Below are positions 1 to 64,000 of a stretch of DNA of 64,000 nucleotides, piece by piece. The stretch is from Cohnella cholangitidis (GTDB lineage Bacteria > Bacillota > Bacilli > Paenibacillales > Paenibacillaceae): the NCBI RefSeq assembly GCF_014107495.1, contig NZ_CP041969.1:4885501-4949500 (forward strand). Direction: 5' to 3'. A program made the position numbers and the translations under genes. A model generated the notes under the pieces. It was not told the origin of the DNA and searched no databases. It saw nothing but the letters and a program-made list of their open reading frames with translations. Position 1 is the first letter of the stretch, and the number at the start of each line of letters is the position of its first letter.

Positions 1-1683
1 ATTCTGTTGATCGGTTATTCCCACCAGGTGAGCGTCAAAGTCATCGAATCGGAGCTGCAGCATACGAACCAACGGCAGCTTTCTTTTTTGCTGCATCAAA
101 TGGATACTTCGATCAAGCAGCTTGAACAGCTGGCGGTCATTCTGAACCGCGATCCAAGCGTGCGGGATCTTCCTAATCTCCCCTATAAAGACAACTTACT
201 GGACAGGGTCAAAACGAAAGCCGCGGTATTGGAAAAGCTTACGTTACAGAGCCTTTCTAGTAACTGGAGCAACGAATTTGTCGTATATTCCCCCACTGCC
301 AAGCAACGCATCGGCATCCAATCATCGATTCCTTATGAAGAAAGCTATTTTCCCGATAATCTGTCCTCCTATTGGCGGATAGAGGCTCAAGCTTCCGCGG
401 CAGGGAAGGAAACTCGGGTGTTCAAAAGATTCATTGTGGACAACCTACTGCCGGTCGCGGATATTTCCAAATCCAAATTGATACTGGAAGTGCTCTTCGA
501 CGCGGACAATATCGCCGACCTTCTGTCGAACTATCAAGAAGGAGGAAGGGGAAGTCCGTTCCTCTATCATCCCAATGAGCGGCCTATCTATGGGAAACAG
601 CCGGACTCGAAAGCGACGGAAGGGTTGATCGCTTGGCTCGATAAGCAAAACTTGGAGCAAGAAGCCGCGTTTCGCATAAAGCTGAACGGAAGAGGATACC
701 AGGTATATTATTCGGAATCGAAAACGATGGACTGGTATTTGGTCGATTTCCTGCCCGTGGAAGATGTCGTTACCCCGATCTACAAAAGCCGCAATCTATT
801 CTTTATCGCGATAGGCGTGCTTCTCGCCACTAGCTTCGCCGCTTTGGCGCTGTTGTACCGGAACATTCAGATTCCTGTCCGGCAGTTGGTGAGAGGGTTC
901 AAGGAAATTCGCGACGGCCGGTTCTCGGCAAGGGTTCCTCTCGGCTCCAGTCCTGAATTCGTCTATATGCAACGGGGCTTTAACGAGATGGCCAAGGAAA
1001 TTCAACTGCTCGTCGAGTCGGTGTACGAGGAAAAGATTCGCTCTAAGGACGCCCGGTTGAAACAACTGCAAGCGCAGGTGAACCCGCATTTTCTATACAA
1101 TTGCCTAGCTTATATTACTAGCATGAACGAGTTAGAGAATCGAGAAGCGGTGGCATCCATGGCGCATAATCTTGGCGACTATTATCGTTTCACGACCCGA
1201 TCGGACAAAGAGATAACGACGCTGAGGGAAGAGCTGTCGATCGTCACGAACTATTTGAACATTCAACATATGAGGATGCCCCGGTTAACCTTTACGATCG
1301 ATATTCCGGACGCCATGAACAATCTGGTCGTTCCTCGTCTTTCTCTCCAGCCAATCATCGAGAACGCCGTCGTCCATGGGATCGAATTGAAGCCGGGAGA
1401 AGCGATGATCCGCATCATGTGTTGCACGGAGGAGGAGCGGTGCAGCATTATCGTCGACGACAATGGCATCGGCCTAACGGAAGAGCAGATGCTGGATATG
1501 GACAAGCGAGTGGGGAGTCCGTCGGAGAGCGAGCTCGGTTATGGGCTGTGGAATACCTGTCATCGGTTTCAACTTATGTTCGGACAGTCCTCCGAAATTC
1601 GTTTCGAGCCGTCTCCATTAGGCGGGTTGCGCGTCCAATTGCTGTGGAACGTCGAACCTTTCAAAAGAGAAGAGGGATGTTAA
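1..1683 (+). CDS. YesM-type sensor histidine kinase (5' partial)
   Basis: Membrane sensor kinase that would phosphorylate the AraC-type regulator encoded next. The reading frame is open to the first base, so the start and the first membrane helix lie outside the window. Seen: an extracellular sensing region up to about residue 260 (counting from base 7), a membrane helix at about 263-287, a HAMP linker, a His_kinase box with the phospho-acceptor His in QVNPHFLYN (about residue 361), then an ATPase domain with the N box (IENAVVHG), DDNGIG and a GYGL lid motif. This is the LytS/YesM architecture, usually paired with YesN regulators beside carbohydrate genes. The stop overlaps the next start by one base (TAATG), which indicates translational coupling. 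The ligand cannot be told. Confidence 0.93.
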   Translation: MLLIGYSHQVSVKVIESELQHTNQRQLSFLLHQMDTSIKQLEQLAVILNRDPSVRDLPNLPYKDNLLDRVKTKAAVLEKLTLQSLSSNWSNEFVVYSPTAKQRIGIQSSIPYEESYFPDNLSSYWRIEAQASAAGKETRVFKRFIVDNLLPVADISKSKLILEVLFDADNIADLLSNYQEGGRGSPFLYHPNERPIYGKQPDSKATEGLIAWLDKQNLEQEAAFRIKLNGRGYQVYYSESKTMDWYLVDFLPVEDVVTPIYKSRNLFFIAIGVLLATSFAALALLYRNIQIPVRQLVRGFKEIRDGRFSARVPLGSSPEFVYMQRGFNEMAKEIQLLVESVYEEKIRSKDARLKQLQAQVNPHFLYNCLAYITSMNELENREAVASMAHNLGDYYRFTTRSDKEITTLREELSIVTNYLNIQHMRMPRLTFTIDIPDAMNNLVVPRLSLQPIIENAVVHGIELKPGEAMIRIMCCTEEERCSIIVDDNGIGLTEEQMLDMDKRVGSPSESELGYGLWNTCHRFQLMFGQSSEIRFEPSPLGGLRVQLLWNVEPFKREEGC

Positions 1684-3344
1684 TGACCACGCTGCTCATC
1701 GTTGACGACGAGACTCATTTGGTGGATAGTCTCGCGGAGAGTCTGGATTGGAGCTCTCTTGGCATAGAGTCCGTATGGAAGGCCTATTCCGCGTACGAAG
1801 CGATCGAACGTATGAAGGCTCAATCCGTAGACATTCTAGTGACGGACGTACGAATGCCCGGGATGTCCGGGCTGGAATTGATTGCTTACGTTAATCGGCA
1901 TCATCGAAAAGTCAAATCCGTATTGTTGACCGGGCATGCGGAGTTTGCCTACGCCAAGGAGGCCGTTCAGGCGCAAGCGATGGATTATTTGCTCAAGCCG
2001 GTCAGGGCGGAAGTGCTGGAACAATGTCTTAAACGAATTCTGGAGATGATCAAGCAAGAATGGGAGGAAGTCAGCTCTTATCGGAGAGCGGTCGCCACCG
2101 TTCGCGGCAATCTTCCGCTGCTGCGGGCTTCGCTTCTGGAAAATTTGCTTTACGGCAAACGGTATGCTCCCCATGAACTTATCGACCGTCTCAAGCTTTT
2201 CGAGATCCCATTTCAGCCGGAAGACGAGTTCGCGATGATGTTGATTCGGCTGGAGGAGGAGTTCGCGCGCTATGACGTTCAGGGAATGTCCTTGATCGAG
2301 AATGCCGTAACGAATATTGCCGAGGAAATTTTCGGGGAATGGTTCGAGCTCTGGTATTGTCGGGACAAGCGCGATTATCTTGTTTTTCTAATAAAAGAGA
2401 AACAAGGGCTGAAGCAATCGAAAGGAAATCGAATGGATGAAGAAGATCGGCCAGAGAGCAGCCGTTCCCATCTGGAAGATGCCGCGACCCGATTGCAATA
2501 CAACGTAAACCGGTATCTGAAAGGAACCGTATCCGTCATCATAAGCGACAGGCAAGCGTTTCCTTCCGACGTGTCCGAGACGTACCGACGGATGGTCGCT
2601 ACGTTCCTTCAGAAAGTCGGCAATATCAGAGACATGTTCGTTACGTTGTCCGGCCAACGCAGGGAGACCGAAGAAGTTCATTCATTGCGAATTCCCCATG
2701 AATCGCCGATATTAATCCATCTGCTAGAGTCCGGAAGATGGGAGGAGGCGGAACATAAAATCAACGGCATTTTGGACGAATTGACCGAACGATGGAACGA
2801 TTCGCAAGCCCATCTATACGAGGTGTTCTTCCACATCGCCGGCGCTTTCATTCCTATCGTTCATCGCAGCGAGCTAACTTTGTCATCCGTGTTGGGGGAA
2901 GATTTCGACAAGCTTGCGGTAGGACCGTGGTGCCGTTCGCCGAAGCTGCTGCGAGAATGGGCCTTGCGGCATCTGCATCGGATCCGCGACGAGCTGGCGC
3001 GGCGAACGGCTAGCAGCCAAAGCTTCATCGTACGGCAGATCCATGCTTTAATCGAGCGAACCGCGATAAAGGAGCTCACCGTACAAACGATTGCGGACGA
3101 GGTCCGGCTGCATCCCGTCTACCTATCCAAAATATACAAGCTGGAAACGGGGATGAACATAAGCGATTATTTGCTTCGCCACCGAATGAATCGGGCGCAA
3201 TATTTGCTGGCGAAAACAAAGAACAAAATATACGAGATTACGTCGGAGCTAGGATTCCAAAATCCGAATTATTTCGCCAAGGTATTCCGGCGACAGTTCG
3301 GCATGACTCCGCAGGAATACCGAGAACGGGCGAATCTTGAATGA
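1683..3344 (+). CDS. YesN-type response regulator, receiver plus AraC HTH
   Basis: Cytoplasmic DNA-binding partner of the preceding kinase. The N-terminal receiver (about residues 1-120) has the acidic pair VDDE and the phospho-acceptor D55 in VTDVRMPG. A long middle region follows, and the last 100 residues are a double helix-turn-helix of AraC type ending with GFQNPNYFAKVFRRQFG and MTPQEYRE. I chose ATG 1683 because AGAGGG lies six bases upstream and the codon overlaps the kinase stop. ATG 1677 has no room for a ribosome binding site. Likely targets are nearby, perhaps the secreted protein directly downstream, but that is inference. About 553 residues, normal for YesN proteins with an internal extension. 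Confidence 0.93.
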   Translation: MTTLLIVDDETHLVDSLAESLDWSSLGIESVWKAYSAYEAIERMKAQSVDILVTDVRMPGMSGLELIAYVNRHHRKVKSVLLTGHAEFAYAKEAVQAQAMDYLLKPVRAEVLEQCLKRILEMIKQEWEEVSSYRRAVATVRGNLPLLRASLLENLLYGKRYAPHELIDRLKLFEIPFQPEDEFAMMLIRLEEEFARYDVQGMSLIENAVTNIAEEIFGEWFELWYCRDKRDYLVFLIKEKQGLKQSKGNRMDEEDRPESSRSHLEDAATRLQYNVNRYLKGTVSVIISDRQAFPSDVSETYRRMVATFLQKVGNIRDMFVTLSGQRRETEEVHSLRIPHESPILIHLLESGRWEEAEHKINGILDELTERWNDSQAHLYEVFFHIAGAFIPIVHRSELTLSSVLGEDFDKLAVGPWCRSPKLLREWALRHLHRIRDELARRTASSQSFIVRQIHALIERTAIKELTVQTIADEVRLHPVYLSKIYKLETGMNISDYLLRHRMNRAQYLLAKTKNKIYEITSELGFQNPNYFAKVFRRQFGMTPQEYRERANLE

Positions 3345-3439
3345 TTATCCGAAATCTTGCAAATCTGCCCTCCAATCCTTCACACCTCCGCTGATACACT
3401 GAATATGCGGTCATCTTAATCAGTGGAGGAGTGTGGATT

Positions 3440-6400
3440 ATGAAACGGTTAATCTCTCTAGTATTCGCGGTGTTGCTCCTGCTGCCCGCGTTCGGACAAG
3501 CATCGGCGGAGGAGACCCTGCAGAGCGCGTGCGCAGCGGGAGGAGACGGCTCGGCCGGTAATCCCTATGTGTTATGTTCGCAACCTGATTTGGAACTGCT
3601 TCGCTCTCACCCGGCTGCGCATTTCGAATTGGGGGCGGACATCCAAATGACGGGGAATTGGGAAGCGGTAACTTCTTTCTCCGGAGTTCTGGATGGAAAA
3701 AATCATACGATTAACGGCTTAAATTCAACCCTTGCTATGTTTGGAACTTTAGAGAGTTCGGGCGTAATCAGAAATTTGAATTTATCGAATATAAAAATTA
3801 AAAACTGGTCTGTTCCAGGTACCGGTCAACCTGATACCATAATATCTCCCAATCCTGCAGGACTGGCATCGATCAATTACGGGCTAATCGATAACTGTTC
3901 CGTATCCGGCACCGTTAGCGGATTAGGTTCAGCATCTCATATCGCAAATAGAAACTATGGGACGATTCAGAACAGCCGTGCTTCCGGGGATAACAACAAA
4001 ATCAGCGATCTAGCCGGCGGAATAGTCTCCATTAATGATATTGGAGGTCTGATCTCCAATTCAGTCTCGGAAGTTAACGTGTCTGGACGAAGCGATGTTG
4101 GAGGTATCGCGGCTAAAAATAGAGGCACCGTTCAAGATACCTGGTCTCGGGGAGAAGTTGCCGGCAAGAACCAAAATATAGGCGGGTTGGTTGGCCATAA
4201 CGAATCCACGGGGGTAATCCTTCGATCGAATGAAATTAAGGGAGTCGTCGTAGAAACCTATTCCAGGAATTTCGGGGCGATATATGGGCTTAATCATGGC
4301 CAAGTTACGGAGAGCGCCGGCTTTGGGAATATTCGCGTTTTGAACTATTCTGATATCCCTAAGGTCGAAAACGTTCAGGCAGCCGCCAAGACGTATAATA
4401 GCGTTACTCTAAATTGGGATCCGGGCGAGGGGATTTTGAGTTATGATGTCCTGATGGACGGAGCGGTGATCGGAGTGTCTCCGTCAAGAAGTTATACTGC
4501 CACGGGATTGGACGTTAACACCCCGTATTCCTTTACGATTGTTGCAAAAAGCAATTATGGGAAGGTGTCAGTACCTAGCGCGCCGTTAACCGTAACAACG
4601 GATTCGTCTACCCCTCCGCTTGCAGAGTCCACGGCCCCTTCTGCTCCGGAAAATATCGGGTTTGGAGCGATTTCTTCGAACAGCGTCGCCTTAAACTGGA
4701 GCGAATCAACCGATAATGTTGAAGTTACGGGGTACGAGGTACTGCAGGACGGAGTTATAGTCGGATCAACGGTATCCTCGAGAAAAATTTCAATTACGGG
4801 ATTAATGCCGAACACGACGTATCACTTTCAAGTCAGAGCTAGGGACGCAGCGGGTAATCTATCCGATGCGAGCCCATCGCTGTCCATAACAACCTACACG
4901 GAGTCTGGCGTACCGGGCGGAAGCTCGGTCGTAGATGCGACTGCTCCAACGGTCCCGGGTAATTTTGCGCTTGCCGCGAAGACGGAGAACAGCGTCTGGG
5001 TGACATGGAGCAATTCAACCGATGAAATAGGCGTAGTCGGTTACGACATCTTGCAGGATGAGGTAATCGTAGGAACGACGGAATCGATGAACTTTACGAT
5101 TACCGGTCTATCGCCCGGCACGGCTTATACGTTTCAAGTCAAAGCGAAGGATGGAGCAGGGAATACATCGGCAGCGAGCGTTCCTCTATCGGTAACAACG
5201 TATTCAACGCCAGGGGAAGGAACGCCGGTTTTCGTCAAAGGGATCAATTTCGTAGGCGACAACGTTACGATTGAAGGGAATCATTGGTTGGACGGCAAAT
5301 CGTCAGGCGTCATGACTAGTAGAATCGGCGAATATGGACATTTCGTTCATTTGCAGCCTACGGCGGATTTTGAGACAACCACAATGCTTAGCAGCGGTTA
5401 CAGCGTGCTCGATTGGAATAACTGGGCTAGCGTCAATCAACATTTACCGAACGGGAATTATGAGATTTACCTATGGGCCATAGAGACAGGGCAAGCGAAT
5501 TCAACGTCATTTCACGTCAAGTTAGAAGGCGAGCAGGTGACGATCAGTCCGATCGGAGAGATGCCGTTAAACGAATGGCGAAAATACGGCCCATACGCTG
5601 CAACGGTTAAAGACGGGCTTCTGAATATGGAAATCGTAAAATTGTCCGGTCGCCCAATCATTGCCGGAATGGCCATCCATTCGGAGAATACGACAGCAAT
5701 TTCTCCTACTGATCATATTGCTCCTTCAATCCCGGAAAATTTGCATGCGGCAGGCATAGCCTATTCCAGCGCTGGTCTGAGTTGGGATCTTGCAACCGAC
5801 AATGTGCGCGTAACCAGTTATGATGTGTTTCAAGACGGGGTTCCTATCGGAAGAACGAATGGGAGTTTTTTGTTAGTCAATGGATTAACGCCGAGAACGA
5901 CTTACAATTTTACCGTTAGAGCAAGGGATGCAGCAGGTAATGTATCAGGAGAGAGTGATCCGTTATCGATTGCAACGGGGCGCGCGCCCGGGAAAGAACA
6001 AGAGGTCTTCTACAAGGGAATCAATTTCAACGGCAACGCGGTAACGGTTGAAGGGAACGCATGGTTAGCGGAGAGCTCGGCCGGTGTTACGACCTCTACA
6101 GTCCAAAGGTATGCCGGGAACATAAACTTGCTGCCAGAGGCCGACAGCGAGACGCAAACGATGTTGAATAGCGCGATTTACCTCAATAAGACGTTTAGCG
6201 TCAATCAACCGATAGCCAACGGTAATTACGCGGTTTACCTGTGGACTACTGAGAACTATGGAGCTAGTTTTCGGTGGTTCGATGTCTACTTGGAAGGCAA
6301 ACCGCAAAATAAATACGGTTCGATTGGAACGTTGCAGTTAAACTCTTGGCGCAAGTACGGGCCTTTCGACGTAACGGTACAAGATGGAATTCTGAATATG

Positions 6401-8344
6401 GAGCTAGTCAAGGGGGCGGGGGATCCTACGATATCCGGAATGGCGATTTACTCGCTGATACCTGACACTCCTGCGGATACCGTAGACCCTTCCGTTCCCG
6501 AGAACCTGACGGTCTCATCGAAAACCTACAATAGCGTCTCGCTTTCTTGGTCCGCTTCTACGGATAACGCGGGCGTATCGGGATATGATGTTCTGAAGGA
6601 CGGAGTTATAGTCGGAACGGCTTCGACAACGAACTATACCGTTACGGGACTAAACGCGAACACGACTTATAACTTCACGATAGTCGCCAAGGACAATAGC
6701 GGGAACTCGTCGGATCCGAGCGAACCGTTGGCGGCGACTACGCATCCGGGATTTTATTTCGGCATCAACTTTAACGGCGAGGCGGTTACGGTCGATGGGC
6801 AAGCTTGGCACGGGGACAACACGGCCGACATAGCATCCAATGTTAAAAGGTATTCGGGCAATATTGCCCTGCAACCCGAGACGAACGGCGATAAGCTGGC
6901 TATGTTGAACAGCGCGATCTACTCGAACGATTCGTTTAGCGTAAGCCAAACGGTGACTCCGGGAACTTACGATGTATACTTGTGGACTACAGAGAACTAC
7001 AAAGCGAACTTTCGGTCGTTCAACGTTAATATGGAAGGCTCTCAAGTGACAAGCAGTCCAATCGGGTCAATGCCGTTAAACGAATGGCGAATGTATGGAC
7101 CTTATACCGTAACGGTTAACGATTACAAGTTGGACGTGGAGCTTGTTAAAGTAACCGGAGATCCTACCTTGTCCGGAATTGCCATTTACGCTCCGCAAAA
7201 TGCGGCGGATGTTGAAGCCCCTACGATTCCGCAGAACGTATCGGTGACTTCGGCAACCTATAACAGCGTCACGCTAACGTGGAACGGCTCTTTAGATAAC
7301 TTTGCGATAGTAGGTTACGACGTGTTTCGGGACGGAAATTTGATCGGATCCATAGGCTCCAATCTATACACGGTCAATGGATTAACGCCTAACACAACGT
7401 ATAGCTTTACGGTAAAAGCAAAGGACGCTTCCGGTAATATCTCCCTAGCAAGTACTCCGTTGTCCGTGACAACGCCTTCTGTGCCGGGGGGAGGATCGCC
7501 GATGTTCATTAAAGGGATTAACTTTAATGGAGGCGCAGCTGTAGTTGAGGGGAATGCATGGTTGGCGGAAAGTGCAGCAGGTACCACGAATCCAACGGTT
7601 CATAGGTATTCTGGACACGATCCCTTGCTCCCCGCAGCAGACAACGATACGAATACGATGCTGAACAATGGAATCTATTTAGCGAATTCGTTTAGCGTCG
7701 CGCAACCTATAGGTAACGGAACTTACCAAATTTATTTGTGGAGCATCGAGAACTACCAGGCTAACTCGCGTTCGTTTCATGTGAAGCTGGAAGGCTTGCA
7801 GAAGACGAGCAGCCCGATCGGGTCAATGCCCTTAAACGAATGGCGAAAGTATGGCCCGTATACCGTGACTGTTCAGGATGGCGTTCTGAATATGGAGCTG
7901 GTTAAGGTGACCGGCGACGCTAATCTTGCCGGCATGGCCATTTACACGGGGGAAGCGGCGCCTCTCCCTCCTATGGATCTCCTTGCTCCATCGGCTCCGG
8001 GTGAGGTTTCGGTGACTTCCGCAACGTATAACAGCGTATCGCTGACATGGGGAATTTCTACCGATAACGTCGGCGTGACGGGTTACGAGGTTCTGCAAGA
8101 CGGCGTGGTCATCGGAACGACGGAATCGACAACGCTCGCCGTAACCGGATTAACGCCGAATACGACTTATATTTTCACCGTCAAAGCGAAGGACGCCGCA
8201 GGTCATGTGTCCAATGCTAGCAATCCTTTGCTCGTAACGACCGATTCTGCGCCAATGGAGGGTTTTTCGAACCTGGCAAGTTCAATCCCGAAACGGTTAG
8301 CCCGTTTTATACCCGTGCCTCCCACGCCTTACAATAGAATGTGA
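3440..8344 (+). CDS. Secreted multi-domain GLUG / fibronectin III / malectin-like protein
   Basis: Large exported protein of about 1634 residues with no recognisable catalytic domain. The start is ATG 3440, with GGAGGA nine bases upstream (GTG 3431 sits directly on that site). Seen in order: a signal peptide ending near QASA; a beta-helix-like region with GLUG repeats (IGGLVGHN, VGGIAAKN) to about residue 290; then fibronectin type III domains alternating with four copies of an approximately 150-residue module beginning GINFNG..VTVEGNAWL and ending in NMELVK.., resembling malectin-type carbohydrate-binding domains. Seven fibronectin domains can be counted, with NSVSLTW and GYDVLQDG motifs. 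It probably tethers to or binds a glycan at the cell surface or outside. The last about 30 residues look unlike the rest and may result from a frameshift near 8260. Confidence 0.85.
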   Translation: MKRLISLVFAVLLLLPAFGQASAEETLQSACAAGGDGSAGNPYVLCSQPDLELLRSHPAAHFELGADIQMTGNWEAVTSFSGVLDGKNHTINGLNSTLAMFGTLESSGVIRNLNLSNIKIKNWSVPGTGQPDTIISPNPAGLASINYGLIDNCSVSGTVSGLGSASHIANRNYGTIQNSRASGDNNKISDLAGGIVSINDIGGLISNSVSEVNVSGRSDVGGIAAKNRGTVQDTWSRGEVAGKNQNIGGLVGHNESTGVILRSNEIKGVVVETYSRNFGAIYGLNHGQVTESAGFGNIRVLNYSDIPKVENVQAAAKTYNSVTLNWDPGEGILSYDVLMDGAVIGVSPSRSYTATGLDVNTPYSFTIVAKSNYGKVSVPSAPLTVTTDSSTPPLAESTAPSAPENIGFGAISSNSVALNWSESTDNVEVTGYEVLQDGVIVGSTVSSRKISITGLMPNTTYHFQVRARDAAGNLSDASPSLSITTYTESGVPGGSSVVDATAPTVPGNFALAAKTENSVWVTWSNSTDEIGVVGYDILQDEVIVGTTESMNFTITGLSPGTAYTFQVKAKDGAGNTSAASVPLSVTTYSTPGEGTPVFVKGINFVGDNVTIEGNHWLDGKSSGVMTSRIGEYGHFVHLQPTADFETTTMLSSGYSVLDWNNWASVNQHLPNGNYEIYLWAIETGQANSTSFHVKLEGEQVTISPIGEMPLNEWRKYGPYAATVKDGLLNMEIVKLSGRPIIAGMAIHSENTTAISPTDHIAPSIPENLHAAGIAYSSAGLSWDLATDNVRVTSYDVFQDGVPIGRTNGSFLLVNGLTPRTTYNFTVRARDAAGNVSGESDPLSIATGRAPGKEQEVFYKGINFNGNAVTVEGNAWLAESSAGVTTSTVQRYAGNINLLPEADSETQTMLNSAIYLNKTFSVNQPIANGNYAVYLWTTENYGASFRWFDVYLEGKPQNKYGSIGTLQLNSWRKYGPFDVTVQDGILNMELVKGAGDPTISGMAIYSLIPDTPADTVDPSVPENLTVSSKTYNSVSLSWSASTDNAGVSGYDVLKDGVIVGTASTTNYTVTGLNANTTYNFTIVAKDNSGNSSDPSEPLAATTHPGFYFGINFNGEAVTVDGQAWHGDNTADIASNVKRYSGNIALQPETNGDKLAMLNSAIYSNDSFSVSQTVTPGTYDVYLWTTENYKANFRSFNVNMEGSQVTSSPIGSMPLNEWRMYGPYTVTVNDYKLDVELVKVTGDPTLSGIAIYAPQNAADVEAPTIPQNVSVTSATYNSVTLTWNGSLDNFAIVGYDVFRDGNLIGSIGSNLYTVNGLTPNTTYSFTVKAKDASGNISLASTPLSVTTPSVPGGGSPMFIKGINFNGGAAVVEGNAWLAESAAGTTNPTVHRYSGHDPLLPAADNDTNTMLNNGIYLANSFSVAQPIGNGTYQIYLWSIENYQANSRSFHVKLEGLQKTSSPIGSMPLNEWRKYGPYTVTVQDGVLNMELVKVTGDANLAGMAIYTGEAAPLPPMDLLAPSAPGEVSVTSATYNSVSLTWGISTDNVGVTGYEVLQDGVVIGTTESTTLAVTGLTPNTTYIFTVKAKDAAGHVSNASNPLLVTTDSAPMEGFSNLASSIPKRLARFIPVPPTPYNRM

Positions 8345-8386
8345 GATGCCGCTAAGGATTAAGAGAGTGCAATTTTGGTAACATTG

Positions 8387-8429
8387 AATCCCGCCTACGT
8401 ACGTTCCCGTACGGGCGGGATTCGTTTTT
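8387..8429 (+). terminator. Rho-independent terminator
   Basis: The inverted repeat AATCCCGCC ... GGCGGGATT (nine-base arms, about 18-base loop that can itself pair partly) is followed by CGTTTTT. It lies about 40 bases after the stop of the giant secreted protein and separates it from the next kinase-regulator pair. Confidence 0.85.
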
Positions 8430-8593
8430 CGGCCATCTCCCCAACATTTCGTACCATTTCCAAGGATCAAGGGATATCTTTTATTCTTCTCATCGTTATA
8501 ATAGAATACTCCAGATGTTATTTTATGAAAGCGCATACAATTTTCGAATCCGAAAAACACAAACAAGTCAGTCATCCAAAAGGGGACATTAAT

Positions 8594-10429
8594 ATGCTTC
8601 AGTGGAAAAAGAGGTTTCCAAGGGAATTGAACCTGCGAACGAAATTGTTGTTCCTTTTCGTCTTCCTGATTCTGTTTCCGCTATGCTTGCAAGGGATCGC
8701 GACCTATCGGCATTTCTCGTCCACGGTCGATCAGAAGACCGAACAATTCACCATAGATATCGTGCGGCAAATCAACGCGAATCTGGATCGGCTTATGAAA
8801 GATTACGAAAGACTGTCGCTCATGCCTCTATACGATGAAGTGGTTCTGAAAATTTTAGGCAAATACGACGGCGAGATGGGGTCGGCTACTTGGGCTTCCT
8901 CCGACGATTATATGAAGATGAAGCTGTACACATCAGCGCAAGCTTACGATAGAGTGGAAATTCGCGGAATCCACTTCTTGAGCAATAGCGGCATTCTGTT
9001 CTCCAACATGGACTCGATGGCCGTGGAATCGGTTTGGGACGGCAGACAGGACGAGTGGTTCGGAGAAGTGAGCCGTTCGGACGGGGCGTGGCTGCTAATT
9101 CCTCCCCATATGCCGTCGTACTATAACGGCGGAAATGCAACCGAACCCTACGTCACGGTAGCGAGAATGATTCGCGAACCGAATACGCTAAAGCGGCTTG
9201 GTTATATTCTCATCGACATTAAACTGGACGCTTTTCGGAACATCCTGTCCAATCTGAACTTCGAACAAGACGCAAGCTTAATCATTATGGACGCCCAGAA
9301 GAGATTGCTCTTCGAACGGAAGTCGGGAAGCGGAATTTCCGCCTACGAGGATTTGCTTCAACACGATCAACTCCGGAAATACGGCAGCAATCAGAAAATC
9401 GAGCTGGACCGTCAGCAATATTTGTACGTTCAACATCATTCCGATTATTCCGGCTTGTCCGTCATCAGCCTGACGCCGATCAACGTCATTCAGAAGGAAT
9501 CGCGCGAGCTATGGAAGTACACGTTAGGGTTCGCCGTCCTTTGCTTGGCTATCGTTACGATATTGGCCGTTGCGATCTCTTATCGCATCACGCGCCCTCT
9601 TATCGATCTAAAGAAGAAAATGGTCGGCGTAGAGCAAGGGGATTTCAATAAAAGGGTGTCGACGTTCGGCAATGACGAATTCGGTCAACTGGGGCGCGGA
9701 TTCAACAAAATGATGGAAGAGATCAATCGGCTCTTCAACGAAGTGTTCATCCTCGGCATCCGAGAGAAGGAAGCGGAACTGTCCGCGCTGCAAAGCCAGA
9801 TCAACCCGCATTTTATTTATAACACTTTGGAATCCATCAGCATGATGGCGATTCGGAAAAATAACGTCGAAGTATCGGACATGGTTTCCGCTTTAGGCAA
9901 GCTGTTACGGTATACGATCGACAAAGTCGATCGGCAGATTCCTTTGAAGGAAGAAATTCGCTTCGTTCAATCCTATGTCCAAATCCAGCAACTGCGTTAT
10001 GGCGGTAGACTGAGAGTAGAGTACGAGATCGACGAGGACATCGTCGATATTCCGATACCGAAGCTGATTTTGCAACCGCTCGTGGAAAACGCCCTGTATC
10101 ACGGAATCGACGGCGAAGAACACGGAGGTACGATCTGGATATCCGCTTTGCGGTTCGAGGACGAGCTGCTCATTACGGTCAGAGACGACGGAAAGGGGCT
10201 GACGGAGACGGAAATCGAAGAGCTGAACACGAAAATCCGCACGCAGCCGTCGTACCAGAGCTGGCGGAGAGAAGGCGAGCATGGGCTCGGCCTTTCCAAT
10301 ATCGCTCAGAGAATTAGGTTTATTTACGGGGAACAAGGAGATTTGACGATAGACGGAAGCCTTGGACAGGGGCTTGCCGTTACGATCACGATACGACTTC
10401 AAGAGACGGGCGGTGCCAGACATGTATAA
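8594..10429 (+). CDS. YesM-type sensor histidine kinase
   Basis: Membrane sensor kinase, about 611 residues. I placed the start at ATG 8594, with AAAAGGGG about eight bases upstream. The same frame runs further upstream through the terminator, so a longer start is unlikely. Seen: membrane helix at about residues 18-38, an extracellular sensor region of about 270 residues, a second helix (GFAVLCLAIVTILAVAISY), HAMP, phospho-acceptor H406 in INPHFIYN, and an ATPase domain with VENALYHG, VRDDGKGL and GLGLSNI. It overlaps the start of its regulator by eight bases. Position before a sugar ABC operon suggests it senses the sugar or the loaded binding protein. Confidence 0.94.
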   Translation: MLQWKKRFPRELNLRTKLLFLFVFLILFPLCLQGIATYRHFSSTVDQKTEQFTIDIVRQINANLDRLMKDYERLSLMPLYDEVVLKILGKYDGEMGSATWASSDDYMKMKLYTSAQAYDRVEIRGIHFLSNSGILFSNMDSMAVESVWDGRQDEWFGEVSRSDGAWLLIPPHMPSYYNGGNATEPYVTVARMIREPNTLKRLGYILIDIKLDAFRNILSNLNFEQDASLIIMDAQKRLLFERKSGSGISAYEDLLQHDQLRKYGSNQKIELDRQQYLYVQHHSDYSGLSVISLTPINVIQKESRELWKYTLGFAVLCLAIVTILAVAISYRITRPLIDLKKKMVGVEQGDFNKRVSTFGNDEFGQLGRGFNKMMEEINRLFNEVFILGIREKEAELSALQSQINPHFIYNTLESISMMAIRKNNVEVSDMVSALGKLLRYTIDKVDRQIPLKEEIRFVQSYVQIQQLRYGGRLRVEYEIDEDIVDIPIPKLILQPLVENALYHGIDGEEHGGTIWISALRFEDELLITVRDDGKGLTETEIEELNTKIRTQPSYQSWRREGEHGLGLSNIAQRIRFIYGEQGDLTIDGSLGQGLAVTITIRLQETGGARHV

Positions 10430-11213
10430 GGTGTTACTCGTGGAAGACGAAACCGTTATCCGCCAAGGGTTGCGAGAACTGATCGGCCAATCGACCAGCC
10501 AATTCGGGGTGACCGGCGAAGCGGCTAACGGAATGGAAGCGTTGGAGTACTTGAAATGCGAAATCCCGGATCTCATGATCACCGACATCCGCATGAGAGA
10601 GATGGACGGATTGACGTTGGCATCGAAAGTTAAGGAAATGTACCCTGACTTGCCCGTCGTGATCATCAGCGGATACGGCGAGTTCGAATACGCTCGCAAG
10701 GCGATCGAATTCGGGGTGTCCAATTATTTGCTGAAGCCGATCGAACGTCTTGAGCTGGTCTCGACCTTGGACAAGATTAAGCTGTCGCTGGATCAACGGC
10801 ACGGGATAGCGGCTTCGCCGCCATCAGGCGCCAAGCTTAACGAACCGAACGCAAGCGGAGATGCGAGAAAGATCATTCGCGACGTGAAGGAATTCGTCAA
10901 GCTGCATACCGACGGGGATTTGCGCCTGCAAACCGTAGCGGCAAGGGTTCATTTGAACGCGACCTATTTAAGTCAATTGTTCAAGGCGGAAACCGGAACG
11001 AATTATTCGGAATACGTGTCGGAAGCCCGCATGGAGCGGGCCAAATGGCTGCTGGCCAACACCCGGCTGAAAATCTACGACGTGGCTCGTTTGTCCGGGC
11101 ATCAAAGCCCTAAGCACTTCATGCTGGTGTTCAAGCAGCAGGTCGGTTTGACGGCCGGGGATTATCGGGATCAATACGGTCAATCCGTCCCGGAAGAAGC
11201 GGGTCAGGGATGA
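10422..11213 (+). CDS. Short YesN-type response regulator, receiver plus AraC HTH
   Basis: Response regulator of about 263 residues, roughly half the usual YesN length because the receiver joins the AraC DNA-binding domain without the long middle region. ATG 10422 overlaps the end of the kinase gene. The receiver has VEDE and D55 in MITDIRMREMDG, and the switch lysine is in YLLKPIE. The C-terminal 100 residues carry the AraC-type double HTH (LNATYLSQLFKAETG, SGHQSPKHFMLVFKQQVG). It most likely activates the sugar-importer operon starting 115 bases downstream. Confidence 0.93.
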   Translation: MYKVLLVEDETVIRQGLRELIGQSTSQFGVTGEAANGMEALEYLKCEIPDLMITDIRMREMDGLTLASKVKEMYPDLPVVIISGYGEFEYARKAIEFGVSNYLLKPIERLELVSTLDKIKLSLDQRHGIAASPPSGAKLNEPNASGDARKIIRDVKEFVKLHTDGDLRLQTVAARVHLNATYLSQLFKAETGTNYSEYVSEARMERAKWLLANTRLKIYDVARLSGHQSPKHFMLVFKQQVGLTAGDYRDQYGQSVPEEAGQG

Positions 11214-11257
11214 AAATATGTATAAAGAAGACGTACCATTTCTAAAGATGGCGTGAT

Positions 11258-11286
11258 TTAGGCTAGGATCGCCCCCCCGCTATAAT
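11258..11286 (+). promoter_or_regulatory. Candidate sigma-A promoter of the sugar ABC operon
   Basis: A perfect -10 box TATAAT (11281-11286) lies 42 bases before the GTG start of the binding protein. At 17-base spacing the -35 position reads TTAGGC, a poor match, and a run of seven C separates them. A good -10 with a weak -35 fits a promoter that needs an activator such as the adjacent AraC-type regulator; that last step is inference. Confidence 0.45.
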
Positions 11287-11328
11287 CAAGAGGCAACAAC
11301 ATAATGATACCTACTAAGGGGGATTTAC

Positions 11329-12627
11329 GTGAAAAAGACAGGGTTATTGCTCTCATTGTCAATGTTGGTTGCGTTTACATTCGGGTGCAGCAACAACTCC
11401 GAACCGGGGAGCAGCTCGACGGGCAGTCCGGCGAAATCGGGAGACGTGGAGCTGAAGTTCATGATGTGGGGCAATCAGGCCCATATGGACGTGTACAACA
11501 AGTTGATCGAAGGGTTCGAAAAAGAAAATCCGGGCATCCAAGTCACGATGGAATCGGTTCCGTTCACGGATTATCAACAGAAAATTTCCGTGCTTGCGGC
11601 CGGGAAATCGTTACCGGATATCGCATGGGTGTCCGAGCGCATGGTTCCTCAATTCAAAAGCAACGGAATTCTAGCCGACGTATCCGAGTTCAAGAACGAC
11701 GCGGCTTTCAAGCTGGACGACTATATTCCGAGCACGCTCGATCTGTTCCGCGACGGCGATCAACTGCTGGGCTTGCCGTTCTCCACTCCGCCTATGGTTA
11801 TGTTCTACAACAAAACGTTGTTCGACAAAGCCAATCTGACGGATCCGAACACATTGGCCAAAGAAGGCAAATGGACTTGGGCTGAATTCGAGAAATCAGC
11901 AAAAGCCCTTACGAACAAAGACGCGCAAAGTCGCGTGTACGGCGTTAATTTCTTCCGCGATTGGAAAACGTGGGTTGCGCTTTCCTCCTATTCCTGGTCG
12001 AATGGCAGCGGGCCTTTCAACAAGGATATCACGGAATTCACTTGGAACGACCAATACGGCGTGGAAACGTTCGAGATGCTTGAACGAATGATGTTCACGG
12101 ATGAATCGCATCCGAAAGCCGGCGAACAAGTCAGCTTCGACGCAGGCAACGTAGGCATGTTCTTCGACGTCTACAGCTACGTATCCAAAGCAAGGGAAAT
12201 CAAGGATTTCGAATGGAGCATCGCTCCGACGCCTTCCGGTTCGCAAGGAAGCGTGCCGATGTTGGGTCAAGCGGGATACACCCTGTTCAAAGACAGCAAA
12301 CATCCGGAAGAAGCGAAGAAACTATTGAAGTATTTCGCAAGCGAAGCAGGCATTCAAGCGACATCGACGTTCTTCGTGCCTCCTCGCACGTCGGTATTGA
12401 ACTCCGATGAGTTCATCAATCAGCCTAACAATCCGAGCAAAGAGCATATCGTTCAGGCCGTCATCGACGAAATGCCTAAAGCCCGCATCATTCCGGGACA
12501 CGTCAACTGGCAGAACATCGACAACTCTATCCTGCAAGGATTCGATAGATTGTTCGGCAAGGTAGCTCCGGCGAACGAGAATCTGAAGAAGATCTCCGAA
12601 GAAGTCAACGCGCTCATGAAGCAGTAA
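11329..12627 (+). CDS. ABC transporter sugar-binding lipoprotein (family 1)
   Basis: Lipid-anchored extracellular binding protein that delivers a sugar to the two permeases encoded downstream. 432 residues; GTG start with AAGGGGGA five bases upstream. The signal peptide ends in a lipobox (AFTFGC, Cys about residue 20), followed by a Ser/Gly-rich linker and a typical SBP_bac_1 fold (LKFMMWGNQAHMDVYNKL, PFTDYQQKISVLAAGKSLPDI is the substrate-clamp region). No ATPase gene is present in the operon, as is usual in Firmicutes where a shared MsmX-type ATPase serves many importers. The substrate cannot be told from sequence. Confidence 0.94.
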   Translation: MKKTGLLLSLSMLVAFTFGCSNNSEPGSSSTGSPAKSGDVELKFMMWGNQAHMDVYNKLIEGFEKENPGIQVTMESVPFTDYQQKISVLAAGKSLPDIAWVSERMVPQFKSNGILADVSEFKNDAAFKLDDYIPSTLDLFRDGDQLLGLPFSTPPMVMFYNKTLFDKANLTDPNTLAKEGKWTWAEFEKSAKALTNKDAQSRVYGVNFFRDWKTWVALSSYSWSNGSGPFNKDITEFTWNDQYGVETFEMLERMMFTDESHPKAGEQVSFDAGNVGMFFDVYSYVSKAREIKDFEWSIAPTPSGSQGSVPMLGQAGYTLFKDSKHPEEAKKLLKYFASEAGIQATSTFFVPPRTSVLNSDEFINQPNNPSKEHIVQAVIDEMPKARIIPGHVNWQNIDNSILQGFDRLFGKVAPANENLKKISEEVNALMKQ

Positions 12628-12641
12628 ATTCAATAGAAGTC

Positions 12642-12675
12642 AAGGACAACGGTTCGGGTTCGAGCCGTTTCCTTG
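12642..12675 (+). terminator. Intra-operon hairpin, probable attenuating terminator
   Basis: The hairpin AAGGACAACGGTTCG / CGAGCCGTTTCCTT (one bulge) lies between the binding-protein gene and the TIM-barrel gene, followed by only a few T. Such hairpins are commonly used to keep binding-protein mRNA above permease mRNA by partial termination or by protecting the 3' end. The role here is inferred from position. Confidence 0.6.
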
Positions 12676-12694
12676 TTACAGGAGGCTTAAAAAC

Positions 12695-13387
12695 ATGCCT
12701 AAGCTGCAACAGAGCTTGGAGAAACGAAATCTTACTCTAATCGTCAGCCTTCCAGCCAACGATGCGGAATTGGCCAGAGCGGCGTTGGAAGAAGGCGCCG
12801 ACGGCCTTAAAGTGCACTATAACGTCGGTCATCGCGCAAGCGGAAACCATTTCGGCCAGTTGGACGAATACGAAGACGTATTTCGCAGCATTCGCGGCCA
12901 ATTCGACGGCCCGTTCGGGGTCGTTCCCGCCGGAAGCATCGAAGGCGCCAAACGAGAAGATATCGAACGTCTCGCTCCGATGGGATTCGATTTCTACTCG
13001 ATTTACGGTCATCATTTGCCGTCCTTCATGCTTCAGGGATTGGGCTTGGAGCGCACCTTCGCGATCAACGAGACTTCGGATCTTTCCTTGTTGCCGTCGG
13101 CGAGCCGCTTCGGCTTCACGGCGCTTGAAGCTTCGGTCATTCCGGGTACGGAATACGGAACGCCGTTAAGCTTCGCGGACGTGCTGAAATACCGTTATTT
13201 GGTCGAGCATGCCCGGATGCCCGTCCTCGTTCCTTCGCAGCGCAAGCTCGTCCCTGACGATATCCTCGCGCTGAGCGAGACGGGAATCAAGGCGGTTATG
13301 CTGGGGGCTATCGTCGTGGGCAAAACGGAAGAGACCTTACGCAAAGCAGTGGCCGAAATTCGCAATGCGATCGATAGATTGACCTAA
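12695..13387 (+). CDS. Predicted TIM-barrel protein of unknown function
   Basis: 230 residues with no signal peptide, so cytoplasmic. I do not recognise the family with certainty. The alternation of strands and helices (LTLIVSLP, GADGLKVH, GPFGVVPAG, FDFYSIYG, MPVLVPSQRKL, GIKAVMLGAIVVG) is that of a (beta/alpha)8 barrel of the phosphate-binding type, with the GAIVVGK end resembling a phosphate-gripping loop. It sits between the binding protein and permease genes, so it probably acts on the imported sugar or its phosphate, for example as an epimerase or aldolase-like enzyme. This is inference from position. A good ribosome site (AGGAGG, 12680-12685) precedes ATG 12695. Confidence 0.75.
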   Translation: MPKLQQSLEKRNLTLIVSLPANDAELARAALEEGADGLKVHYNVGHRASGNHFGQLDEYEDVFRSIRGQFDGPFGVVPAGSIEGAKREDIERLAPMGFDFYSIYGHHLPSFMLQGLGLERTFAINETSDLSLLPSASRFGFTALEASVIPGTEYGTPLSFADVLKYRYLVEHARMPVLVPSQRKLVPDDILALSETGIKAVMLGAIVVGKTEETLRKAVAEIRNAIDRLT

Positions 13388-13402
13388 AAGGCGGTGAACC
13401 GG

Positions 13403-14317
13403 TTGAAAGACAAAGGAAAACAACGAAGAAAAGGGCCGTTAACCCGGGAAGCGCAAATTACGGGATGGCTTTTCATCTCCCCGATGGTGATCGGTTTTAC
13501 GTTGCTGTTATTGTTTCCAATGGGTTTGGCTCTGTATATGAGCCTTACGGACTGGCCGTTGCTGGGTGACCATAAATTCATCGGATTAGACAACTACGAA
13601 CATATTATGTCGGATTCCCTGTTCTGGAAAGTGCTTACCAACACCGTCTACTTTACGGTAGGACTCGTACCGTTGAATATTGTTTTGGCTTTGCTGTTAG
13701 CGCTTCTCTTATCCAAAAGCTTGCGCGGAATCGGCTTTTTCCGCACCGCGATATTCGTTCCGGTCATGACTTCCCTGATCGTATGGTCGATCGTCTGGAA
13801 ATACATGTTCGCGACCGATTCGGGCTTGATCAACCAGCTTCTTATGCTGTTCGACATTAAAGGCCCGGCTTGGTTATACGATACGGATTTGGCGATGCCG
13901 GCCGTCATCGTGACGAGCGTGCTGAAGAACGTCGGTTTGAACATGGTATTGTTCATCGCGGCGCTTCAGCAAGTGCCAAGATCGTTGTATGAAGCCGCGA
14001 CGCTGGACGGCGCCGGCAAAACGAAATCTTTCTTTAACGTGACGCTGCCTATGATCACGCCTACGGTATTCCTGACCGTCGTGATGACCGTTATCGGATC
14101 GCTGAAAGTATTCGGCCAAATCTTCGTCATGACGCAAGGGGGACCGAGCAACAGCACGAAAGTGCTAGTCTACTATATTTGGGAGAAAGCTTTCAAATTG
14201 TTTCAGCTCGGATACGCCTCCTCGCTCGCGTTCGTATTGTTCTTCGTCGTGCTAGTCTTGACGTTGGTGCAGTGGCAGCTTAGGAAAAGGTGGGTGTTCA
14301 ATGAAAGCGACGCATAA
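13403..14317 (+). CDS. ABC sugar permease, MalF/UgpA type
   Basis: Inner-membrane subunit of the importer, about 304 residues with six predicted helices. The conserved cytoplasmic EAA loop, which contacts the ATPase, is YEAATLDGAGKTKSFFNVTLP with the invariant Gly. I prefer TTG 13403 (AAAAGGCGG eight bases upstream); GTG 13394 is in frame but overlaps the ribosome site. It follows the TIM-barrel gene closely and overlaps the second permease, so it belongs to the same operon. Confidence 0.93.
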   Translation: MKDKGKQRRKGPLTREAQITGWLFISPMVIGFTLLLLFPMGLALYMSLTDWPLLGDHKFIGLDNYEHIMSDSLFWKVLTNTVYFTVGLVPLNIVLALLLALLLSKSLRGIGFFRTAIFVPVMTSLIVWSIVWKYMFATDSGLINQLLMLFDIKGPAWLYDTDLAMPAVIVTSVLKNVGLNMVLFIAALQQVPRSLYEAATLDGAGKTKSFFNVTLPMITPTVFLTVVMTVIGSLKVFGQIFVMTQGGPSNSTKVLVYYIWEKAFKLFQLGYASSLAFVLFFVVLVLTLVQWQLRKRWVFNESDA

Positions 14318-15155
14318 TGGGGCCATCCGCAGATCGCTAGGCACCGTCGGCACCTATACGATACTAAGCGTGATTTCGCTAATCATGATTATTCCGTTCC
14401 TGTGGATGCTCTCGACATCCTTCAAGGAACCGCAGAAAATATTTACGTATCCGCCGCAACTGATTCCTACGACTTTCAGATTCGAAAACTATGCCGACGT
14501 ATTCAAGCTCATTCCGTTCGAGTCGTTTTACTTCAACAGCGTATACATCGCCTTCTTGGTCGTGGGAGGAACCGTATTTTTCGCGTCGCTTGCGGGATAC
14601 GCTTTTGCCAGAATACCGTTCGCGGGCCGGAATATCGTATTCCTGGTCTTGCTTAGCGCAATGATGATTCCGCACGAAGTAACGGCGATTCCGATGTTCT
14701 TGTTCATGCGGGAGCTCGGTTGGATCGATACGCACTTACCGCTTATTTTACTGCCTATCTTCGGGGCGGGCGGCGTGTTCGGCATCTTCGTCATGCGGCA
14801 GTTTTTCATTACGATTCCGAAGGAGCTGGAAGAGGCCGCGATGATCGACGGCTGCAACCGGTTCCGCATTTACGGCCAAATCATGCTTCCGATCGCGAAA
14901 CCCGGTCTGGCCACGTTGACGATATTTACTTTCGTTACGAATTGGAACGAATTTTTCGATCCGCTGATTTTCATCAATACCCGCGATTTGATGACGTTGC
15001 CTCTCGGGCTTTCCTTGTTTACCGACGAAGTAGGCACGGCGTGGCATCACCTGATGAGCGCGACGGTTATGGCGACGGTACCGCTATTGATCATATTTTT
15101 CTTGGCGCAGCGCCAGTTTATCGAAGGCGTCGCGATGACGGGGTTAAAAGAATAG
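14301..15155 (+). CDS. ABC sugar permease, MalG/UgpE type
   Basis: Second membrane subunit of the same importer, 284 residues. Six helices are apparent, starting with TYTILSVISLIMIIPFLWML. The EAA loop reads EEAAMIDGCNRFRIYGQIML. ATG 14301 overlaps the first permease gene by 17 bases and has AAGGTGGG upstream, which suggests coupled translation so that the two subunits are made in equal amounts. Confidence 0.94.
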   Translation: MKATHNGAIRRSLGTVGTYTILSVISLIMIIPFLWMLSTSFKEPQKIFTYPPQLIPTTFRFENYADVFKLIPFESFYFNSVYIAFLVVGGTVFFASLAGYAFARIPFAGRNIVFLVLLSAMMIPHEVTAIPMFLFMRELGWIDTHLPLILLPIFGAGGVFGIFVMRQFFITIPKELEEAAMIDGCNRFRIYGQIMLPIAKPGLATLTIFTFVTNWNEFFDPLIFINTRDLMTLPLGLSLFTDEVGTAWHHLMSATVMATVPLLIIFFLAQRQFIEGVAMTGLKE

Positions 15156-15177
15156 GAATACGGGGAGTGGCTTGAAA

Positions 15178-16518
15178 ATGATGAAAACCTTGGAAGCGGA
15201 CGTTGTCGTCGTCGGGGGAGGCCCAGCGGGAATTACCGCGGCGATCGCAGCCGGACGGCAAGGAGTAAAGACGATTCTCGTGGAACGATACGGTTTCGTC
15301 GGCGGGATGTCCACCGCGGCGATGGTTTACCCGTGGATGACCTTTCACGCCGACAGCGGAGAGCAAGTCATCAAGGGCATCGCGCAGGAAATCGTCGATC
15401 GGCTGCAGGAGCGCGGGGGTTCCCCGGGCCATCTGAGGGACACGGTCGGATTCGTGCATACGGTGACGCCATACCATCCCGAAATCTACCAAGTGGTTGC
15501 AATGGACATGCTGAGAGAAGCCGGAGTCAAGCTGTTGCTGCATAGTTTCGTGGACGAAGTGGAAGCTTCGGATGGAACGATTCGGGCGGTAAGGATTACG
15601 ACCAAGTCCGGCAAGATGGAATTGAAGGGCAAAATATTCGTCGATACGAGCGGGGACGCGGACGTCGCCTACTTATCGGGAACGGATACGCTTCAAGGAC
15701 GCGACGGAGATCTTCAATCGCAGCCGATGACGATGAAATTCAGAATGCGCGGCGTCGATCTGGCCAAAGTCAAAGCTTATATGATCGAGCATCCGGAAGA
15801 TTTCTATAAGAAGACTCCGGTGAAGGAACTGCCCGATCTTCCTCTGACGGGCGTATGCGGCTTCTATTCGCAGTGGAAAGCGGCGGAAGTGCCGATCAAT
15901 CGCGACCAAGTGCTGTTCTTTACCGGTCCGGCCGAGGACGAGGTGTTGATCAACTGCACGAGGGTGCAAGGTCTGGACGGCACGAACGTCGAGGACTTAA
16001 CGCGCGCGGAAGAAGAAGGGCGCAAGCAGGTGCTGATGATGTCGGAGTTCCTGACGCGGGATGTGCCGGGCTTCGAGAAAGCTTCCGTATCGGCCGTCGG
16101 GACGCAGATCGGCATTCGCGAGACGAGACGGATCGTCGGCCAATATTCGCTGACCAAAGAAGACGTAGTCGCGGGACGCAAGTTCGACGACGCGATCGCC
16201 AGAAGCGGATATCCGATCGATATTCACGACCCGTCGGGAAAAGGCGTGACCGCTTCTTGGATCGCGGGCGACGGAACGTACGATATTCCGTATCGTTGCT
16301 TGGTGCCGAACAAGACCCGCAATTTACTGGCGGCGGGAAGATGCATTTCCACGACTCATGAAGCTTTGGCGACTACAAGGCTTACTCCGAGCTGCATGGC
16401 GACGGGGCAAGCCGCCGGTACGGCCGCCGCTCTCTCCGTCCTTGCCAACGTTGCGCCTGTCGACGTGAACATTGAGCAGTTGCGAGAGGCTTTGAGGAAA
16501 GAAAAGGCTTGTCTTTAG
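15178..16518 (+). CDS. FAD-dependent oxidoreductase (FAD_oxidored family)
   Basis: Cytoplasmic flavoprotein of about 446 residues. The N-terminus carries the dinucleotide-binding motif VVVVGGGPAGITAA followed by a second conserved stretch ERYGFVGGMST, and the C-terminus has AAGRCISTTHEA and MATGQAAGTAAAL, the typical signature of this family. It is the last gene of the sugar ABC operon, 22 bases after the permease, so it may oxidise or rearrange the imported compound. The reaction is unknown. Start chosen at ATG 15178, ten bases after GGGGAG; a TTG six bases earlier is also possible. Confidence 0.88.
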   Translation: MMKTLEADVVVVGGGPAGITAAIAAGRQGVKTILVERYGFVGGMSTAAMVYPWMTFHADSGEQVIKGIAQEIVDRLQERGGSPGHLRDTVGFVHTVTPYHPEIYQVVAMDMLREAGVKLLLHSFVDEVEASDGTIRAVRITTKSGKMELKGKIFVDTSGDADVAYLSGTDTLQGRDGDLQSQPMTMKFRMRGVDLAKVKAYMIEHPEDFYKKTPVKELPDLPLTGVCGFYSQWKAAEVPINRDQVLFFTGPAEDEVLINCTRVQGLDGTNVEDLTRAEEEGRKQVLMMSEFLTRDVPGFEKASVSAVGTQIGIRETRRIVGQYSLTKEDVVAGRKFDDAIARSGYPIDIHDPSGKGVTASWIAGDGTYDIPYRCLVPNKTRNLLAAGRCISTTHEALATTRLTPSCMATGQAAGTAAALSVLANVAPVDVNIEQLREALRKEKACL

Positions 16519-16525
16519 TCTAATG

Positions 16526-16567
16526 AAATCCCGCGAAGAGCGCATTTATGCGATCTTCGCGGGATTT
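16526..16567. terminator. Bidirectional terminator
   Basis: A long near-perfect hairpin AAATCCCGCGAAGA ... CTTCGCGGGATTT (13-14 paired bases) separates the converging oxidoreductase and histidine-kinase genes. The flanking A and T tracts allow it to act on both strands. Confidence 0.9.
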
Positions 16568-16582
16568 GTCGTTCGTAATCGA

Positions 16583-17620
16583 TTACCTCGCGATCCAACC
16601 CGTAAAAACGGCACCGCCCGAAGGCGTTCGATTGGTTGCCGACAAATCTCCCCCGTGCGCTCGCATGATTCGCCTTGCGATCGCTAGCCCAAGCCCGGTG
16701 CCGCCGGTGCCCGGATTCCTTGAATCGTCTCCCCGATACAAAGGCTCGAAGATATGAGGCAAATCTTGCTCGGCAATTCCGGGCCCGCTATCTTCGATCG
16801 TAAATGTAATCTTGCCAGAGTCTAACTTCCAACTCACTTCTATCCTTCCTGTCGAAGGGGTATATCTAAGCGCATTATCGATCAGATTCCCCATCGCGCG
16901 TCTAAGCAAATGAGAATCTGCTAGAACAAGTACATGATCGGTGTCCGAATCATATCGGAGTTCGATCTCTTTCTCCTTTGCATAAGGGCGATAGTCATTC
17001 AGGGTTTCCGAGAGAAAGGAGTTGAACTCGATTTGCTCCGGCCTGAGGGTTTGTTCGAGATACTCCAGCCGGGTGTAAGAAAAGAGGTCGGTTACCAGCC
17101 GGTCTAATTGTTCGGCTTTCTGCCCGCAAATCGCAACGTATCTCGAAGCTTTCTCCGGATCGTCCGCATATCCTCGTTTTAATCTCGATAGAAAACCTCT
17201 CAGCGTAAATAACGGCGTCCTTAGATCGTGCGCGATCGCATGAATGAAGAAACGACGTTCTTCCTCCATCTTGGACTGCCGAACCAACGATTCCCGAAGC
17301 CCGTCGCCCATTGCTTGAAAGGCGGCGCGAACTTGGACGATTTCCGCGACGGTAGAGTGGGGCAACTCGAAGTTCAGATCGCCGTCAGCTACTTTTATGG
17401 CCGCCGCGCCCATGGCTTCGAGAGGTTTGACGACTACGCGCCCCATCTTCCAACCGATAAATACAATCGCGCCGATCGCCGCGGCGACATAAGAAGCCGA
17501 AGCGAACGCGTGGCTTGGATGCGGAACGATTATTTGCGCCAACTCGAATACTAGTCGCGGAATGATTAGCACGATAGCCATTCCGACGAACATCCACTGG
17601 CGTATCCGAAGCGGCTTCAT
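16583..17620 (-). CDS. Sensor histidine kinase (HisKA type)
   Basis: Membrane kinase of about 345 residues. Two helices near the N-terminus (residues about 9-31 and 38-60) are separated by only a short loop, so it has almost no extracellular sensor and probably senses within the membrane. A HAMP domain, an H box with H131 in AIAHDLRTP, an N box (NLIDNALRYT) and an ATPase domain ending GTGLGLAIARRI follow. The start ATG 17620 overlaps the stop of the regulator gene (ATGA), so the two are translationally coupled, regulator first. This short-loop design is common in kinases that respond to envelope stress or membrane-active compounds. Confidence 0.92.
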   Translation of the reverse strand: MKPLRIRQWMFVGMAIVLIIPRLVFELAQIIVPHPSHAFASASYVAAAIGAIVFIGWKMGRVVVKPLEAMGAAAIKVADGDLNFELPHSTVAEIVQVRAAFQAMGDGLRESLVRQSKMEEERRFFIHAIAHDLRTPLFTLRGFLSRLKRGYADDPEKASRYVAICGQKAEQLDRLVTDLFSYTRLEYLEQTLRPEQIEFNSFLSETLNDYRPYAKEKEIELRYDSDTDHVLVLADSHLLRRAMGNLIDNALRYTPSTGRIEVSWKLDSGKITFTIEDSGPGIAEQDLPHIFEPLYRGDDSRNPGTGGTGLGLAIARRIMRAHGGDLSATNRTPSGGAVFTGWIAR

Positions 17621-18306
17621 AATCGTATCCCGTCGAATCGGTACCCGACTCCCCAAACATTCGCGATTAGCCGGGGGTTCTTGGAATCCAATTCGATTTT
17701 ATCGCGGATTCTTCCGATATGCACCGTCACCGTGTGCTTGTCTCCGATGCCGTCCCAGAAACGTTGCAGCAACTGATCATAGGTAAATACCTGTCGCGGA
17801 TACTCGGCGAACAATCGGAGAATATCGAACTCTTTAGGGGTAAAAGAAACCGATCGGCCGTCGACGATCGTCTCGTGCGCTTTTAAGTCAAGAACGAGAC
17901 GATCGAATCGCAATTCGAGCTTCTCATCCCTTCCGTTCTTGCCGTAACGGCGAAGCACGGCTTTAATTCGGGCGACGACTTCTTCGGGAGTCGCGGATTT
18001 GACGATGTAATCGTCCCCGCCCAAGCTTAATCCCCGTATCTTATCGACATCCTCCCCGCGCGCGCTCAGGAATAGGATGGGCGTATCCAGCGAGCGCCGG
18101 ATTTGCCGGCATAGATCGAAGCCGTTCTGTCCCGGCATCATGACATCCAGCAGAATGCAGTCTACGGCATTGTCTTTGATCGCCTCTAGCGCTTCGTCGG
18201 CATTATTCGCTTCAACGACCGCGAATAACTCGTCTTCAAGGAAGTCCTTCATTAATTCGACGATTTCCTTATCGTCGTCAACGACGAGTATCGTAGGTTT
18301 TCGCAC
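17617..18306 (-). CDS. OmpR-family response regulator
   Basis: 229 residues. Receiver domain with VVDDDKE, phospho-acceptor D54 in ILLDVMMPG and a conserved Lys (YIVKSATPEE), then a winged-helix DNA-binding domain (FTPKEFDILRLF, FTYDQLLQRFW, VTVHIGRIRDKI). The start is a GTG preceded by GAGGTGAG. It is the first gene of a two-gene operon with its kinase, and divergent from a small membrane-protein gene. Three 11-base-phased repeats in the intergenic region are a plausible binding site. Confidence 0.95.
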   Translation of the reverse strand: MRKPTILVVDDDKEIVELMKDFLEDELFAVVEANNADEALEAIKDNAVDCILLDVMMPGQNGFDLCRQIRRSLDTPILFLSARGEDVDKIRGLSLGGDDYIVKSATPEEVVARIKAVLRRYGKNGRDEKLELRFDRLVLDLKAHETIVDGRSVSFTPKEFDILRLFAEYPRQVFTYDQLLQRFWDGIGDKHTVTVHIGRIRDKIELDSKNPRLIANVWGVGYRFDGIRL

Positions 18307-18394
18307 AAACTCACCTCTATTTCAGCTGTTTGCAAGCCTTTTTCTATTTTAGCATATGGGAAATCGAGGTTAGCCGGTTTTAGCGATATGTACT

Positions 18395-18421
18395 CGTTTG
18401 TTGATCGTTTTGTGACTGTTT
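18395..18421. promoter_or_regulatory. Candidate OmpR-type operator: three 11-base-phased GTTT repeats
   Basis: CGTTT at 18395, CGTTT at 18406 and TGTTT at 18417 recur with an exact 11-base period in the space between the divergent regulator gene and the small membrane-protein gene. Tandem repeats with about 11-base spacing are the usual binding pattern of OmpR/PhoB-family regulators. Assignment to the adjacent regulator is inference. Confidence 0.45.
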
Positions 18422-18509
18422 CCGGTATTCGTCCGTGAGTTTTAAAAGCTATTTTAGAGTTGCAGTCAGATTCAATCAGCCAGCTAATAACCGCAAAGGA
18501 GTGCAAAGC

Positions 18510-18896
18510 ATGGACGGAAAATCTATATTCAACCGAGCCGGAAGGATCATCTACGTTACGCTGGCGTGGGGATTTCTCCTCTGTATTCTGGTTCAGGTCG
18601 TTATTGCCGGGATGGCGACCTTCACGGATCCGAGCGATTGGGAACTTCACTCTGCTTTCGTAAAGGGGTTTGCGATGGTTCCTCTCGCGATGTTCCTGCT
18701 CACGTTCGTTGGGAAAATTAACGGACGGAATAGGTGGATAAGCCTCGCCTTATTCGGGTTGATCGTCTTTCAGTTTCTAACGGTTCAGGTATTTTCCTCG
18801 ATTCCGGCCATTACCGCTCTTCATCCCTTGATCGCGTTACTGCTATTTTGGGGCTCTGTAACTACCGTTAAACGAGAAAAAACCGCAAGACAATAA
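18510..18896 (+). CDS. Small four-helix membrane protein (DUF6220-like)
   Basis: About 128 residues with four predicted membrane helices (IYVTLAWGFLLCILVQVVIA, GFAMVPLAMFLLTFV, WISLALFGLIVFQFL, LHPLIALLLFWGSV). The start is ATG 18510 with AAAGGAG nine bases upstream. It resembles small integral membrane proteins of the DUF6220 group, whose function is not known. Its promoter region faces the OmpR-type operon, so it may be the target of that two-component system. Confidence 0.75.
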   Translation: MDGKSIFNRAGRIIYVTLAWGFLLCILVQVVIAGMATFTDPSDWELHSAFVKGFAMVPLAMFLLTFVGKINGRNRWISLALFGLIVFQFLTVQVFSSIPAITALHPLIALLLFWGSVTTVKREKTARQ

Positions 18897-18915
18897 CCAT
18901 GACATAGGAGTGATT

Positions 18916-19758
18916 ATGGTGGAATCTCAATTCAATCCCCATTGGGTTAAGCTTGTTCGGTTCCAGCATCCGGCGAAGACGCTGGGTTTCGCGAAAAATA
19001 TCGGCGACAACGTCATCGCGGAACTGTATGGAATGACAGCGGAGAGCTTTCGATCGATCCGAGACCGGTTGGAACAACAAAGAAGAGACGCGGCGCTTCA
19101 ACTGCTGGCGGATGCCGCCTTCGCCGACCGCGTCGACCGCTTGCCGTTTAAGCAAGGGGAAACCGTGATAGGAATCGGTGAAAGCACGACGGACGATTTG
19201 CATTCTTGGTTGGAAATCCTCCGGCACCTGCTTCAGCTCCGAAGGCCTCAAGACGGAATTCGTCTGCTTAACGAAGGCGTTTCAGGCCATACTTCCACCC
19301 AGGTTCTCGGACGTATGATCGGAATCGTCAACCAAAAGCCCGATTGGATTATTTGCATGATCGGGAGCAACGATGCATTGCGTATCGGACCGGAGCCGGC
19401 CAAATGCCAAGTCGGCCTGGAAGAGACGATAATCAATTTGAAGAGGATTCGGACGATCGCGTCTACAAGAACTCGGGCTCGATGGGTATGGATGACGCCG
19501 CCAATGATCGACGAGCTGAAGGCCGGGAATAATCCTTACTTTCGTCAGGGGGAGCTCGCATGGCGCAATGAGGATATCTTAGCCATTGGAGACTTCATGA
19601 GAAAGCAACAGGAAACGATAGTCGATCCGCAATACGATTTTGGAGCATCGGCTTCATCCGAATGGATAGAGCAAGATGGAGTTCATCCTTCATTGGAAGG
19701 ACAGAAAGCTATCGTGAAACGACTAGTAGAGGAGCTTACTGGAGGGATAGCGCGGTGA
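18916..19758 (+). CDS. SGNH/GDSL-type hydrolase
   Basis: About 280 residues, no signal peptide. The hydrolase core starts near residue 80: block I is GIGESTTDDL, with the nucleophile Ser in a GES rather than GDS context; the block III motif is IGSNDA; and block V is DGVHPSLEG, giving the catalytic Asp and His. The N-terminal 75 residues are not part of this fold and are of unknown role. The substrate is probably an acyl ester or acetylated sugar. ATG 18916 follows TAGGAG. The gene overlaps the next start by four bases (GTGA). Confidence 0.85.
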   Translation: MVESQFNPHWVKLVRFQHPAKTLGFAKNIGDNVIAELYGMTAESFRSIRDRLEQQRRDAALQLLADAAFADRVDRLPFKQGETVIGIGESTTDDLHSWLEILRHLLQLRRPQDGIRLLNEGVSGHTSTQVLGRMIGIVNQKPDWIICMIGSNDALRIGPEPAKCQVGLEETIINLKRIRTIASTRTRARWVWMTPPMIDELKAGNNPYFRQGELAWRNEDILAIGDFMRKQQETIVDPQYDFGASASSEWIEQDGVHPSLEGQKAIVKRLVEELTGGIAR

Positions 19759-20387
19759 AAGTAATCGTGTTCGGGGCGACCGGAGGCACGGGACGCCAGG
19801 TTGTCGCTCAAGTGCTTGAAGCCGGTCATGAAGTAACCGCCGTCGTTCGCAAGCCCGAAGCGCTCGAAGTCTGTCACGAACGGTTGGAGATCATTCGGGG
19901 AGACGTACTTGTTCCGCATTCGTTCGAGAAATCGATGCTAGGGCATAACGCGGTGATCTCGGCGCTCGGGGTTACGCACCGAAGGCCGACAACTCTCTAT
20001 TCGGAGGGAACGGCCAATCTTATGAAAGCGATGAACGACTCAGGCGTTCGCCGGTTGGTATGCTTGTCTTCCGCCGGTCTTGAAATTCCGGAAAATACCC
20101 CGTTCATGCAGCGAATCGTCATTCGGCTGCTCGTGCAGCGCATCTATAGAAACGCATATGAAGACATGGCGCGCATGGAAGCTAAAGTACGATCTTCCGG
20201 ACTCGATTGGACGGTCATTCGCCCTCCTAGGCTGACCAACGGACCGAGAACGGGGACGTACCGGACGACGGTCAACCAATCGCTACCAGGAGCCCGGGGG
20301 ATTGCCCGTGCCGATCTGGCCGACTGTATGATCCGTCGTCTATTCGACAACGAGACCTATCGCGCAACAATGGAGATTTCGTATTAA
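19755..20387 (+). CDS. NAD(P)-binding protein, NmrA/atypical SDR type
   Basis: 210 residues. The N-terminal Rossmann motif is VFGATGGTGRQVV, characteristic of atypical short-chain dehydrogenases (SDR_a5/NmrA-like); the catalytic tyrosine motif of classical SDRs is not obvious. Family members act as oxidoreductases or redox sensors. GTG 19755 overlaps the SGNH stop by four bases, and the stop overlaps the next gene's ATG by one base, so three genes form one tightly coupled operon. Confidence 0.85.
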   Translation: MKVIVFGATGGTGRQVVAQVLEAGHEVTAVVRKPEALEVCHERLEIIRGDVLVPHSFEKSMLGHNAVISALGVTHRRPTTLYSEGTANLMKAMNDSGVRRLVCLSSAGLEIPENTPFMQRIVIRLLVQRIYRNAYEDMARMEAKVRSSGLDWTVIRPPRLTNGPRTGTYRTTVNQSLPGARGIARADLADCMIRRLFDNETYRATMEISY

Positions 20388-21037
20388 TGAGCAGGTGGTA
20401 CGATAATCGTAGAAGTTGGCTCGTAGTCGTAGTATTAACGCTAGGAGCGGCTATATTCGCGGCGGCGCCTTATTTTCTGTTGGACCCCTCCTACAGCAGA
20501 GTGAAAATCGTTGCCGATCATCCGTTTCATTTTCCGTTGCTGCTCATTCATATTTTCTTTTCCTTCGTTGCGTTGTTGATGGGATGGACTCAATTTCTTC
20601 CAAGTCTCCGGATTAGAAATCCGAAAGCTCACCGCGTTATCGGGCGAATCTATCTAGGATGCGTGGCGATAGGCGCCGTTACCGGGATTATCGTGGGCTT
20701 CTATACGACAAGCTATATCCGGCAAATCGCTTTTTTGACGTTGTCGGTATTGTGGCTGATCACCGGATGGAGAGGATTTCAATCGGCTCGTCAACGCCGC
20801 TTCGAAGAGCATCGGGTATGGATGGCGCGCAATTACGCGATTACGCTGGTCGCTTCGACCGCGCGGCTCGTAACGCCCATTTGCATCTTGATCTTCCGTG
20901 CGGGAGGTAGGAATACGGGAGGCGGGGGAGTCGACTTCGTTCTCGAGCATGTACTGGAAGTGAATATTTGGCTGGGCCTCGTGATCAATATGGTCGTTGC
21001 CGAGTGGTTGATCGTGCGTCCATCCAAAGAAAAATAA
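20387..21037 (+). CDS. DUF2306 membrane protein
   Basis: 216 residues with about six membrane helices (SWLVVVVLTLGAAIFAAAPY, PLLLIHIFFSFVALLMGW, IYLGCVAIGAVTGIIVGF and others). The HRVIGRIYLG motif after the second helix and EEHRVWMARN between helices are typical of DUF2306 proteins, where conserved histidines suggest haem or metal contact. Function is not established. The start overlaps the previous stop (TAATG), and it is the last gene of the operon. Confidence 0.82.
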   Translation: MSRWYDNRRSWLVVVVLTLGAAIFAAAPYFLLDPSYSRVKIVADHPFHFPLLLIHIFFSFVALLMGWTQFLPSLRIRNPKAHRVIGRIYLGCVAIGAVTGIIVGFYTTSYIRQIAFLTLSVLWLITGWRGFQSARQRRFEEHRVWMARNYAITLVASTARLVTPICILIFRAGGRNTGGGGVDFVLEHVLEVNIWLGLVINMVVAEWLIVRPSKEK

Positions 21038-21066
21038 ACTTAGCCCGGCCCGCGATTCGAACATCT

Positions 21067-21879
21067 TCAAGTATTGTTCAAGCGAGTGCGGGCGAAGGCT
21101 TGGCGATAAGAGGTCGGCGTTACGCCTGCCATTCGCTTGAACCATTTGGCGAACTGCTTGTCGTCTTCGATCCCGACCTTCTCGGCGATTTCTTTGACGT
21201 GAAGCTTCGTGCTCGCAAGCAGTTCCTTAGCCGCTTCCAACTTGATCTGATGGATATATTGCAACAGTCCCGAGCCGAATCGTTTCTTGAACATTCGCGA
21301 TAAATAATCTTTATTATAGCCCATATGGTTGGCAATTCGGGCCACGGAGATGTTTCGTTCCAATGCGTGCAGGCGCGTCCACTCCAGCAGCTCCGGAAGA
21401 TGCGGGGCTAACGCGTCCAAGGTGTCGGAATCCTGCAGCTGATCTGCCAATTCAATGAGCAGGCAGGTCAGAAAGTAGTCGCCGGCATGAGGAAAGCGAT
21501 AGCCTCCGTTCGCCGCGTGAAGGAGCTGACGGGCCAGAATGTGAACCCGGCTAGGTTGGGGGCAAGCCGCGTATCGAGGGATGTTGCCGTCCGGTTCCCC
21601 TAGCTGTTCGTCCGATATCAGAAAATGGAACCAGTAAAAGGAAACGCCGGGCGAGGACAGCTTGTATCCGCGATGCCGCTCCCCGGGCATTAGAACTAGT
21701 ATATCCCCTTCTTTCACCTCGTACATTCGGCTATCCACTTCAAGGAAAACAACGCCGGACACGCCGATAATAAGCTCATGGTCCGAGATCGTGCGATCCA
21801 TATGAGTCCAGCTTTCATAGGAGAGAAACTGGCCGCCCATGATCAGCCGATAGGGCTTTTGCAAATATAGGGGCAGCAT
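21067..21879 (-). CDS. AraC-family regulator with cupin sensor domain
   Basis: 270 residues. The N-terminal half is an AraC-type cupin that binds a small ligand, with VKEGDILVLMPGERH as the characteristic strand-turn. The C-terminal 100 residues are the DNA-binding domain (MGYNKDYLSRMFKKRFG and GIEDDKQFAKWFKRMAG). It is divergently transcribed from the GH127 arabinofuranosidase gene and probably controls it in response to an arabinoside. Upstream on its strand are AAGGAAG and a perfect TATAAT element (complement of 21938-21943). Confidence 0.9.
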   Translation of the reverse strand: MLPLYLQKPYRLIMGGQFLSYESWTHMDRTISDHELIIGVSGVVFLEVDSRMYEVKEGDILVLMPGERHRGYKLSSPGVSFYWFHFLISDEQLGEPDGNIPRYAACPQPSRVHILARQLLHAANGGYRFPHAGDYFLTCLLIELADQLQDSDTLDALAPHLPELLEWTRLHALERNISVARIANHMGYNKDYLSRMFKKRFGSGLLQYIHQIKLEAAKELLASTKLHVKEIAEKVGIEDDKQFAKWFKRMAGVTPTSYRQAFARTRLNNT

Positions 21880-21954
21880 CGCGGCGCTCTTCCTTTCTTT
21901 GGTTTAGGGTGAAAATGAGATCAGTTTTTGACACCTATTATACTCCAAACCCTA

Positions 21955-21984
21955 CCGACAAGCGACGGTCATTCCTTTTATGAT
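21955..21984 (+). promoter_or_regulatory. Candidate promoter of the GH127 gene
   Basis: CCGACA (four of six matches to the -35 consensus) and TATGAT (five of six) are separated by 18 bases, about 75 bases before the chosen start codon. The weak -35 would fit activation by the divergent AraC regulator. Confidence 0.4.
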
Positions 21985-22056
21985 AGTTTACAGGCGGACC
22001 CCGGAGTCACTGCGATGGGAAGTTCCGCGCGAATCTATCAGGAGCGGAGCGTGTCG

Positions 22057-24030
22057 ATGATGTTGGAAGCCAAGAAGCATCAATACTCTCGTCAACTTAA
22101 TTTGGAAGCGGTCAATATACAGGATCGGTATTGGTCTTCCTATGTGGACTTGATCCGCAATACGGTTATTCCTTATCAATGGGAAGCTATTAACGACAGA
22201 ATTCCCGATGCCGAGCCTAGCCATGCGATCCGTAATTTCCGTATCGCGGCAGGATTGGAAGAAGGGGAATTCGCGGGATTCGTATTTCAGGATACCGATT
22301 TGTACAAGTGGCTGGAAGCGGTCGGCTACTCGCTAGCGGTAAAGCCCGATGCCGATCTGGAAAAGATCGCGGACGAGGCGATTCGATTGATCGCCTCCGC
22401 GCAACAAGACGACGGCTACTTGAACACCTATTTCGCGGTGGCCAAGCCGGGTAAGCGTTGGACCAATTTGACGGATTGCCATGAGATGTATACGGCCGGC
22501 CATCTGATCGAAGCTGCCGTTGCTTATTATCAAGGAACGGGCAAGAGCGAATTATTGGACGTGGCTACGCGCTTCGCGGATCATATCGACGATAAATTCG
22601 GTCCGGAACCGGGCAAGATGCGCGGTTATGACGGTCATCAGGAACTGGAGCTCGCCCTGGTGAAACTCTACGAAGCAACGGGCAATTCCCGTTATCTAAA
22701 CCTTGCGGGTTATCTGATCGATGAGCGCGGCAGCGAACCGAATTTCCTGCGCGCGGAGTGGGAAGAACGAGGCCGTATTTCCCATTGGGCTCCCGGCGTC
22801 GTCCAGCAAACTCCAGGCCTTGAATATCTCCAAGCGCATCAGCCCGTGCGGGAGCAAACAACGGCTATCGGCCACGCGGTAAGGGCAGTCTACATGTATA
22901 CGGCTATGGCGGATCTGGCTTTGCATAGAGGAGACGCGAGTTTGCTTGCCGCATGCGAACGGTTGTGGAACAACCTCGTCCATCGGCAAATGTACGTCAC
23001 CGGAAGCATAGGCTCGACGCATCATGGGGAAGCTTTCACTTTCGATTACGATCTGCCGAACGATACGAACTATTCCGAGACTTGCGCTTCGATCGGCCTC
23101 ATCTTCTTCGCGCACCGCATGCTGCAACTGAAGGCCAAGGGCGAATACGGCGACGTGATGGAAAGGGCGCTGTACAACACGGTCACGGCCGGAATCGCGG
23201 GTGACGGCAAGCATTACTTCTATGTCAATCCGATGGAAGTATGGCCGGAGGCTAGCGAGCGCAATCCCGGCAAGCACCATGTGAAGGCGGTCAGGCAGAA
23301 ATGGTACGGATGCGCTTGTTGCCCGCCTAACGTGGCCCGGATACTCTCCTCGCTCGCGTACTATATTTTCACTTCCGACGAGAATACCCTTTATACGCAC
23401 TTGTATATTGCCAACGAGACGGAGCTGGAACTGTCCGGACGCAAGGTTCGCCTTAGGCTGGATAGCGGTCTTCCTTGGAAAGGCGAAGCGAAGCTAACCG
23501 TTGCCGAGGCGGCGGGAGAAGGCGCGTTCACGCTCGCGATGCGCGTTCCTGGTTGGTCGAAGACGAGCGCCTTCTCTATCAACGGGGAAAAGATTACTCC
23601 GGATATCGTCGATGGTTATGCGTACGTTAGCCGGGATTGGCGCGCAGGCGATGTATTGGCTATCGAACTGGACATGGAGCCGCAACGGATCTACGCGCAC
23701 CCTCATCTTCGCGCGAACGCGGGGCGTGTCGCCCTCCAGCGCGGTCCGCTCGTCTATTGCTTCGAGGAGACGGACAACGGCGCACCGCTTGCTTCGTTAA
23801 CGCTGCCCGCGACTTCTTCCATTCGACCTGTTCATGCCGAATGGCGCGACGGGGTCGTATTCCTGGAGATGGAAGGGTATCGGACGGAGGAGACCGAGCT
23901 ACAGGAAAGCAAGCTCTATCGAACCGATCCGTACAAGCGCGAAACTCGCCGCCTGCTCGCCGTTCCCTATACGCTGTGGGGCAACCGTAATCCGGGCGAG
24001 ATGTTGGTGTGGATTAGAGAATCGGAGTAA
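22057..24030 (+). CDS. GH127 beta-L-arabinofuranosidase
   Basis: Cytosolic glycoside hydrolase of about 657 residues that removes terminal beta-L-arabinofuranose from short arabino-oligosaccharides. No signal peptide. The metal-thiolate active site of the family is complete: E325 (GEAFTFDY), E341 and C343 (YSETCAS), and the pair C421-C422 (GCACCPPN); in characterised members one cysteine of that pair is the nucleophile and the others bind zinc. The start ATG 22057 has CGGAGC six bases upstream; the frame is open about 130 bases further but lacks a ribosome site. Controlled probably by the divergent AraC gene. Confidence 0.93.
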   Translation: MMLEAKKHQYSRQLNLEAVNIQDRYWSSYVDLIRNTVIPYQWEAINDRIPDAEPSHAIRNFRIAAGLEEGEFAGFVFQDTDLYKWLEAVGYSLAVKPDADLEKIADEAIRLIASAQQDDGYLNTYFAVAKPGKRWTNLTDCHEMYTAGHLIEAAVAYYQGTGKSELLDVATRFADHIDDKFGPEPGKMRGYDGHQELELALVKLYEATGNSRYLNLAGYLIDERGSEPNFLRAEWEERGRISHWAPGVVQQTPGLEYLQAHQPVREQTTAIGHAVRAVYMYTAMADLALHRGDASLLAACERLWNNLVHRQMYVTGSIGSTHHGEAFTFDYDLPNDTNYSETCASIGLIFFAHRMLQLKAKGEYGDVMERALYNTVTAGIAGDGKHYFYVNPMEVWPEASERNPGKHHVKAVRQKWYGCACCPPNVARILSSLAYYIFTSDENTLYTHLYIANETELELSGRKVRLRLDSGLPWKGEAKLTVAEAAGEGAFTLAMRVPGWSKTSAFSINGEKITPDIVDGYAYVSRDWRAGDVLAIELDMEPQRIYAHPHLRANAGRVALQRGPLVYCFEETDNGAPLASLTLPATSSIRPVHAEWRDGVVFLEMEGYRTEETELQESKLYRTDPYKRETRRLLAVPYTLWGNRNPGEMLVWIRESE

Positions 24031-24077
24031 TCGAATCGATTGTGGGAGCTTTACGAATGTCAGAAGACCGGCAAAAT

Positions 24078-24120
24078 GCAAACAACCCTGCGCTTCCAAT
24101 AGGAAGGCGGGGTTGTTTGC
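24078..24120. terminator. Bidirectional terminator
   Basis: The hairpin GCAAACAACCCTGCGCTTCC / GGAAGGCGGGGTTGTTTGC lies between the converging GH127 and acetyltransferase genes. On the minus strand it is followed by ATTTT. Confidence 0.85.
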
Positions 24121-24150
24121 GTCTTGACATAGGCTGACGAGCAGCCGGTT

Positions 24151-24645
24151 CTATCTGGTCTTCGCGCCGAGAAAATCCCGGTAGATCCCGGGAGTGGAAT
24201 CCGGAATTCGGATCGCTCCGACGGCTTTCTCGTAAAATTCAGCAGGTCCGACGCCTCCTATGATCGCGTAGACGTAGCCGGCTTCCCTCATGCCGTAGAG
24301 GCTCTTGAGCAGCAGCGCTTTGCCGATGCCTTTGCCTTGCTCCGATTCCAGCACCCGAGTGGGACCGAAGAAATTCGGCGCCGTAGCATCGTAGCAGGCA
24401 TAGCCTAGGATGTCCGCGCCCCGGGTGGCCAAGTAACAGGTAACCGGCGTTCGGGAAAAGCAGACGTCGGCTTCTCCCGCGGCGTTGCGGCTGGAATGCT
24501 GCGCGACCCAGTCGACGACTCGGAGCTTATCCGGAGCGAGCGCGCGGTGAATGCGGATGCCTTCTTGCTCCAGTCTGGAGAGAAGCTCCTCCTGAGGGGG
24601 AAGCTTTAATAAATTGACGAGCATATCTGCCATTTTTTCGTTCAC
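24151..24645 (-). CDS. GNAT-family N-acetyltransferase
   Basis: 164 residues, cytoplasmic. The acetyl-CoA binding motif is ESEQGKGIGKALL, flanked by the expected strands (ILGYACYDA, GYVYAIIGG). The end EFYEKAVGA is typical of GNAT enzymes. It is the third gene of the murQ-nagZ operon, 12 bases after nagZ, so its acceptor may be an amino sugar such as the glucosamine or muramic acid produced during peptidoglycan recycling; that is inference from context. Confidence 0.88.
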   Translation of the reverse strand: MNEKMADMLVNLLKLPPQEELLSRLEQEGIRIHRALAPDKLRVVDWVAQHSSRNAAGEADVCFSRTPVTCYLATRGADILGYACYDATAPNFFGPTRVLESEQGKGIGKALLLKSLYGMREAGYVYAIIGGVGPAEFYEKAVGAIRIPDSTPGIYRDFLGAKTR

Positions 24646-24657
24646 TCCTCGTTAGGG

Positions 24658-26219
24658 TTACTCAGTCAGTAGGGTAACGGTCGGTTTGCCGACGGCTTCC
24701 GACTTGCCTTGAAGCACGTTCGCGACGGCGTCGAAGATTTGGGCGGTATATTCGTAAGCGGCCAGCGACCAGACCGCCGGGTTCAGATGCTTCAGGTCGT
24801 AAGGATTCCGCAAGGCGACCGCGACGACGGGAACGCCTAGCGACGCCAGACGGTTCGCCAGTTCCAACTGTCCCCGATAGAGGTGGCCGTTGTAAGTTCC
24901 GACCACGATACAGCTGGCTCCGGTCGTTCGCGCGACGATCGCGGCGATTTCGTCCTCCGTCGGATTAGAAGGCGTGATCTCCGCGCGACCCCCTAGCTTC
25001 TCAGCCATATAATCGGGGAAGGTCAACGGATCGTCGACGAGATTGGATACCTTCGTGGCCCGGAAAATCGCGCAACCCAGAAAAAATGGATTATCGCCCA
25101 AGGGCGGGAACCTCCCGCCCGGCACGCGGATCGGCGTTAACGTCCGCTCCAGCAGCTTGCGGTTCTCTTCCGCATGGGCGGAGCAGCCGACGATCGACGG
25201 ATTGTCGGCGGCCGGTTCAAATATCTCATCTTGAGAGCGGAGATGCGCTCAAGCGACCGTTCCCATTCCGCTTGGTCGATTTCTCCCGCTTCCAAGGCTT
25301 CCCGGATCGCTTGCGCGGAGGCGGCCGCTAAGGAAGCGGTATGCGATACGAGCAGCAGATCGGCTCCGGCTTTGGCGGCTTCGACCGTTCCCTTGACGGT
25401 GCCGAATGAATGCTGGATCGCTTTCATCTCCATGCAGTCCGTCATGACCAATCCCTGGAAGCCCATCTCTTCCCGCAGCAGTCCGGTCAATATTTTCCGG
25501 GACATCGTCGCGGGCAGCTCCGGATCCAACCGAGGAAATACGATATGGGAAGACATGAGGGCCGGAATTCCGGCTTCGACGGCAGCCTGGAAGGGCGCCA
25601 GCTCGATTCTCCGAAGCTCGTCTATCGTTTTATCCACGACGGGAAGCGCAAGGTGGGAATCTACGCTAGTATCCCCGTGTCCCGGGAAATGTTTCCCGCA
25701 GCTGAGCGTGCCGCCGTCGTCCAACCCGCGCATCATGGGGAGAGCGAATCGAACGACCGTCTCGGGCTTCTCTCCGTAGCTGCGAACGCCGATGACCGGG
25801 TTCGCGTCATTGGAATTGACGTCCAGCACGGGCGACAGGTTGAAGTTGACGCCGAGCGCCCTCAGTTCCAGCGCGGTCATCCTTCCTGCCGCGTAGGCGT
25901 TTTGCGGGTCGCCCGTCGCGGCAATGGCCATGGCGCCCGGAATGCGGGTCGCGTCTCCGGGCAGACGGGAGACGGCTCCGCCTTCTTGGTCGATGGCGAT
26001 AAACGCCGGCTGTCCGGTTTCCTCCAGCACCAACCGCTGAATCTCCCGGCATAGCTCCCGAAGCTGCTCCTTGTCCGTAATATTCCAAGCGAACAGGATA
26101 ACGTTGCCGATTTTCCACGTTTTCACTAGGTCGATAAACGCTTCATCCAGATGGGGGCCGTCGAATCCCGCCATCATCCGTTGTCCGATTTGACGGGTAA
26201 GAGATAAGTCCTTAATCAT
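24658..26219 (-). pseudogene. nagZ: nagZ, GH3 beta-N-acetylglucosaminidase, frameshifted
   Basis: GH3 enzyme that removes GlcNAc from muropeptides and GlcNAc-MurNAc. The catalytic His loop KHFPGHGDTSVDSH and nucleophile D261 in MTDCMEM are intact, and the protein begins MIKDLSL without a signal peptide, so it should be cytosolic, unlike the secreted NagZ of Bacillus subtilis. The frame breaks near 25207-25213: the N-terminal part would stop at 25137, while the other frame continues ADNPSIVGCSAHAEENRKLL to 24658 and supplies the second domain. Adding one G/C in the GGCCGCC run restores a single protein of about 520 residues. Overlaps murQ by eight bases. Confidence 0.88.
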
Positions 26220-27146
26220 TTTCGTTTCCTCCAGGTTCAGGCCCTTTTCGGCTGCGGATCGCCGCCTTGAGTCTGCCTTCGTTCAGCTCGAGCAGCGTCG
26301 TCGCTTCTCCGAAATCCGTACCGGTCTCCAGCATCAGAATAGCGGTCTTCACGTGCAACCCGGCCTGCTTCAACGTCTCCGCCGCCTGTTGCTCGGAGAC
26401 GCCGGTCACTTCGCGCACGATGCGGATGGAGCGGTCGTAGAGCTTGCTGTTGCTGGCTTTCAGGTCTACCATCAGGTTGTTGTAGACTTTGCCCAGTTTG
26501 ATCATGGCGCCGGTTGTCAGCATATTCAGCACCAGCTTCTGGGCGGAACCGCTTTTCAGCCGGGTGGACCCGGAAATGACCTCCGGACCGACCACCGGAT
26601 CGATGCAGATATCGCACAGTTCGCTCAGCCGGGAATTTTTGTTGGTGACGATGCCTATCGTTGCCGCTCCGATCTCCCGGGCTTGGCGAATGGCGCCCAG
26701 CACGTAAGGGTCGAGCCGCTAGCGGTGATTCCGACGACCACGTCGCCGGCGATCACGCCCTTCTCCCGGATCAGCAGCGCCCCGCTCTCCGCGTCGTCCT
26801 CGCTGCCTTCCACGGCGGTGCGGATGGCGGTATCTCCTCCGGCGATGTAAGCCTGCACGAGCTCGGGATCGGTTCCGTAGGTCGGCGGACATTCGCTGGC
26901 GTCCAGCACGCCCAGCCGTCCGGAGGTACCGGCTCCCACGTAGAACATCCGTCCCCCGTCCTTCAGCGATTTCACCACCATATCCACCGCTTCGGCGATC
27001 GTGTCGATCTCCTGGCGAACCGATCCGGGAACGCGCTGATCTTCTTGATTCATCAAGAGGAGCATTTCTCGCGTGTCGCGCTCGTCGATAGCCGAGGTCG
27101 CGGGGTTGTTCATTTCTGTCGTCAATTGCGCGAAGTAAGAAGTCAT
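26212..27146 (-). pseudogene. murQ: murQ, N-acetylmuramic acid 6-phosphate etherase, frameshifted
   Basis: SIS-domain lyase that cleaves the lactyl ether of MurNAc-6-phosphate to give GlcNAc-6-phosphate and D-lactate. The N-terminal part (FYVGAGTSGRLGVLDASE, PPTYGTDPELV, TAVEGSEDD) and the C-terminal part (IGIVTNKNS, SGSTRLKSGSAQKLVLNML) are both highly typical. They lie in different frames joined near 26708-26710: ASGST is followed by LTCWAPF in one frame where YVLGAIRQAREIG is expected. One extra G in the GGG run (plus strand) restores about 310 residues. First gene of the operon murQ-nagZ-GNAT, divergent from the RpiR regulator. Confidence 0.92.
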
Positions 27147-27180
27147 AAGTCATCCATCCTTTTCTGGACGCGATAGTGGT

Positions 27181-27209
27181 TTGATTCTATCGAACGCTCT
27201 GCGTATAAT
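27181..27209 (+). promoter_or_regulatory. Promoter of the murR-like gene
   Basis: TTGATT (27181-27186), a 17-base spacer and a perfect TATAAT (27204-27209) lie 45 bases upstream of the chosen TTG start. The palindrome-like element at 27209-27223 covers the expected transcription start. Confidence 0.6.
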
Positions 27210-27223
27210 GAGAATAATTTTCC
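27209..27223. promoter_or_regulatory. Degenerate TGAAA-N5-TTTCA operator at the murR/murQ divide
   Basis: TGAGAATAATTTTCC matches TGAAA-N5-TTTCA with one mismatch per arm. Perfect copies of this 15-base palindrome flank the ABC-importer and anmK promoters at 31940 and 32042. Its place over the start of transcription fits autorepression by the RpiR protein. This is inference. Confidence 0.45.
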
Positions 27224-27254
27224 TTTTCTATAAATATTGGGGCGGGTGATAGAT

Positions 27255-28124
27255 TTGACGAATATAGAAATCCGCATACGTAATGTCTATAGCGCCTTAA
27301 GCAACTCCGAGAAGAAAGCGGCGGATTACTTTCTTGCCGATGTCGAGAGTCTGTTTCATCTACCGATCGCCCAACTGGCGGAGAACGCCGGCGTTAGCCA
27401 GGTCGCTTGGGTCAGGCTGGCCAAAGCCCTCGGCTTCGACGGCCTGAAGGACATGAAGCGAAGCTTGTTCAGCGAGCTTAACAGCGGTGCGGCGGAGGAC
27501 GAAGACAAGAACCGTTTCATTTTTACCGATATCAAAGATTACGCCGGACTCCCGGATGTTTTCAAAGCGATCAAAAGCAGCAGCATGCAATCTATCGAAG
27601 ATACCATTAGCCTGCTTAACGCCGAAGTGGTAGACGCGGTCGTGCGGAAGCTCATCGATGCGCGCTCCGTCAAGCTTTTCGGCGTAGGTGCATCCGCGCT
27701 AGTGGCCGAGGATTTCTACAACAAGCTGCTGCGCATCGGCAGCAACGTCTGCTTCAGCCATGACGGACATATTCAGTTGACCTACGCGGCCAATACCCGG
27801 GAAGGGGACGTCTGCTTTTTCATCAGCCATTCCGGCATGACCAAGGAAGTGAACGAAGCTTTCGACATCGCCTCCCAAACCGCCAACGCGACGATGGTTT
27901 CCTTGACCCGGCTGGGCAAAAATCCGTTGGCCGCCAAATCCGACTACGAACTCTACACGTCGTCGCCGGAAACCAATCATCGCAGCGGCGCCATGAGCAG
28001 CCGGATTTCCCAACTGATCGTCATCGACGTGCTGTTCACGGCCATGGCCAACAGAAACTACGACAATGTCATCCAAAACCTGGTTCGGAGCTCCGAGTCG
28101 TGCCGGAATTACAGGAAGTTCTAG
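27255..28124 (+). CDS. murR: RpiR/MurR-family transcriptional regulator
   Basis: About 289 residues. The N-terminal HTH_6 domain (SNSEKKAADYFLADVESLF, QLAENAGVSQVAWVRLAKALGF) is followed by a SIS sugar-phosphate-binding domain (VKLFGVGASALVAEDFYNKL, FFISHSGMTKEV). Proteins of this type next to murQ usually respond to MurNAc-6-phosphate. I chose TTG 27255, after GGGGCGGGTGA; GTG 27246 and TTG 27237 are in frame but overlap that site. Divergent from murQ, 108 bases between starts. The gene symbol rests on family and neighbourhood. Confidence 0.85.
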   Translation: MTNIEIRIRNVYSALSNSEKKAADYFLADVESLFHLPIAQLAENAGVSQVAWVRLAKALGFDGLKDMKRSLFSELNSGAAEDEDKNRFIFTDIKDYAGLPDVFKAIKSSSMQSIEDTISLLNAEVVDAVVRKLIDARSVKLFGVGASALVAEDFYNKLLRIGSNVCFSHDGHIQLTYAANTREGDVCFFISHSGMTKEVNEAFDIASQTANATMVSLTRLGKNPLAAKSDYELYTSSPETNHRSGAMSSRISQLIVIDVLFTAMANRNYDNVIQNLVRSSESCRNYRKF

Positions 28125-28173
28125 AAACAAGGCGATCGTCGGGACCTTCCTTAAGGGGGATCTTCATGGCCGG

Positions 28174-29046
28174 TTAGCCCTTGACCGATCCGACCGTTAA
28201 CCCGGCGACGAAGAAGCGCTGCAACAGCGGGTAGAGAATGATGATCGGCAGCGTCGACGTAATGATGACCGCCGATTTGATCGACATGGCGATCGTGCTC
28301 TTGTCGGCCGCTCCGGCTCCGTCTCCGACCATGGCCGTTCCGTTGACGATATTGCGCAGGAAAAGCATGACCGGATATTGATTCGTATTGAGATAGATCA
28401 GGCCGTTAAACCAGTCGTTCCAGAAGAAGACGGCGGTGTACAAACCGATCGTGGCCAGCGCGGGCGTGGACAGAGGCAGGATCACCCGCTGCAATATTCC
28501 GAAATAATTCAAGCCGTCGATTATGGCGGCTTCTTCTATTTCCGCCGGAATGGCCCGGAAGAAGTTGATCAGAATGATCAGGTTGAACTGGTTGATGGCG
28601 AAAGGGATCAGCATCGCCCATACCGTGCCGGTCAGGTGAAGATCGGAGATCAGCAGGTAGGTCGGGATGAGTCCGCCGGAGAAAAACATCGAGAAAACGA
28701 TGAGCATCATGACCAGCTTATGCCCCTTGAGAAATTGCTTGGACATCGCATAGGCGAACAGGGCGCTCATGAACAGGGAGATCAACGTTCCCCCGATGGT
28801 ATAGAATATCGTATTGCCGTAAGCCTTGAAGAAGTTCGGATAAGTGAAAATCTGGTTGTACGCTTCGAAGTTCAAACCGACGGGAAAGAGCGAGACTTTG
28901 TTGTTGATGATCGCGTCGGGGCTCGAAAGCGACAGTGCCAGCATATAAAGAAACGGGACGAAGCAGATCAGGACGACGACAACCATAAAACCGTTGATAA
29001 GCACGTCGCCGATCGTCAGGGGCCGATATTTTCGTTGTTTGTTCAT
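28174..29046 (-). CDS. ABC permease, LplC/YtcP type
   Basis: 290 residues with six helices (VLINGFMVVVVLICFVPFLYML and others) and an EAA loop EEAAIIDGLNYFGILQRVIL. The C-terminus YPLLQRFFVAGLTVGSVKG is a hallmark of this Firmicutes permease family. Third gene of the binding protein - permease - permease operon, 21 bases after the first permease. The operon is sandwiched between murR and anmK, so the transported compound is probably a cell-wall sugar; that is inference. Confidence 0.94.
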   Translation of the reverse strand: MNKQRKYRPLTIGDVLINGFMVVVVLICFVPFLYMLALSLSSPDAIINNKVSLFPVGLNFEAYNQIFTYPNFFKAYGNTIFYTIGGTLISLFMSALFAYAMSKQFLKGHKLVMMLIVFSMFFSGGLIPTYLLISDLHLTGTVWAMLIPFAINQFNLIILINFFRAIPAEIEEAAIIDGLNYFGILQRVILPLSTPALATIGLYTAVFFWNDWFNGLIYLNTNQYPVMLFLRNIVNGTAMVGDGAGAADKSTIAMSIKSAVIITSTLPIIILYPLLQRFFVAGLTVGSVKG

Positions 29047-29067
29047 GCGGTGCCGCTCCTTTCCGGG

Positions 29068-30026
29068 TTAGTAGATGCTTTCGCCGGACATTTTTTTGCT
29101 AAGCCAGTTGGTGCTGGATACGAGAATGACGCCGATGACTCCGCTGAACAGTCCGATGGCCGTCGCGTAGGAATAGTTCTGGTTCATGAGGCCGGTACGG
29201 TAGACAAGAGTGTCGATAATGTCGCTTACCGCGGCGTTGGACGGCGTATAGAGCAGCAGCACTTTCTCGAATCCGAGGCTCAGGAGCGAACCGACGTTCA
29301 GGATCAGCATGACCATGATCGTGGACATGATCGAAGGAATGGTCACGTAGATCACCTTCTGGAACCGGCTGGCGCCGTCGATGTCCGCCGCTTCGAACAG
29401 CTCGCGGTTGACGCCGGTAATGGCGGCCAAATAAATAATGGCGGTCCAACCCGTATATTGCCACGTTTCGGTAAGGATGTAGATCGGACGGAAGTACTGC
29501 GGTTCGTTGACGAAATAAATCGGATCCATGCCGAACAAACTGCCGAGCACCCGGTTCAGCAGCCCGGAGCTGGGGGAGAGAAGCTCGCCCAGAATCGCGA
29601 TGACGACAACCGTGGAAATAAATCGCGGCATATACGAGATGGTCTGCACGAATTTGCGGAATCTCTTCGAGCGCACTTCGTACAGCAACAAAGCGAAGAT
29701 GATCGGAATCGGGAAATTGATCAGGATGTTCCCGAACGACAGGATAAGCGTATTGTTGAAAGCGCGCCAGAAGGCCGGGTCCTGAAGAAAACGTTCGAAG
29801 TACGCCCATCCGACCACTCGGTGCCGTAAGGGCCCATGCCGGGACGGTAGCGCCGGAAAGCCAAGACGTTGCCGATGAGCGGAGCGTATTTAAACAGTAA
29901 AAAGTGGCACAAGGGCAGCAACATCATCACGTAAAGCTGCCAATAACGGCGAAAATGGCGGCTCGACGAAGAACGCGGGGTAACGTTATCGCGCGGAGAC
30001 TTGGAAACCATCGTCGTATCGGTCAT
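29068..30026 (-). pseudogene. ABC permease, LplB/YtcP-partner type, frameshifted
   Basis: First permease of the importer. The N-terminal frame (MTDTTMVSKS to YGTEW) contains the first helix (YWQLYVMMLLPLCHFLLF) and the next frame (VGWAYFERFLQDPAFWRAF onward) contains the remaining helices, the EAA-like loop (FEAADIDGASRFQKVIYVTIP) and the C-terminus TNWLSKKMSGESIY. The two meet at 29814-29815, where one extra C on the plus strand gives EWVGWAYF and a continuous protein of about 319 residues. AAAGGTGA precedes ATG 30026. Confidence 0.88.
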
Positions 30027-30178
30027 AATCTTTCACCTTCTTTGCTGGGTTGAGGGAGACGGCGAAGCCGCGCGTACCCGGATGAACAAAGACCTGCCGC
30101 AAAAAAATGTCGGTCAACCCGTGACTCCATTTTTCCTGGCAGGCCTTTATTCAAGTCATTGGAATTTCCGGAATCCGT

Positions 30179-31795
30179 TTATTTTTTCAAGTTGTCGTTG
30201 TACATTTGAGTGAATTTCTCGATCTGCAGCGTCTTCATTTCTTTCACGTATTGATCCCAGTCCTTATCCAGGCTCTTCTTGCCGGTCAGGAACCCGTCGG
30301 CCCACACTTCGAACGTGTCGTAGAGAGGCGTCTGCAAGGATGCGGCTTCCTCGGCCGTCATGTCGTCGAACATCGGCGTCGGAGGAATCGCCTGAATCGG
30401 ATCTTGCATCGCGGCTACCGTAGCGTTGATCTGGCTGTAATTTTCGTCGTACTTCGTCATTTCGCGCGCGTTGACCCACACCAGCTGGGTAACGTCGGAA
30501 CCGGCGCCGTAGTTCAACTGCATCGTTTTGTAGATGCCGTTAGGAGAGTTGACGATTTCGTCGGAATACTTGATTTTGTCGCCGTCCATCGTGTAAGTTA
30601 CGCCTTCGGCGCCAAGACCCCAAATTTTCGAGCCCTCTTCGGAGAAGAAGATTTCGTCGACTTTTTTGACCAGTTGTTCGAAATCCTTGCGGTCCGCCGT
30701 TTTCTTAGGGAACATGATACCGGAACCGGTTCTGCTCTTTTGTTGGTGGTGAGCTCCCGCCGGGCCTGCGAGCGGCGGATACATTTGCAGGTCGAATCCG
30801 GCTTCCGTCGCCGCGCCTTCCACGCCGCCGATTTGGTCGTAATAGGCATAGGAAGCGAAGGACTTGCCGGTCGCGAGCTTCGTGGACCACTTGTCTCCGT
30901 CGATCGGGTCGGCCATTTCCGGATCCAGCAAACCTTCCGCGTACAGCTTGGAGAAGAACTTCATGTATTCTTTGTATTGGTCGCTGATGGCGCCCGGGAA
31001 GTAGGTTTGGTTCGCATAATCCCAGCTGAGCGTTCTGGAGCCGTCGGCGCCGTTCTTGCCTACGCTGATGCCGAAGGAAGGCATCGTCATGCGGTACAGA
31101 ACCCGCGGGCCGGCGAGAATCGTCAGCGGATAGGAATCCGGGTTTTCCGCCTTGAATTTCTTCAATACGTTGTACAGGTCGTCGAACGTTTTCGGCTCTT
31201 GGAGACTGTATTTCTCCAGCAGATCCTTTCTCAGGATCAGGCCGCCGTCGTAAAACGGCTTATCGTAAAGCGATGGCAGATAGTAGCGTTTGCCGTCCTT
31301 CAGGTTGAGATCCGCGAGATCCTTTTCCAGACCGAATTCCTTGGCTTTTGCATTGAAGTTAGGAGTCCAATCGGAGTAATCGCTGATCGGCACGATAGCG
31401 CCGTTCAAAGCCAAGGAGGCGTTCTCCCCTTTGGTGGATTGGTACAGAATAACGTCCGGCGCGTTGTTGCCGGTATTGAGCGCGAGAGAAACTTTCGTCT
31501 GGTAGTCGGCGATCGGAATGACTTCGAAATCGATATCCACGTTGAAACGTTTCTCGACTTCCTGGACGACCAGCCAATCTTCCTTGAAAGGCAGCGTCGC
31601 GTTGTCGGAGTAGAAGACGGAAAATTTCAATTTGTCTTCCGTCTTGCCGGAGTCGGTCGACGCGGGCGAGCTTGAGCTCGCGCTTGGCGACGGCGAAGCG
31701 GATTCGCCGTTGTTGTTCTTCGAACTGCATGCGGCGAGCGATGACATGACCATGATTGATGCAAGCGCGAGAGAAACGATTTTTTTCTTGGACAT
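30179..31795 (-). CDS. ABC transporter binding lipoprotein, LplA/YtcQ type
   Basis: 538 residues. Signal peptide with lipobox SSLAAC (Cys about residue 22), then a Ser/Pro-rich linker and a long family-1 binding fold (LKFSVFYSDNATLPF, PDVILYQSTKG, YYLPSLYDKPFYDGG). Proteins of this size usually bind oligosaccharides rather than monosaccharides. First gene of the operon with two permeases. It has a good promoter at 31901-31929 with a TGAAA-N5-TTTCA palindrome ten bases upstream. The neighbours (MurR, AnmK, NamZ, MurQ, NagZ) suggest muropeptide sugar or GlcNAc-MurNAc as substrate; not shown by the sequence itself. Confidence 0.94.
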   Translation of the reverse strand: MSKKKIVSLALASIMVMSSLAACSSKNNNGESASPSPSASSSSPASTDSGKTEDKLKFSVFYSDNATLPFKEDWLVVQEVEKRFNVDIDFEVIPIADYQTKVSLALNTGNNAPDVILYQSTKGENASLALNGAIVPISDYSDWTPNFNAKAKEFGLEKDLADLNLKDGKRYYLPSLYDKPFYDGGLILRKDLLEKYSLQEPKTFDDLYNVLKKFKAENPDSYPLTILAGPRVLYRMTMPSFGISVGKNGADGSRTLSWDYANQTYFPGAISDQYKEYMKFFSKLYAEGLLDPEMADPIDGDKWSTKLATGKSFASYAYYDQIGGVEGAATEAGFDLQMYPPLAGPAGAHHQQKSRTGSGIMFPKKTADRKDFEQLVKKVDEIFFSEEGSKIWGLGAEGVTYTMDGDKIKYSDEIVNSPNGIYKTMQLNYGAGSDVTQLVWVNAREMTKYDENYSQINATVAAMQDPIQAIPPTPMFDDMTAEEAASLQTPLYDTFEVWADGFLTGKKSLDKDWDQYVKEMKTLQIEKFTQMYNDNLKK

Positions 31796-31900
31796 ACGTG
31801 TGATGACCCCCCTGATTTTGATTGAAAGAAGGTTAGGCGGAACTACTTTCGAGAGCTATTCGCTGAAGGATTGGAAGCGGTTCCATTTTCCCATGAGCGA

Positions 31901-31929
31901 ATAATAACATATTTTATTTCAGTGGTCAA
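31901..31929 (-). promoter_or_regulatory. Promoter of the cell-wall-sugar ABC operon
   Basis: On the minus strand TTGACC (31924-31929), a 17-base spacer and TATTAT (31901-31906) each match five of six consensus bases. The untranslated leader to the start at 31795 is about 100 bases. Confidence 0.7.
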
Positions 31930-31939
31930 CGATGTTTTC

Positions 31940-31954
31940 TGAAACTTTATTTCA
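31940..31954. promoter_or_regulatory. Palindromic operator TGAAA-N5-TTTCA, ABC-operon side
   Basis: TGAAACTTTATTTCA is a perfect 5-base-arm palindrome ten bases upstream of the -35 box of the ABC operon. A second perfect copy is at 32042-32056. The 15-base length does not fit a CcpA site. The RpiR/MurR protein is the obvious candidate binder. Confidence 0.6.
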
Positions 31955-32041
31955 AGATTGATAAGAGATATTTTCCTTGCAATGCGGGTTATCGAGTCGG
32001 GGATGATCAAGAATTAAAAAACTAAAATTAACAATAATATA

Positions 32042-32056
32042 TGAAATATTGTTTCA
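32042..32056. promoter_or_regulatory. Palindromic operator TGAAA-N5-TTTCA, anmK side
   Basis: TGAAATATTGTTTCA has the same arms as the 31940 site and lies seven bases before the candidate -35 box of anmK. Placement just upstream of the promoter on both sides resembles an activator site rather than a simple road-block. Confidence 0.6.
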
Positions 32057-32063
32057 AATATGA

Positions 32064-32093
32064 TTGACGAGTTTGCGGGCGGCGGAATAAGAT
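32064..32093 (+). promoter_or_regulatory. Candidate promoter of anmK-namZ-murK
   Basis: TTGACG (five of six matches) and TAAGAT (four of six) are separated by 18 bases, about 75 bases before the anmK start. The weaker -10 fits a regulated promoter. Confidence 0.5.
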
Positions 32094-32168
32094 TAACCTC
32101 AGAAATATACAGAGAAGAGCGTCTGAGGGGTTAGAACGGAACTCCGAAACAGGAGGAGGAGAATGGGA

Positions 32169-33365
32169 ATGATGAGCTCGAATAAGCATTTTAATAGTCG
32201 CCGTTACGCCGTGGGCTTGATGTCGGGAACTTCCGTGGACGGCATTGACGCCGCGGCGATAGAGATCGTCGATGGAGTTGCCGGAGAACGGCCGCAAACC
32301 AAATTGCTTGCCTTCGAGAATATGAGTTATCCGGTAGCCGTACGGGAAGAGATTTTCGCGTTATTCGATCCGAAGACGGCCACGGTAGACCGAGTAGGAC
32401 GCATGAACGTATTGCTAGGCGAGCTGTATGCGAAGGCGGCGCTATCCGTGATCGCCAAAGCCGGACTCGTAACGGAAGATATCGCGGTGATCGGTTCGCA
32501 CGGACAGACGATCTATCATTCTCCGGAAGCTCAACCCTGGGAGGATCTCGACTTGCGATATACGGTACAGATCGGCGAAGGAGCCGTTATCGCGGCGAGA
32601 ACGGGCATCCCTTGCGTCTCCGACTTTCGCCCGGCCGATATGGCCGTAGGCGGACAAGGAGCGCCGCTCGTTCCATTTACGGAATACTTGCTCTATCGTG
32701 AGTTAGATCGGACCCTATTGTTGCAAAATATCGGCGGTATCGGCAATATAACGGTTCTCCCCGCTAACGGATCTCCCGAACAGGTATACGCTTTCGATAC
32801 CGGTCCGGGAAATATGCTGATCGACGGAGCGGTAGCGCGCCTGTATCCCGGACGAACGATGGATACGGGCGGGGAGATCGCCCGAGAAGGCAGCGTGCAT
32901 TCCGGCCTGCTGGAACGATTGCAGCAAGAGGAATATTACAGGCTTCCGTTGCCGAAATCGACGGGAAGAGAGCTATTCGGCTCATCCTACGTCGATGGAT
33001 TGCTTCGTTACGGACAGGAGTATCGGTTGTCTTCGAACGATCTGATCGCTACGGTGACGAAGCTTACGGCTTGGTCGATCGGCGAAGGGTATCGCCGATT
33101 TATTCGGGATTGCAATCCGGCGGAAGCGATGATCGTCGGCGGAGGAGGAAGCTATAATCCCGTGCTGATGGCATATATCGAGCAGGAATTTGAGCCGATG
33201 GGCGTTAAGGTGCTGACCCAAGAAGACGTCGGACTGAACAGCGACGCCAAAGAGGCGATCGCCTTCGCTTTGCTTGCCGATTACGCATTGGCCGGACGGC
33301 CGAACAACCTTCCGAACGTGACGGGGGCGAGGCGGCCAACGGTTCTAGGTAAAATATCATACTAA
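32169..33365 (+). CDS. anmK: Anhydro-N-acetylmuramic acid kinase AnmK
   Basis: Cytosolic kinase of about 398 residues that opens the 1,6-anhydro ring of anhMurNAc while phosphorylating it, giving MurNAc-6-phosphate, the substrate of MurQ. Signatures seen: GLMSGTSVDGIDAA at the N-terminus (phosphate-binding), NIGGIGNIT, FDTGPGNMLIDG and VVGGGGSYN-like IVGGGGSYNP. ATG 32169 lies eight bases after AGGAGGAGGAG; ATG 32163 is too close to it. First gene of a plus-strand operon with namZ and a murK-like kinase. Confidence 0.96.
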   Translation: MMSSNKHFNSRRYAVGLMSGTSVDGIDAAAIEIVDGVAGERPQTKLLAFENMSYPVAVREEIFALFDPKTATVDRVGRMNVLLGELYAKAALSVIAKAGLVTEDIAVIGSHGQTIYHSPEAQPWEDLDLRYTVQIGEGAVIAARTGIPCVSDFRPADMAVGGQGAPLVPFTEYLLYRELDRTLLLQNIGGIGNITVLPANGSPEQVYAFDTGPGNMLIDGAVARLYPGRTMDTGGEIAREGSVHSGLLERLQQEEYYRLPLPKSTGRELFGSSYVDGLLRYGQEYRLSSNDLIATVTKLTAWSIGEGYRRFIRDCNPAEAMIVGGGGSYNPVLMAYIEQEFEPMGVKVLTQEDVGLNSDAKEAIAFALLADYALAGRPNNLPNVTGARRPTVLGKISY

Positions 33366-33387
33366 ATTGTAGAGGAGCCAAGTCGCC

Positions 33388-34533
33388 ATGAAGATCCGAA
33401 ACGGCATCGACTGCATTTCCGAATACGGCCATCTATTCGAAGGGAAGCGCGTGGGACTCATTACGTCGCCGACAGGCTTAAACTCCGACTTCGTATCCAC
33501 GATTCGAATCTTGCATGAGAAGCATCAATTAGCCGCGATGTTCTCTCCCGAGCACGGCGTACGCGGAGATCAACAGGCTGGCGCTCTAGTGGACACTTAT
33601 GAGGATCCGATCACGGGCGTCCCCGTATACAGCTTGTACCGTCAAGATTCCAAGCGGCTTACGCCGGAGATGCTGGATGCGGTGGACGTTGTCGTATACG
33701 ACATTCAGGACGTCGGGGTCAGGTATTATACGTTTATCTACACGATGCTCTACGCCTTGGAAGATTGCGCGAAAGCGGGCAAGGAATTCGTCGTGCTCGA
33801 TCGGATCAATCCGTTGGACGGCATGACTGTCGAAGGAAATATTCTTAAGCCCGGCTACCGGTCGTTCGTCGGCAACTATCCTCTAACCGTACGATATGGG
33901 CTGACAGCCGGCGAAGTAGCGACGATGGCTAACGAGCAAATGGATTGGAACGGAAAGCTGAGCGTCGTAAGGTGCGAAGGCTGGGAACGGAACATGCTGT
34001 TTCCCGATACCGGCCGCATTTGGGTGCAGCCGTCCATGGGGCTTCCGCGGTTTGAAGCGGCGCTGCTATATTCGGGTACCTGCTTGTTCGAAGGCACGAA
34101 TCTATCGGAAGGAAGAGGAACGACCTCGCCATTCGAAATGATAGGAGCGCCTTTCATAAACGCCGAGCGGCTGGCGGACGAGATGAACCGCAAGAAGCTG
34201 CCGGGAGTTATCTTTCGTCCCGTCTTTTTCAAGCCGACCTTCTCCAAGTATCAAGACGAGCTGTGCCGCGGCGTCCAAGTTCACGTAACGAATGCGCGAG
34301 CCGTTCGCGCCTTGGAGACGGGAGTCCATTTGATGTTTACGATCAAGCAGAGTTACGAGGAGTTTGCTTTCCTGCCGCCGATCAAGGAGAATAGCAGGCC
34401 TTTCATCGATTTGTTGGGAGGCGACCGGTTATATCGGGACTCCGAACCAGCGGACGTACCGGTCATGCTGGCGCAATTCCGGGCGGAAAGCGAAGCGTTC
34501 GCGAAGCTTAAGGAGCGCTATCATCTTTATTAG
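33388..34533 (+). CDS. namZ: NamZ-like exo-beta-N-acetylmuramidase (GH171, DUF1343)
   Basis: 381 residues, the whole length being the DUF1343 family (YbbC of Bacillus subtilis, now NamZ), which removes terminal MurNAc from peptidoglycan fragments. Typical motifs: RVGLITSPTGLN, FSPEHGVRGDQQAG, VVYDIQDVGVRYYTFIYTM, VLDRINPLDG, FEGTNLSEGRGTTSPFE. It starts MKIRNGIDCISEYG with no signal peptide, so it is predicted to be cytosolic, in contrast to the exported Bacillus enzyme. It follows anmK by 22 bases with GAGGAG before the ATG. Substrate is likely imported MurNAc-containing disaccharide or fragments. Confidence 0.9.
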   Translation: MKIRNGIDCISEYGHLFEGKRVGLITSPTGLNSDFVSTIRILHEKHQLAAMFSPEHGVRGDQQAGALVDTYEDPITGVPVYSLYRQDSKRLTPEMLDAVDVVVYDIQDVGVRYYTFIYTMLYALEDCAKAGKEFVVLDRINPLDGMTVEGNILKPGYRSFVGNYPLTVRYGLTAGEVATMANEQMDWNGKLSVVRCEGWERNMLFPDTGRIWVQPSMGLPRFEAALLYSGTCLFEGTNLSEGRGTTSPFEMIGAPFINAERLADEMNRKKLPGVIFRPVFFKPTFSKYQDELCRGVQVHVTNARAVRALETGVHLMFTIKQSYEEFAFLPPIKENSRPFIDLLGGDRLYRDSEPADVPVMLAQFRAESEAFAKLKERYHLY

Positions 34534-34614
34534 CGGAGAGGTCGAGGAGAAGCGACTCGGGAATCCGTGTCCCAATATGAGCCTTGCGCGGCTCGGATAA
34601 GGAAGTGACCAGCG

Positions 34615-35525
34615 ATGAGATACGTAGCCGGCATGGATGGCGGCGGAACTAAAACCGCGGTGATTATCGCCGATGAGCGGGGTACCGAGGTACATGCCTT
34701 TAATTCCGGGCCGATTAATTATAACGGGCAGGACGAAGAAAGCATCCGCCGCAGTTTCGCGGAGATGTTCGAGACGATCTGCCGGGTTTGCGGCGGGTTG
34801 GAGCATTGCGCGCAATTGTGCATCGGAGCGGCCGGCGTCAGCAATCCGGCGGTCGTTTCCCGATTGACATCCCTTGCGCGGGAGTGCGGTTACCGGGGAG
34901 GAATCCTCGTTACGGGCGATCATGAAACGGCGCTGCGCGGCGCGTTGGATAGCCCGTACGGCATCATTCTGATCGCCGGTACCGGATCCATTTGTTACGG
35001 GATGAACGAATCCGGCTTGACTCATCGCGCCGGCGGCTGCGGATATCTCATCGATGACGAGGGCAGCGGTTACAGCATCGGCCGGGAACTCGCCGCGGCC
35101 GTCGCGAGAGCGAACGACGGCCGGATACCGCCTACCGCGATAACCGGACTCGTATACGGACGGTTGGGGATTGATTCGGTCCGTGAACTCGTCGGTTTCG
35201 TGCACGATAAGCGGACCAACAAGAAGGACATCGCCGCTCTGGCCCCCTTGTTGTCGGAAGCTTGCGCGCTCGGCGACGAGGCTGCGCTCGCCATCGCTCG
35301 CCGGAGCGCGGAGGCATTGTGCGAATTGGTCCATCCCGTCGTTGAAAGGCTGGGTCAACGGAGCGGAAATCTCGCCTGGCCGGGAGCGTCTTGCTCCATA
35401 ACGGGTTCGTGAGGTCCGAATTGATCGGGTTGTTAAAGCAGGATTATCCGGATTTGGACGTATTTCCCGCTAAGAGAGAGGCGGCTTTGGGCGCCGTTCA
35501 AATCGCGTTGGAACAATTGCGCTAG
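34615..35525 (+). pseudogene. MurK/NagK-like amino-sugar kinase (BadF/BadG fold), frameshifted
   Basis: Kinase of the ASKHA fold that probably phosphorylates GlcNAc and/or MurNAc released by NagZ and NamZ, replacing PTS phosphorylation. Motifs: GMDGGGTKTAVII (phosphate 1), LCIGAAGVSNP, LIAGTGSICYGMN (phosphate 2), HRAGGCGYLIDDEGSGYSIG. The first frame ends at 35412 with an unrelated tail; in the neighbouring frame LAGSVLLHNGFVRSELIG and a normal C-terminus run to 35525. Adding one C at 35375-35376 joins them (LALAGSVLLHN), giving about 303 residues. Third gene of the anmK-namZ operon. Confidence 0.85.
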
Positions 35526-35557
35526 CATTCACGGGATATATCGTATAGATCTTAATT

Positions 35558-35594
35558 GGCCATGATAAGCTGTTCTCAGCTCTCATGGCCTTTG
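35558..35594 (+). terminator. Rho-independent terminator
   Basis: GGCCATGATAAGCTG / CAGCTCTCATGGCC hairpin followed by TTTGTT, just after the murK-like gene. It closes the amino-sugar salvage operon. Confidence 0.8.
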
Positions 35595-35692
35595 TTCATG
35601 CTGCACATATCGTGCAATCTTGTCGGGATTTGTTGTTTGATAATGTGATACTATAGATAAACCAGATCTTACCAATGTACGGAGATGAAGCA

Positions 35693-38632
35693 ATGAGAGC
35701 CGCGGACGGGAAATTAGAGGAAAAATATGCGAGATCGCTTGAAAGGCAAAAGGAATACAATGAAAAGCGATTTTTGCTGGACGAAGAGTTTAAGGCATGG
35801 GAGAACGCCAAGCAACGGAAATTAAAAGAGGAAAAAGAATACAAGTCGTTTTTCTTAGAGCAGCGGGCCAATAATCTGGACGGGGAAGAAAACGGACCTG
35901 TTAAAATGGCAATCGATCAACTAAGGAAAGACGGCAATGCCGATCGAAAGCCTTTTTTCTTTTACATAAAAGAGATATTATTCGTGCTTGTTTTTATTGT
36001 GTTGCTAACGTCCGGGTTGCTGGCGCTTAGGTTTTACACTAGTCCGGCAACCGATTGGCTGACTGCATATAAAGCATTTACCTATGTGGCATGGGTAGGT
36101 TATTTGTTATTGGCAGCTACCGTTATTTTGTTCTACTGTGCACTAGGAGTAAGAAAAAAGGGGAATAATCCGCCTTTATTTGAGCTGTCCAGCGATCGTC
36201 TGGTTCTTATCGTATCGATCTCGATTATCGGAAGCCATGGATTGGATCGACGGTTGGTAGACGTATGGACGATTTCAGAAAACCCGCATATCGGTTCATG
36301 GATGTCGCTATTTTCATTTTACGCTTCCGTATTGGCGCTTGCTTATTTACTTGCCGGAATCGCGCTTGCTTTCGTTAGAGGCAATGAAGGGGAAAATCAT
36401 GTACCTGCGGCGATCAATTCCGATCGGCCGATCGGCGATTGGACGGAAGATTTATTATCGAGAAGAGAGTTTGCCGAGCATATCACCCGTTTTATTTGCA
36501 GACGAGGAGAAGACAGTCTTACGGTAGGGTTATTCGGGGAGTGGGGGTCAGGGAAAAGCTCCATTTTTAATATGACGAAGGGGTTAATTCCAAAGAAAAA
36601 TACGATCGCTTTCGAATTTAAGCCATGGTATTTCGGCGTAAATACGCACGATATCATTCACAAATTTTTGCTTCAATTTCTGGAAGAGGTTCAAGCCGAC
36701 AAGCAACGTAACGTTCAGTTGAACAAGCTGTTGCGCAAATATATCCAAGCTTTGGCGTCTGTTAGCTTAAGGCCGCCCGGAGCCGTAATTTCCGTTAAAG
36801 ATTTTTTGGATAAAAGTTTCGCGGACGTCGATTCGTTAAGCGTCAATTCGTTAAAAAAAGAAATCGATGCATGCTTAAAAAAGCTGGATAAGAAAATCGT
36901 AGTGTTTATAGACGATATCGATAGATTGGATTCTCAGGAAATCCAAATGGTGTTTAAAGTAGTGCGCCTCGTTGCGGACTTTCCGAATACCATCTATATA
37001 TTAGCCATGGACGAGCAAGTTATCGTTGATGCGCTCGGTGCTTCTTTCTATAAAGAATTGAGCATTGGAAAAGAAGAGTCGAGAAAATTGGGACAGAAAT
37101 ATTTGGAGAAGTTTATTCAAGTTCCATTGTATTTGCCCAAAGCGGACTACCAAGCTGTCGCAAAGTTATGCTGGAACGGATTGGAACGGACATTGGAGGA
37201 GATAAATTCAAAAATTTTAGACGATACGGAAGCTCCAAAGGCCGAGGAGTTTGTTTACCAAGCCACATTCCTGCATTTGACTCCGCGGAACGTCAAACGT
37301 TACTTGAATTTGGTCGAAGTATTCGTCCCGATGATGGAAGACAAAGTGAATGCCCGTGATTTGCTGTATTTATTGTTAATTAAAGTTACCTCACCTTCCT
37401 TATACGAACATATTTATTATCACAGCATCCTGTTCTTAAATGAGTTTAAGGAACCGAATAGCGCCCAAAACGCGTACAACAGCTTGATTAACGCGATTCC
37501 CGATATTGCAGCTTACTCTAACATTCTCGTCGAATTATTTCCGCAAACTACTTCTATGTTTAATAGTCGCAAGCGTACGGATCAAGATAAGGAGCAATGG
37601 GAAAAGCAGCGAAGAATTTGCTCCGGTAAACATTTCGCGGAGTATTACACCTATGCGATCAACGATTTCGTCACCAAACAGGATATCGAGAAATACGTAT
37701 CGAGCCTTTCCGGCTCCGCCGATAAGAAAGAGCATATCTCAGCCTATTCACGTCTTCTGGAAAGGGCATCGGCATTTGAATTAAATCAAATGATCTTCGA
37801 GCGAGTTGCCTCTGACGATAGCGTGAGAATAAAGATCAACTATATGGATGTATTGATTTCCCGATATAGCGCGCTGTTCGACAAACGGAATGAAAAAGAA
37901 ACGAGTCTCGAAAAACATTTTACGCTTAAGGCGATTATGGATATTGCGCTATATGTTAAAAAGAGTATCCCGGAAACATCGCTCTTTTATGATACACATG
38001 CAAACGGGACGCTAGGAGTCATTGCGAATCTTTATGGCCGCTATCACGAAGTAGAGGGTATGCCGGATTTAGCAAAGATGTTTTTAGATCGTATCGAGAG
38101 TTACAATTCCTTAGATCATTTCATCGATAGTATGTTTATCAACGATTCGCTTCTGATCTTTGAATTGTGGACACAAATAGACTCTGTCCATAAAGAACGT
38201 ATCTTGAACAAATGGCTTGGAAATATAGATCAACTTGAGCAGTTGATCCGTCTTACGTATGAATTTAATTATGACTTAACAACCCCGATAGAGAAGCAGG
38301 ACGAAAAATCCATCCTTTATCCGCTATATCAGACCTTGAAACATCTGCCCTTGGACACAGTGGTACGCATTATCGGAAGTCATGACAAATCTCTGTCGTC
38401 AAATGAGATAAATGGATTCATCGAGGTTTATTCCAATCTCGATACTCTTTTGTACCGTTATTTCCGAAAATTATACGAGGAAGCAAAAGTAAATAACACC
38501 AACGTATTCAAAACGGACGCAACAATCAATTACGCCGGTCTCGTGAAGAGCAAAGGTTACAAAGCAGGTTGGATTAAATCGTTTGAATTAATTAGTGAAA
38601 TCGAGCTATATCATTCGGAATTACGCCAATAA
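35693..38632 (+). CDS. KAP-family P-loop NTPase with membrane segments
   Basis: About 979 residues. ATG 35693 is preceded by GGAG at eight bases; the upstream in-frame ATG at 35675 has none. Order: a charged N-terminal coiled coil (EKYARSLERQKEYNEKR), three or four membrane helices between about residues 88 and 230, then a KAP NTPase domain with Walker A GEWGSGKSS (K288) and Walker B VVFIDDIDRLD (D407, D408), followed by a long helical C-terminus without recognised domain. KAP NTPases are patchily distributed and some, such as PifA, block phage; a defence role is possible but not shown. Codon use is visibly richer in A/T than in the neighbours, and it stands alone between two terminators, which suggests horizontal acquisition. 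Confidence 0.85.
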   Translation: MRAADGKLEEKYARSLERQKEYNEKRFLLDEEFKAWENAKQRKLKEEKEYKSFFLEQRANNLDGEENGPVKMAIDQLRKDGNADRKPFFFYIKEILFVLVFIVLLTSGLLALRFYTSPATDWLTAYKAFTYVAWVGYLLLAATVILFYCALGVRKKGNNPPLFELSSDRLVLIVSISIIGSHGLDRRLVDVWTISENPHIGSWMSLFSFYASVLALAYLLAGIALAFVRGNEGENHVPAAINSDRPIGDWTEDLLSRREFAEHITRFICRRGEDSLTVGLFGEWGSGKSSIFNMTKGLIPKKNTIAFEFKPWYFGVNTHDIIHKFLLQFLEEVQADKQRNVQLNKLLRKYIQALASVSLRPPGAVISVKDFLDKSFADVDSLSVNSLKKEIDACLKKLDKKIVVFIDDIDRLDSQEIQMVFKVVRLVADFPNTIYILAMDEQVIVDALGASFYKELSIGKEESRKLGQKYLEKFIQVPLYLPKADYQAVAKLCWNGLERTLEEINSKILDDTEAPKAEEFVYQATFLHLTPRNVKRYLNLVEVFVPMMEDKVNARDLLYLLLIKVTSPSLYEHIYYHSILFLNEFKEPNSAQNAYNSLINAIPDIAAYSNILVELFPQTTSMFNSRKRTDQDKEQWEKQRRICSGKHFAEYYTYAINDFVTKQDIEKYVSSLSGSADKKEHISAYSRLLERASAFELNQMIFERVASDDSVRIKINYMDVLISRYSALFDKRNEKETSLEKHFTLKAIMDIALYVKKSIPETSLFYDTHANGTLGVIANLYGRYHEVEGMPDLAKMFLDRIESYNSLDHFIDSMFINDSLLIFELWTQIDSVHKERILNKWLGNIDQLEQLIRLTYEFNYDLTTPIEKQDEKSILYPLYQTLKHLPLDTVVRIIGSHDKSLSSNEINGFIEVYSNLDTLLYRYFRKLYEEAKVNNTNVFKTDATINYAGLVKSKGYKAGWIKSFELISEIELYHSELRQ

Positions 38633-38673
38633 TCCCGCTAGCTGACCCTCAAAAGTCAGCTTAGCGGGATTTG
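38631..38673. terminator. Strong bidirectional terminator
   Basis: AATCCCGCTAGCTGAC / GTCAGCTTAGCGGGATT (15 paired bases, eight-base loop) then TTGTTT; it starts inside the stop codon of the KAP gene and also faces the end of yhbH. Confidence 0.92.
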
Positions 38674-38675
38674 TT

Positions 38676-39821
38676 TCACACCGCCGCCTCCCGTTTCCGG
38701 AAGAAAGTCTTCAAAGCGTTATAAATCTCGCCCTTCTCTTTAATGACGTAATAGAGAAACTGCTGATGCTCCAGGTGCTTGTAAGCCGACATAAGAGTAC
38801 TGCTGCGGTTGTATTGGTTGACTTCCCCGTAGCCGAAAATATTCGATCTCTCCAACAGTTCCTTGATCAATCGAACGCAACGCTCGTTATCGCTCGTCAG
38901 GTTGTCACCGTCCGAGAAGTGGAACGGATAAATGTTGTACAGCGACGGAGGATACCGGGAGTCGATGATTTCCAACGCTTTGACGTATGCCGACGAGCAG
39001 ATCGTGCCGCCGCTCTCGCCGCGGGTGAAGAATTCCTCCTCGGTCACTTCTTTCGCTTCCGTATGGTGCGCGATGAACACGATGTCGACTTTCTCGTATT
39101 GGCGGCGGAGGAAGCGGGACATCCAGAAGAAGAAGGAGCGAGCGCAGTACTTCTCGAAGGAGCCCATCGAGCCGGACGTATCCATCATGGCCAAAATAAC
39201 CGCGTTGTTCTGCGGCTTTACGATTTCCTCCCATGTTTTGAAACGAAGGTCGTCCGGCGATATTCCGCCGATCTCGGAGCGGCCTTCGCGGGAATTTCTG
39301 CGCAGATTTTCGAGAATCGTCCGCTTCTTGTCGATGTTGGACATGATGCCTTTGCGCCGAACGTCGGTAAACCGCACGTCTTTGACCTCGATCTGCTGTT
39401 TGTCTTTTTTCTTCAGGTACGGCAGCTCCAGCTCTTCGAATAGCATCGTCTCGAGCTCAGCGATCGAGATTTCGGCTTCGACGACGTCGTCGCCGGGCTC
39501 CGATCCCGCGCCTTCCCCTTTGCCGCCCGCCGGCGTCGGATCGACTCCGAGCACGTCCCCGACCTGACTGTCGCCGTTGCCTTGCCCGACGTGTTTTTTC
39601 TTGTTCGTGTTGTACACGAAGTGGTATTCGTCGAGGCTGCGGATCGGAATTTTTATAATTTGGCGCCCATCGGACATGACGATATTTTCTTCGGAGATGA
39701 GGTCGGGCAAGTTCTGTTTGATCGCATCGCGGACTTTCTGTTGATGGCGCGCTTGGTCCTGGTAGCCTTTGCGATGAAGCGACCAATCTTCTCGGGACAA
39801 AATAAACGAGGGATGATTCAT
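38676..39821 (-). CDS. yhbH: Sporulation protein YhbH (DUF444)
   Basis: About 381 residues. N-terminal [28 protein letters not shown] is the DUF444 opening; [13 protein letters not shown] and a central variable glycine-rich stretch follow, and the C-terminal half is a von Willebrand A-like domain with the metal-site motif MDTSGSM. In Bacillus, YhbH is produced during sporulation and in stationary phase with the PrkA kinase and SpoVR; neither is in this window. ATG 39821 has AGGGGG six bases upstream; a TTG two codons earlier is also possible. Its presence supports a spore-former. Confidence 0.93.
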
Positions 39822-39920
39822 GGGCAACCCCCTATCGCTTTATTTTTGAAAGGATGTGTATTAATCAATATATTCAACATCGGCCAAAGGATGTGTGCGT
39901 ATATTGGGGACAAGAAGCTG

Positions 39921-40112
39921 TGAGATAGCGTTATGGGATCGCTTTATTCGCTGCGAACTACCGTGAGGATCGACCAATAGGGTTATGGCGTAACGCTTAT
40001 GGCTTCCAATCATCGATTTTGAGCAGGATTTTGTGAAATAACTTTACGGTATCACTCTATTCGCTGCTGAACTACCTCGACATGAACCTATAGCGTTATG
40101 GGATAACGCTAA
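39921..40112. repeat. Two diverged copies of an approximately 80-base intergenic repeat
   Basis: 39921-39999 and 40034-40112 align along their whole length: both read ATA.C.TTA.GG.ATC.CT.TATTCGCTG, then GAACTACC, then ACC.ATAG.GTTATGG..TAACGCT. The period is about 113 bases. No convincing coding frame is present. The GTTATGGGATAACGCT ends are themselves partly self-complementary. This fills most of the 380-base gap between yhbH and the mannanase gene. Confidence 0.7.
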
Positions 40113-40142
40113 GCTCGATAGGTGCCCAAACGTCGGAAACGA

Positions 40143-40183
40143 AACAGCCCTCTACGCAATCGAGTTGCGATAGAGGGCTGTTA
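40143..40183. terminator. Terminator of the GH26 gene
   Basis: ACAGCCCTCTACGCAA / TTGCGATAGAGGGCTGT hairpin (15 pairs, one mismatch) with flanking AAA and TTATT; the minus-strand mannanase gene ends 17 bases away. Confidence 0.9.
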
Positions 40184-40199
40184 TTGTTAGAGGAGTTTA

Positions 40200-42737
40200 T
40201 TATTTTGCCAGAACGACATCGTCCACGTAAGCATCGGCCGTTCCCGAGCCCGTGAACGACTCGAATTTAAGCCCGATCGCGCGGACGTCGTTACGGTTTG
40301 CTGCTTGCGCCAGCGCAATCGAGAGCGTCGTGAACTTGCTCGAGTCGATATCGACCATGCCGCCGTCCGTCCACGACCAGTCCGACCCCGATTTAATATA
40401 CAAGCGTGCTTTGGCGGTGCCGGCGGACAGTTTGACCTTGGCGCTGATCGTAGCAACTGCCGATAGGTCAAGATTTCCGACTTTGACGATTTCGAAATCC
40501 GTTCCGGCAAACGAGAAATTCGTCGCGAGCGCATGAGTGCCCTCGGCGGCCGCGGCAGTCGTGATGGATGGCGCGGTTGCGCTGGCATTGTTCGCTTCTA
40601 CTTTCCAGTCCGGCGTATCCGATTCGAAACCATACAACAGACCCGGTTGCGCAGCGGTGCTTCCCGATCCTTCGCCGCCGTTCGGTACGCCGCCCGTGCC
40701 GTCGTCGTAAACATGGATATCGTCCAAATACAGAGTGCCGGCCGTTCCCGTGCTGCCATCCGCCTTATTCACATAAGTAGCGAAAGACCGGATTTCCTTC
40801 AGGTTTTCTTTCGTCATCACCTTGCCGGCATTGGCGGTATCCCACGATGCCGGTTTGAATTCGCTGAACGGGATCTCCACGTAACCGGCCGTCGTACCGG
40901 CTAAGGAAGGGTAAGCCTCGAAAGAAATGCCGCTGGCATTGACTTGGATAACGAATTTGTTGCCGCTGCCGTCCGGCTTCAGCCATAGCTTGATCGTGTT
41001 GGCGTCCGACCAGTCCACGCCCTCCATGTTTTTCACTTGGCCCGTATAGCCTTGACCGTCTACCTTGTACTCGAATTTCAAGCCGAACTTGCCTTCGCCT
41101 TTGTTCGTGTCCTCCAGCGTGATCGTATTCAAATCTCCCGCGGGACTGTAAGCCGCATCGAGCAACTCGTTGCTGCCTTTGTACGTTTCAAATTTATCGA
41201 CTACGTGGGGATCGGTATTCGCAGGCGTGTCGCTGACGAATACTTGGATCGTTTGCGTAAGCGCGGCGCCGTTCTTCGCATAGGATTTCACGGTCAGCGT
41301 CGTGCCGGATTCGTCAAGAGCTTGGCCTGGCGTCCACGCTGCCGTATAGTAGAAACCTTGAGCATCCGCCTTCATCGGATACTCCGTCTTTCCTTCGCCG
41401 ATCCGATAAGTTACTTTCGCAACGTTCTGGTTCAGGACGCGGGCGCGAATCGTCGTTGTGGTTGAAGCCGGTACGGTTTGCATGGCGGTAGGGGAAGCGA
41501 CGTGCATGAACGGAGCTTCTTTCGCCGCCGTGATCTTCTTATCGAAGGCGCCGGTCACTTCGTTGCTGAACGCCGTATAAGGGTCTTTATAATATTCGAT
41601 AAAATCGGGAAGCAGCTCATGGTCTCCGAGGCCGCCCGGCGCATTCTTATACGGAACGTAGATGTTGTCCGTGTTGAAGTTCGCCCAAGTCAGCATATAA
41701 GCCATGCGTTTGGCGTCTTTATCGGATTTCAACGCATTAATCAGCTTCGTATAAAATTTAAGGTCTTGAGTTCCCGTCGGCTTAACGCCGGAGTATCCGA
41801 ATTCGGTGAAGGCGGCCACTTTGCCGCGGGCGTCCGCTATGCGGGAGACGAGTTTGGCGTCTTGGACGACCGCTTCGAACCAACCTGCGGTTTTGCCGTC
41901 GTAGTAAGTGTCGAAGCCGAGAATATCGACATATTCGTCCCCCGGATAAGTTTCAAGGAACGTGGCTTCCGTCTGGTTGAACGGGCTGCCCGGCGAGAAC
42001 GCGTACAGGAAGTTATGGACGCCTTTCTTGTCCCGTAAATATTCGACAGTATAACGATAGATTTCGATATATTGAGCTTTCGTACGGTAAGGGGCTCCCC
42101 ACCAGAACCACCCGCCGTTCTGCTCATGGAACGGGCGGAAGATCACGGGAATGAGCTTGCCTTTATCGTCTTTCAGATGGTTCGCGAAGTCCGCGATCAT
42201 ATCGAGATAGTCGTTGTAGGCCGCATTCTTGTCTCCGCCCGGCAGAATGTGCGTCAGGACGTTGCCTTTTGTATCGTAGAAATCGTTGCCCGTGACGAAG
42301 TTCGGCATATGCGCGCTCAGCGCCAACACTCCTCCTTCCTTGTGCGCGGATTTCATAACCTTAATCAGATTGTCCCTGTTTTGTTTTCTCGAATCCGTCA
42401 ACGAACCGGGTTTCTCATATCCCGCAAGGCTTAGCGTATCCCATCCGAACATGCCCGGAAGGTCGCCGACGGCGTTCTTCGCCTCGGATTGCGTTCCGTC
42501 CTTGGCGGTAATGGAGATTCCTTCCGTCGTCGCGTGCTGGTGGCCGAATAAGATCTCCTTGCCGCGAATGCCGCTCAAATAAGCGAACAGGGATTTGGTC
42601 TCTGCCGTCGCTTTCGAATCCGTGAAGTTAATGCTCTTGCTTTTGCCGGCAGGAGCGGCGGCAGCCGCGGAAGAGAGCGACGAAGCGAGCAAAGTTGCGG
42701 AAACCAACGCGACAAGCCATTTTCTGGTGATCATCAT
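40200..42737 (-). CDS. Secreted GH26 beta-mannanase with carbohydrate-binding modules
   Basis: 845 residues, exported endo-enzyme that cuts beta-1,4-mannan. Order: signal peptide ending in the Ala-rich stretch near residue 28; GH26 catalytic domain, about 35-410, with acid/base E205 in RPFHEQNGGWFWWG and nucleophile E312 in AFTEFGYSG, plus GHQHAT near the start; an Ig-like domain with PTAMQTVPA; then two beta-sandwich modules (about 520-685 and 700-845) of the type found as mannan-binding modules (CBM11/27/35-like; the second ends DAYVDDVVLAK). AAAGGAGG lies seven bases before ATG. Divergent from the GH36 alpha-galactosidase, making a galactomannan-degrading pair. Confidence 0.93.
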   Translation of the reverse strand: MMITRKWLVALVSATLLASSLSSAAAAAPAGKSKSINFTDSKATAETKSLFAYLSGIRGKEILFGHQHATTEGISITAKDGTQSEAKNAVGDLPGMFGWDTLSLAGYEKPGSLTDSRKQNRDNLIKVMKSAHKEGGVLALSAHMPNFVTGNDFYDTKGNVLTHILPGGDKNAAYNDYLDMIADFANHLKDDKGKLIPVIFRPFHEQNGGWFWWGAPYRTKAQYIEIYRYTVEYLRDKKGVHNFLYAFSPGSPFNQTEATFLETYPGDEYVDILGFDTYYDGKTAGWFEAVVQDAKLVSRIADARGKVAAFTEFGYSGVKPTGTQDLKFYTKLINALKSDKDAKRMAYMLTWANFNTDNIYVPYKNAPGGLGDHELLPDFIEYYKDPYTAFSNEVTGAFDKKITAAKEAPFMHVASPTAMQTVPASTTTTIRARVLNQNVAKVTYRIGEGKTEYPMKADAQGFYYTAAWTPGQALDESGTTLTVKSYAKNGAALTQTIQVFVSDTPANTDPHVVDKFETYKGSNELLDAAYSPAGDLNTITLEDTNKGEGKFGLKFEYKVDGQGYTGQVKNMEGVDWSDANTIKLWLKPDGSGNKFVIQVNASGISFEAYPSLAGTTAGYVEIPFSEFKPASWDTANAGKVMTKENLKEIRSFATYVNKADGSTGTAGTLYLDDIHVYDDGTGGVPNGGEGSGSTAAQPGLLYGFESDTPDWKVEANNASATAPSITTAAAAEGTHALATNFSFAGTDFEIVKVGNLDLSAVATISAKVKLSAGTAKARLYIKSGSDWSWTDGGMVDIDSSKFTTLSIALAQAANRNDVRAIGLKFESFTGSGTADAYVDDVVLAK

Positions 42738-43075
42738 GAATATCCTCCTTTAATGATAGAGTTATTCGTATTGTGTTGTTAGTTAATGTTGTTTAATAGT
42801 TAGACTAAAAACAAATAACAACACAAAACGAATACTCGATTGTAAGCGCTTCGAAATGGATTATACTACATAAATCTGAAAATATAACAGAAAAATTTGT
42901 TATTTATCTCATTTTGTTATCACTAACTAAAGTTTAATATTATTTTGTTATGCAATTATCGTAAAATCTTTCTTTATTCCATACACAGGAAGCATCATGC
43001 CATTTACCGATAAATCGCCCGAAGCTATGCTGAAGTGAAAATAGGTTTTTCCAACAAATAAAAGGAGTTGTTCCC
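42738..43075. promoter_or_regulatory. Shared control region of the GH26 and GH36 genes
   Basis: 338 A/T-rich bases without a gene. It contains an 18-base inverted repeat with one mismatch (ATTCGTATTGTGTTGTTA at 42764-42781 and TAACAACACAAAACGAAT at 42816-42833; 52 bases between centres). It also has three direct TTTGTTAT boxes (42897, 42913, 42944) and ATAACA at 42884. On the minus strand TTGTTA - 17 bases - TATTAA (within 42792-42820) is a plausible GH26 promoter inside the dyad. Confidence 0.6.
42841..42854. promoter_or_regulatory. Candidate catabolite-response element (CcpA site)
   Basis: TGTAAGCGCTTCGA matches 12 of 14 positions of the cre consensus TGWAANCGNTNWCA and has the typical AAGCGCTT core. 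It lies between the divergent mannanase and alpha-galactosidase genes, where glucose repression is expected. Confidence 0.55.
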
Positions 43076-45238
43076 GTGAGCATCTACATAGACGAAAAGT
43101 CGCTGTTGTTCCACATGCAAGCCAAAGACACGAGTTATATCGTTCAGATCCTTAATGGATATCCGTTGCATGTATATTGGGGTCAAAGACTTCGTCACAA
43201 CGGCAATCTAGTTAATCTTCGGCACTTATCCAACGAGAAAAACTTGGACCGCTTGCCGCAGGAATATCCGCAGTACGGATCCGGGGATTACCGGCAGCCC
43301 GCTTATCAAATTCAGCTCGAGGACGGCAGCCGAATTACGGAGCTCGTCTATAAGGGCTATCGAGTGCTGAAGGGAAAACCTTCGTTGGAGGGGCTTCCCG
43401 CGGTATACGTCGAGTCCGAAGCGGAAGCGGAGACGCTGGAATTGGAGATGGAAGATTCCTATTCGGGCATTAAGGTTGTAGTTAGCTACAGCGTGTTCGA
43501 ACATTTTAATGCGATCGCGCGGTCAGTAAGGTTTCTTAACGACGGCGAGAAACCCGTTCGTCTTCTGCGCGCGTTAAGCGCAAGCGTCGACATGGACAAG
43601 TCGGGCTATGAGATGATTTATCTTGCGGGAGCTTGGACGAGGGAAACGCATCTGAAACGGAGACCGATCGGTGAGGGAGTAACGCGGCTTGAGAGCAGAA
43701 GGGGAGCGAGCGGTCACCAGTTGAATCCTTTCTTAGCTCTCGTTAGCCCGAGCGCGAATGAGGAACAGGGCGAGGTTTACGGCTTCAGCTTGGTATACAG
43801 CGGCAACTACGTTGCCGACGTGGAAGTGGATCCGTATCATTCCGTAAGGGTGTCGCTAGGCATTAATCCGTTCGACTTTGCTTGGAGGCTTGAGCCGGGG
43901 GAGAGTTTTCAAACGCCGGAGGCCATCATGGTTTATTCCGCGGAAGGCGGATTAGGGGAGATGTCCCGTACGTATCATCGTCTATACCGGACAAGGTTAT
44001 GCAGAGGAATTCACCGGGATCGGGAAAGACCTATTCTCGTCAATAACTGGGAAGCGACCTACTTCGATTTCAACGCGGAGAAAATCGAATCGATAGCCCG
44101 AGCGGGAGCGGAACTCGGAATCGAATTGTTCGTATTGGACGATGGATGGTTTGGCAAACGCAACGATGACCGGACTTCGCTCGGAGATTGGGCCGAAGAC
44201 CGGAACAAGTTGCCGAACGGGCTTAGAGACCTAGCGAAACGGATAAACGAGCAAGGATTGCAGTTCGGATTATGGGTGGAACCGGAAATGGTATCCCCGG
44301 ACAGCGATCTGTACCGCGCCCGCCCGGATTGGTGCTTGCATGTGCCCGGCCGCCGAAGAACCGAAGCCCGAACGCAGCTCGTGCTCGATTTTTCACGGCA
44401 AGAGGTGCGGGATTATATTTTCGACTCGTTAAGCGAAATTTTCCTAACCGTGCCGGTATCCTACGTGAAATGGGATATGAACCGCAACTTAACCGAAGTC
44501 GGATCCGCCGCGGCGCCGCCGGAACGCCAAATGGAAATCGCCCATCGCAACGTGCTGGGGTTATACGAATTGCTGGAACGATTAACGTCCGAGTTCCCTC
44601 ATATTCTGTTCGAAAGTTGTTCCAGCGGGGGCGGGCGCTTCGATCCCGGGATGCTCTATTACATGCCGCAGACGTGGACGAGCGATAACACGGATGCCAT
44701 GGAACGGCTGAAAATCCAATACGGAACCAGTCTCGTTTATCCGATCAGCTCGATCGGCGCGCATGTGTCGGCCAGCCCGAACCATCAAATCGGCAGGGTT
44801 ACGCCGCTAACGACTCGCGGCGACGTCGCGATGTCCGGGAATTTCGGATACGAGCTTGATCTGACCCGATTTACCGAAGAGGATAAGGATGTCGTCAAAC
44901 GGCAAGTCGCGTTATACAAAGATATTCGGCCGCTCGTGCAGCAAGGGGAATACTATCGGTTGAAAAGCCCTTTCGAAGGTAACGAGACGGCATGGATGTT
45001 CGTGTCCGAGGATCGGACGGAGGCGCTCGTCTTTACCTTCAAGGTGTTGGCCGAGCCGAATACGCCGCAGAAGAAGCTTCGGCTCAAAGGGTTGAATCCG
45101 GATTATGATTATTTCGTCGACGAGGGAAAGGCTCCTTGCGGCGGAGACCATCTGATGCAAGTCGGTCTAACGATACCGTCTTCGCATGGCGACTTTACAA
45201 GCAACCTTTTCCGGTTGAAAGCAAGCACAGCGATTTAA
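43076..45238 (+). CDS. GH36 alpha-galactosidase
   Basis: 720 residues, no signal peptide, so cytosolic; removes alpha-1,6-galactose from imported galacto(manno)oligosaccharides. GTG start nine bases after AAAGGAG. N-terminal beta-sandwich (YPLHVYWGQRL), then the TIM barrel with NNWEATYFDF-type NWEATYFDFN, LDDGWFG, nucleophile D467 in YVKWDMNRN, the loop CSSGGGRFDPGMLYYMPQ, and acid/base D537 in WTSDNTDAM. These positions and the 70-residue spacing match bacterial GH36 tetrameric enzymes. Confidence 0.96.
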   Translation: MSIYIDEKSLLFHMQAKDTSYIVQILNGYPLHVYWGQRLRHNGNLVNLRHLSNEKNLDRLPQEYPQYGSGDYRQPAYQIQLEDGSRITELVYKGYRVLKGKPSLEGLPAVYVESEAEAETLELEMEDSYSGIKVVVSYSVFEHFNAIARSVRFLNDGEKPVRLLRALSASVDMDKSGYEMIYLAGAWTRETHLKRRPIGEGVTRLESRRGASGHQLNPFLALVSPSANEEQGEVYGFSLVYSGNYVADVEVDPYHSVRVSLGINPFDFAWRLEPGESFQTPEAIMVYSAEGGLGEMSRTYHRLYRTRLCRGIHRDRERPILVNNWEATYFDFNAEKIESIARAGAELGIELFVLDDGWFGKRNDDRTSLGDWAEDRNKLPNGLRDLAKRINEQGLQFGLWVEPEMVSPDSDLYRARPDWCLHVPGRRRTEARTQLVLDFSRQEVRDYIFDSLSEIFLTVPVSYVKWDMNRNLTEVGSAAAPPERQMEIAHRNVLGLYELLERLTSEFPHILFESCSSGGGRFDPGMLYYMPQTWTSDNTDAMERLKIQYGTSLVYPISSIGAHVSASPNHQIGRVTPLTTRGDVAMSGNFGYELDLTRFTEEDKDVVKRQVALYKDIRPLVQQGEYYRLKSPFEGNETAWMFVSEDRTEALVFTFKVLAEPNTPQKKLRLKGLNPDYDYFVDEGKAPCGGDHLMQVGLTIPSSHGDFTSNLFRLKASTAI

Positions 45239-45242
45239 TATC

Positions 45243-45282
45243 GCAAGCCATTCTCCGCGATTGGACGCGGGGAGTGGCTTGC
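45243..45282. terminator. Bidirectional terminator
   Basis: GCAAGCCATTCTCCGCG / CGCGGGGAGTGGCTTGC hairpin between the converging alpha-galactosidase and AraC genes. Confidence 0.85.
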
Positions 45283-45301
45283 TTAGTCTAGGCGGGCATA
45301 T

Positions 45302-46149
45302 CTACGCGTTCTGCTGCCGATATTGCATGGGAGACAAGCCTTTGAGCTTCTTGAATATTTTAGAGAACAGCAAGGGTCTTCATAGCCGACGGACCTGGAT
45401 ATATCGCTAATAGACAATTCGCGGTTGACCATCAACTCGCAAGCTTTTTGAATGCGATAGTGGATTAAATATTGTTGAAGGCTTGAATTCATACGAGCCT
45501 TAAACAGGGAACACAAATAATTGCGGTTCAAGCCGATAAAATTCGCGATTTCGCCGATCGCGATCTTTTCGGAATAGTGCATCTCGATAAAATCGACCGC
45601 TTGGTTCACATATCTTTCTATCCGATCGTCTCTTCTCTCCGGTAGAGTCGTATTCGGGCTGTGCTCTACGATCAAAGCCATCATGGAATAGAGCAATCCG
45701 CTTAGCCGGATGTCCCTTGCCTTGTCAGATGGTTTGGTCTCGATCATCGCCAACAGAATCTGATGGATTGCATCGTCTTTATCGTAGCCGAAAACGGGCG
45801 AGCTTGCGGATAGGCCTCCCTGTTTGAGATAGGCTTCGGCTTGTCGGCCGTTGAACCCGATCCAGCAATAATGCCATGGCGTCGAACGGTCGGCTTGATA
45901 ATAAGTAACGACGTCCGGACAAATCAAAAAACCTTGGCCTTTGCCGAGCCGATAAGTAACCCCGCCAACCTCGAATAAACCCGATCCTTCAAGGATGTAA
46001 TGCATGAGATAATGATCTCTTAAGGCAGGCCCGTGGTCATGTCCGGGAATGCATTGTTCGATTCCGTATTGGGTTAAGTACAAATCCGTTTGTCGTACAT
46101 TGCGAGGCAAATATTCGATCACGGGCGGGACTCTCCTTTTTCTTACCAT
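45302..46149 (-). pseudogene. AraC-family regulator with cupin domain, frameshifted near its end
   Basis: About 282 residues after repair. The N-terminal cupin domain (YILEGSGLFEVGGVTYRLGKGQGFLI) is a sugar sensor, and the C-terminal HTH pair is present (FIGLNRNYLCSLFKARMNSS, ISRSVGYEDP). After GYEDP the frame gives CCSLKYSRSS, whereas the next frame gives LLFSKIFKKLKG and SPMQYRQQNA and stops at 45302, exactly the expected AraC ending. Adding one G to the GGG at 45374-45376 (plus strand) repairs it. Probably controls the GH26/GH36 pair. Confidence 0.87.
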
Positions 46150-46238
46150 TATAAATGACTCCCGCTCTTCGTGCAGATAGATTAAAATAAGGAGAATGGA
46201 AGTTCGCGATCAAAAGATGACTAGGGAGAAAAAGCTTA

Positions 46239-47402
46239 ATGAAATTTATACATACCGCCGATTGGCATTTGGGCAAGCTCGTACAGGGCGTATATATGAC
46301 GGAGGATCAGCGTTACGTGCTGAAGCAATTGGTAGAGACGGTGGAAAGGGAACGTCCTGACGCCGTCGTCGTCGCCGGAGATCTTTACGATCGGGCTATT
46401 CCGCCGACGGAAGCGGTCGACTTGCTGGACGAGCTGTTTCAGACGATCGTAATTGAATTGAATACGCCGTTGCTGGCCATATCCGGCAACCATGACAGCC
46501 CGGATCGGCTCAATTTCGGAACGGCTATTATGGAAGCGAGAGGGCTGCATTTGGTCGGCCAGCTTAAGCAAGTTCATAAACCGGTCGTGCTGCGAGACGA
46601 GTTCGGTGAAGTCCATTTTCACCTCGTGCCGTATGCGGACCCGGCGCAGGTGCGTTTTACGTTGGAGATGGAAGAAATCCGCTCCCACGACGACGCGATG
46701 AAGGCGATCGTCGGAAGGATCGAAGCTTCGATGCATCCTTCGGCGCGTCATGTGTTCGTCGGACATGCTTTCGTGACGCCGGGCGCAACGCCGGAGGAAA
46801 ACACGAGCCAGTCGGAACGTCCTCTGTCCATCGGTGGAGCGGAATACGTGCATTCGGAATATTTCAAAGCTTTTCAATATACGGCGCTCGGCCACTTGCA
46901 TCAGGCGCATTACGTATCGGACGAGAAGATCCGGTATTCCGGTTCGCCGTTGAAATATTCGATTTCCGAGGAAAACCACAACAAAGGCTTTCTAATCGTG
47001 GAGATGGACGGAGCGGGTAACGTCGCCGTCGACAAGAGAGAGCTGAAGCCGCGCCGCGACATGCGCCGGGTTAGCGCGCCGATAGAAGAAATCGAGAACC
47101 ATCCGATCAATGAGGATTACGTGTTCGTTACGCTGCTGAACGACAATCCGGTGCTCTTCCCGATGGAGAAGGTGCGCGCCGTGTATCCGAACGCGCTGCA
47201 CGTTGAACGCAAAGCGACCATCGGGGCCCATGCGAATGACGAAGCAAAGGAGAGCGTTCCGGCAAGAAGGGAAGCCGATCCGGTAACGTTGTTCAGCGCG
47301 TTCTATCAGGAAGTGAAAGGCGTGCCGCTTACGGAGGACAAACAGCGCCTATTCGCGGATACATACGAGGAAGTGCTTCGCGAAGAGGGGGGCGCCGTAT
47401 GA
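46239..47402 (+). CDS. sbcD: SbcD, nuclease subunit of SbcCD
   Basis: 387 residues. Mre11-type phosphoesterase that with SbcC opens hairpins and processes DNA ends. All metal-binding motifs are present: HTADWHLGK, VVVAGDLYDRAIPP, ISGNHDSPDRL, VFVGHAFV and TALGHLHQ. ATG 46239 follows GGGAG by about ten bases. The stop overlaps the sbcC start (ATGA), as is usual for this operon. Confidence 0.96.
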   Translation: MKFIHTADWHLGKLVQGVYMTEDQRYVLKQLVETVERERPDAVVVAGDLYDRAIPPTEAVDLLDELFQTIVIELNTPLLAISGNHDSPDRLNFGTAIMEARGLHLVGQLKQVHKPVVLRDEFGEVHFHLVPYADPAQVRFTLEMEEIRSHDDAMKAIVGRIEASMHPSARHVFVGHAFVTPGATPEENTSQSERPLSIGGAEYVHSEYFKAFQYTALGHLHQAHYVSDEKIRYSGSPLKYSISEENHNKGFLIVEMDGAGNVAVDKRELKPRRDMRRVSAPIEEIENHPINEDYVFVTLLNDNPVLFPMEKVRAVYPNALHVERKATIGAHANDEAKESVPARREADPVTLFSAFYQEVKGVPLTEDKQRLFADTYEEVLREEGGAV

Positions 47403-50400
47403 AGCCGATTCGAATCAGCATGACGGCATTCGGGCCTTATCGCGATACGGAGACGATCGATTTCGGCGTGCTGGAGAACCGTCGCCTGTTCGTGATCTCC
47501 GGGAACACGGGGCAGGCAAGACGACGATCTTCGATGCGATCTGCTTCGCTTTATACGGCAATGCCAGCGGGGAAGATCGGGCGGAGACGCGGATGCTGCG
47601 CAGCCATTTCGCCGCGGACGAGGAGCATACTTCCGTCGACTACCATTTTTCGGTGGGCAAACGAACGTACCGCGTCTTTCGCCAGATGGCGCATCGAAGA
47701 GGGACGAACAAGAACGAAACCGGAGGCAAGGCGGAACTGTACGAGACGACTTCCGGCACGGAAGTGCCGTGCATCGATCGCTTTACGGTTTCGGACGTGA
47801 ACGCGAAGGTGGAATCGGTCATCGGCTTGACGAGGGAACAGTTCAGCCAGATCGTCATGCTGCCGCAGGGAGAATTCCGCAAGCTGCTTACGTCCGACAC
47901 GGAAAATAAAGAGGAAATATTGCGCCGTATTTTCCGGACGGGACTGTACCAGAAAATAGAAGACCGGTTTCAACGGCAGCATCGCGAGCTTCAGGAGTCG
48001 CTAAAGCAGGCGAAGGCGATGCAAGACCTCTATGCGAAGCAAGCGCAGGAGACGTTGCCTCAGCGAGAGGAAAGTTTGCTGACGGCCACGCTGCGTCAGG
48101 AATATAGCAGCATGGCGCAAGTGTCTCAAGGGCTCGTGCAAGAGATGGCCTATTACGACGGACGGGTTGCGGAGCTTGAGCAAGGAAGAGCGGCGCTTAG
48201 CGGTAAGCTGCAAGCGCAGGAAGCGGCGCTGTTGGAGGCGCTTGCGCTTGACAGCCGTTTCGCGCAATTGGCGGAGAAGCGTTCGCAAGCGGAGCAACTG
48301 GAAGCTCGCAAAGCGGAAGTAGGCGAGAGCGAGCGAATCGTACGGCTGGCGGAGCAGGCCGCCAGGATCGAGCCTTACGAGGAGCAAGCGCTAGCGGCGT
48401 CTCGGCAGTTGGAGCTGAAGCGAGCTTTTTACGAGCGGAAGCTTCTGGATGCGGCGGAGGCGGAGCGCGGGCACGCCGTCGCCGAGGAGCGGTTCCGAAG
48501 CGAGGAATCGCGCGACGCGGAGCGGAAGGAAGCCGATCGGGAGCTTGCTCGGCTGGCCGAGCTTAAGCCGATCGTGCAGACGCTCGAAGAGCGCAAGGTC
48601 GCGGTCGAGCGGCTGGCCGCGGATGAGCGCGGGGCGTTGGCCAAGCGCGAGTCGGTAGAGCAGCGGCTTGGCGCCCTTCGCGAGGAGAAGCGCAGCAAGG
48701 CCGAGCGGTTGAAGCTGGCGGAGACGGAAGCGGCGAAGCTTGCGGATAAGCTGCAGCAATACGAGCAGATGAAGAATAAATATAAGCTGCTCAAGGAAAT
48801 GGCGGAACTGGACAGGCGACTCGCGGAGCTGTCCAAGCATGAAGCGGAACGGGAAAAAACCGTTCGTCTGTTGAGCGCCGAGCATGACCGGTTGGAGTCT
48901 CTTTGGTTGGAAGGGCAAGCGGGATTGCTGGCCGCGCATCTTCATGACGGCAAGCCATGTCCGGTATGCGGGAGCGAGGAGCATCCGGATAAGGCGATCG
49001 TCGTGGCGAGCGTTCCCTCAAGAGAGGGACTTCAAGCCGCCAAGGACAAGCTTCGGCAAGCCGAGCAGGAACTTAACGAAGCTAAAGCGCAAGCGGCCGC
49101 CGCGAGCGGGGGCAAGAACGAGAGAGAAAGCTCGTTCGCCGAATACGGAATTACAAGCGAGCCTTTCACGGAGCAGTTGATTCGAGCGGAAACGGAAGGC
49201 AAGCTTCTTCGCGCGGAGACCGATAGGTTGAAACAGCAGGCAGATGTCGCAGCTTCGCTAAGACAGGAAGGCGAGAGATTCGATCTTGAGTTGGATAAGC
49301 TTCAAGCCGAGCGGGAGCAATTGCTGGCCGAACAACATCGGCTGTCCGTCGACCGGAACGCCAAACAATCCGTCCTCGACAATGAGTTGAGCCGAATTCC
49401 GGAAGATTTAAGATCGCCCGCTCAGTTGAATGCCAGAGTCGGTGAGCAAACGGCATACGTGAACAAGCTGAACCTCGCTTGGCAGGAAGCGCAGCGCAAC
49501 TGCAAACCGCTAAGGCGCGTCTCGTCGAAGAGAGAGCGATCGTCGTACAAGCCGCGGGGCAGTTGGAAGAGAGCGACCGCCAACACGGCCAATCGCGGCA
49601 ACGATTCGAGGAGGAATTGGCGAAATCCGGCTTGGCAACGGAAGAAGCCTATCAATCCGCTAAGCTTCCTGAAGCCGATAGGCTTAACCTTGCCCGGCTG
49701 ATCGAGGAGTTCCAGTCCGCAAGCGCGGCGTTGCTTCTTCAGGTCGCGGAGCTCGAGCGGGAATTGGCCGGACGATCGCGCCCGATCCTTGGCGTTCTGC
49801 AAGAGGCGATCGCAGGCTTGAAAGATCAGCTAGAGCGGATCGCTTCCGAGCTTCATACCGTGTCGGCCTACAGGCAAGAAGCGCATCGGCTGCTTGCCGC
49901 GATCGAGAAGGCGGTCGAACAGTTCCGCGAGTTAGAATTGAAGCAGCAGCGGGTTTCCGATATTTATCAGATGCTGAAAGGCGATAACCCGCTCAAAATC
50001 TCGTTCGAGCGTTACATCCTGATCGAGTTTCTGGAGCAAATTCTTCACGCGGCGAACGTTAGGCTGAACGATCTTTCGAACGGACAGTTCAAGCTCGAAC
50101 GCAGCGACCGCTTGGAGACGCGAGGCAAGCAGAGCGGTCTAGGATTGGACGTCTACGACGCATATACGGGACAGAACCGCGACGTTAAATCCATGTCCGG
50201 GGGGGAGAAGTTTAACGCCTCTCTCTGCTTGGCGCTCGGAATGACGGATGTCATCCAATCCTATCAAGGCGGAGTTTCCATTGAGATGATGTTCATCGAC
50301 GAAGGCTTCGGATCGCTTGACGAGGATTCCTTGAACAAAGCGATCGCCACGCTCGTCGACCTTCAGAGATCGGGCAGGATGATCGGCGTCATCTCGCACG

Positions 50401-50489
50401 TACAGGAACTGAAACAGGCATTTCCCGCCGTGCTTGAAGTCAGCAAGACGAAGGAAGGCCACAGCAAGACGGCGTTTATCGTCAAATAA
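47399..50489 (+). pseudogene. sbcC: sbcC, SMC-like ATPase subunit, two frameshifts
   Basis: About 1030 residues after repair. N-terminal ATPase half (ISMTAFGPYRDTETIDF), long coiled coils, the zinc-hook CPVCGSEEHP near the middle, and a C-terminal half with signature KSMSGGEKFNASL and Walker B MMFIDEGFGSLDE. Break 1: GNTG is followed by QARRR instead of the Walker A continuation; one more G in the GGGG at 47509-47512 gives GNTGAGKTTIFDAI. Break 2: EAQ is followed by RNCKPL; one more G at 49494 gives EAQAQLQTAKARL and continues to the normal end. Both halves are otherwise well conserved. Confidence 0.9.
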
Positions 50490-50492
50490 AGA

Positions 50493-50536
50493 ACGCCCTC
50501 TCACGTGCCGTAATGGCAGAAGAGAGGGCGTCCTTT
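50493..50536. terminator. Bidirectional terminator
   Basis: ACGCCCTCTC / GAGAGGGCGT hairpin (loop about 19 bases) followed by CCTTTCGTTT, between converging sbcC and the amylase gene. Confidence 0.85.
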
Positions 50537-50558
50537 CGTTTAAATATCGGTTATGGAT

Positions 50559-53500
50559 TTAATGGCCGATTCTTGCGAAAGGAACCGTTAATAAGTCGAT
50601 ATCTCCCCATTCCTTCGGAGAGTTGGAATCCGTGACTCCCGGAGTATCGGACGTAGCGGGATCGTTAGGCAACGTATCCACCGGCGAGAACTCGCCTTGA
50701 TGGATCATGATCCCGATGCCGGTGCTTTCGATGTTCGGATTACCGAGCGCGCTGAGCGGAAATTTCGCTTCATAGAACGTATCTCTATTGACGTCATGGC
50801 CTAGCGTCATGAAGTTAACCAGTTTGGCCGGATTGGTTACTTCATCCGTATCCTTCACGCCCCATAGAGTGCTATAGCCGTTTCCTTTTGCGAATTTGAC
50901 TTGAATTCCCGCGGCTGCCCCCGTTTTGTAGTTGATGCCGTTATCGTCAACGGGGAACACTCCGTCTACCGCTCTTGAAATATAACCGGAGTGGAACATA
51001 TTAGAAGCGATATTGAATTGATAATCGGGCAGATTAGAACCGCCCCAAATCGGCGATTTGCCGTTCTTCTTCCACATGTCGAGAGAGGCTCCGGATCCCG
51101 CAATCGTATCGAACGCCAGCGTCTGCGGCATATCCATGGAACGAATCGGAGTACCGCCGGCGCTGCCTGCATTAGAAGGGTCCACGTTGTCGGTGACATC
51201 GACGTATTGCCACGCCAGGTACAAAAACTCATTGTCCCATGCCGCCCACAGATGGGTTAAGTCCATCGGGGTTTCGTGCATCGTCCAGTTGGAGCCGAGG
51301 GATCGAGGATCATCATTCGCCATATCGATCGCGATCAGCATGTCGTTCGTCCATTCGCCGTTATTGGCTCCGTCGATGATCATTGGCGAATTTACCCTCT
51401 TGCCGAATGTCGGATTCGTCGAATACGGCTTGTCGCCGCCTGGTTGGGTAATAGGTCCCGTCAGAGTAACCGTCGCGATCTCGTTGCTTGCTTCAGAGAA
51501 GTTGCCGGCCAAATCGAACGCCTTAACCTTGTACTTGTAGGGGGTCTCCGGCGTAAGGCCCGCATCGGTGAAGGATACGGTTGATGAGGTACCGATCTTG
51601 GCGTCGTTGCGATAAATCTCGTATCCGGTTACGCCAACGTTATCCGTTGAAGCTGTCCATTGCAGAGCAACAGTAGAGTGAGTAGGGACAGCTGCTACGT
51701 TGGCCGGAATCGACGGGGCAATCGTATCGGTGCCTCCTACAGGAGGCGGCTTAACTCCTGCTTGCACTTGACCCGGGGCTCCGTTGGTGCCCGGGAGGAA
51801 CGTATTATCGCCAATCGGGAAAAAATAGTTTTTATTCGCATTATTATCCCAGACATTGTTGCCATTATTGAATACGGCTTCGAGTCTTGAAGCGGTTCCG
51901 ATATCGACCGTTATGAGGCTATAACCGGGATAGCCGGAGTCGGCGTTCATTCTAACGCCGGGAACAGCGGTCCATGTACCGCCTTCCGGCCGATAGTGGA
52001 TGTTTACGGGATTCCAACCCTGCTTATAGTAAATACTCACCTTGTTGCCTACAGGCGCAGTCGCAGGTTTACCCGGTTTCACGTTTCCGGCGGCACCGTT
52101 CGTTCCCGGAACGAAAGTGTTATCGCCGATCGGGAAGAAATAATTACTATTATTGTTGTTGTCCCACACATTGTTGCCATTGTTAAATACGGCTTCAAGT
52201 CGTGTGGCCGTGCCAATATCGACGGTCATTTTGCTATAGCCAGGGAATTCCGGGTCACTGTTCATCTTTACGCCGGGAACGGCTGTCCATGTGCCGCCTT
52301 CCGGGCGATAATGAATGTTGACCGGATTCCAACCTTGCTTGTAATAAACCGTTACTTTGTTGCCCTGAGGCACTGCAGGCGGTTTGCCTGGCTTAACAGT
52401 TCCTGCGGCGCCATTGGTGCCAGGCGTATATGTGTTATCGCCAAGATTAAAGAAATAGTTCTTCGTTTGGTTGCTATCCCATGTCCCGCTGCCGTTGTTG
52501 AATGCGGCTTCCACTCTCGTAGCGGTCATAGGGTCGATCGTGATTTGGGCGTAGCCGGGGAATTCGGTTGAATCCTCCATCCGTACGCCTGGTGGTTGTG
52601 TCCATGTGCCGCCTTCCGAACGATAATGGATAAAAGGCGAAGGGTATCCTTTTTTGTAATAGATAGTGACTAGGGCTTCGATCGTACCCGATTGATCGGT
52701 TGTCACGCTTAATTGTTGGCTAGGATCGGATATTCCGCCCGATTGATTTTTCGCGGTAACCGTATAGATGTACGCGGTTTCTGCCGTTAAACCGGTGTCT
52801 TTGTACGTGGTTGTTGACGAAGAGCCCACTTTTACGTTATCGCGATAAATATCGTACCCCGTTATTGGCGAGGTGCTTGTTGACGCTTGCCAGCTTAGCG
52901 AGACTGTAGTGGCGGATTTGCCCGTCGATATTAAATTTGCAGGCGGCGTTGGTTTTGTGATTATCCGCGGATCAATGACATGCCAGACGCTGCCGTCGTA
53001 CCAACTCGTCTCCGATCTTGCGAAACCGGCTTGGCCCTGGCCAGGCGTTTGTTTGCCGGTGTTATCCTTGAACATGATCGTGGCGCTTTCCGCCGTATCG
53101 AAGGTGTAGGAGTACCAGTCATCTCCGACGCTGGTCATAGCGGGAGAGGCAGCCCAAGCAGGTTCTGATTGTTTGTGTGCCGTATCATAATAATAAATAG
53201 AAGGCGTTCCCCAGTTTGCTGGTTTCTTGTAGTAAATCGTAAGCTTGGCATTAGGATCTCCTTTGATGAACGAATAGGAATTCGTTCCAACGCCATTCTC
53301 GTTTAATGCGTACATTTTCAAAGTTTTCGTATCGTTGATAGCCATATCCGAGCCGATCTCGATGGATGTTCCGTTCGTGAAGTCGATTCCGTTGCTAGGA
53401 TCGCTGCCGTCCAATGTATATTTGCCGGCCGTCGCGTTTTTCACGGAAAGCGTAACGGCAGTCGTTGCGGTTTTGAATTTGCCGCCCGCCGGGGAAGCGG

Positions 53501-55328
53501 TTAATACAGGGAACTTCAAGTTAGGGCCTACATTCTCGATCAGAATAACGCCTTTGGCGCCGGCGGTAAATCTTGCTTTTCCGTTTGACACAACCGCTTC
53601 GCTGTTAGTGTACGCATCGCGAACGGTAGTGCCGTCCGGGAACATGCTTCCCACGTTAATATCGACCGTACCGGAAGCTCCCGTGGCTACGACGACCTTA
53701 TCCAGAATGTCGTCTTTCTCATAGGCGCGCGAGAAGGTATAAGGAGCATCGGCAATTTTGCTGTGACTTCCGGCTCCGATGGCCATATGCTTGTTCCTGA
53801 ATTGTCCGAGCTTCTGCCAGTGGGTTAGAACATCCTGATTGATGCTGCTCCAGTTCATGGACGACCGGGTCCCCTGTTTATCGTCAGAACCTCCGTCGCC
53901 TAGCGGCCTTGCCGTTTCGTCTCCGTAGAATGTTTGTACAGCGCCCGGGAGCAACAGCAGTGCCGTTCCGGCCTGAACGAGATTGGAGCGATTGTATAGC
54001 GCCGTATCGTGCGACGAAATGTAACTCAGTACATTGTAATTAGGGAGATTTCCGTTCAGATCGTTGGCATAACGCGAGAAGATACTTTCTAACGAACCCA
54101 TATTTTCCCCTTGGAAGGAAAAGTTGATGACCGAATCGAATCCGTGGTCGAAATAGCTGTCTCTGCCAAGTCCATGTCCGAAATCTTCGGCCGTCATCCA
54201 GAAATCATCGGTCCAATCGGCGCCCGGTTTCGTCGGATTGTTCTGCCTCCACTGGATTAAGGCGCTCTTCGCTTGCGCCTTCAATTCCCCCCAACGTTCC
54301 TTCTCGATATGTTTAGCCGTGTCTGCACGGAATCCGTCTATCCCGAACTCCGCTACCCATGAAGTGATCCATTTGATCATGTAGTCTTTAGGCGGAATGT
54401 TCAGATCTTTGCGAAAGGGCTTGGCGGCCGGTACGATCCAGTTGTCAAAGCCGGTGCTTTCGCGATTCCACTTGGTTTTTAAGACAGGGGGCAATCCGAC
54501 GTTGTTGGTGGATTCCGTCTTGAGATCGGGCAAAGATCCTACGCATTGCGTCGTATTAGAGTTGCCGCAATTGTCGTACCCGGATGTATTTTCGGTTCGA
54601 ATCCAATCCTTGCCCCACCAAGCTGCCCATGCGCTCGTATTGTTGCCGTTAAGGATTCCGTTATGCGTGTGCCAGTTCTGGTTCTGGCTTTGGTTAGGAG
54701 TCCATGTGCTTGACAATCCGCCTGTATCGCCATAGTTTAACTCCACCATGTCTTGCAGAGTTCGATAGGCGACATGGTTCAAGACAATGTCGAGAACGAC
54801 GCGGATTCCTTTCGAATGGGCGAGATCGACGAATTCGCGCATTTCTTCAATCGTTCCCATGTTTTTATCCATCGAAGTAAAATCGAGTCCGTAGTAACCA
54901 TGATACCCGTAATGAGCGAAATCTCCGCCAGTGCCTCCGCCGACCCATCCATGCATCTGCTCCCATGGGGCAGTGATCCAGATCGCATTCGTACCGAGTT
55001 CGGTGAAATATCCTTCATTAAGCTTTTTCGTCAAACCTTTAATGTCCCCGCCATGGAAAGTCCCAATATTTTTGCCCCAGGCATCTGATCTCGGTCTTCC
55101 ATAGGAATTGTCATTGCTTGTATTGCCGTTGTAGAAACGATCCGTCATAACGAAATAGACGTTGGCGTTGTCCCAACTGAACGTTGGAGGCTCGACGGTT
55201 GGGCCGCTTACGCTCTGAGCATCGGCAAAAGCGATATTGCCAGCGGGTAAAATCATTGCGCTCCATAACAGGGAACAGATGATGCACAAACTGAAAACAA
55301 GTAATCGACTTCTTTTCAACATAACCAT
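50559..55328 (-). CDS. Giant secreted GH13 alpha-amylase with starch-binding modules
   Basis: 1589 residues, exported starch-degrading enzyme. Signal peptide (RLLVFSLCIICSLLWSAMIL ... FADA). GH13 domain, about 50-610, with region I DIVLNHV, nucleophile D336 in GFRADTAKHI, acid/base E381 in TAEDFGHG and D441 in YISSHD. Then a chitobiase-like C-terminal domain (about 615-690), a CBM26-like starch module (LTIYYKKPANWG...WHV), a fibronectin III domain, three CBM25-like modules (VTVYYKQGWNPVNIHYRPEG, WDNNNNSNYFFPIGDNTF), another fibronectin domain and a 280-residue C-terminal DOMON/CBM9-like domain. The start has AGGAGG four bases away; the second ATG three codons later is also possible. Confidence 0.94.
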   Translation of the reverse strand: MVMLKRSRLLVFSLCIICSLLWSAMILPAGNIAFADAQSVSGPTVEPPTFSWDNANVYFVMTDRFYNGNTSNDNSYGRPRSDAWGKNIGTFHGGDIKGLTKKLNEGYFTELGTNAIWITAPWEQMHGWVGGGTGGDFAHYGYHGYYGLDFTSMDKNMGTIEEMREFVDLAHSKGIRVVLDIVLNHVAYRTLQDMVELNYGDTGGLSSTWTPNQSQNQNWHTHNGILNGNNTSAWAAWWGKDWIRTENTSGYDNCGNSNTTQCVGSLPDLKTESTNNVGLPPVLKTKWNRESTGFDNWIVPAAKPFRKDLNIPPKDYMIKWITSWVAEFGIDGFRADTAKHIEKERWGELKAQAKSALIQWRQNNPTKPGADWTDDFWMTAEDFGHGLGRDSYFDHGFDSVINFSFQGENMGSLESIFSRYANDLNGNLPNYNVLSYISSHDTALYNRSNLVQAGTALLLLPGAVQTFYGDETARPLGDGGSDDKQGTRSSMNWSSINQDVLTHWQKLGQFRNKHMAIGAGSHSKIADAPYTFSRAYEKDDILDKVVVATGASGTVDINVGSMFPDGTTVRDAYTNSEAVVSNGKARFTAGAKGVILIENVGPNLKFPVLTASPAGGKFKTATTAVTLSVKNATAGKYTLDGSDPSNGIDFTNGTSIEIGSDMAINDTKTLKMYALNENGVGTNSYSFIKGDPNAKLTIYYKKPANWGTPSIYYYDTAHKQSEPAWAASPAMTSVGDDWYSYTFDTAESATIMFKDNTGKQTPGQGQAGFARSETSWYDGSVWHVIDPRIITKPTPPANLISTGKSATTVSLSWQASTSTSPITGYDIYRDNVKVGSSSTTTYKDTGLTAETAYIYTVTAKNQSGGISDPSQQLSVTTDQSGTIEALVTIYYKKGYPSPFIHYRSEGGTWTQPPGVRMEDSTEFPGYAQITIDPMTATRVEAAFNNGSGTWDSNQTKNYFFNLGDNTYTPGTNGAAGTVKPGKPPAVPQGNKVTVYYKQGWNPVNIHYRPEGGTWTAVPGVKMNSDPEFPGYSKMTVDIGTATRLEAVFNNGNNVWDNNNNSNYFFPIGDNTFVPGTNGAAGNVKPGKPATAPVGNKVSIYYKQGWNPVNIHYRPEGGTWTAVPGVRMNADSGYPGYSLITVDIGTASRLEAVFNNGNNVWDNNANKNYFFPIGDNTFLPGTNGAPGQVQAGVKPPPVGGTDTIAPSIPANVAAVPTHSTVALQWTASTDNVGVTGYEIYRNDAKIGTSSTVSFTDAGLTPETPYKYKVKAFDLAGNFSEASNEIATVTLTGPITQPGGDKPYSTNPTFGKRVNSPMIIDGANNGEWTNDMLIAIDMANDDPRSLGSNWTMHETPMDLTHLWAAWDNEFLYLAWQYVDVTDNVDPSNAGSAGGTPIRSMDMPQTLAFDTIAGSGASLDMWKKNGKSPIWGGSNLPDYQFNIASNMFHSGYISRAVDGVFPVDDNGINYKTGAAAGIQVKFAKGNGYSTLWGVKDTDEVTNPAKLVNFMTLGHDVNRDTFYEAKFPLSALGNPNIESTGIGIMIHQGEFSPVDTLPNDPATSDTPGVTDSNSPKEWGDIDLLTVPFARIGH
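51760..52470 (-). repeat. Tandem in-gene repeat encoding three CBM25-like modules
   Basis: About 300-base units with strongly similar DNA, especially 51775-52075 and 52085-52380: both encode GNKV(S/T)(V/I)YYKQGWNPVNIHY and end PGTNGA. The third unit (to about 52660) is more diverged. Such repeats are sites of recombination and of assembly collapse. Confidence 0.75.
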
Positions 55329-55441
55329 TGATCCTCCTAAATGTGTGCGTTACCAGGCAGCCTTAAGTAAGCTGCGCTCGCAATTTCTCCCATACTGGGA
55401 TGATGCCAGTTGCCAGTCGGTTTTCTCAATCCTCCTTGTTG

Positions 55442-55455
55442 CGCAAACGTTTTCA
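55442..55455. promoter_or_regulatory. Candidate catabolite-response element upstream of the amylase
   Basis: On the minus strand TGAAAACGTTTGCG matches 12 of 14 positions of the cre consensus TGWAANCGNTNWCA. It lies about 115 bases upstream of the amylase start, where CcpA repression of starch degradation would be expected. Confidence 0.5.
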
Positions 55456-55493
55456 CAACTAGCAATAGTTTAGCGATTGATTTTAAAGTTCAG

Positions 55494-56189
55494 TTAAAGT
55501 TTCGCGTTGAATTTGTATCCGACGCCTCTAACGGTATGTATATAGCGTGGTTGGCGGGGGTTCTCTTCGATTTTTTGCCGCAAAGTATAAATGTGAACCA
55601 TGACGGTTCTTATGTCGCTTAGCTTAGTGTCATTCCATATCAGTTCATACAAAGTTTCGGAAGGATATACGCGATTCGGGCTTTTGGCGAGTATTTCCAG
55701 GAGTTTAAACTCTTTCGGCGATAGCGTAACTTGCAGGCCATAGGAACGGATGCTCTGGGTTAGCAAATCGATCTCCAGATCAGGGAACAGTAACAGATGA
55801 CGCTGGTTAATCGGGAATGCGCGTCTGTCTCTGCGAATGAGCGCTTTGATTCGGGCGAGAAGAATATCCATGTTGAACGGCTTGGATATGAAATCGTCGC
55901 CCCCTGAGCTAAGAGCGGAAATGTTGATGCTATCGTCGTTATGGCGGCTCATGAAGAGGATGGGGATATCGCTGAATTTACGAATGTCGATGCACAGGGC
56001 AAAGTTAGATTCGCAGGGAGTCGGTATATCTAGAGCAATCAGCGCCGGGTGATGGAAGCGCAATAGATCCATTGCTTGTTGATCTTGATAGGACGAGTTG
56101 ATGACTTCATATCCTTGTCGGGTTAGGAATTGAGCTAGATGCATGCGGAGTTTAACGTCATCATCGATAATGATGATCTTATCTCGCAC
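55494..56189 (-). CDS. OmpR-like response regulator, orphan, atypical receiver
   Basis: 231 residues. Winged-helix C-terminus is normal (LSPKEFKLLEILAKSPN, VMVHIYTLRQKIEENP, VRGVGYKFN). The receiver keeps the N-terminal IDDD and D54 (IALDIP) and the switch Lys (SKPFN), but after D54 the usual MMPGxxG is IPTPCESN, so the loop glycine is absent, and SRHND replaces the usual (S/T)A. No kinase gene is adjacent. It lies directly upstream of and in the same direction as the amylase. GTG start with AAAGGAGG nine bases away. It may be phosphorylated by a distant kinase or act without phosphorylation. Confidence 0.9.
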   Translation of the reverse strand: MRDKIIIIDDDVKLRMHLAQFLTRQGYEVINSSYQDQQAMDLLRFHHPALIALDIPTPCESNFALCIDIRKFSDIPILFMSRHNDDSINISALSSGGDDFISKPFNMDILLARIKALIRRDRRAFPINQRHLLLFPDLEIDLLTQSIRSYGLQVTLSPKEFKLLEILAKSPNRVYPSETLYELIWNDTKLSDIRTVMVHIYTLRQKIEENPRQPRYIHTVRGVGYKFNAKL

Positions 56190-56437
56190 GGAGTATTTCC
56201 TCCTTTGACGTAGTTTTGAAACCGGTTTCCTGAATTACATCTATCATTAATAGGTTTGCCTAGCTTGTCAATGAGTCCCAATTCGTAAATTTAATCGTTC
56301 AAGCATTGTCGATTGATTGGATGAAAGGGCGGCTTCTTTTTTGGGCGTCACGAAAGTGTTATATAGGTCACCGTAGTATGTAGATGGGCATTCGCGGGCG
56401 GAACTATAATAAATAGGGATCATTATGGAGAGAAGGA

Positions 56438-57151
56438 ATGCGCATGACCAGCAGTGGATCTATTAATGGAAAATGGGCGCTTGTAACGGGCGCTAGCCGA
56501 GGAATAGGGAGGCAAATCGCGTTAGGACTGGCCGGACAGGGCTGCAATGTCATCGTTCATGCTCGTAAATTAGAACACGCCGCCGACACGGTGGCGATGG
56601 TGCAACGATATGGGGTACATACCCACTCGGTCGAAGGAGATCTCTCGTCGCCGGAAGAGACCAATCGCTTGATTCAGTCCGTACTTATTCGGTTTGACGG
56701 AGTGGATATTTTGTATAATAACGCGGCCATCAGCACCCCGCCGAAACCGATCGGCGAGTTCGCGCAAGAGGAATGGAAGAAGTTGTTCCAGGTAAACTTC
56801 TATAGCCTGATTATGTTATGCAACGCTTTTGCTCCTGGGATGGTCAAGCAAGGCTACGGTCGCATCGTCAATCTCACTTCCGGAATCAGAGACCAGCCCG
56901 AGCTCGCGCCATACGGCGCTTCGAAGGCAGCGGTAGACAAATACACGCAGGATTTGGCTTACTCGTTGCTGGACACGGGAGTTCTCGTCAATCGTTTGGA
57001 TCCGGGCTGGCTTCGAACCGAACTAGGGGGGAGCGGCGCCGATAACCACGTAAACACGGTGTTGCCCGGCGCTATTATGCCGATACTCCAAAACAACGAC
57101 GGAATGACTGGACGTTTGTTCCGCGCGCAGGATTATCGCGATACCATTTAA
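56438..57151 (+). CDS. Short-chain dehydrogenase/reductase (classical SDR)
   Basis: 237 residues, cytosolic NAD(P)-dependent oxidoreductase. The cofactor motif is VTGASRGIGRQ, followed by DILYNNAAIS, catalytic Ser in VNLTSGIRDQ and the active-site YGASK (Tyr and Lys). The N-terminal GGAG is seven bases from the ATG; a second ATG two codons in is equally possible. It precedes the 573-residue unknown protein by 19 bases, so they are likely co-transcribed. A TATAAT is present at 56405-56410 but no clear -35. Substrate unknown. Confidence 0.9.
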   Translation: MRMTSSGSINGKWALVTGASRGIGRQIALGLAGQGCNVIVHARKLEHAADTVAMVQRYGVHTHSVEGDLSSPEETNRLIQSVLIRFDGVDILYNNAAISTPPKPIGEFAQEEWKKLFQVNFYSLIMLCNAFAPGMVKQGYGRIVNLTSGIRDQPELAPYGASKAAVDKYTQDLAYSLLDTGVLVNRLDPGWLRTELGGSGADNHVNTVLPGAIMPILQNNDGMTGRLFRAQDYRDTI

Positions 57152-57170
57152 CGAAAAGGGGAAATCCACA

Positions 57171-58892
57171 ATGATACGACAGTACGAGAATTTCAAGCTT
57201 GCTCTCTATTGCCCTGCCCCCGATCTCGCCAACATCCCGGAAGATAGCCTGAGCGAAGACATGAGCTTCTTGGAGAAGCATCTTAAGCTGTCCAAAGTTT
57301 ACATCGAGAATCATCGCGGCGACATTAGCCTTTCCAAGGAACGTCTGACGGAGCTGAAGCGCTTCTTCGAGAAGCGCGGCATTCAGACCGCCGGCGGAAT
57401 TACGCCGACGTTGCCCGCGTCCTATCGTCCGGGATATTCCCGTCTGTTCGGTTCGATATGCTATACCGATCCGGAATCGCGAAGCAAGTTTCAAGAGCAG
57501 GTCGAGACGGCCGCTTCCGTATTCGACGAAATCATATTCGATGATTTCTTCTTCACGAATTGCGCTTGCGACGATTGCTTGGAGCGTAAAGGCGATAGTA
57601 CTTGGGAACGATTTCGCTTGGAACTTATGGTAGACGTTTCCGTTAACTTAATTAGAATACCGGCTAAGGCGATCAATCCTGAAGTCAAGCTAGTCATTAA
57701 ATATCCGAACTGGATCGAATCCTATCAAGCAACCGGCTACAACACCGAAGAGCAGCCCGCCATTTTCGACGGCATCTATACCGGTACCGAGACTCGTAAT
57801 CCCGCGAACAGCCAGCAGAGGATTCCCCGTTATGCTTCTTACTCGTTGCTACGTTGGATGGAGCGCTTGAAGCCCGGAGCTAACGGAGGAGGTTGGTTCG
57901 ACAGCTTGGACTGCACTTACGTCGATTACTATCTGGAGCAAGCGAATTTAACGGTATTCGGCAAAGCCAAGGAGCTTACGCTGTTCTGTTACGGACTATT
58001 GAAGGACTCCGTGTATGTCCCCGCTCTTGGTTTCCAATTAGATAAATTGGACATGGTGGCCGGGGAGATCGGTAATCCGATCGGGCTTAAAGTTTACGAT
58101 CCCCACCATGCCAGAGGAGAGGACCATCTCGTCAACTACTTGGGCATGCTCGGCCTGCCTTTAGAGCCGTCTCCTCGTTTTCCCGAGCCGGGAGAAGATG
58201 ATAAGGTGCTTGTAACGGCGGCGTCCGCTCAAGACGACGAAATAATCGGCAAAATAAAAAGCTACGTTCAAGCAGGCGGTCAAGTGGTCATGACATCGGG
58301 GTTTGTCGAAGCGATGCAAGGACGGGGAATCGAGCATTTAACGACTCTCCGTCCGAATGGCAAGAAAATATCGATCGGTCGTTACGGCGCGCTAACCGAT
58401 TCTTGCACGTTCCGGGACTTTGCGGACGGGGAAGCGATAAGTTATCCGGTGTTCGATTACTCCACGAACGGGACTTGGCAGCGTATAGTCGGTTTTAACG
58501 GAGACAACAACATACCGATTCTCATGTACGATCATTATGGGAAAGGCACGCTATACACGCTCGTTATTCCGGATAACTTCGCGGATTTGGCTAAGCTTCC
58601 GGTTCCGATTCTTAACGAGCTTCGCGAAACGTTAGCGGATCACCTGCCAATGCAGCTGGAGGGTAAGGCTGGGGCAAGTCTTTTCCTTTATGAGAATAGT
58701 ACGTTTATCTTAGAGTCGTTCCGTACGGATCCTGAATCATGGTGGATCGGCATTCCGGCAAGATGTCGGTTGATCCCGCTTGCGGGCGCGCGTCCTCCGC
58801 GCTTATATCGCCACAACGCAGAGACCGGGAACACGGAATGGGAAATCCGCTTAAGCCCCGGATCGTATTCGGCTTTTCGAATCGTCGAATAG
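57171..58892 (+). CDS. Unrecognised cytosolic protein, possible glycoside-hydrolase-like barrel
   Basis: 573 residues, no signal peptide. I do not recognise the family. The N-terminal about 330 residues read like a TIM barrel (FKLALYCPAP, KVYIENHRGD, GIQTAGGITPTLP, DEIIFDDFFFTNCACDDC, VKLVIKYPNW, IFDGIYTGTET, GGWFDSLDC, ELTLFCYGLL), with acidic residues at strand ends as in glycosidases and an unusual FFFTNCACDDCLERKG segment that could bind a metal. Residues about 345-470 look like a class-I-amidotransferase-like flavodoxin domain (DKVLVTAAS, GGQVVMTSGF), as found after many retaining glycosidase barrels, and a small beta domain ends the protein. Good ribosome site AAAGGGGAAA before ATG. Downstream of the SDR and upstream of a sugar-sensing operon. 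Confidence 0.7.
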   Translation: MIRQYENFKLALYCPAPDLANIPEDSLSEDMSFLEKHLKLSKVYIENHRGDISLSKERLTELKRFFEKRGIQTAGGITPTLPASYRPGYSRLFGSICYTDPESRSKFQEQVETAASVFDEIIFDDFFFTNCACDDCLERKGDSTWERFRLELMVDVSVNLIRIPAKAINPEVKLVIKYPNWIESYQATGYNTEEQPAIFDGIYTGTETRNPANSQQRIPRYASYSLLRWMERLKPGANGGGWFDSLDCTYVDYYLEQANLTVFGKAKELTLFCYGLLKDSVYVPALGFQLDKLDMVAGEIGNPIGLKVYDPHHARGEDHLVNYLGMLGLPLEPSPRFPEPGEDDKVLVTAASAQDDEIIGKIKSYVQAGGQVVMTSGFVEAMQGRGIEHLTTLRPNGKKISIGRYGALTDSCTFRDFADGEAISYPVFDYSTNGTWQRIVGFNGDNNIPILMYDHYGKGTLYTLVIPDNFADLAKLPVPILNELRETLADHLPMQLEGKAGASLFLYENSTFILESFRTDPESWWIGIPARCRLIPLAGARPPRLYRHNAETGNTEWEIRLSPGSYSAFRIVE

Positions 58893-58920
58893 ACAGGTTT
58901 ATAATCAGCGTAAAAGAGAG

Positions 58921-58949
58921 ACCGCTTACCGAGCGGTTTCTTTTTTTTC
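58921..58949 (+). terminator. Rho-independent terminator
   Basis: ACCGCT TACCG AGCGGT hairpin, extended by flanking GAGA/TTTC bases, followed by an eleven-base T-rich tract. It follows the 573-residue gene by about 30 bases. Confidence 0.85.
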
Positions 58950-59028
58950 TTTGTAAGCTAGCGAGTTATGAGGCATAATTGATAATGTTATAGCGCTTAT
59001 ACTTTTGAGTGCGGCAGGAGGAACTCCA

Positions 59029-60654
59029 ATGTACAAAGCCATCATCGTCGACGACGAGGCGGTAGTCCGGAACGGATTAAAAAACACGATCGACTGGAAG
59101 GAGCACGGCTTTGAATTAATAGGAGATTACGCGAATGGCCGGGAGGCTTGGGAAGCGATCGAGCAGCATCGGCCGGAGCTGGTCATCTCGGACATCAGCA
59201 TGCCCTTCATGGATGGATTGGAGTTAGCCGGGTTAATATCCGCTCAGTATCCCTATATCAAGATTATCATTTTAACTGGTTTCGACGAGTTTGAATACGC
59301 GCAACAAGCGATCCGGTTAAAAGTGTCGGATTTTATTTTGAAGCCGATCACCGCCCAAGAAATTCGCGCATTGCTCAACCGCGTCAAAGCGGAAATGGAC
59401 GAAGAAACGAAACGTCGCGAGGATTTAAGCCGGCTTACGAGCCAGCTCAACCAGAGCCTTCCGCTGCTCAAAGAGCGGTTTCTAGAACGGCTTGTAGCCG
59501 TAGGGCTTGGCAGAGCGGAGATCGCGGAGCGGTTCGCGTATTTCGGCATTCCTCCTATTTCGCCGCTCTATCTCGTCATGGTAGTCGATATCGACGATTT
59601 CGGGGATCGGGAGCTTCTCTCGTACGAACACGATGCCGAGTTTTTGCGCTTTGCGGCTTTTGATATTTTCAAAGAAACGCTCGAAGGCGATACCGCCCTC
59701 TTCTTTCGCACAAGGGAAGAGCGGCTTGTCGCGATCGTTTCCGGGCAGGACAACGAAAGCTTGCTGTATGAGCAGGTGTTCTCGCTTGCGGAGCAAGTTC
59801 GGTACCATATCGAGAAATATTTGAAATTCACGGTCACGATCGGCATCGGGCGAGCGTGCGCCAATGTCGAACAACTGCCGCTGTCTTATAAGAGTGCTTT
59901 GTCCGTGCTGGATTATCGGTTTTTACAAGGCAAGAACAGAGTGCTTAGCATTTTGGATATGGAAGGCAAATCTTCAAACCCAATGCCGCCCAATCTGGAT
60001 TGGGATCGCAAGCTCGCTTCCGCGGTGAAGACGGGGTCTATCCAGGACGCCTATCAATTGATCGAGAACGGGGTAGCCGAGCTCAAGCATTCGTTAGCCC
60101 CGATCGAAGCGTGTTTTCTCCAAATGCAGAAGGTCGTGCTTTCTCTGATGAATTCGATCCAGGAACTGGTCGTACATGACCAAGAAGCTTCGTTCGATCG
60201 GCAGATGAAGCTAATGGACGTGTACAAATTCAAAACGTTGGATGAAGTCGAAGCATGGTTAAAAGAAGTGGTGCATTCGGTTATTTCGATGATTGCGGAC
60301 AATCGCAGCCATCTAACGAATATGCAAATCCACCGCGCGGTAGAGTACATCGAAACGAATTACGCGAACGAGAAAATGTCGCTGCAGGACTTGTGCCGTT
60401 ACGTGCTCATGAGCACGAGTTATTTCAGCCTCGTGTTCAAGCAGCACACCGGGGAGACGTTCATCGAATATTTGACCGGGGTGCGAATCGGCAAGGCGAA
60501 GGAGCTGCTGCACAACACGACGCTTAAATTCTACGAGATCGCCGAACAAGTCGGGTATAAGGATCCGAACTATTTCAGCATTTTATTCAAGAAGCATACG
60601 GGCATGACGCCAAAGGATTACCGGGAAAAACAAATAAAGGAGAGCGGAGCCTAA
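59029..60654 (+). CDS. YesN-type response regulator, receiver plus AraC HTH
   Basis: About 541 residues. Receiver with IVDDEAV, D55 in VISDISMPFMDG and Lys in FILKPIT; long middle region with a GGDEF-like relic (FTVTIGIGRACANVEQLPLSYKSA resembles the YesN mid-domain); C-terminal AraC HTH (LMSTSYFSLVFKQHTG, GYKDPNYFSILFKKHTG, MTPKDYREK). ATG 59029 has AGGAGGA seven bases upstream. The cognate kinase begins one base after the stop codon. Confidence 0.94.
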   Translation: MYKAIIVDDEAVVRNGLKNTIDWKEHGFELIGDYANGREAWEAIEQHRPELVISDISMPFMDGLELAGLISAQYPYIKIIILTGFDEFEYAQQAIRLKVSDFILKPITAQEIRALLNRVKAEMDEETKRREDLSRLTSQLNQSLPLLKERFLERLVAVGLGRAEIAERFAYFGIPPISPLYLVMVVDIDDFGDRELLSYEHDAEFLRFAAFDIFKETLEGDTALFFRTREERLVAIVSGQDNESLLYEQVFSLAEQVRYHIEKYLKFTVTIGIGRACANVEQLPLSYKSALSVLDYRFLQGKNRVLSILDMEGKSSNPMPPNLDWDRKLASAVKTGSIQDAYQLIENGVAELKHSLAPIEACFLQMQKVVLSLMNSIQELVVHDQEASFDRQMKLMDVYKFKTLDEVEAWLKEVVHSVISMIADNRSHLTNMQIHRAVEYIETNYANEKMSLQDLCRYVLMSTSYFSLVFKQHTGETFIEYLTGVRIGKAKELLHNTTLKFYEIAEQVGYKDPNYFSILFKKHTGMTPKDYREKQIKESGA

Positions 60655-60655
60655 A

Positions 60656-62446
60656 ATGCCAAGAGACCGCGCTATCCGCATTCCGTTGTTTCCTTTGAAA
60701 AGCATACAGTCGAATATATCATTGGCGTTTTCTCTATTAATATTGGCGGCGATCGTTCTGACGAGCTTGGTTAGCTACCAGGTGTCCGTGGATGCCGTCG
60801 AGAGAAACTCCAAAGGGTATATCGAGGAAATCATTAAGCAAGTGAATATGAACATCCAATCCTACGTCGATAACATGGAAAATATATCTTTGCTCGCTAT
60901 GACCAACAAAGACGTTAAGTATTATATTTCCGATAACAGCTTCATTAGCCCGGAAAATCGCCGTACGTACGAGAAACGGATTTCCGACTTGTTTCAGGCG
61001 ATCCTGTATACCCGCAACGACATTGCGTCCATTATGGTGTTCGGATATAACGGACGTTTCGTCTCGGACAGGCGTATAACGAACTTGAATCCGAACGCGA
61101 ATCTGCAGGAGCAGGCCTGGTATAAGATGGCCAAGAGCGAAGGCGGCAAATCCGTAATATCCGCTCCTCACGTACAGAATATTATTCAGAACGAATACCG
61201 CTGGGTCGTATCGTTGAGCCGGGAGCTTAAGAGCACGGACGGCATTACCGCGGAAGGCGTGTTTCTCGTCGACCTGAACCTGAGCGTCATCAACGACATC
61301 TGCAGCAATATTAATTTGGGCAAGAAGGGCTACCTTTTTATCGTCGACAATAACGGCAACATCGTCTACCATCCGCAGCAGCAACTGATCGACAGCAAGC
61401 TTCGCAAAGAACGGATTTCGGATGTGGTTCAAGCATCAAGCGGCAGCTCGTTCATCGCGAAAGACGGGGAAGGCAAACGAATCTATTCCGTTCAGGATAC
61501 GAATTTCGGTTGGAAAATCGCCGGGGTGGCTTTTACGGACGATTTGATCGCAAGCAAAGACGAACTAAGAAATTCCATCCTGCTCTATTCCTTATGCGGG
61601 TTGACGATCTCTTTGCTGATATCGGTTTGGCTGTCGCACCGTCTATCGAAACCTATCAAAGATTTGCAGTCGGACATGAAACAAGTGGAAAAAGGGAACT
61701 TCGATATTCAGACCGAGATCGGGGAGATGAACGAAATCGGGCAATTGGGCCGATCCTTTAATCTCATGGTCAGCCGGACGAAGTTTCTTATGGAGGAAAT
61801 GATTCATAATCAGGAGAATAAACGCAAGAGCGAACTTCTGCTGCTTCAATCGCAGATCAATCCGCATTTTTTATACAATACGCTGGATTCCATCGTGTGG
61901 ATGGCGGAGCAGAAGCAACACGAGGAAGTCGTGCTTATGACGTCCGCGTTGGCGAAGCTGTTCCGTGCCAGCATCACGAAGGATCAAGAACTCGTACCGA
62001 TCCGGGTAGAGATCGAACACATAACCAACTATTTGCTCATACAGAAGATGCGCTACGAAGAAGAGTTGGATTATGTCATCGATATCGACGAGTCCATCCT
62101 CTCCTATAAAACTCTTAAAATCTTGCTGCAGCCGTTCGTTGAAAATGCAATCTATCACGGCATTCGCAACATGTACGGAATAGAAGACGGACGGATTACG
62201 ATCCGCGGCAGAGAAGCGAATGAACAGATCGTATTCGAAGTCGAGGATAACGGGCTTGGGATGACGCCGGAACAGTTGGGGAAAATCCGCGTCAACGGTG
62301 AACAAGATACTCGCAACCAAGGGATCGGCATTCGTAACGTCAATGAACGGATCAAGCTTTATTTCGGCCATGATTACGGCATTCAAATTCGCAGCGAGAT
62401 CGAGGTAGGCACCTGCGTGACGATCACGATACCAAAATTGGAGTAG
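60656..62446 (+). CDS. YesM-type sensor histidine kinase with Cache-like sensor
   Basis: 596 residues. Helix at about 20-42; a 250-residue extracellular region of dCache type (RRTYEKRISDLFQAILYTRNDIASIMVFGYNG, KKGYLFIVDNNGNIVYHPQ); a second helix (ILLYSLCGLTISLLISVWL); HAMP; phospho-acceptor H404 in INPHFLYNTLDS; ATPase with VENAIYHGI, VEDNGLGM and GIGIRNVNER. It follows its regulator by one base and precedes a membrane-anchored sugar-binding protein by 13 bases, so a three-part sensor is likely. Confidence 0.95.
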   Translation: MPRDRAIRIPLFPLKSIQSNISLAFSLLILAAIVLTSLVSYQVSVDAVERNSKGYIEEIIKQVNMNIQSYVDNMENISLLAMTNKDVKYYISDNSFISPENRRTYEKRISDLFQAILYTRNDIASIMVFGYNGRFVSDRRITNLNPNANLQEQAWYKMAKSEGGKSVISAPHVQNIIQNEYRWVVSLSRELKSTDGITAEGVFLVDLNLSVINDICSNINLGKKGYLFIVDNNGNIVYHPQQQLIDSKLRKERISDVVQASSGSSFIAKDGEGKRIYSVQDTNFGWKIAGVAFTDDLIASKDELRNSILLYSLCGLTISLLISVWLSHRLSKPIKDLQSDMKQVEKGNFDIQTEIGEMNEIGQLGRSFNLMVSRTKFLMEEMIHNQENKRKSELLLLQSQINPHFLYNTLDSIVWMAEQKQHEEVVLMTSALAKLFRASITKDQELVPIRVEIEHITNYLLIQKMRYEEELDYVIDIDESILSYKTLKILLQPFVENAIYHGIRNMYGIEDGRITIRGREANEQIVFEVEDNGLGMTPEQLGKIRVNGEQDTRNQGIGIRNVNERIKLYFGHDYGIQIRSEIEVGTCVTITIPKLE

Positions 62447-62459
62447 AGGGAGCAGGCTC

Positions 62460-63446
62460 ATGCGCATGAGGAGGTTTAGAATCTGGTTGATCCTGTCCGT
62501 CTGTGTGGCAGCGATATATTCCATGTTTTATTACAAAATCTTTTCCGGCGTGTCGGATCGGGAGAAAAGCGTGACGGTTATTCTTAAGTCGCTTAACGTC
62601 CGCTTGGATTTCTGGCAAGCCGTGAATAAGGGCGCGGAAGCGGCGGCGAAGGAAATGGGAGTGGAGCTTAACGTAGTAGGTCCGCTTCAGGAGAATGACG
62701 CCAACGATCAGATTCGTATTCTGGAAGCTGCCGTCGAGGGCAAGCCCGATGCGATTGTGTTAGCTCCCATCATGAACGATCGGATGCCCGAGATCCTTTC
62801 CAGAGCAAGAAACGCCGGAATCGAGCTCGTTATCATCGATACGCCGCTGGAGTTGGTGCCGGTTCCCGTCCTGGTCTCTAACGACCATATAGAGGCGGGC
62901 ACTCTCGCGGGACGAACGACTGCTACCGCAACGAAAGGTCATCCGACCGTAGCGATCATAAGCGATGACGAGGACTCGAAAATTTCGTCGGAGAGATTAT
63001 CGGGGATTAAGCAAGCTTTGGATGCTTACCCGAACAGCGTTCTCGGAGTGTACTATGCGGACAATTCCGAAGACAAAGCCTACGAGATTGCCAAGCAGTT
63101 ACTGGCCGAAGACAAGCCGTTTAATGCTTTTATCACGTTGAACGAATCGGCGACGGTTGGCGTAGCCAGATTATTGCATGAGCAGAGAAGGGCAGGGGCC
63201 ATGTCCCTGATCGGATTTGACAGCTCGGTCGACGAGATTCAGTTGCTTGAAGCCGGCACGTTGAAGGCGGCAATCGTTCAGAAGCCTTTTAATATGGGGT
63301 ATTTAGGAGTAAAAACGGCGCTTAAACTCATAGATGGCGACAACGTCGACCCCATTACTTATATCGAATCGAACGTGATTACCAGAGAAAATATGTATAC
63401 CCCGGAAAACCAAAAGCTCTTGTTCCCGTTCATCAACAATAAGTAA
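62460..63446 (+). CDS. Membrane-anchored periplasmic-binding-type sugar sensor (RbsB-like)
   Basis: 328 residues. One N-terminal helix (IWLILSVCVAAIYSMFYY) with no lipobox or obvious cleavage site, so probably an uncleaved anchor. The rest is a type-1 periplasmic-binding fold (VTVILKSLNVRLDFWQAV, DAIVLAPIMNDRMPEIL, ELVIIDTPL, SNDHIEAGTLAG, LIGFDSSVDEIQLLEAG). No ABC permease or ATPase of the ribose type follows. It is in one operon with the kinase and regulator, as in known three-component sensors where a binding protein presents the sugar to a LytS/YesM kinase. GGGAG precedes ATG 62460. Confidence 0.9.
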   Translation: MRMRRFRIWLILSVCVAAIYSMFYYKIFSGVSDREKSVTVILKSLNVRLDFWQAVNKGAEAAAKEMGVELNVVGPLQENDANDQIRILEAAVEGKPDAIVLAPIMNDRMPEILSRARNAGIELVIIDTPLELVPVPVLVSNDHIEAGTLAGRTTATATKGHPTVAIISDDEDSKISSERLSGIKQALDAYPNSVLGVYYADNSEDKAYEIAKQLLAEDKPFNAFITLNESATVGVARLLHEQRRAGAMSLIGFDSSVDEIQLLEAGTLKAAIVQKPFNMGYLGVKTALKLIDGDNVDPITYIESNVITRENMYTPENQKLLFPFINNK

Positions 63447-63476
63447 TTACCATTTGGAAGGAAGCGAATAGACCCA

Positions 63477-64000
63477 TGCAATCTAAGTTCCGCCACTCGA
63501 TCATACGATTCGGAGCCGTAACCGGTCTTCTCATTCCGTTAACGCTATCCGCTTGCATGAAATCAAGCACGGAGCCAACGGTCGCCCCGAAAGAAGAAAG
63601 GGCGTTAATTCGGTTTGTCGCATCCGAATACAGCACGGAGACGAAACCGCTCCTGGAGAAACTAGTGAAGGAATTCGAGTTGAAGAACCCTCTGATCGAC
63701 GTCGAGCTTCAAGTGGCGAATTGGGACATCCTTGACGGAATCTATACGACGATGATCAGCAAGAACCAACCGCCCGATTTGCTCAACACGAACGTATACG
63801 CCCATTTTGCGCAAGACGGCCATCTTAACAATTTCCGGGAAATCGTTTCTCCCGAATTAGCGAACAAGCTGTATCCTAATTTACTAGAAATGGATCGGAT
63901 AAACGAGACGCAATACGCCCTTCCTTACGTGGCTACGGTTCGGCAATTGTACTATAACAAGGAGCTGTTCCGGAAGGCAGGGATTACGGCTCCGCCTCAA
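63477..64000 (+). CDS. ABC sugar-binding lipoprotein (3' partial)
   Basis: The reading frame starts at ATG 63477 (AAGGAAGCGA upstream) and is open to the end of the window: 174 codons. A signal peptide with lipobox TLSAC (Cys about residue 26) is followed by a family-1 binding fold (LIRFVASEYSTETKPLLEKL, VANWDILDGIYTTMISKNQPPDLL, ALPYVATVRQLYYNKELF). It is 30 bases after the sugar-sensor gene, so it probably begins the importer operon controlled by that sensory set; permeases are expected beyond the window. Confidence 0.9.

Follow-up and report, generated by a model that had tools for sequence, protein, structure and literature searches.

A candidate import-first locus for peptidoglycan amino-sugar salvage, with an ABC importer and no phosphotransferase system, in Cohnella cholangitidis

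In Bacillus subtilis, NagZ and AmiE act outside the cell and uptake is by way of MurP (PMC5061867, excerpted text). MurP of the Staphylococcus aureus mupG-murQ-murP-murR system phosphorylates MurNAc-GlcNAc first, and MupG then cuts the phosphorylated product (PMC6262408, excerpted text). For Tannerella forsythia, the excerpts of PMC10465942 describe a MurT-MurK-MurQ route, in which MurNAc is taken up unphosphorylated and is acted on by the kinase MurK and then by MurQ, and those of PMC9790009 describe from Agrobacterium an ABC importer, YejBEF-YepA, that is dedicated to peptidoglycan fragments.

Here we consider a window (the whole stretch of DNA analysed, 64,000 nucleotides) from C. cholangitidis. 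The genes at 24151..35525 encode a GNAT protein, NagZ, MurQ, a MurR-like RpiR protein, two permeases, a substrate-binding lipoprotein (SBP), AnmK, NamZ and a MurK-like BadF kinase. It seems likely that they form a MurR-controlled locus for peptidoglycan amino-sugar salvage, import-first and phosphorylate-last, the substrates, activities, regulator binding and ATPase all being predictions from sequence. The features are as follows.

24151..24645, minus strand: GNAT acetyltransferase of single-domain type (Pfam Acetyltransf_1 barely above cut-off; orthologues)
24658..25125, minus strand: C-terminal part of NagZ in a separate frame (weak Glyco_hydro_3_C, under cut-off; aligns to residues 340-522 of the intact Cohnella mopanensis NagZ)
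25137..26219, minus strand: N-terminal catalytic part of NagZ (Glyco_hydro_3, E 8.6e-85; NF003740 above cut-off)
26212..26703, minus strand: C-terminal part of MurQ (MurNAc-6-phosphate etherase) in a separate frame (TIGR00274 positions 143-290, E 8.7e-54)
26655..27146, minus strand: N-terminal part of MurQ (TIGR00274 positions 1-140, E 6e-51)
27237..28124, plus strand: MurR-like regulator of the RpiR family (HTH_6 and SIS domains; RpiR/MurR models all under their equivalog cut-offs)
28174..29046, minus strand: ABC permease, LplC-type (BPD_transp_1 under cut-off; orthologue near the SBP in 44/48 loci)
29068..29817, minus strand: ABC permease, LplB-type (BPD_transp_1, E 2.8e-16; N-terminal part, about 29814-30026, in another frame)
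30179..31795, minus strand: importer substrate-binding lipoprotein (SBP_bac_8, E 4.6e-17; lipobox LAAC, by eye)
31940..31954, no strand: TGAAAN5TTTCA palindrome, candidate MurR operator (motif count)
32042..32056, no strand: second TGAAAN5TTTCA palindrome, in the divergent SBP/anmK promoter region (motif count)
32163..33365, plus strand: AnmK, anhydro-MurNAc kinase (PF03702, E 1.5e-105; NCBIfam AnmK)
33388..34533, plus strand: NamZ, exo-beta-N-acetylmuramidase, without an export segment (NamZ_N, E 6.7e-77; NamZ_C, E 5.1e-48)
34615..35412, plus strand: MurK-like BadF-type sugar kinase (PF01869, E 2.7e-24; frame break near the end, the rest at about 35376-35522)

Searches with Pfam and NCBIfam profiles bore out all the gene calls and coordinates of the first-pass annotation, most family scores being far above chance; the MurQ pieces, for example, gave E values of 6e-51 to 1.7e-57 against NCBIfam MurQ models and jointly span positions 1-140 and 143-290 of TIGR00274. 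The identities of the permease at 28174-29046 and of the GNAT protein lean mainly on orthology, because their Pfam scores are respectively under the cut-off (23.1 bits; cut-off 26.4) and barely at it (21.2 bits; cut-off 20.7). Other glycan hydrolases are abundant in the window.

The first-pass annotation had noticed the broken frame of the kinase, correctly, but had noted no other broken gene; NagZ, MurQ and the permease at 29068-29817 are likewise split. All four are intact in C. mopanensis (in which the LplB-type permease has 319 aa), and each window copy differs from its intact counterpart by one base in length at a single internal place; in the same comparison two control genes gave one difference near the start (AnmK) and a balanced pair (SBP). 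Split genes make up 4/10 at the locus and 1/19 among other shared genes of the window (Fisher p 0.036), so sequencing error and gene decay are both possible. That the window copy is a decaying cluster without present function, its relatives being functional, would fit this excess, but we think it rather unlikely: one missing base per split gene is the pattern of uncorrected long-read errors (the AnmK control also showed one), and the remaining six genes have open frames, with 93-99% identity to those of C. mopanensis.

The locus has the same MurQ, MurR-like regulator, NagZ and NamZ families as the B. subtilis murQ-murR-murP-amiE-nagZ-namZ operon; unlike that operon, it has no MurP, has an ABC importer and ATP kinases, and its NagZ and NamZ are without an export segment. 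As in S. aureus, a disaccharide would be taken in and cut inside, but hydrolysis would here come before phosphorylation. With T. forsythia it would share the order of unphosphorylated uptake, kinase and MurQ, so far as the excerpted account of that system goes. MurT is not known to belong to the ABC systems, nor are NagZ or AnmK known from the MurT-MurK-MurQ set. YejBEF-YepA, as excerpted, is a peptide-class system for muropeptides in Alphaproteobacteria, whereas the importer discussed here is carbohydrate-class, with an SBP of another family. Clostridium acetobutylicum reportedly possesses a BadF-type MurNAc/GlcNAc kinase (MurK) and a glucosaminide acetyltransferase (GlmA), a pairing that resembles the kinase and acetyltransferase of the window, except that the window GNAT protein is of a different, single-domain type. 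Excerpts of the literature citing the C. acetobutylicum work (PMC10465942, PMC4680927) assign it no importer or full gene set.

No scanned protein of the locus matched any PTS family, as the first-pass annotation had claimed, or the MupG (DUF871) family. A murP gene elsewhere in the genome, which would have told against that annotation, was ruled out: the genome-wide search for PF02378 (the EIIC class of MurP) found only a NagE-like IICBA protein and a mannitol transporter (MtlA-like). The further check that it had named, whether the gene set recurs in other Paenibacillaceae, also came out in its favour in a survey of MurQ loci, where the set was found without linked murP. Among 120 Paenibacillaceae MurQ loci, 88 lack a MurP-like EIIBC protein within the stretch, and in ABC-type loci NamZ, the kinase and the ABC genes stand in place of MurP and MupG (MupG is present in 16/32 PTS loci and 0/79 ABC loci). 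Three PTS loci also carry permease genes. Within Paenibacillaceae, 2 changes on the MurQ tree suffice to explain the PTS/ABC contrast, and Fisher values for it therefore overstate independence; mutual exclusion through many independent events was rejected on this ground. The layouts can mix, because in Anaerocolumna (L171) the importer adjoins a MupG-like match (35%), and a MurP-like protein is encoded elsewhere (E 2.4e-98, under a cut-off that only 1/14 control genomes passed).

The lipoprotein and two permeases (one under its Pfam cut-off) are parts of a carbohydrate-class, LplABC-like importer. No ATPase gene was found in the locus, and a candidate shared ATPase elsewhere in the genome has 52% identity to an ATPase whose gene is linked to ABC-type loci. 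The SBP has 48 orthologues (54-96% identity), spread over Cohnella, Paenibacillus, Clostridia and Spirochaetota, and a gene for MurQ, NagZ, NamZ, AnmK or the kinase is nearby in 37/48 loci (25/31 where the locus is at least 14 kb). Near-complete sets are found in Spirochaetota, for example kinase-MurQ-RpiR-SBP-PermB-PermC-AnmK-NamZ-NagZ-GNAT in L186. Of the 11/48 orthologues with no salvage gene nearby (6/31 at 14 kb or more), eight were included in a tree, and 6/8 of these fall in a separate 12-row group of Clostridia.

The palindrome TGAAAN5TTTCA was defined from an inverted repeat reported between the SBP gene and anmK and was counted afterwards: the window has 2 (0.05 expected), both in that stretch, and loci L162-L211 have 23 (1.1 expected), 22 of them close to where a salvage or importer gene begins. 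No convincing repeat common to the two promoters, murQ/rpiR and SBP/anmK, came out of a script search. A point against the reading is that the genome has ten further copies of the palindrome outside the window. Like the window locus, PTS-type Paenibacillaceae loci have the palindrome, there 5' of murQ (17/19 sites in MurP-type loci precede MurQ). It is an operator-like site and a candidate MurR operator. Gene linkage in two phyla and this common palindrome tie the importer to the salvage pathway. They also make it highly improbable that an ordinary importer of plant or host glycans is a chance neighbour of the salvage genes: LplABC-type systems are common in this family, the SBP superfamily is broad, glycan hydrolases abound in the window and the 11 unlinked orthologues would suit such a coincidence, but the linkage persists while gene order varies, and two remote SBP paralogues (24-26% identity) have none of the salvage genes alongside.

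The GH3 Asp/His catalytic loop, KHFPGHGDT-VDSH, of the intact C. mopanensis NagZ aligns with that of B. subtilis NagZ (3bmx), and the window frame has the same letters. (A study of Rhodothermus GH3, PMC6987092, proved irrelevant to the locus, so far as its excerpted text goes.) NamZ has both GH171 domains, NamZ_N and NamZ_C, with 4k05 and 4jja as solved relatives, and there is one copy in the genome. By a simple rule for a hydrophobic N-terminal segment, applied to two locus sets sharing few loci, no linked NamZ (0/14 and 0/67) or NagZ (0/25 and 0/25) was positive, in contrast to control SBPs (40/47 and 5/5) and NamZ of other Bacilli (19/30); when overlap was removed, 0/78 distinct NamZ and 0/44 distinct NagZ N-termini were positive. 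This suggests that NagZ and NamZ of ABC-type loci are cytosolic.

Might the importer be restricted to free MurNAc (or anhydro-MurNAc) that was split off outside the cell, with cytosolic NagZ and NamZ serving internal turnover or other substrates? The kinase and AnmK families, both of which we take to act on monosaccharides, would accord with this. So would the reliance of B. subtilis and S. aureus on MurP alone for taking up MurNAc (PMC5061867, excerpted text). We nevertheless consider it improbable, as a pair of exo-hexosaminidases of opposite specificity, both without an export segment, is to be expected only where sugars still joined by glycosidic bonds are imported. Moreover, the solved chains nearest to the SBP (5xs8, 5gub and AlgQ2) are oligosaccharide binders, the ligands of 5xs8/5gub and AlgQ1/2 presumably being acidic oligosaccharides other than peptidoglycan, a difference that counts against the peptidoglycan reading itself. 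Intact muropeptides, imported as by YejBEF-YepA and stripped of their peptides in the cytosol, are a still more doubtful substrate. A beta-lactamase-fold hydrolase, whose fold AmiE presumably shares, is encoded in 11/79 ABC-type Paenibacillaceae loci, and most of its 17 N-termini seem by eye to be unexported (ORF starts are uncertain, and those of L072 and L081 start hydrophobic). Against this, profile scans matched no locus protein of the window to an amidase or LD-carboxypeptidase family, the solved relatives of the SBP and permeases are carbohydrate-class, and the Pfam matches of the SBP were to SBP_bac_1 and SBP_bac_8 only, with none to a peptide-class family.

We return to peptide-free glycan as the probable substrate. 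The order put forward in the first-pass annotation (ABC import, cleavage inside, later phosphorylation) gains support from the linkage, the common palindrome and the unexported NagZ and NamZ. The lipoprotein and permeases, driven by an ATPase encoded outside the locus, would import unphosphorylated GlcNAc-MurNAc, MurNAc-GlcNAc and short oligomers; the GNAT protein would put back missing N-acetyl groups inside the cell, and NagZ and NamZ would alternately take off GlcNAc and MurNAc. The MurK-like kinase would phosphorylate MurNAc and perhaps GlcNAc, AnmK would act on anhydro-MurNAc, and MurQ would convert MurNAc-6-phosphate to GlcNAc-6-phosphate, to enter metabolism through NagA and NagB. The genome carries nagA twice, and nagB (the match has one in-frame TGA).

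The kinase is predicted to act on MurNAc: its intact C. mopanensis orthologue resembles 8zo3, a MurNAc kinase that has been characterised, over its full length (residues 1-299, E 1.4e-50), and phosphate-binding motifs are present; the two together place it in the MurK type. GNAT orthologues (43-95% identity) were found in 19 other rows, in both phyla, and adjoin NagZ in 16/17 loci that hold both; we propose that they re-acetylate de-N-acetylated glucosamine ends ahead of NagZ action. GlmA is a tandem GNAT of about 328 aa, and the window protein, single-domain with 164 aa and only weak general GNAT matches, was rejected as GlmA. A different tandem GNAT, clustered in 6 Paenibacillaceae loci, matches 5kga/5kf1 ('Predicted acetyltransferase', E about 1e-8), which we take to be GlmA; another tandem GNAT gave no match to these chains.

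On balance, we favour the existence of a further route by which MurNAc sugars are taken up, in addition to the PTS (MurP) and to single-component transporters. In it, an ABC importer of the carbohydrate class would be dedicated to unphosphorylated glycan fragments of peptidoglycan and would form a module with cytosolic NagZ, NamZ, AnmK, a MurK-like kinase, MurQ and an acetyltransferase partner of NagZ, common to Bacillota and Spirochaetota. The enzyme families are already known; the importer assignment and the layout appear to be new. For the 88 MurQ loci without a MurP-like protein, this offers a testable answer to how MurNAc is taken up: it names an importer family, reverses the order of the reactions and supplies a candidate operator. 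If true, a sugar-class importer for cell-wall fragments would bear on wall turnover, on how dead bacteria are scavenged and on the levels of muropeptides in soil and gut. Sphaerochaeta reportedly lacks peptidoglycan, and an argument from this that the module there must serve scavenging was dropped after a count of PF00905 transpeptidases in 11 Spirochaetota bins (none in three, one in seven, four in one). The host is a soil bacterium; the proposed reactions run in the opposite order to the textbook route, and distant bacteria have close copies of the gene set.

Evidence that peptidoglycan fragments would be cut inside the cell by products of the salvage locus (24151-35525) comes from the N-termini of NagZ and NamZ. 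In B. subtilis, NagZ and AmiE are reported to work outside the cell (PMC5061867). We scored export by a hydrophobic stretch N-terminal to the domain, averaging at least 2.2 on the Kyte-Doolittle scale across 11 residues; this is a simple rule applied to ORFs with uncertain starts and not a trained predictor. No such segment was found in NamZ from 14 loci with an ortholog of the window's substrate-binding lipoprotein (SBP; 'window-type' loci) or from 67 Paenibacillaceae MurQ loci (64 with both permeases, none with a PTS EIIBC), nor in NagZ from 25 loci of each set; with overlapping loci merged, 0/78 distinct NamZ and 0/44 distinct NagZ N-termini were positive. The SBP, as positive control, passed in 40/47 and 5/5 cases respectively. 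Among 200 Bacilli genomes, NamZ passed in 19 of the 30 loci with the best scores. N-terminal extensions of at least 46 residues were present in 28/30 of these Bacilli NamZ proteins, 1/14 of the window type and 9/67 from Paenibacillaceae.

How widespread is this arrangement in the family? A MurQ profile search of 295 Paenibacillaceae genomes gave a match at E 1e-3 in 294 (other SIS proteins included), 188 passing the cut-off. From at least 150 places we drew 120 stretches of surrounding DNA, each at most 19.9 kb long; the sample is biased towards high-scoring MurQ, and some stretches stop at contig ends. EIIBC was present in 32 (one representative resembles MurP, matching PRK09586 at E 6.8e-108 but falling short of the equivalog cut-off), and none of these 32 had NamZ, as against 67 of the 88 without EIIBC. 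The MurK-like BadF-type kinase (1/32 vs 74/88) and the first permease (3/32 vs 79/88) were distributed likewise, and MupG, which cuts phosphorylated disaccharide in Staphylococcus aureus, in the opposite sense (16/32 vs 0/88). The gene set that the first-pass annotation saw in the window recurs among relatives, with importer, kinase, NamZ, AnmK and NagZ together in 27 of the 120 loci. EIIBC was found in none of 21 MurQ loci of Cohnella, counted by eye. The very small Fisher values for these contrasts do not represent many independent events, because on the MurQ tree (112 rows) only two changes explain the two layouts. Most ABC-type loci use an importer other than that of the window: their SBP belonged to a different cluster in 50/79 and was window-type in 4/79. 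Other genes of the 79 ABC-type loci include a PIG-L deacetylase (23) and a 237-aa protein (24), for a representative of which Pfam gave no match, both absent from the 32 PTS loci, and a MalK-like ATPase (29).

The window's genome (6.41 Mb, a single contig) is consistent with an ABC route. A murP elsewhere would have told against the first-pass reading; a genome search for PF02378, the EIIC class that includes MurP, found only two proteins, nearest in NCBIfam to GlcNAc and glucose transporters and to a mannitol transporter, each below the equivalog cut-off. There are one NamZ, two nagA copies above cut-off and a nagB match holding one in-frame TGA. An ATPase 52% identical to one from ABC-type loci may power the window importer.

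In the PTS route described for S. aureus, MurP phosphorylates the sugar on import, MupG then cuts, and MurQ follows (PMC6262408). In the window layout this order would be reversed: the ABC importer would bring in unphosphorylated fragments, NagZ and NamZ would cut them in the cytosol, the kinase or AnmK would phosphorylate the released sugar, and MurQ would act last. As both exo-hexosaminidases would be cytosolic, the imported substrates would be both kinds of disaccharide or longer chains and, since the locus has no amidase gene, probably free of peptide. For MurNAc, a 2026 review lists MurP or MurT, and for Gram-positives it gives a Dpp-type ABC system (PMC13204101). YejBEF-YepA is a described ABC muropeptide importer (PMC9790009), and a mycobacterial preprint mentions an unknown transporter (PMC13041923). 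In the literature covered, which includes a gut review (PMC11382707) but few subscription journals, neither this importer nor this layout is described among the matches listed, judging by titles, the starts of abstracts and passages of the papers cited here; the paper on C. acetobutylicum MurK and one on NamZ may say more.

Profile searches backed every gene named in the first-pass annotation, one permease scoring below its Pfam cut-off and the GNAT barely above one. In the window, NagZ, MurQ, the first permease and the kinase each occupy two reading frames, and each is one ORF in Cohnella mopanensis (L137), the closest named match to the window SBP (96%). Splits affect 4/10 genes in the locus vs 1/19 among other genes shared by the two (Fisher p 0.036). 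Each of the four has a single internal one-base length difference; among five control genes, AnmK also has a one-base difference, close to the gene start, and a balanced pair of differences occurs in the SBP. Sequencing error and gene decay are both possible. With unbroken copies in relatives, function is argued from those.

Aligning five SBPs and searching 84,980 species gave 50 loci: 48 SBP orthologs (54-96% identity) and two remote paralogs (24-26%), beside which no salvage gene was found. The orthologs occur in Cohnella, Paenibacillus, Lachnospiraceae, other Clostridia and Spirochaetota, many in metagenome bins. Nearby are the LplB- and LplC-type permeases (47 and 44), MurQ (27), NagZ (25), NamZ (15), AnmK (14), kinase (14), GNAT (21) and RpiR (18), a constant set in changing order. 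At least one of MurQ, NagZ, NamZ, AnmK and kinase accompanies 37/48 orthologs, and 25/31 in loci of at least 14 kb; the other 11 (L169, L170, L189, L191, L192, L194, L195, L200, L201, L202, L208) include several short loci. Among Clostridia bins, L192, L194, L195, L202 and L208 have the importer ortholog and both permeases without a nearby salvage gene, and L192 and L208 adjoin a gene whose product is about 1,000 residues long. In four Lachnospiraceae bins (L188, L190, L191, L196) the neighbour is a GH4-like gene, perhaps a different way of cutting the sugar. The SBP tree (42 rows, midpoint root) places 13 Spirochaetota rows among Bacillota rows in a fully supported group of 30, which suggests transfer between the phyla. 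The two layouts can mix, since Anaerocolumna aminovalerica (L171) has a MupG-like match (35%) beside the importer and a MurP-like protein elsewhere.

A shared regulatory site is suggested by the palindrome TGAAAN5TTTCA, derived from the window's own inverted repeats, as a candidate operator that MurR may bind. The window has two sites, both in the stretch from which the SBP gene and anmK diverge (0.05 expected from dinucleotide shuffles). The 50 SBP-search loci have 23, in 19 loci (1.1 expected from mononucleotide shuffles); 22 fall between 60 bases inside and 400 bases upstream of the aligned start of a salvage or importer gene, with both phyla represented, and one stands before the orphan importer of L170. 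PTS-type Paenibacillaceae loci have 19 in 18/32 loci (0.8 expected), 17 of them before MurQ, and ABC-type loci 37 in 30/79 (1.15 expected), six before no called gene and two before an unclassed ORF. The whole genome has 12, against two for the reversed pattern, so sites elsewhere in the genome may reflect chance or a different regulon.

The 14 kinases found in window-type loci all keep the GTG motif, and the presumed catalytic Asp is present in 13 (Glu in L168). Those from Spirochaetota share just 25-30% identity with the Cohnella kinase. T. forsythia MurK shows how the fold accommodates MurNAc (PMC10465942). The GNAT matched no specific family in family searches. It is strongly conserved (34 invariant positions across 20 rows) and adjoins NagZ in 16 of 17 loci having both; three types of GNAT cluster are represented in 30/79 ABC loci vs 0/32 PTS loci. 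A fungal protein fuses a glucosamine acetyltransferase to a GH3 N-acetylglucosaminidase, and bacterial glucosamine acetyltransferases reportedly put N-acetyl groups back on fragments of peptidoglycan ahead of their cleavage (PMC4680927). Among solved relatives of C. mopanensis NagZ, this fungal fusion protein, 4zm6, ranks second.

Around the salvage locus the window contains:
21067-24030, GH127 beta-L-arabinofuranosidase and divergent AraC-type regulator, just outside the locus
35675-38632, KAP-family P-loop NTPase (985 aa), directly after the kinase, with membrane-like stretches by eye
40200-58892, glycan gene run around an SbcD-like gene, with GH26 (carbohydrate-binding domains), GH36, an AraC regulator and a 1589-aa alpha-amylase-domain protein with CBM25/26
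47593-50489, ORF split over two frames

Among the C. mopanensis ORFs compared, neither the NTPase nor part of the glycan run had a counterpart. The split ORF corresponds there to a 1030-aa protein encoded after the SbcD-like gene, and the GH127 gene and its regulator have counterparts at 90% identity.
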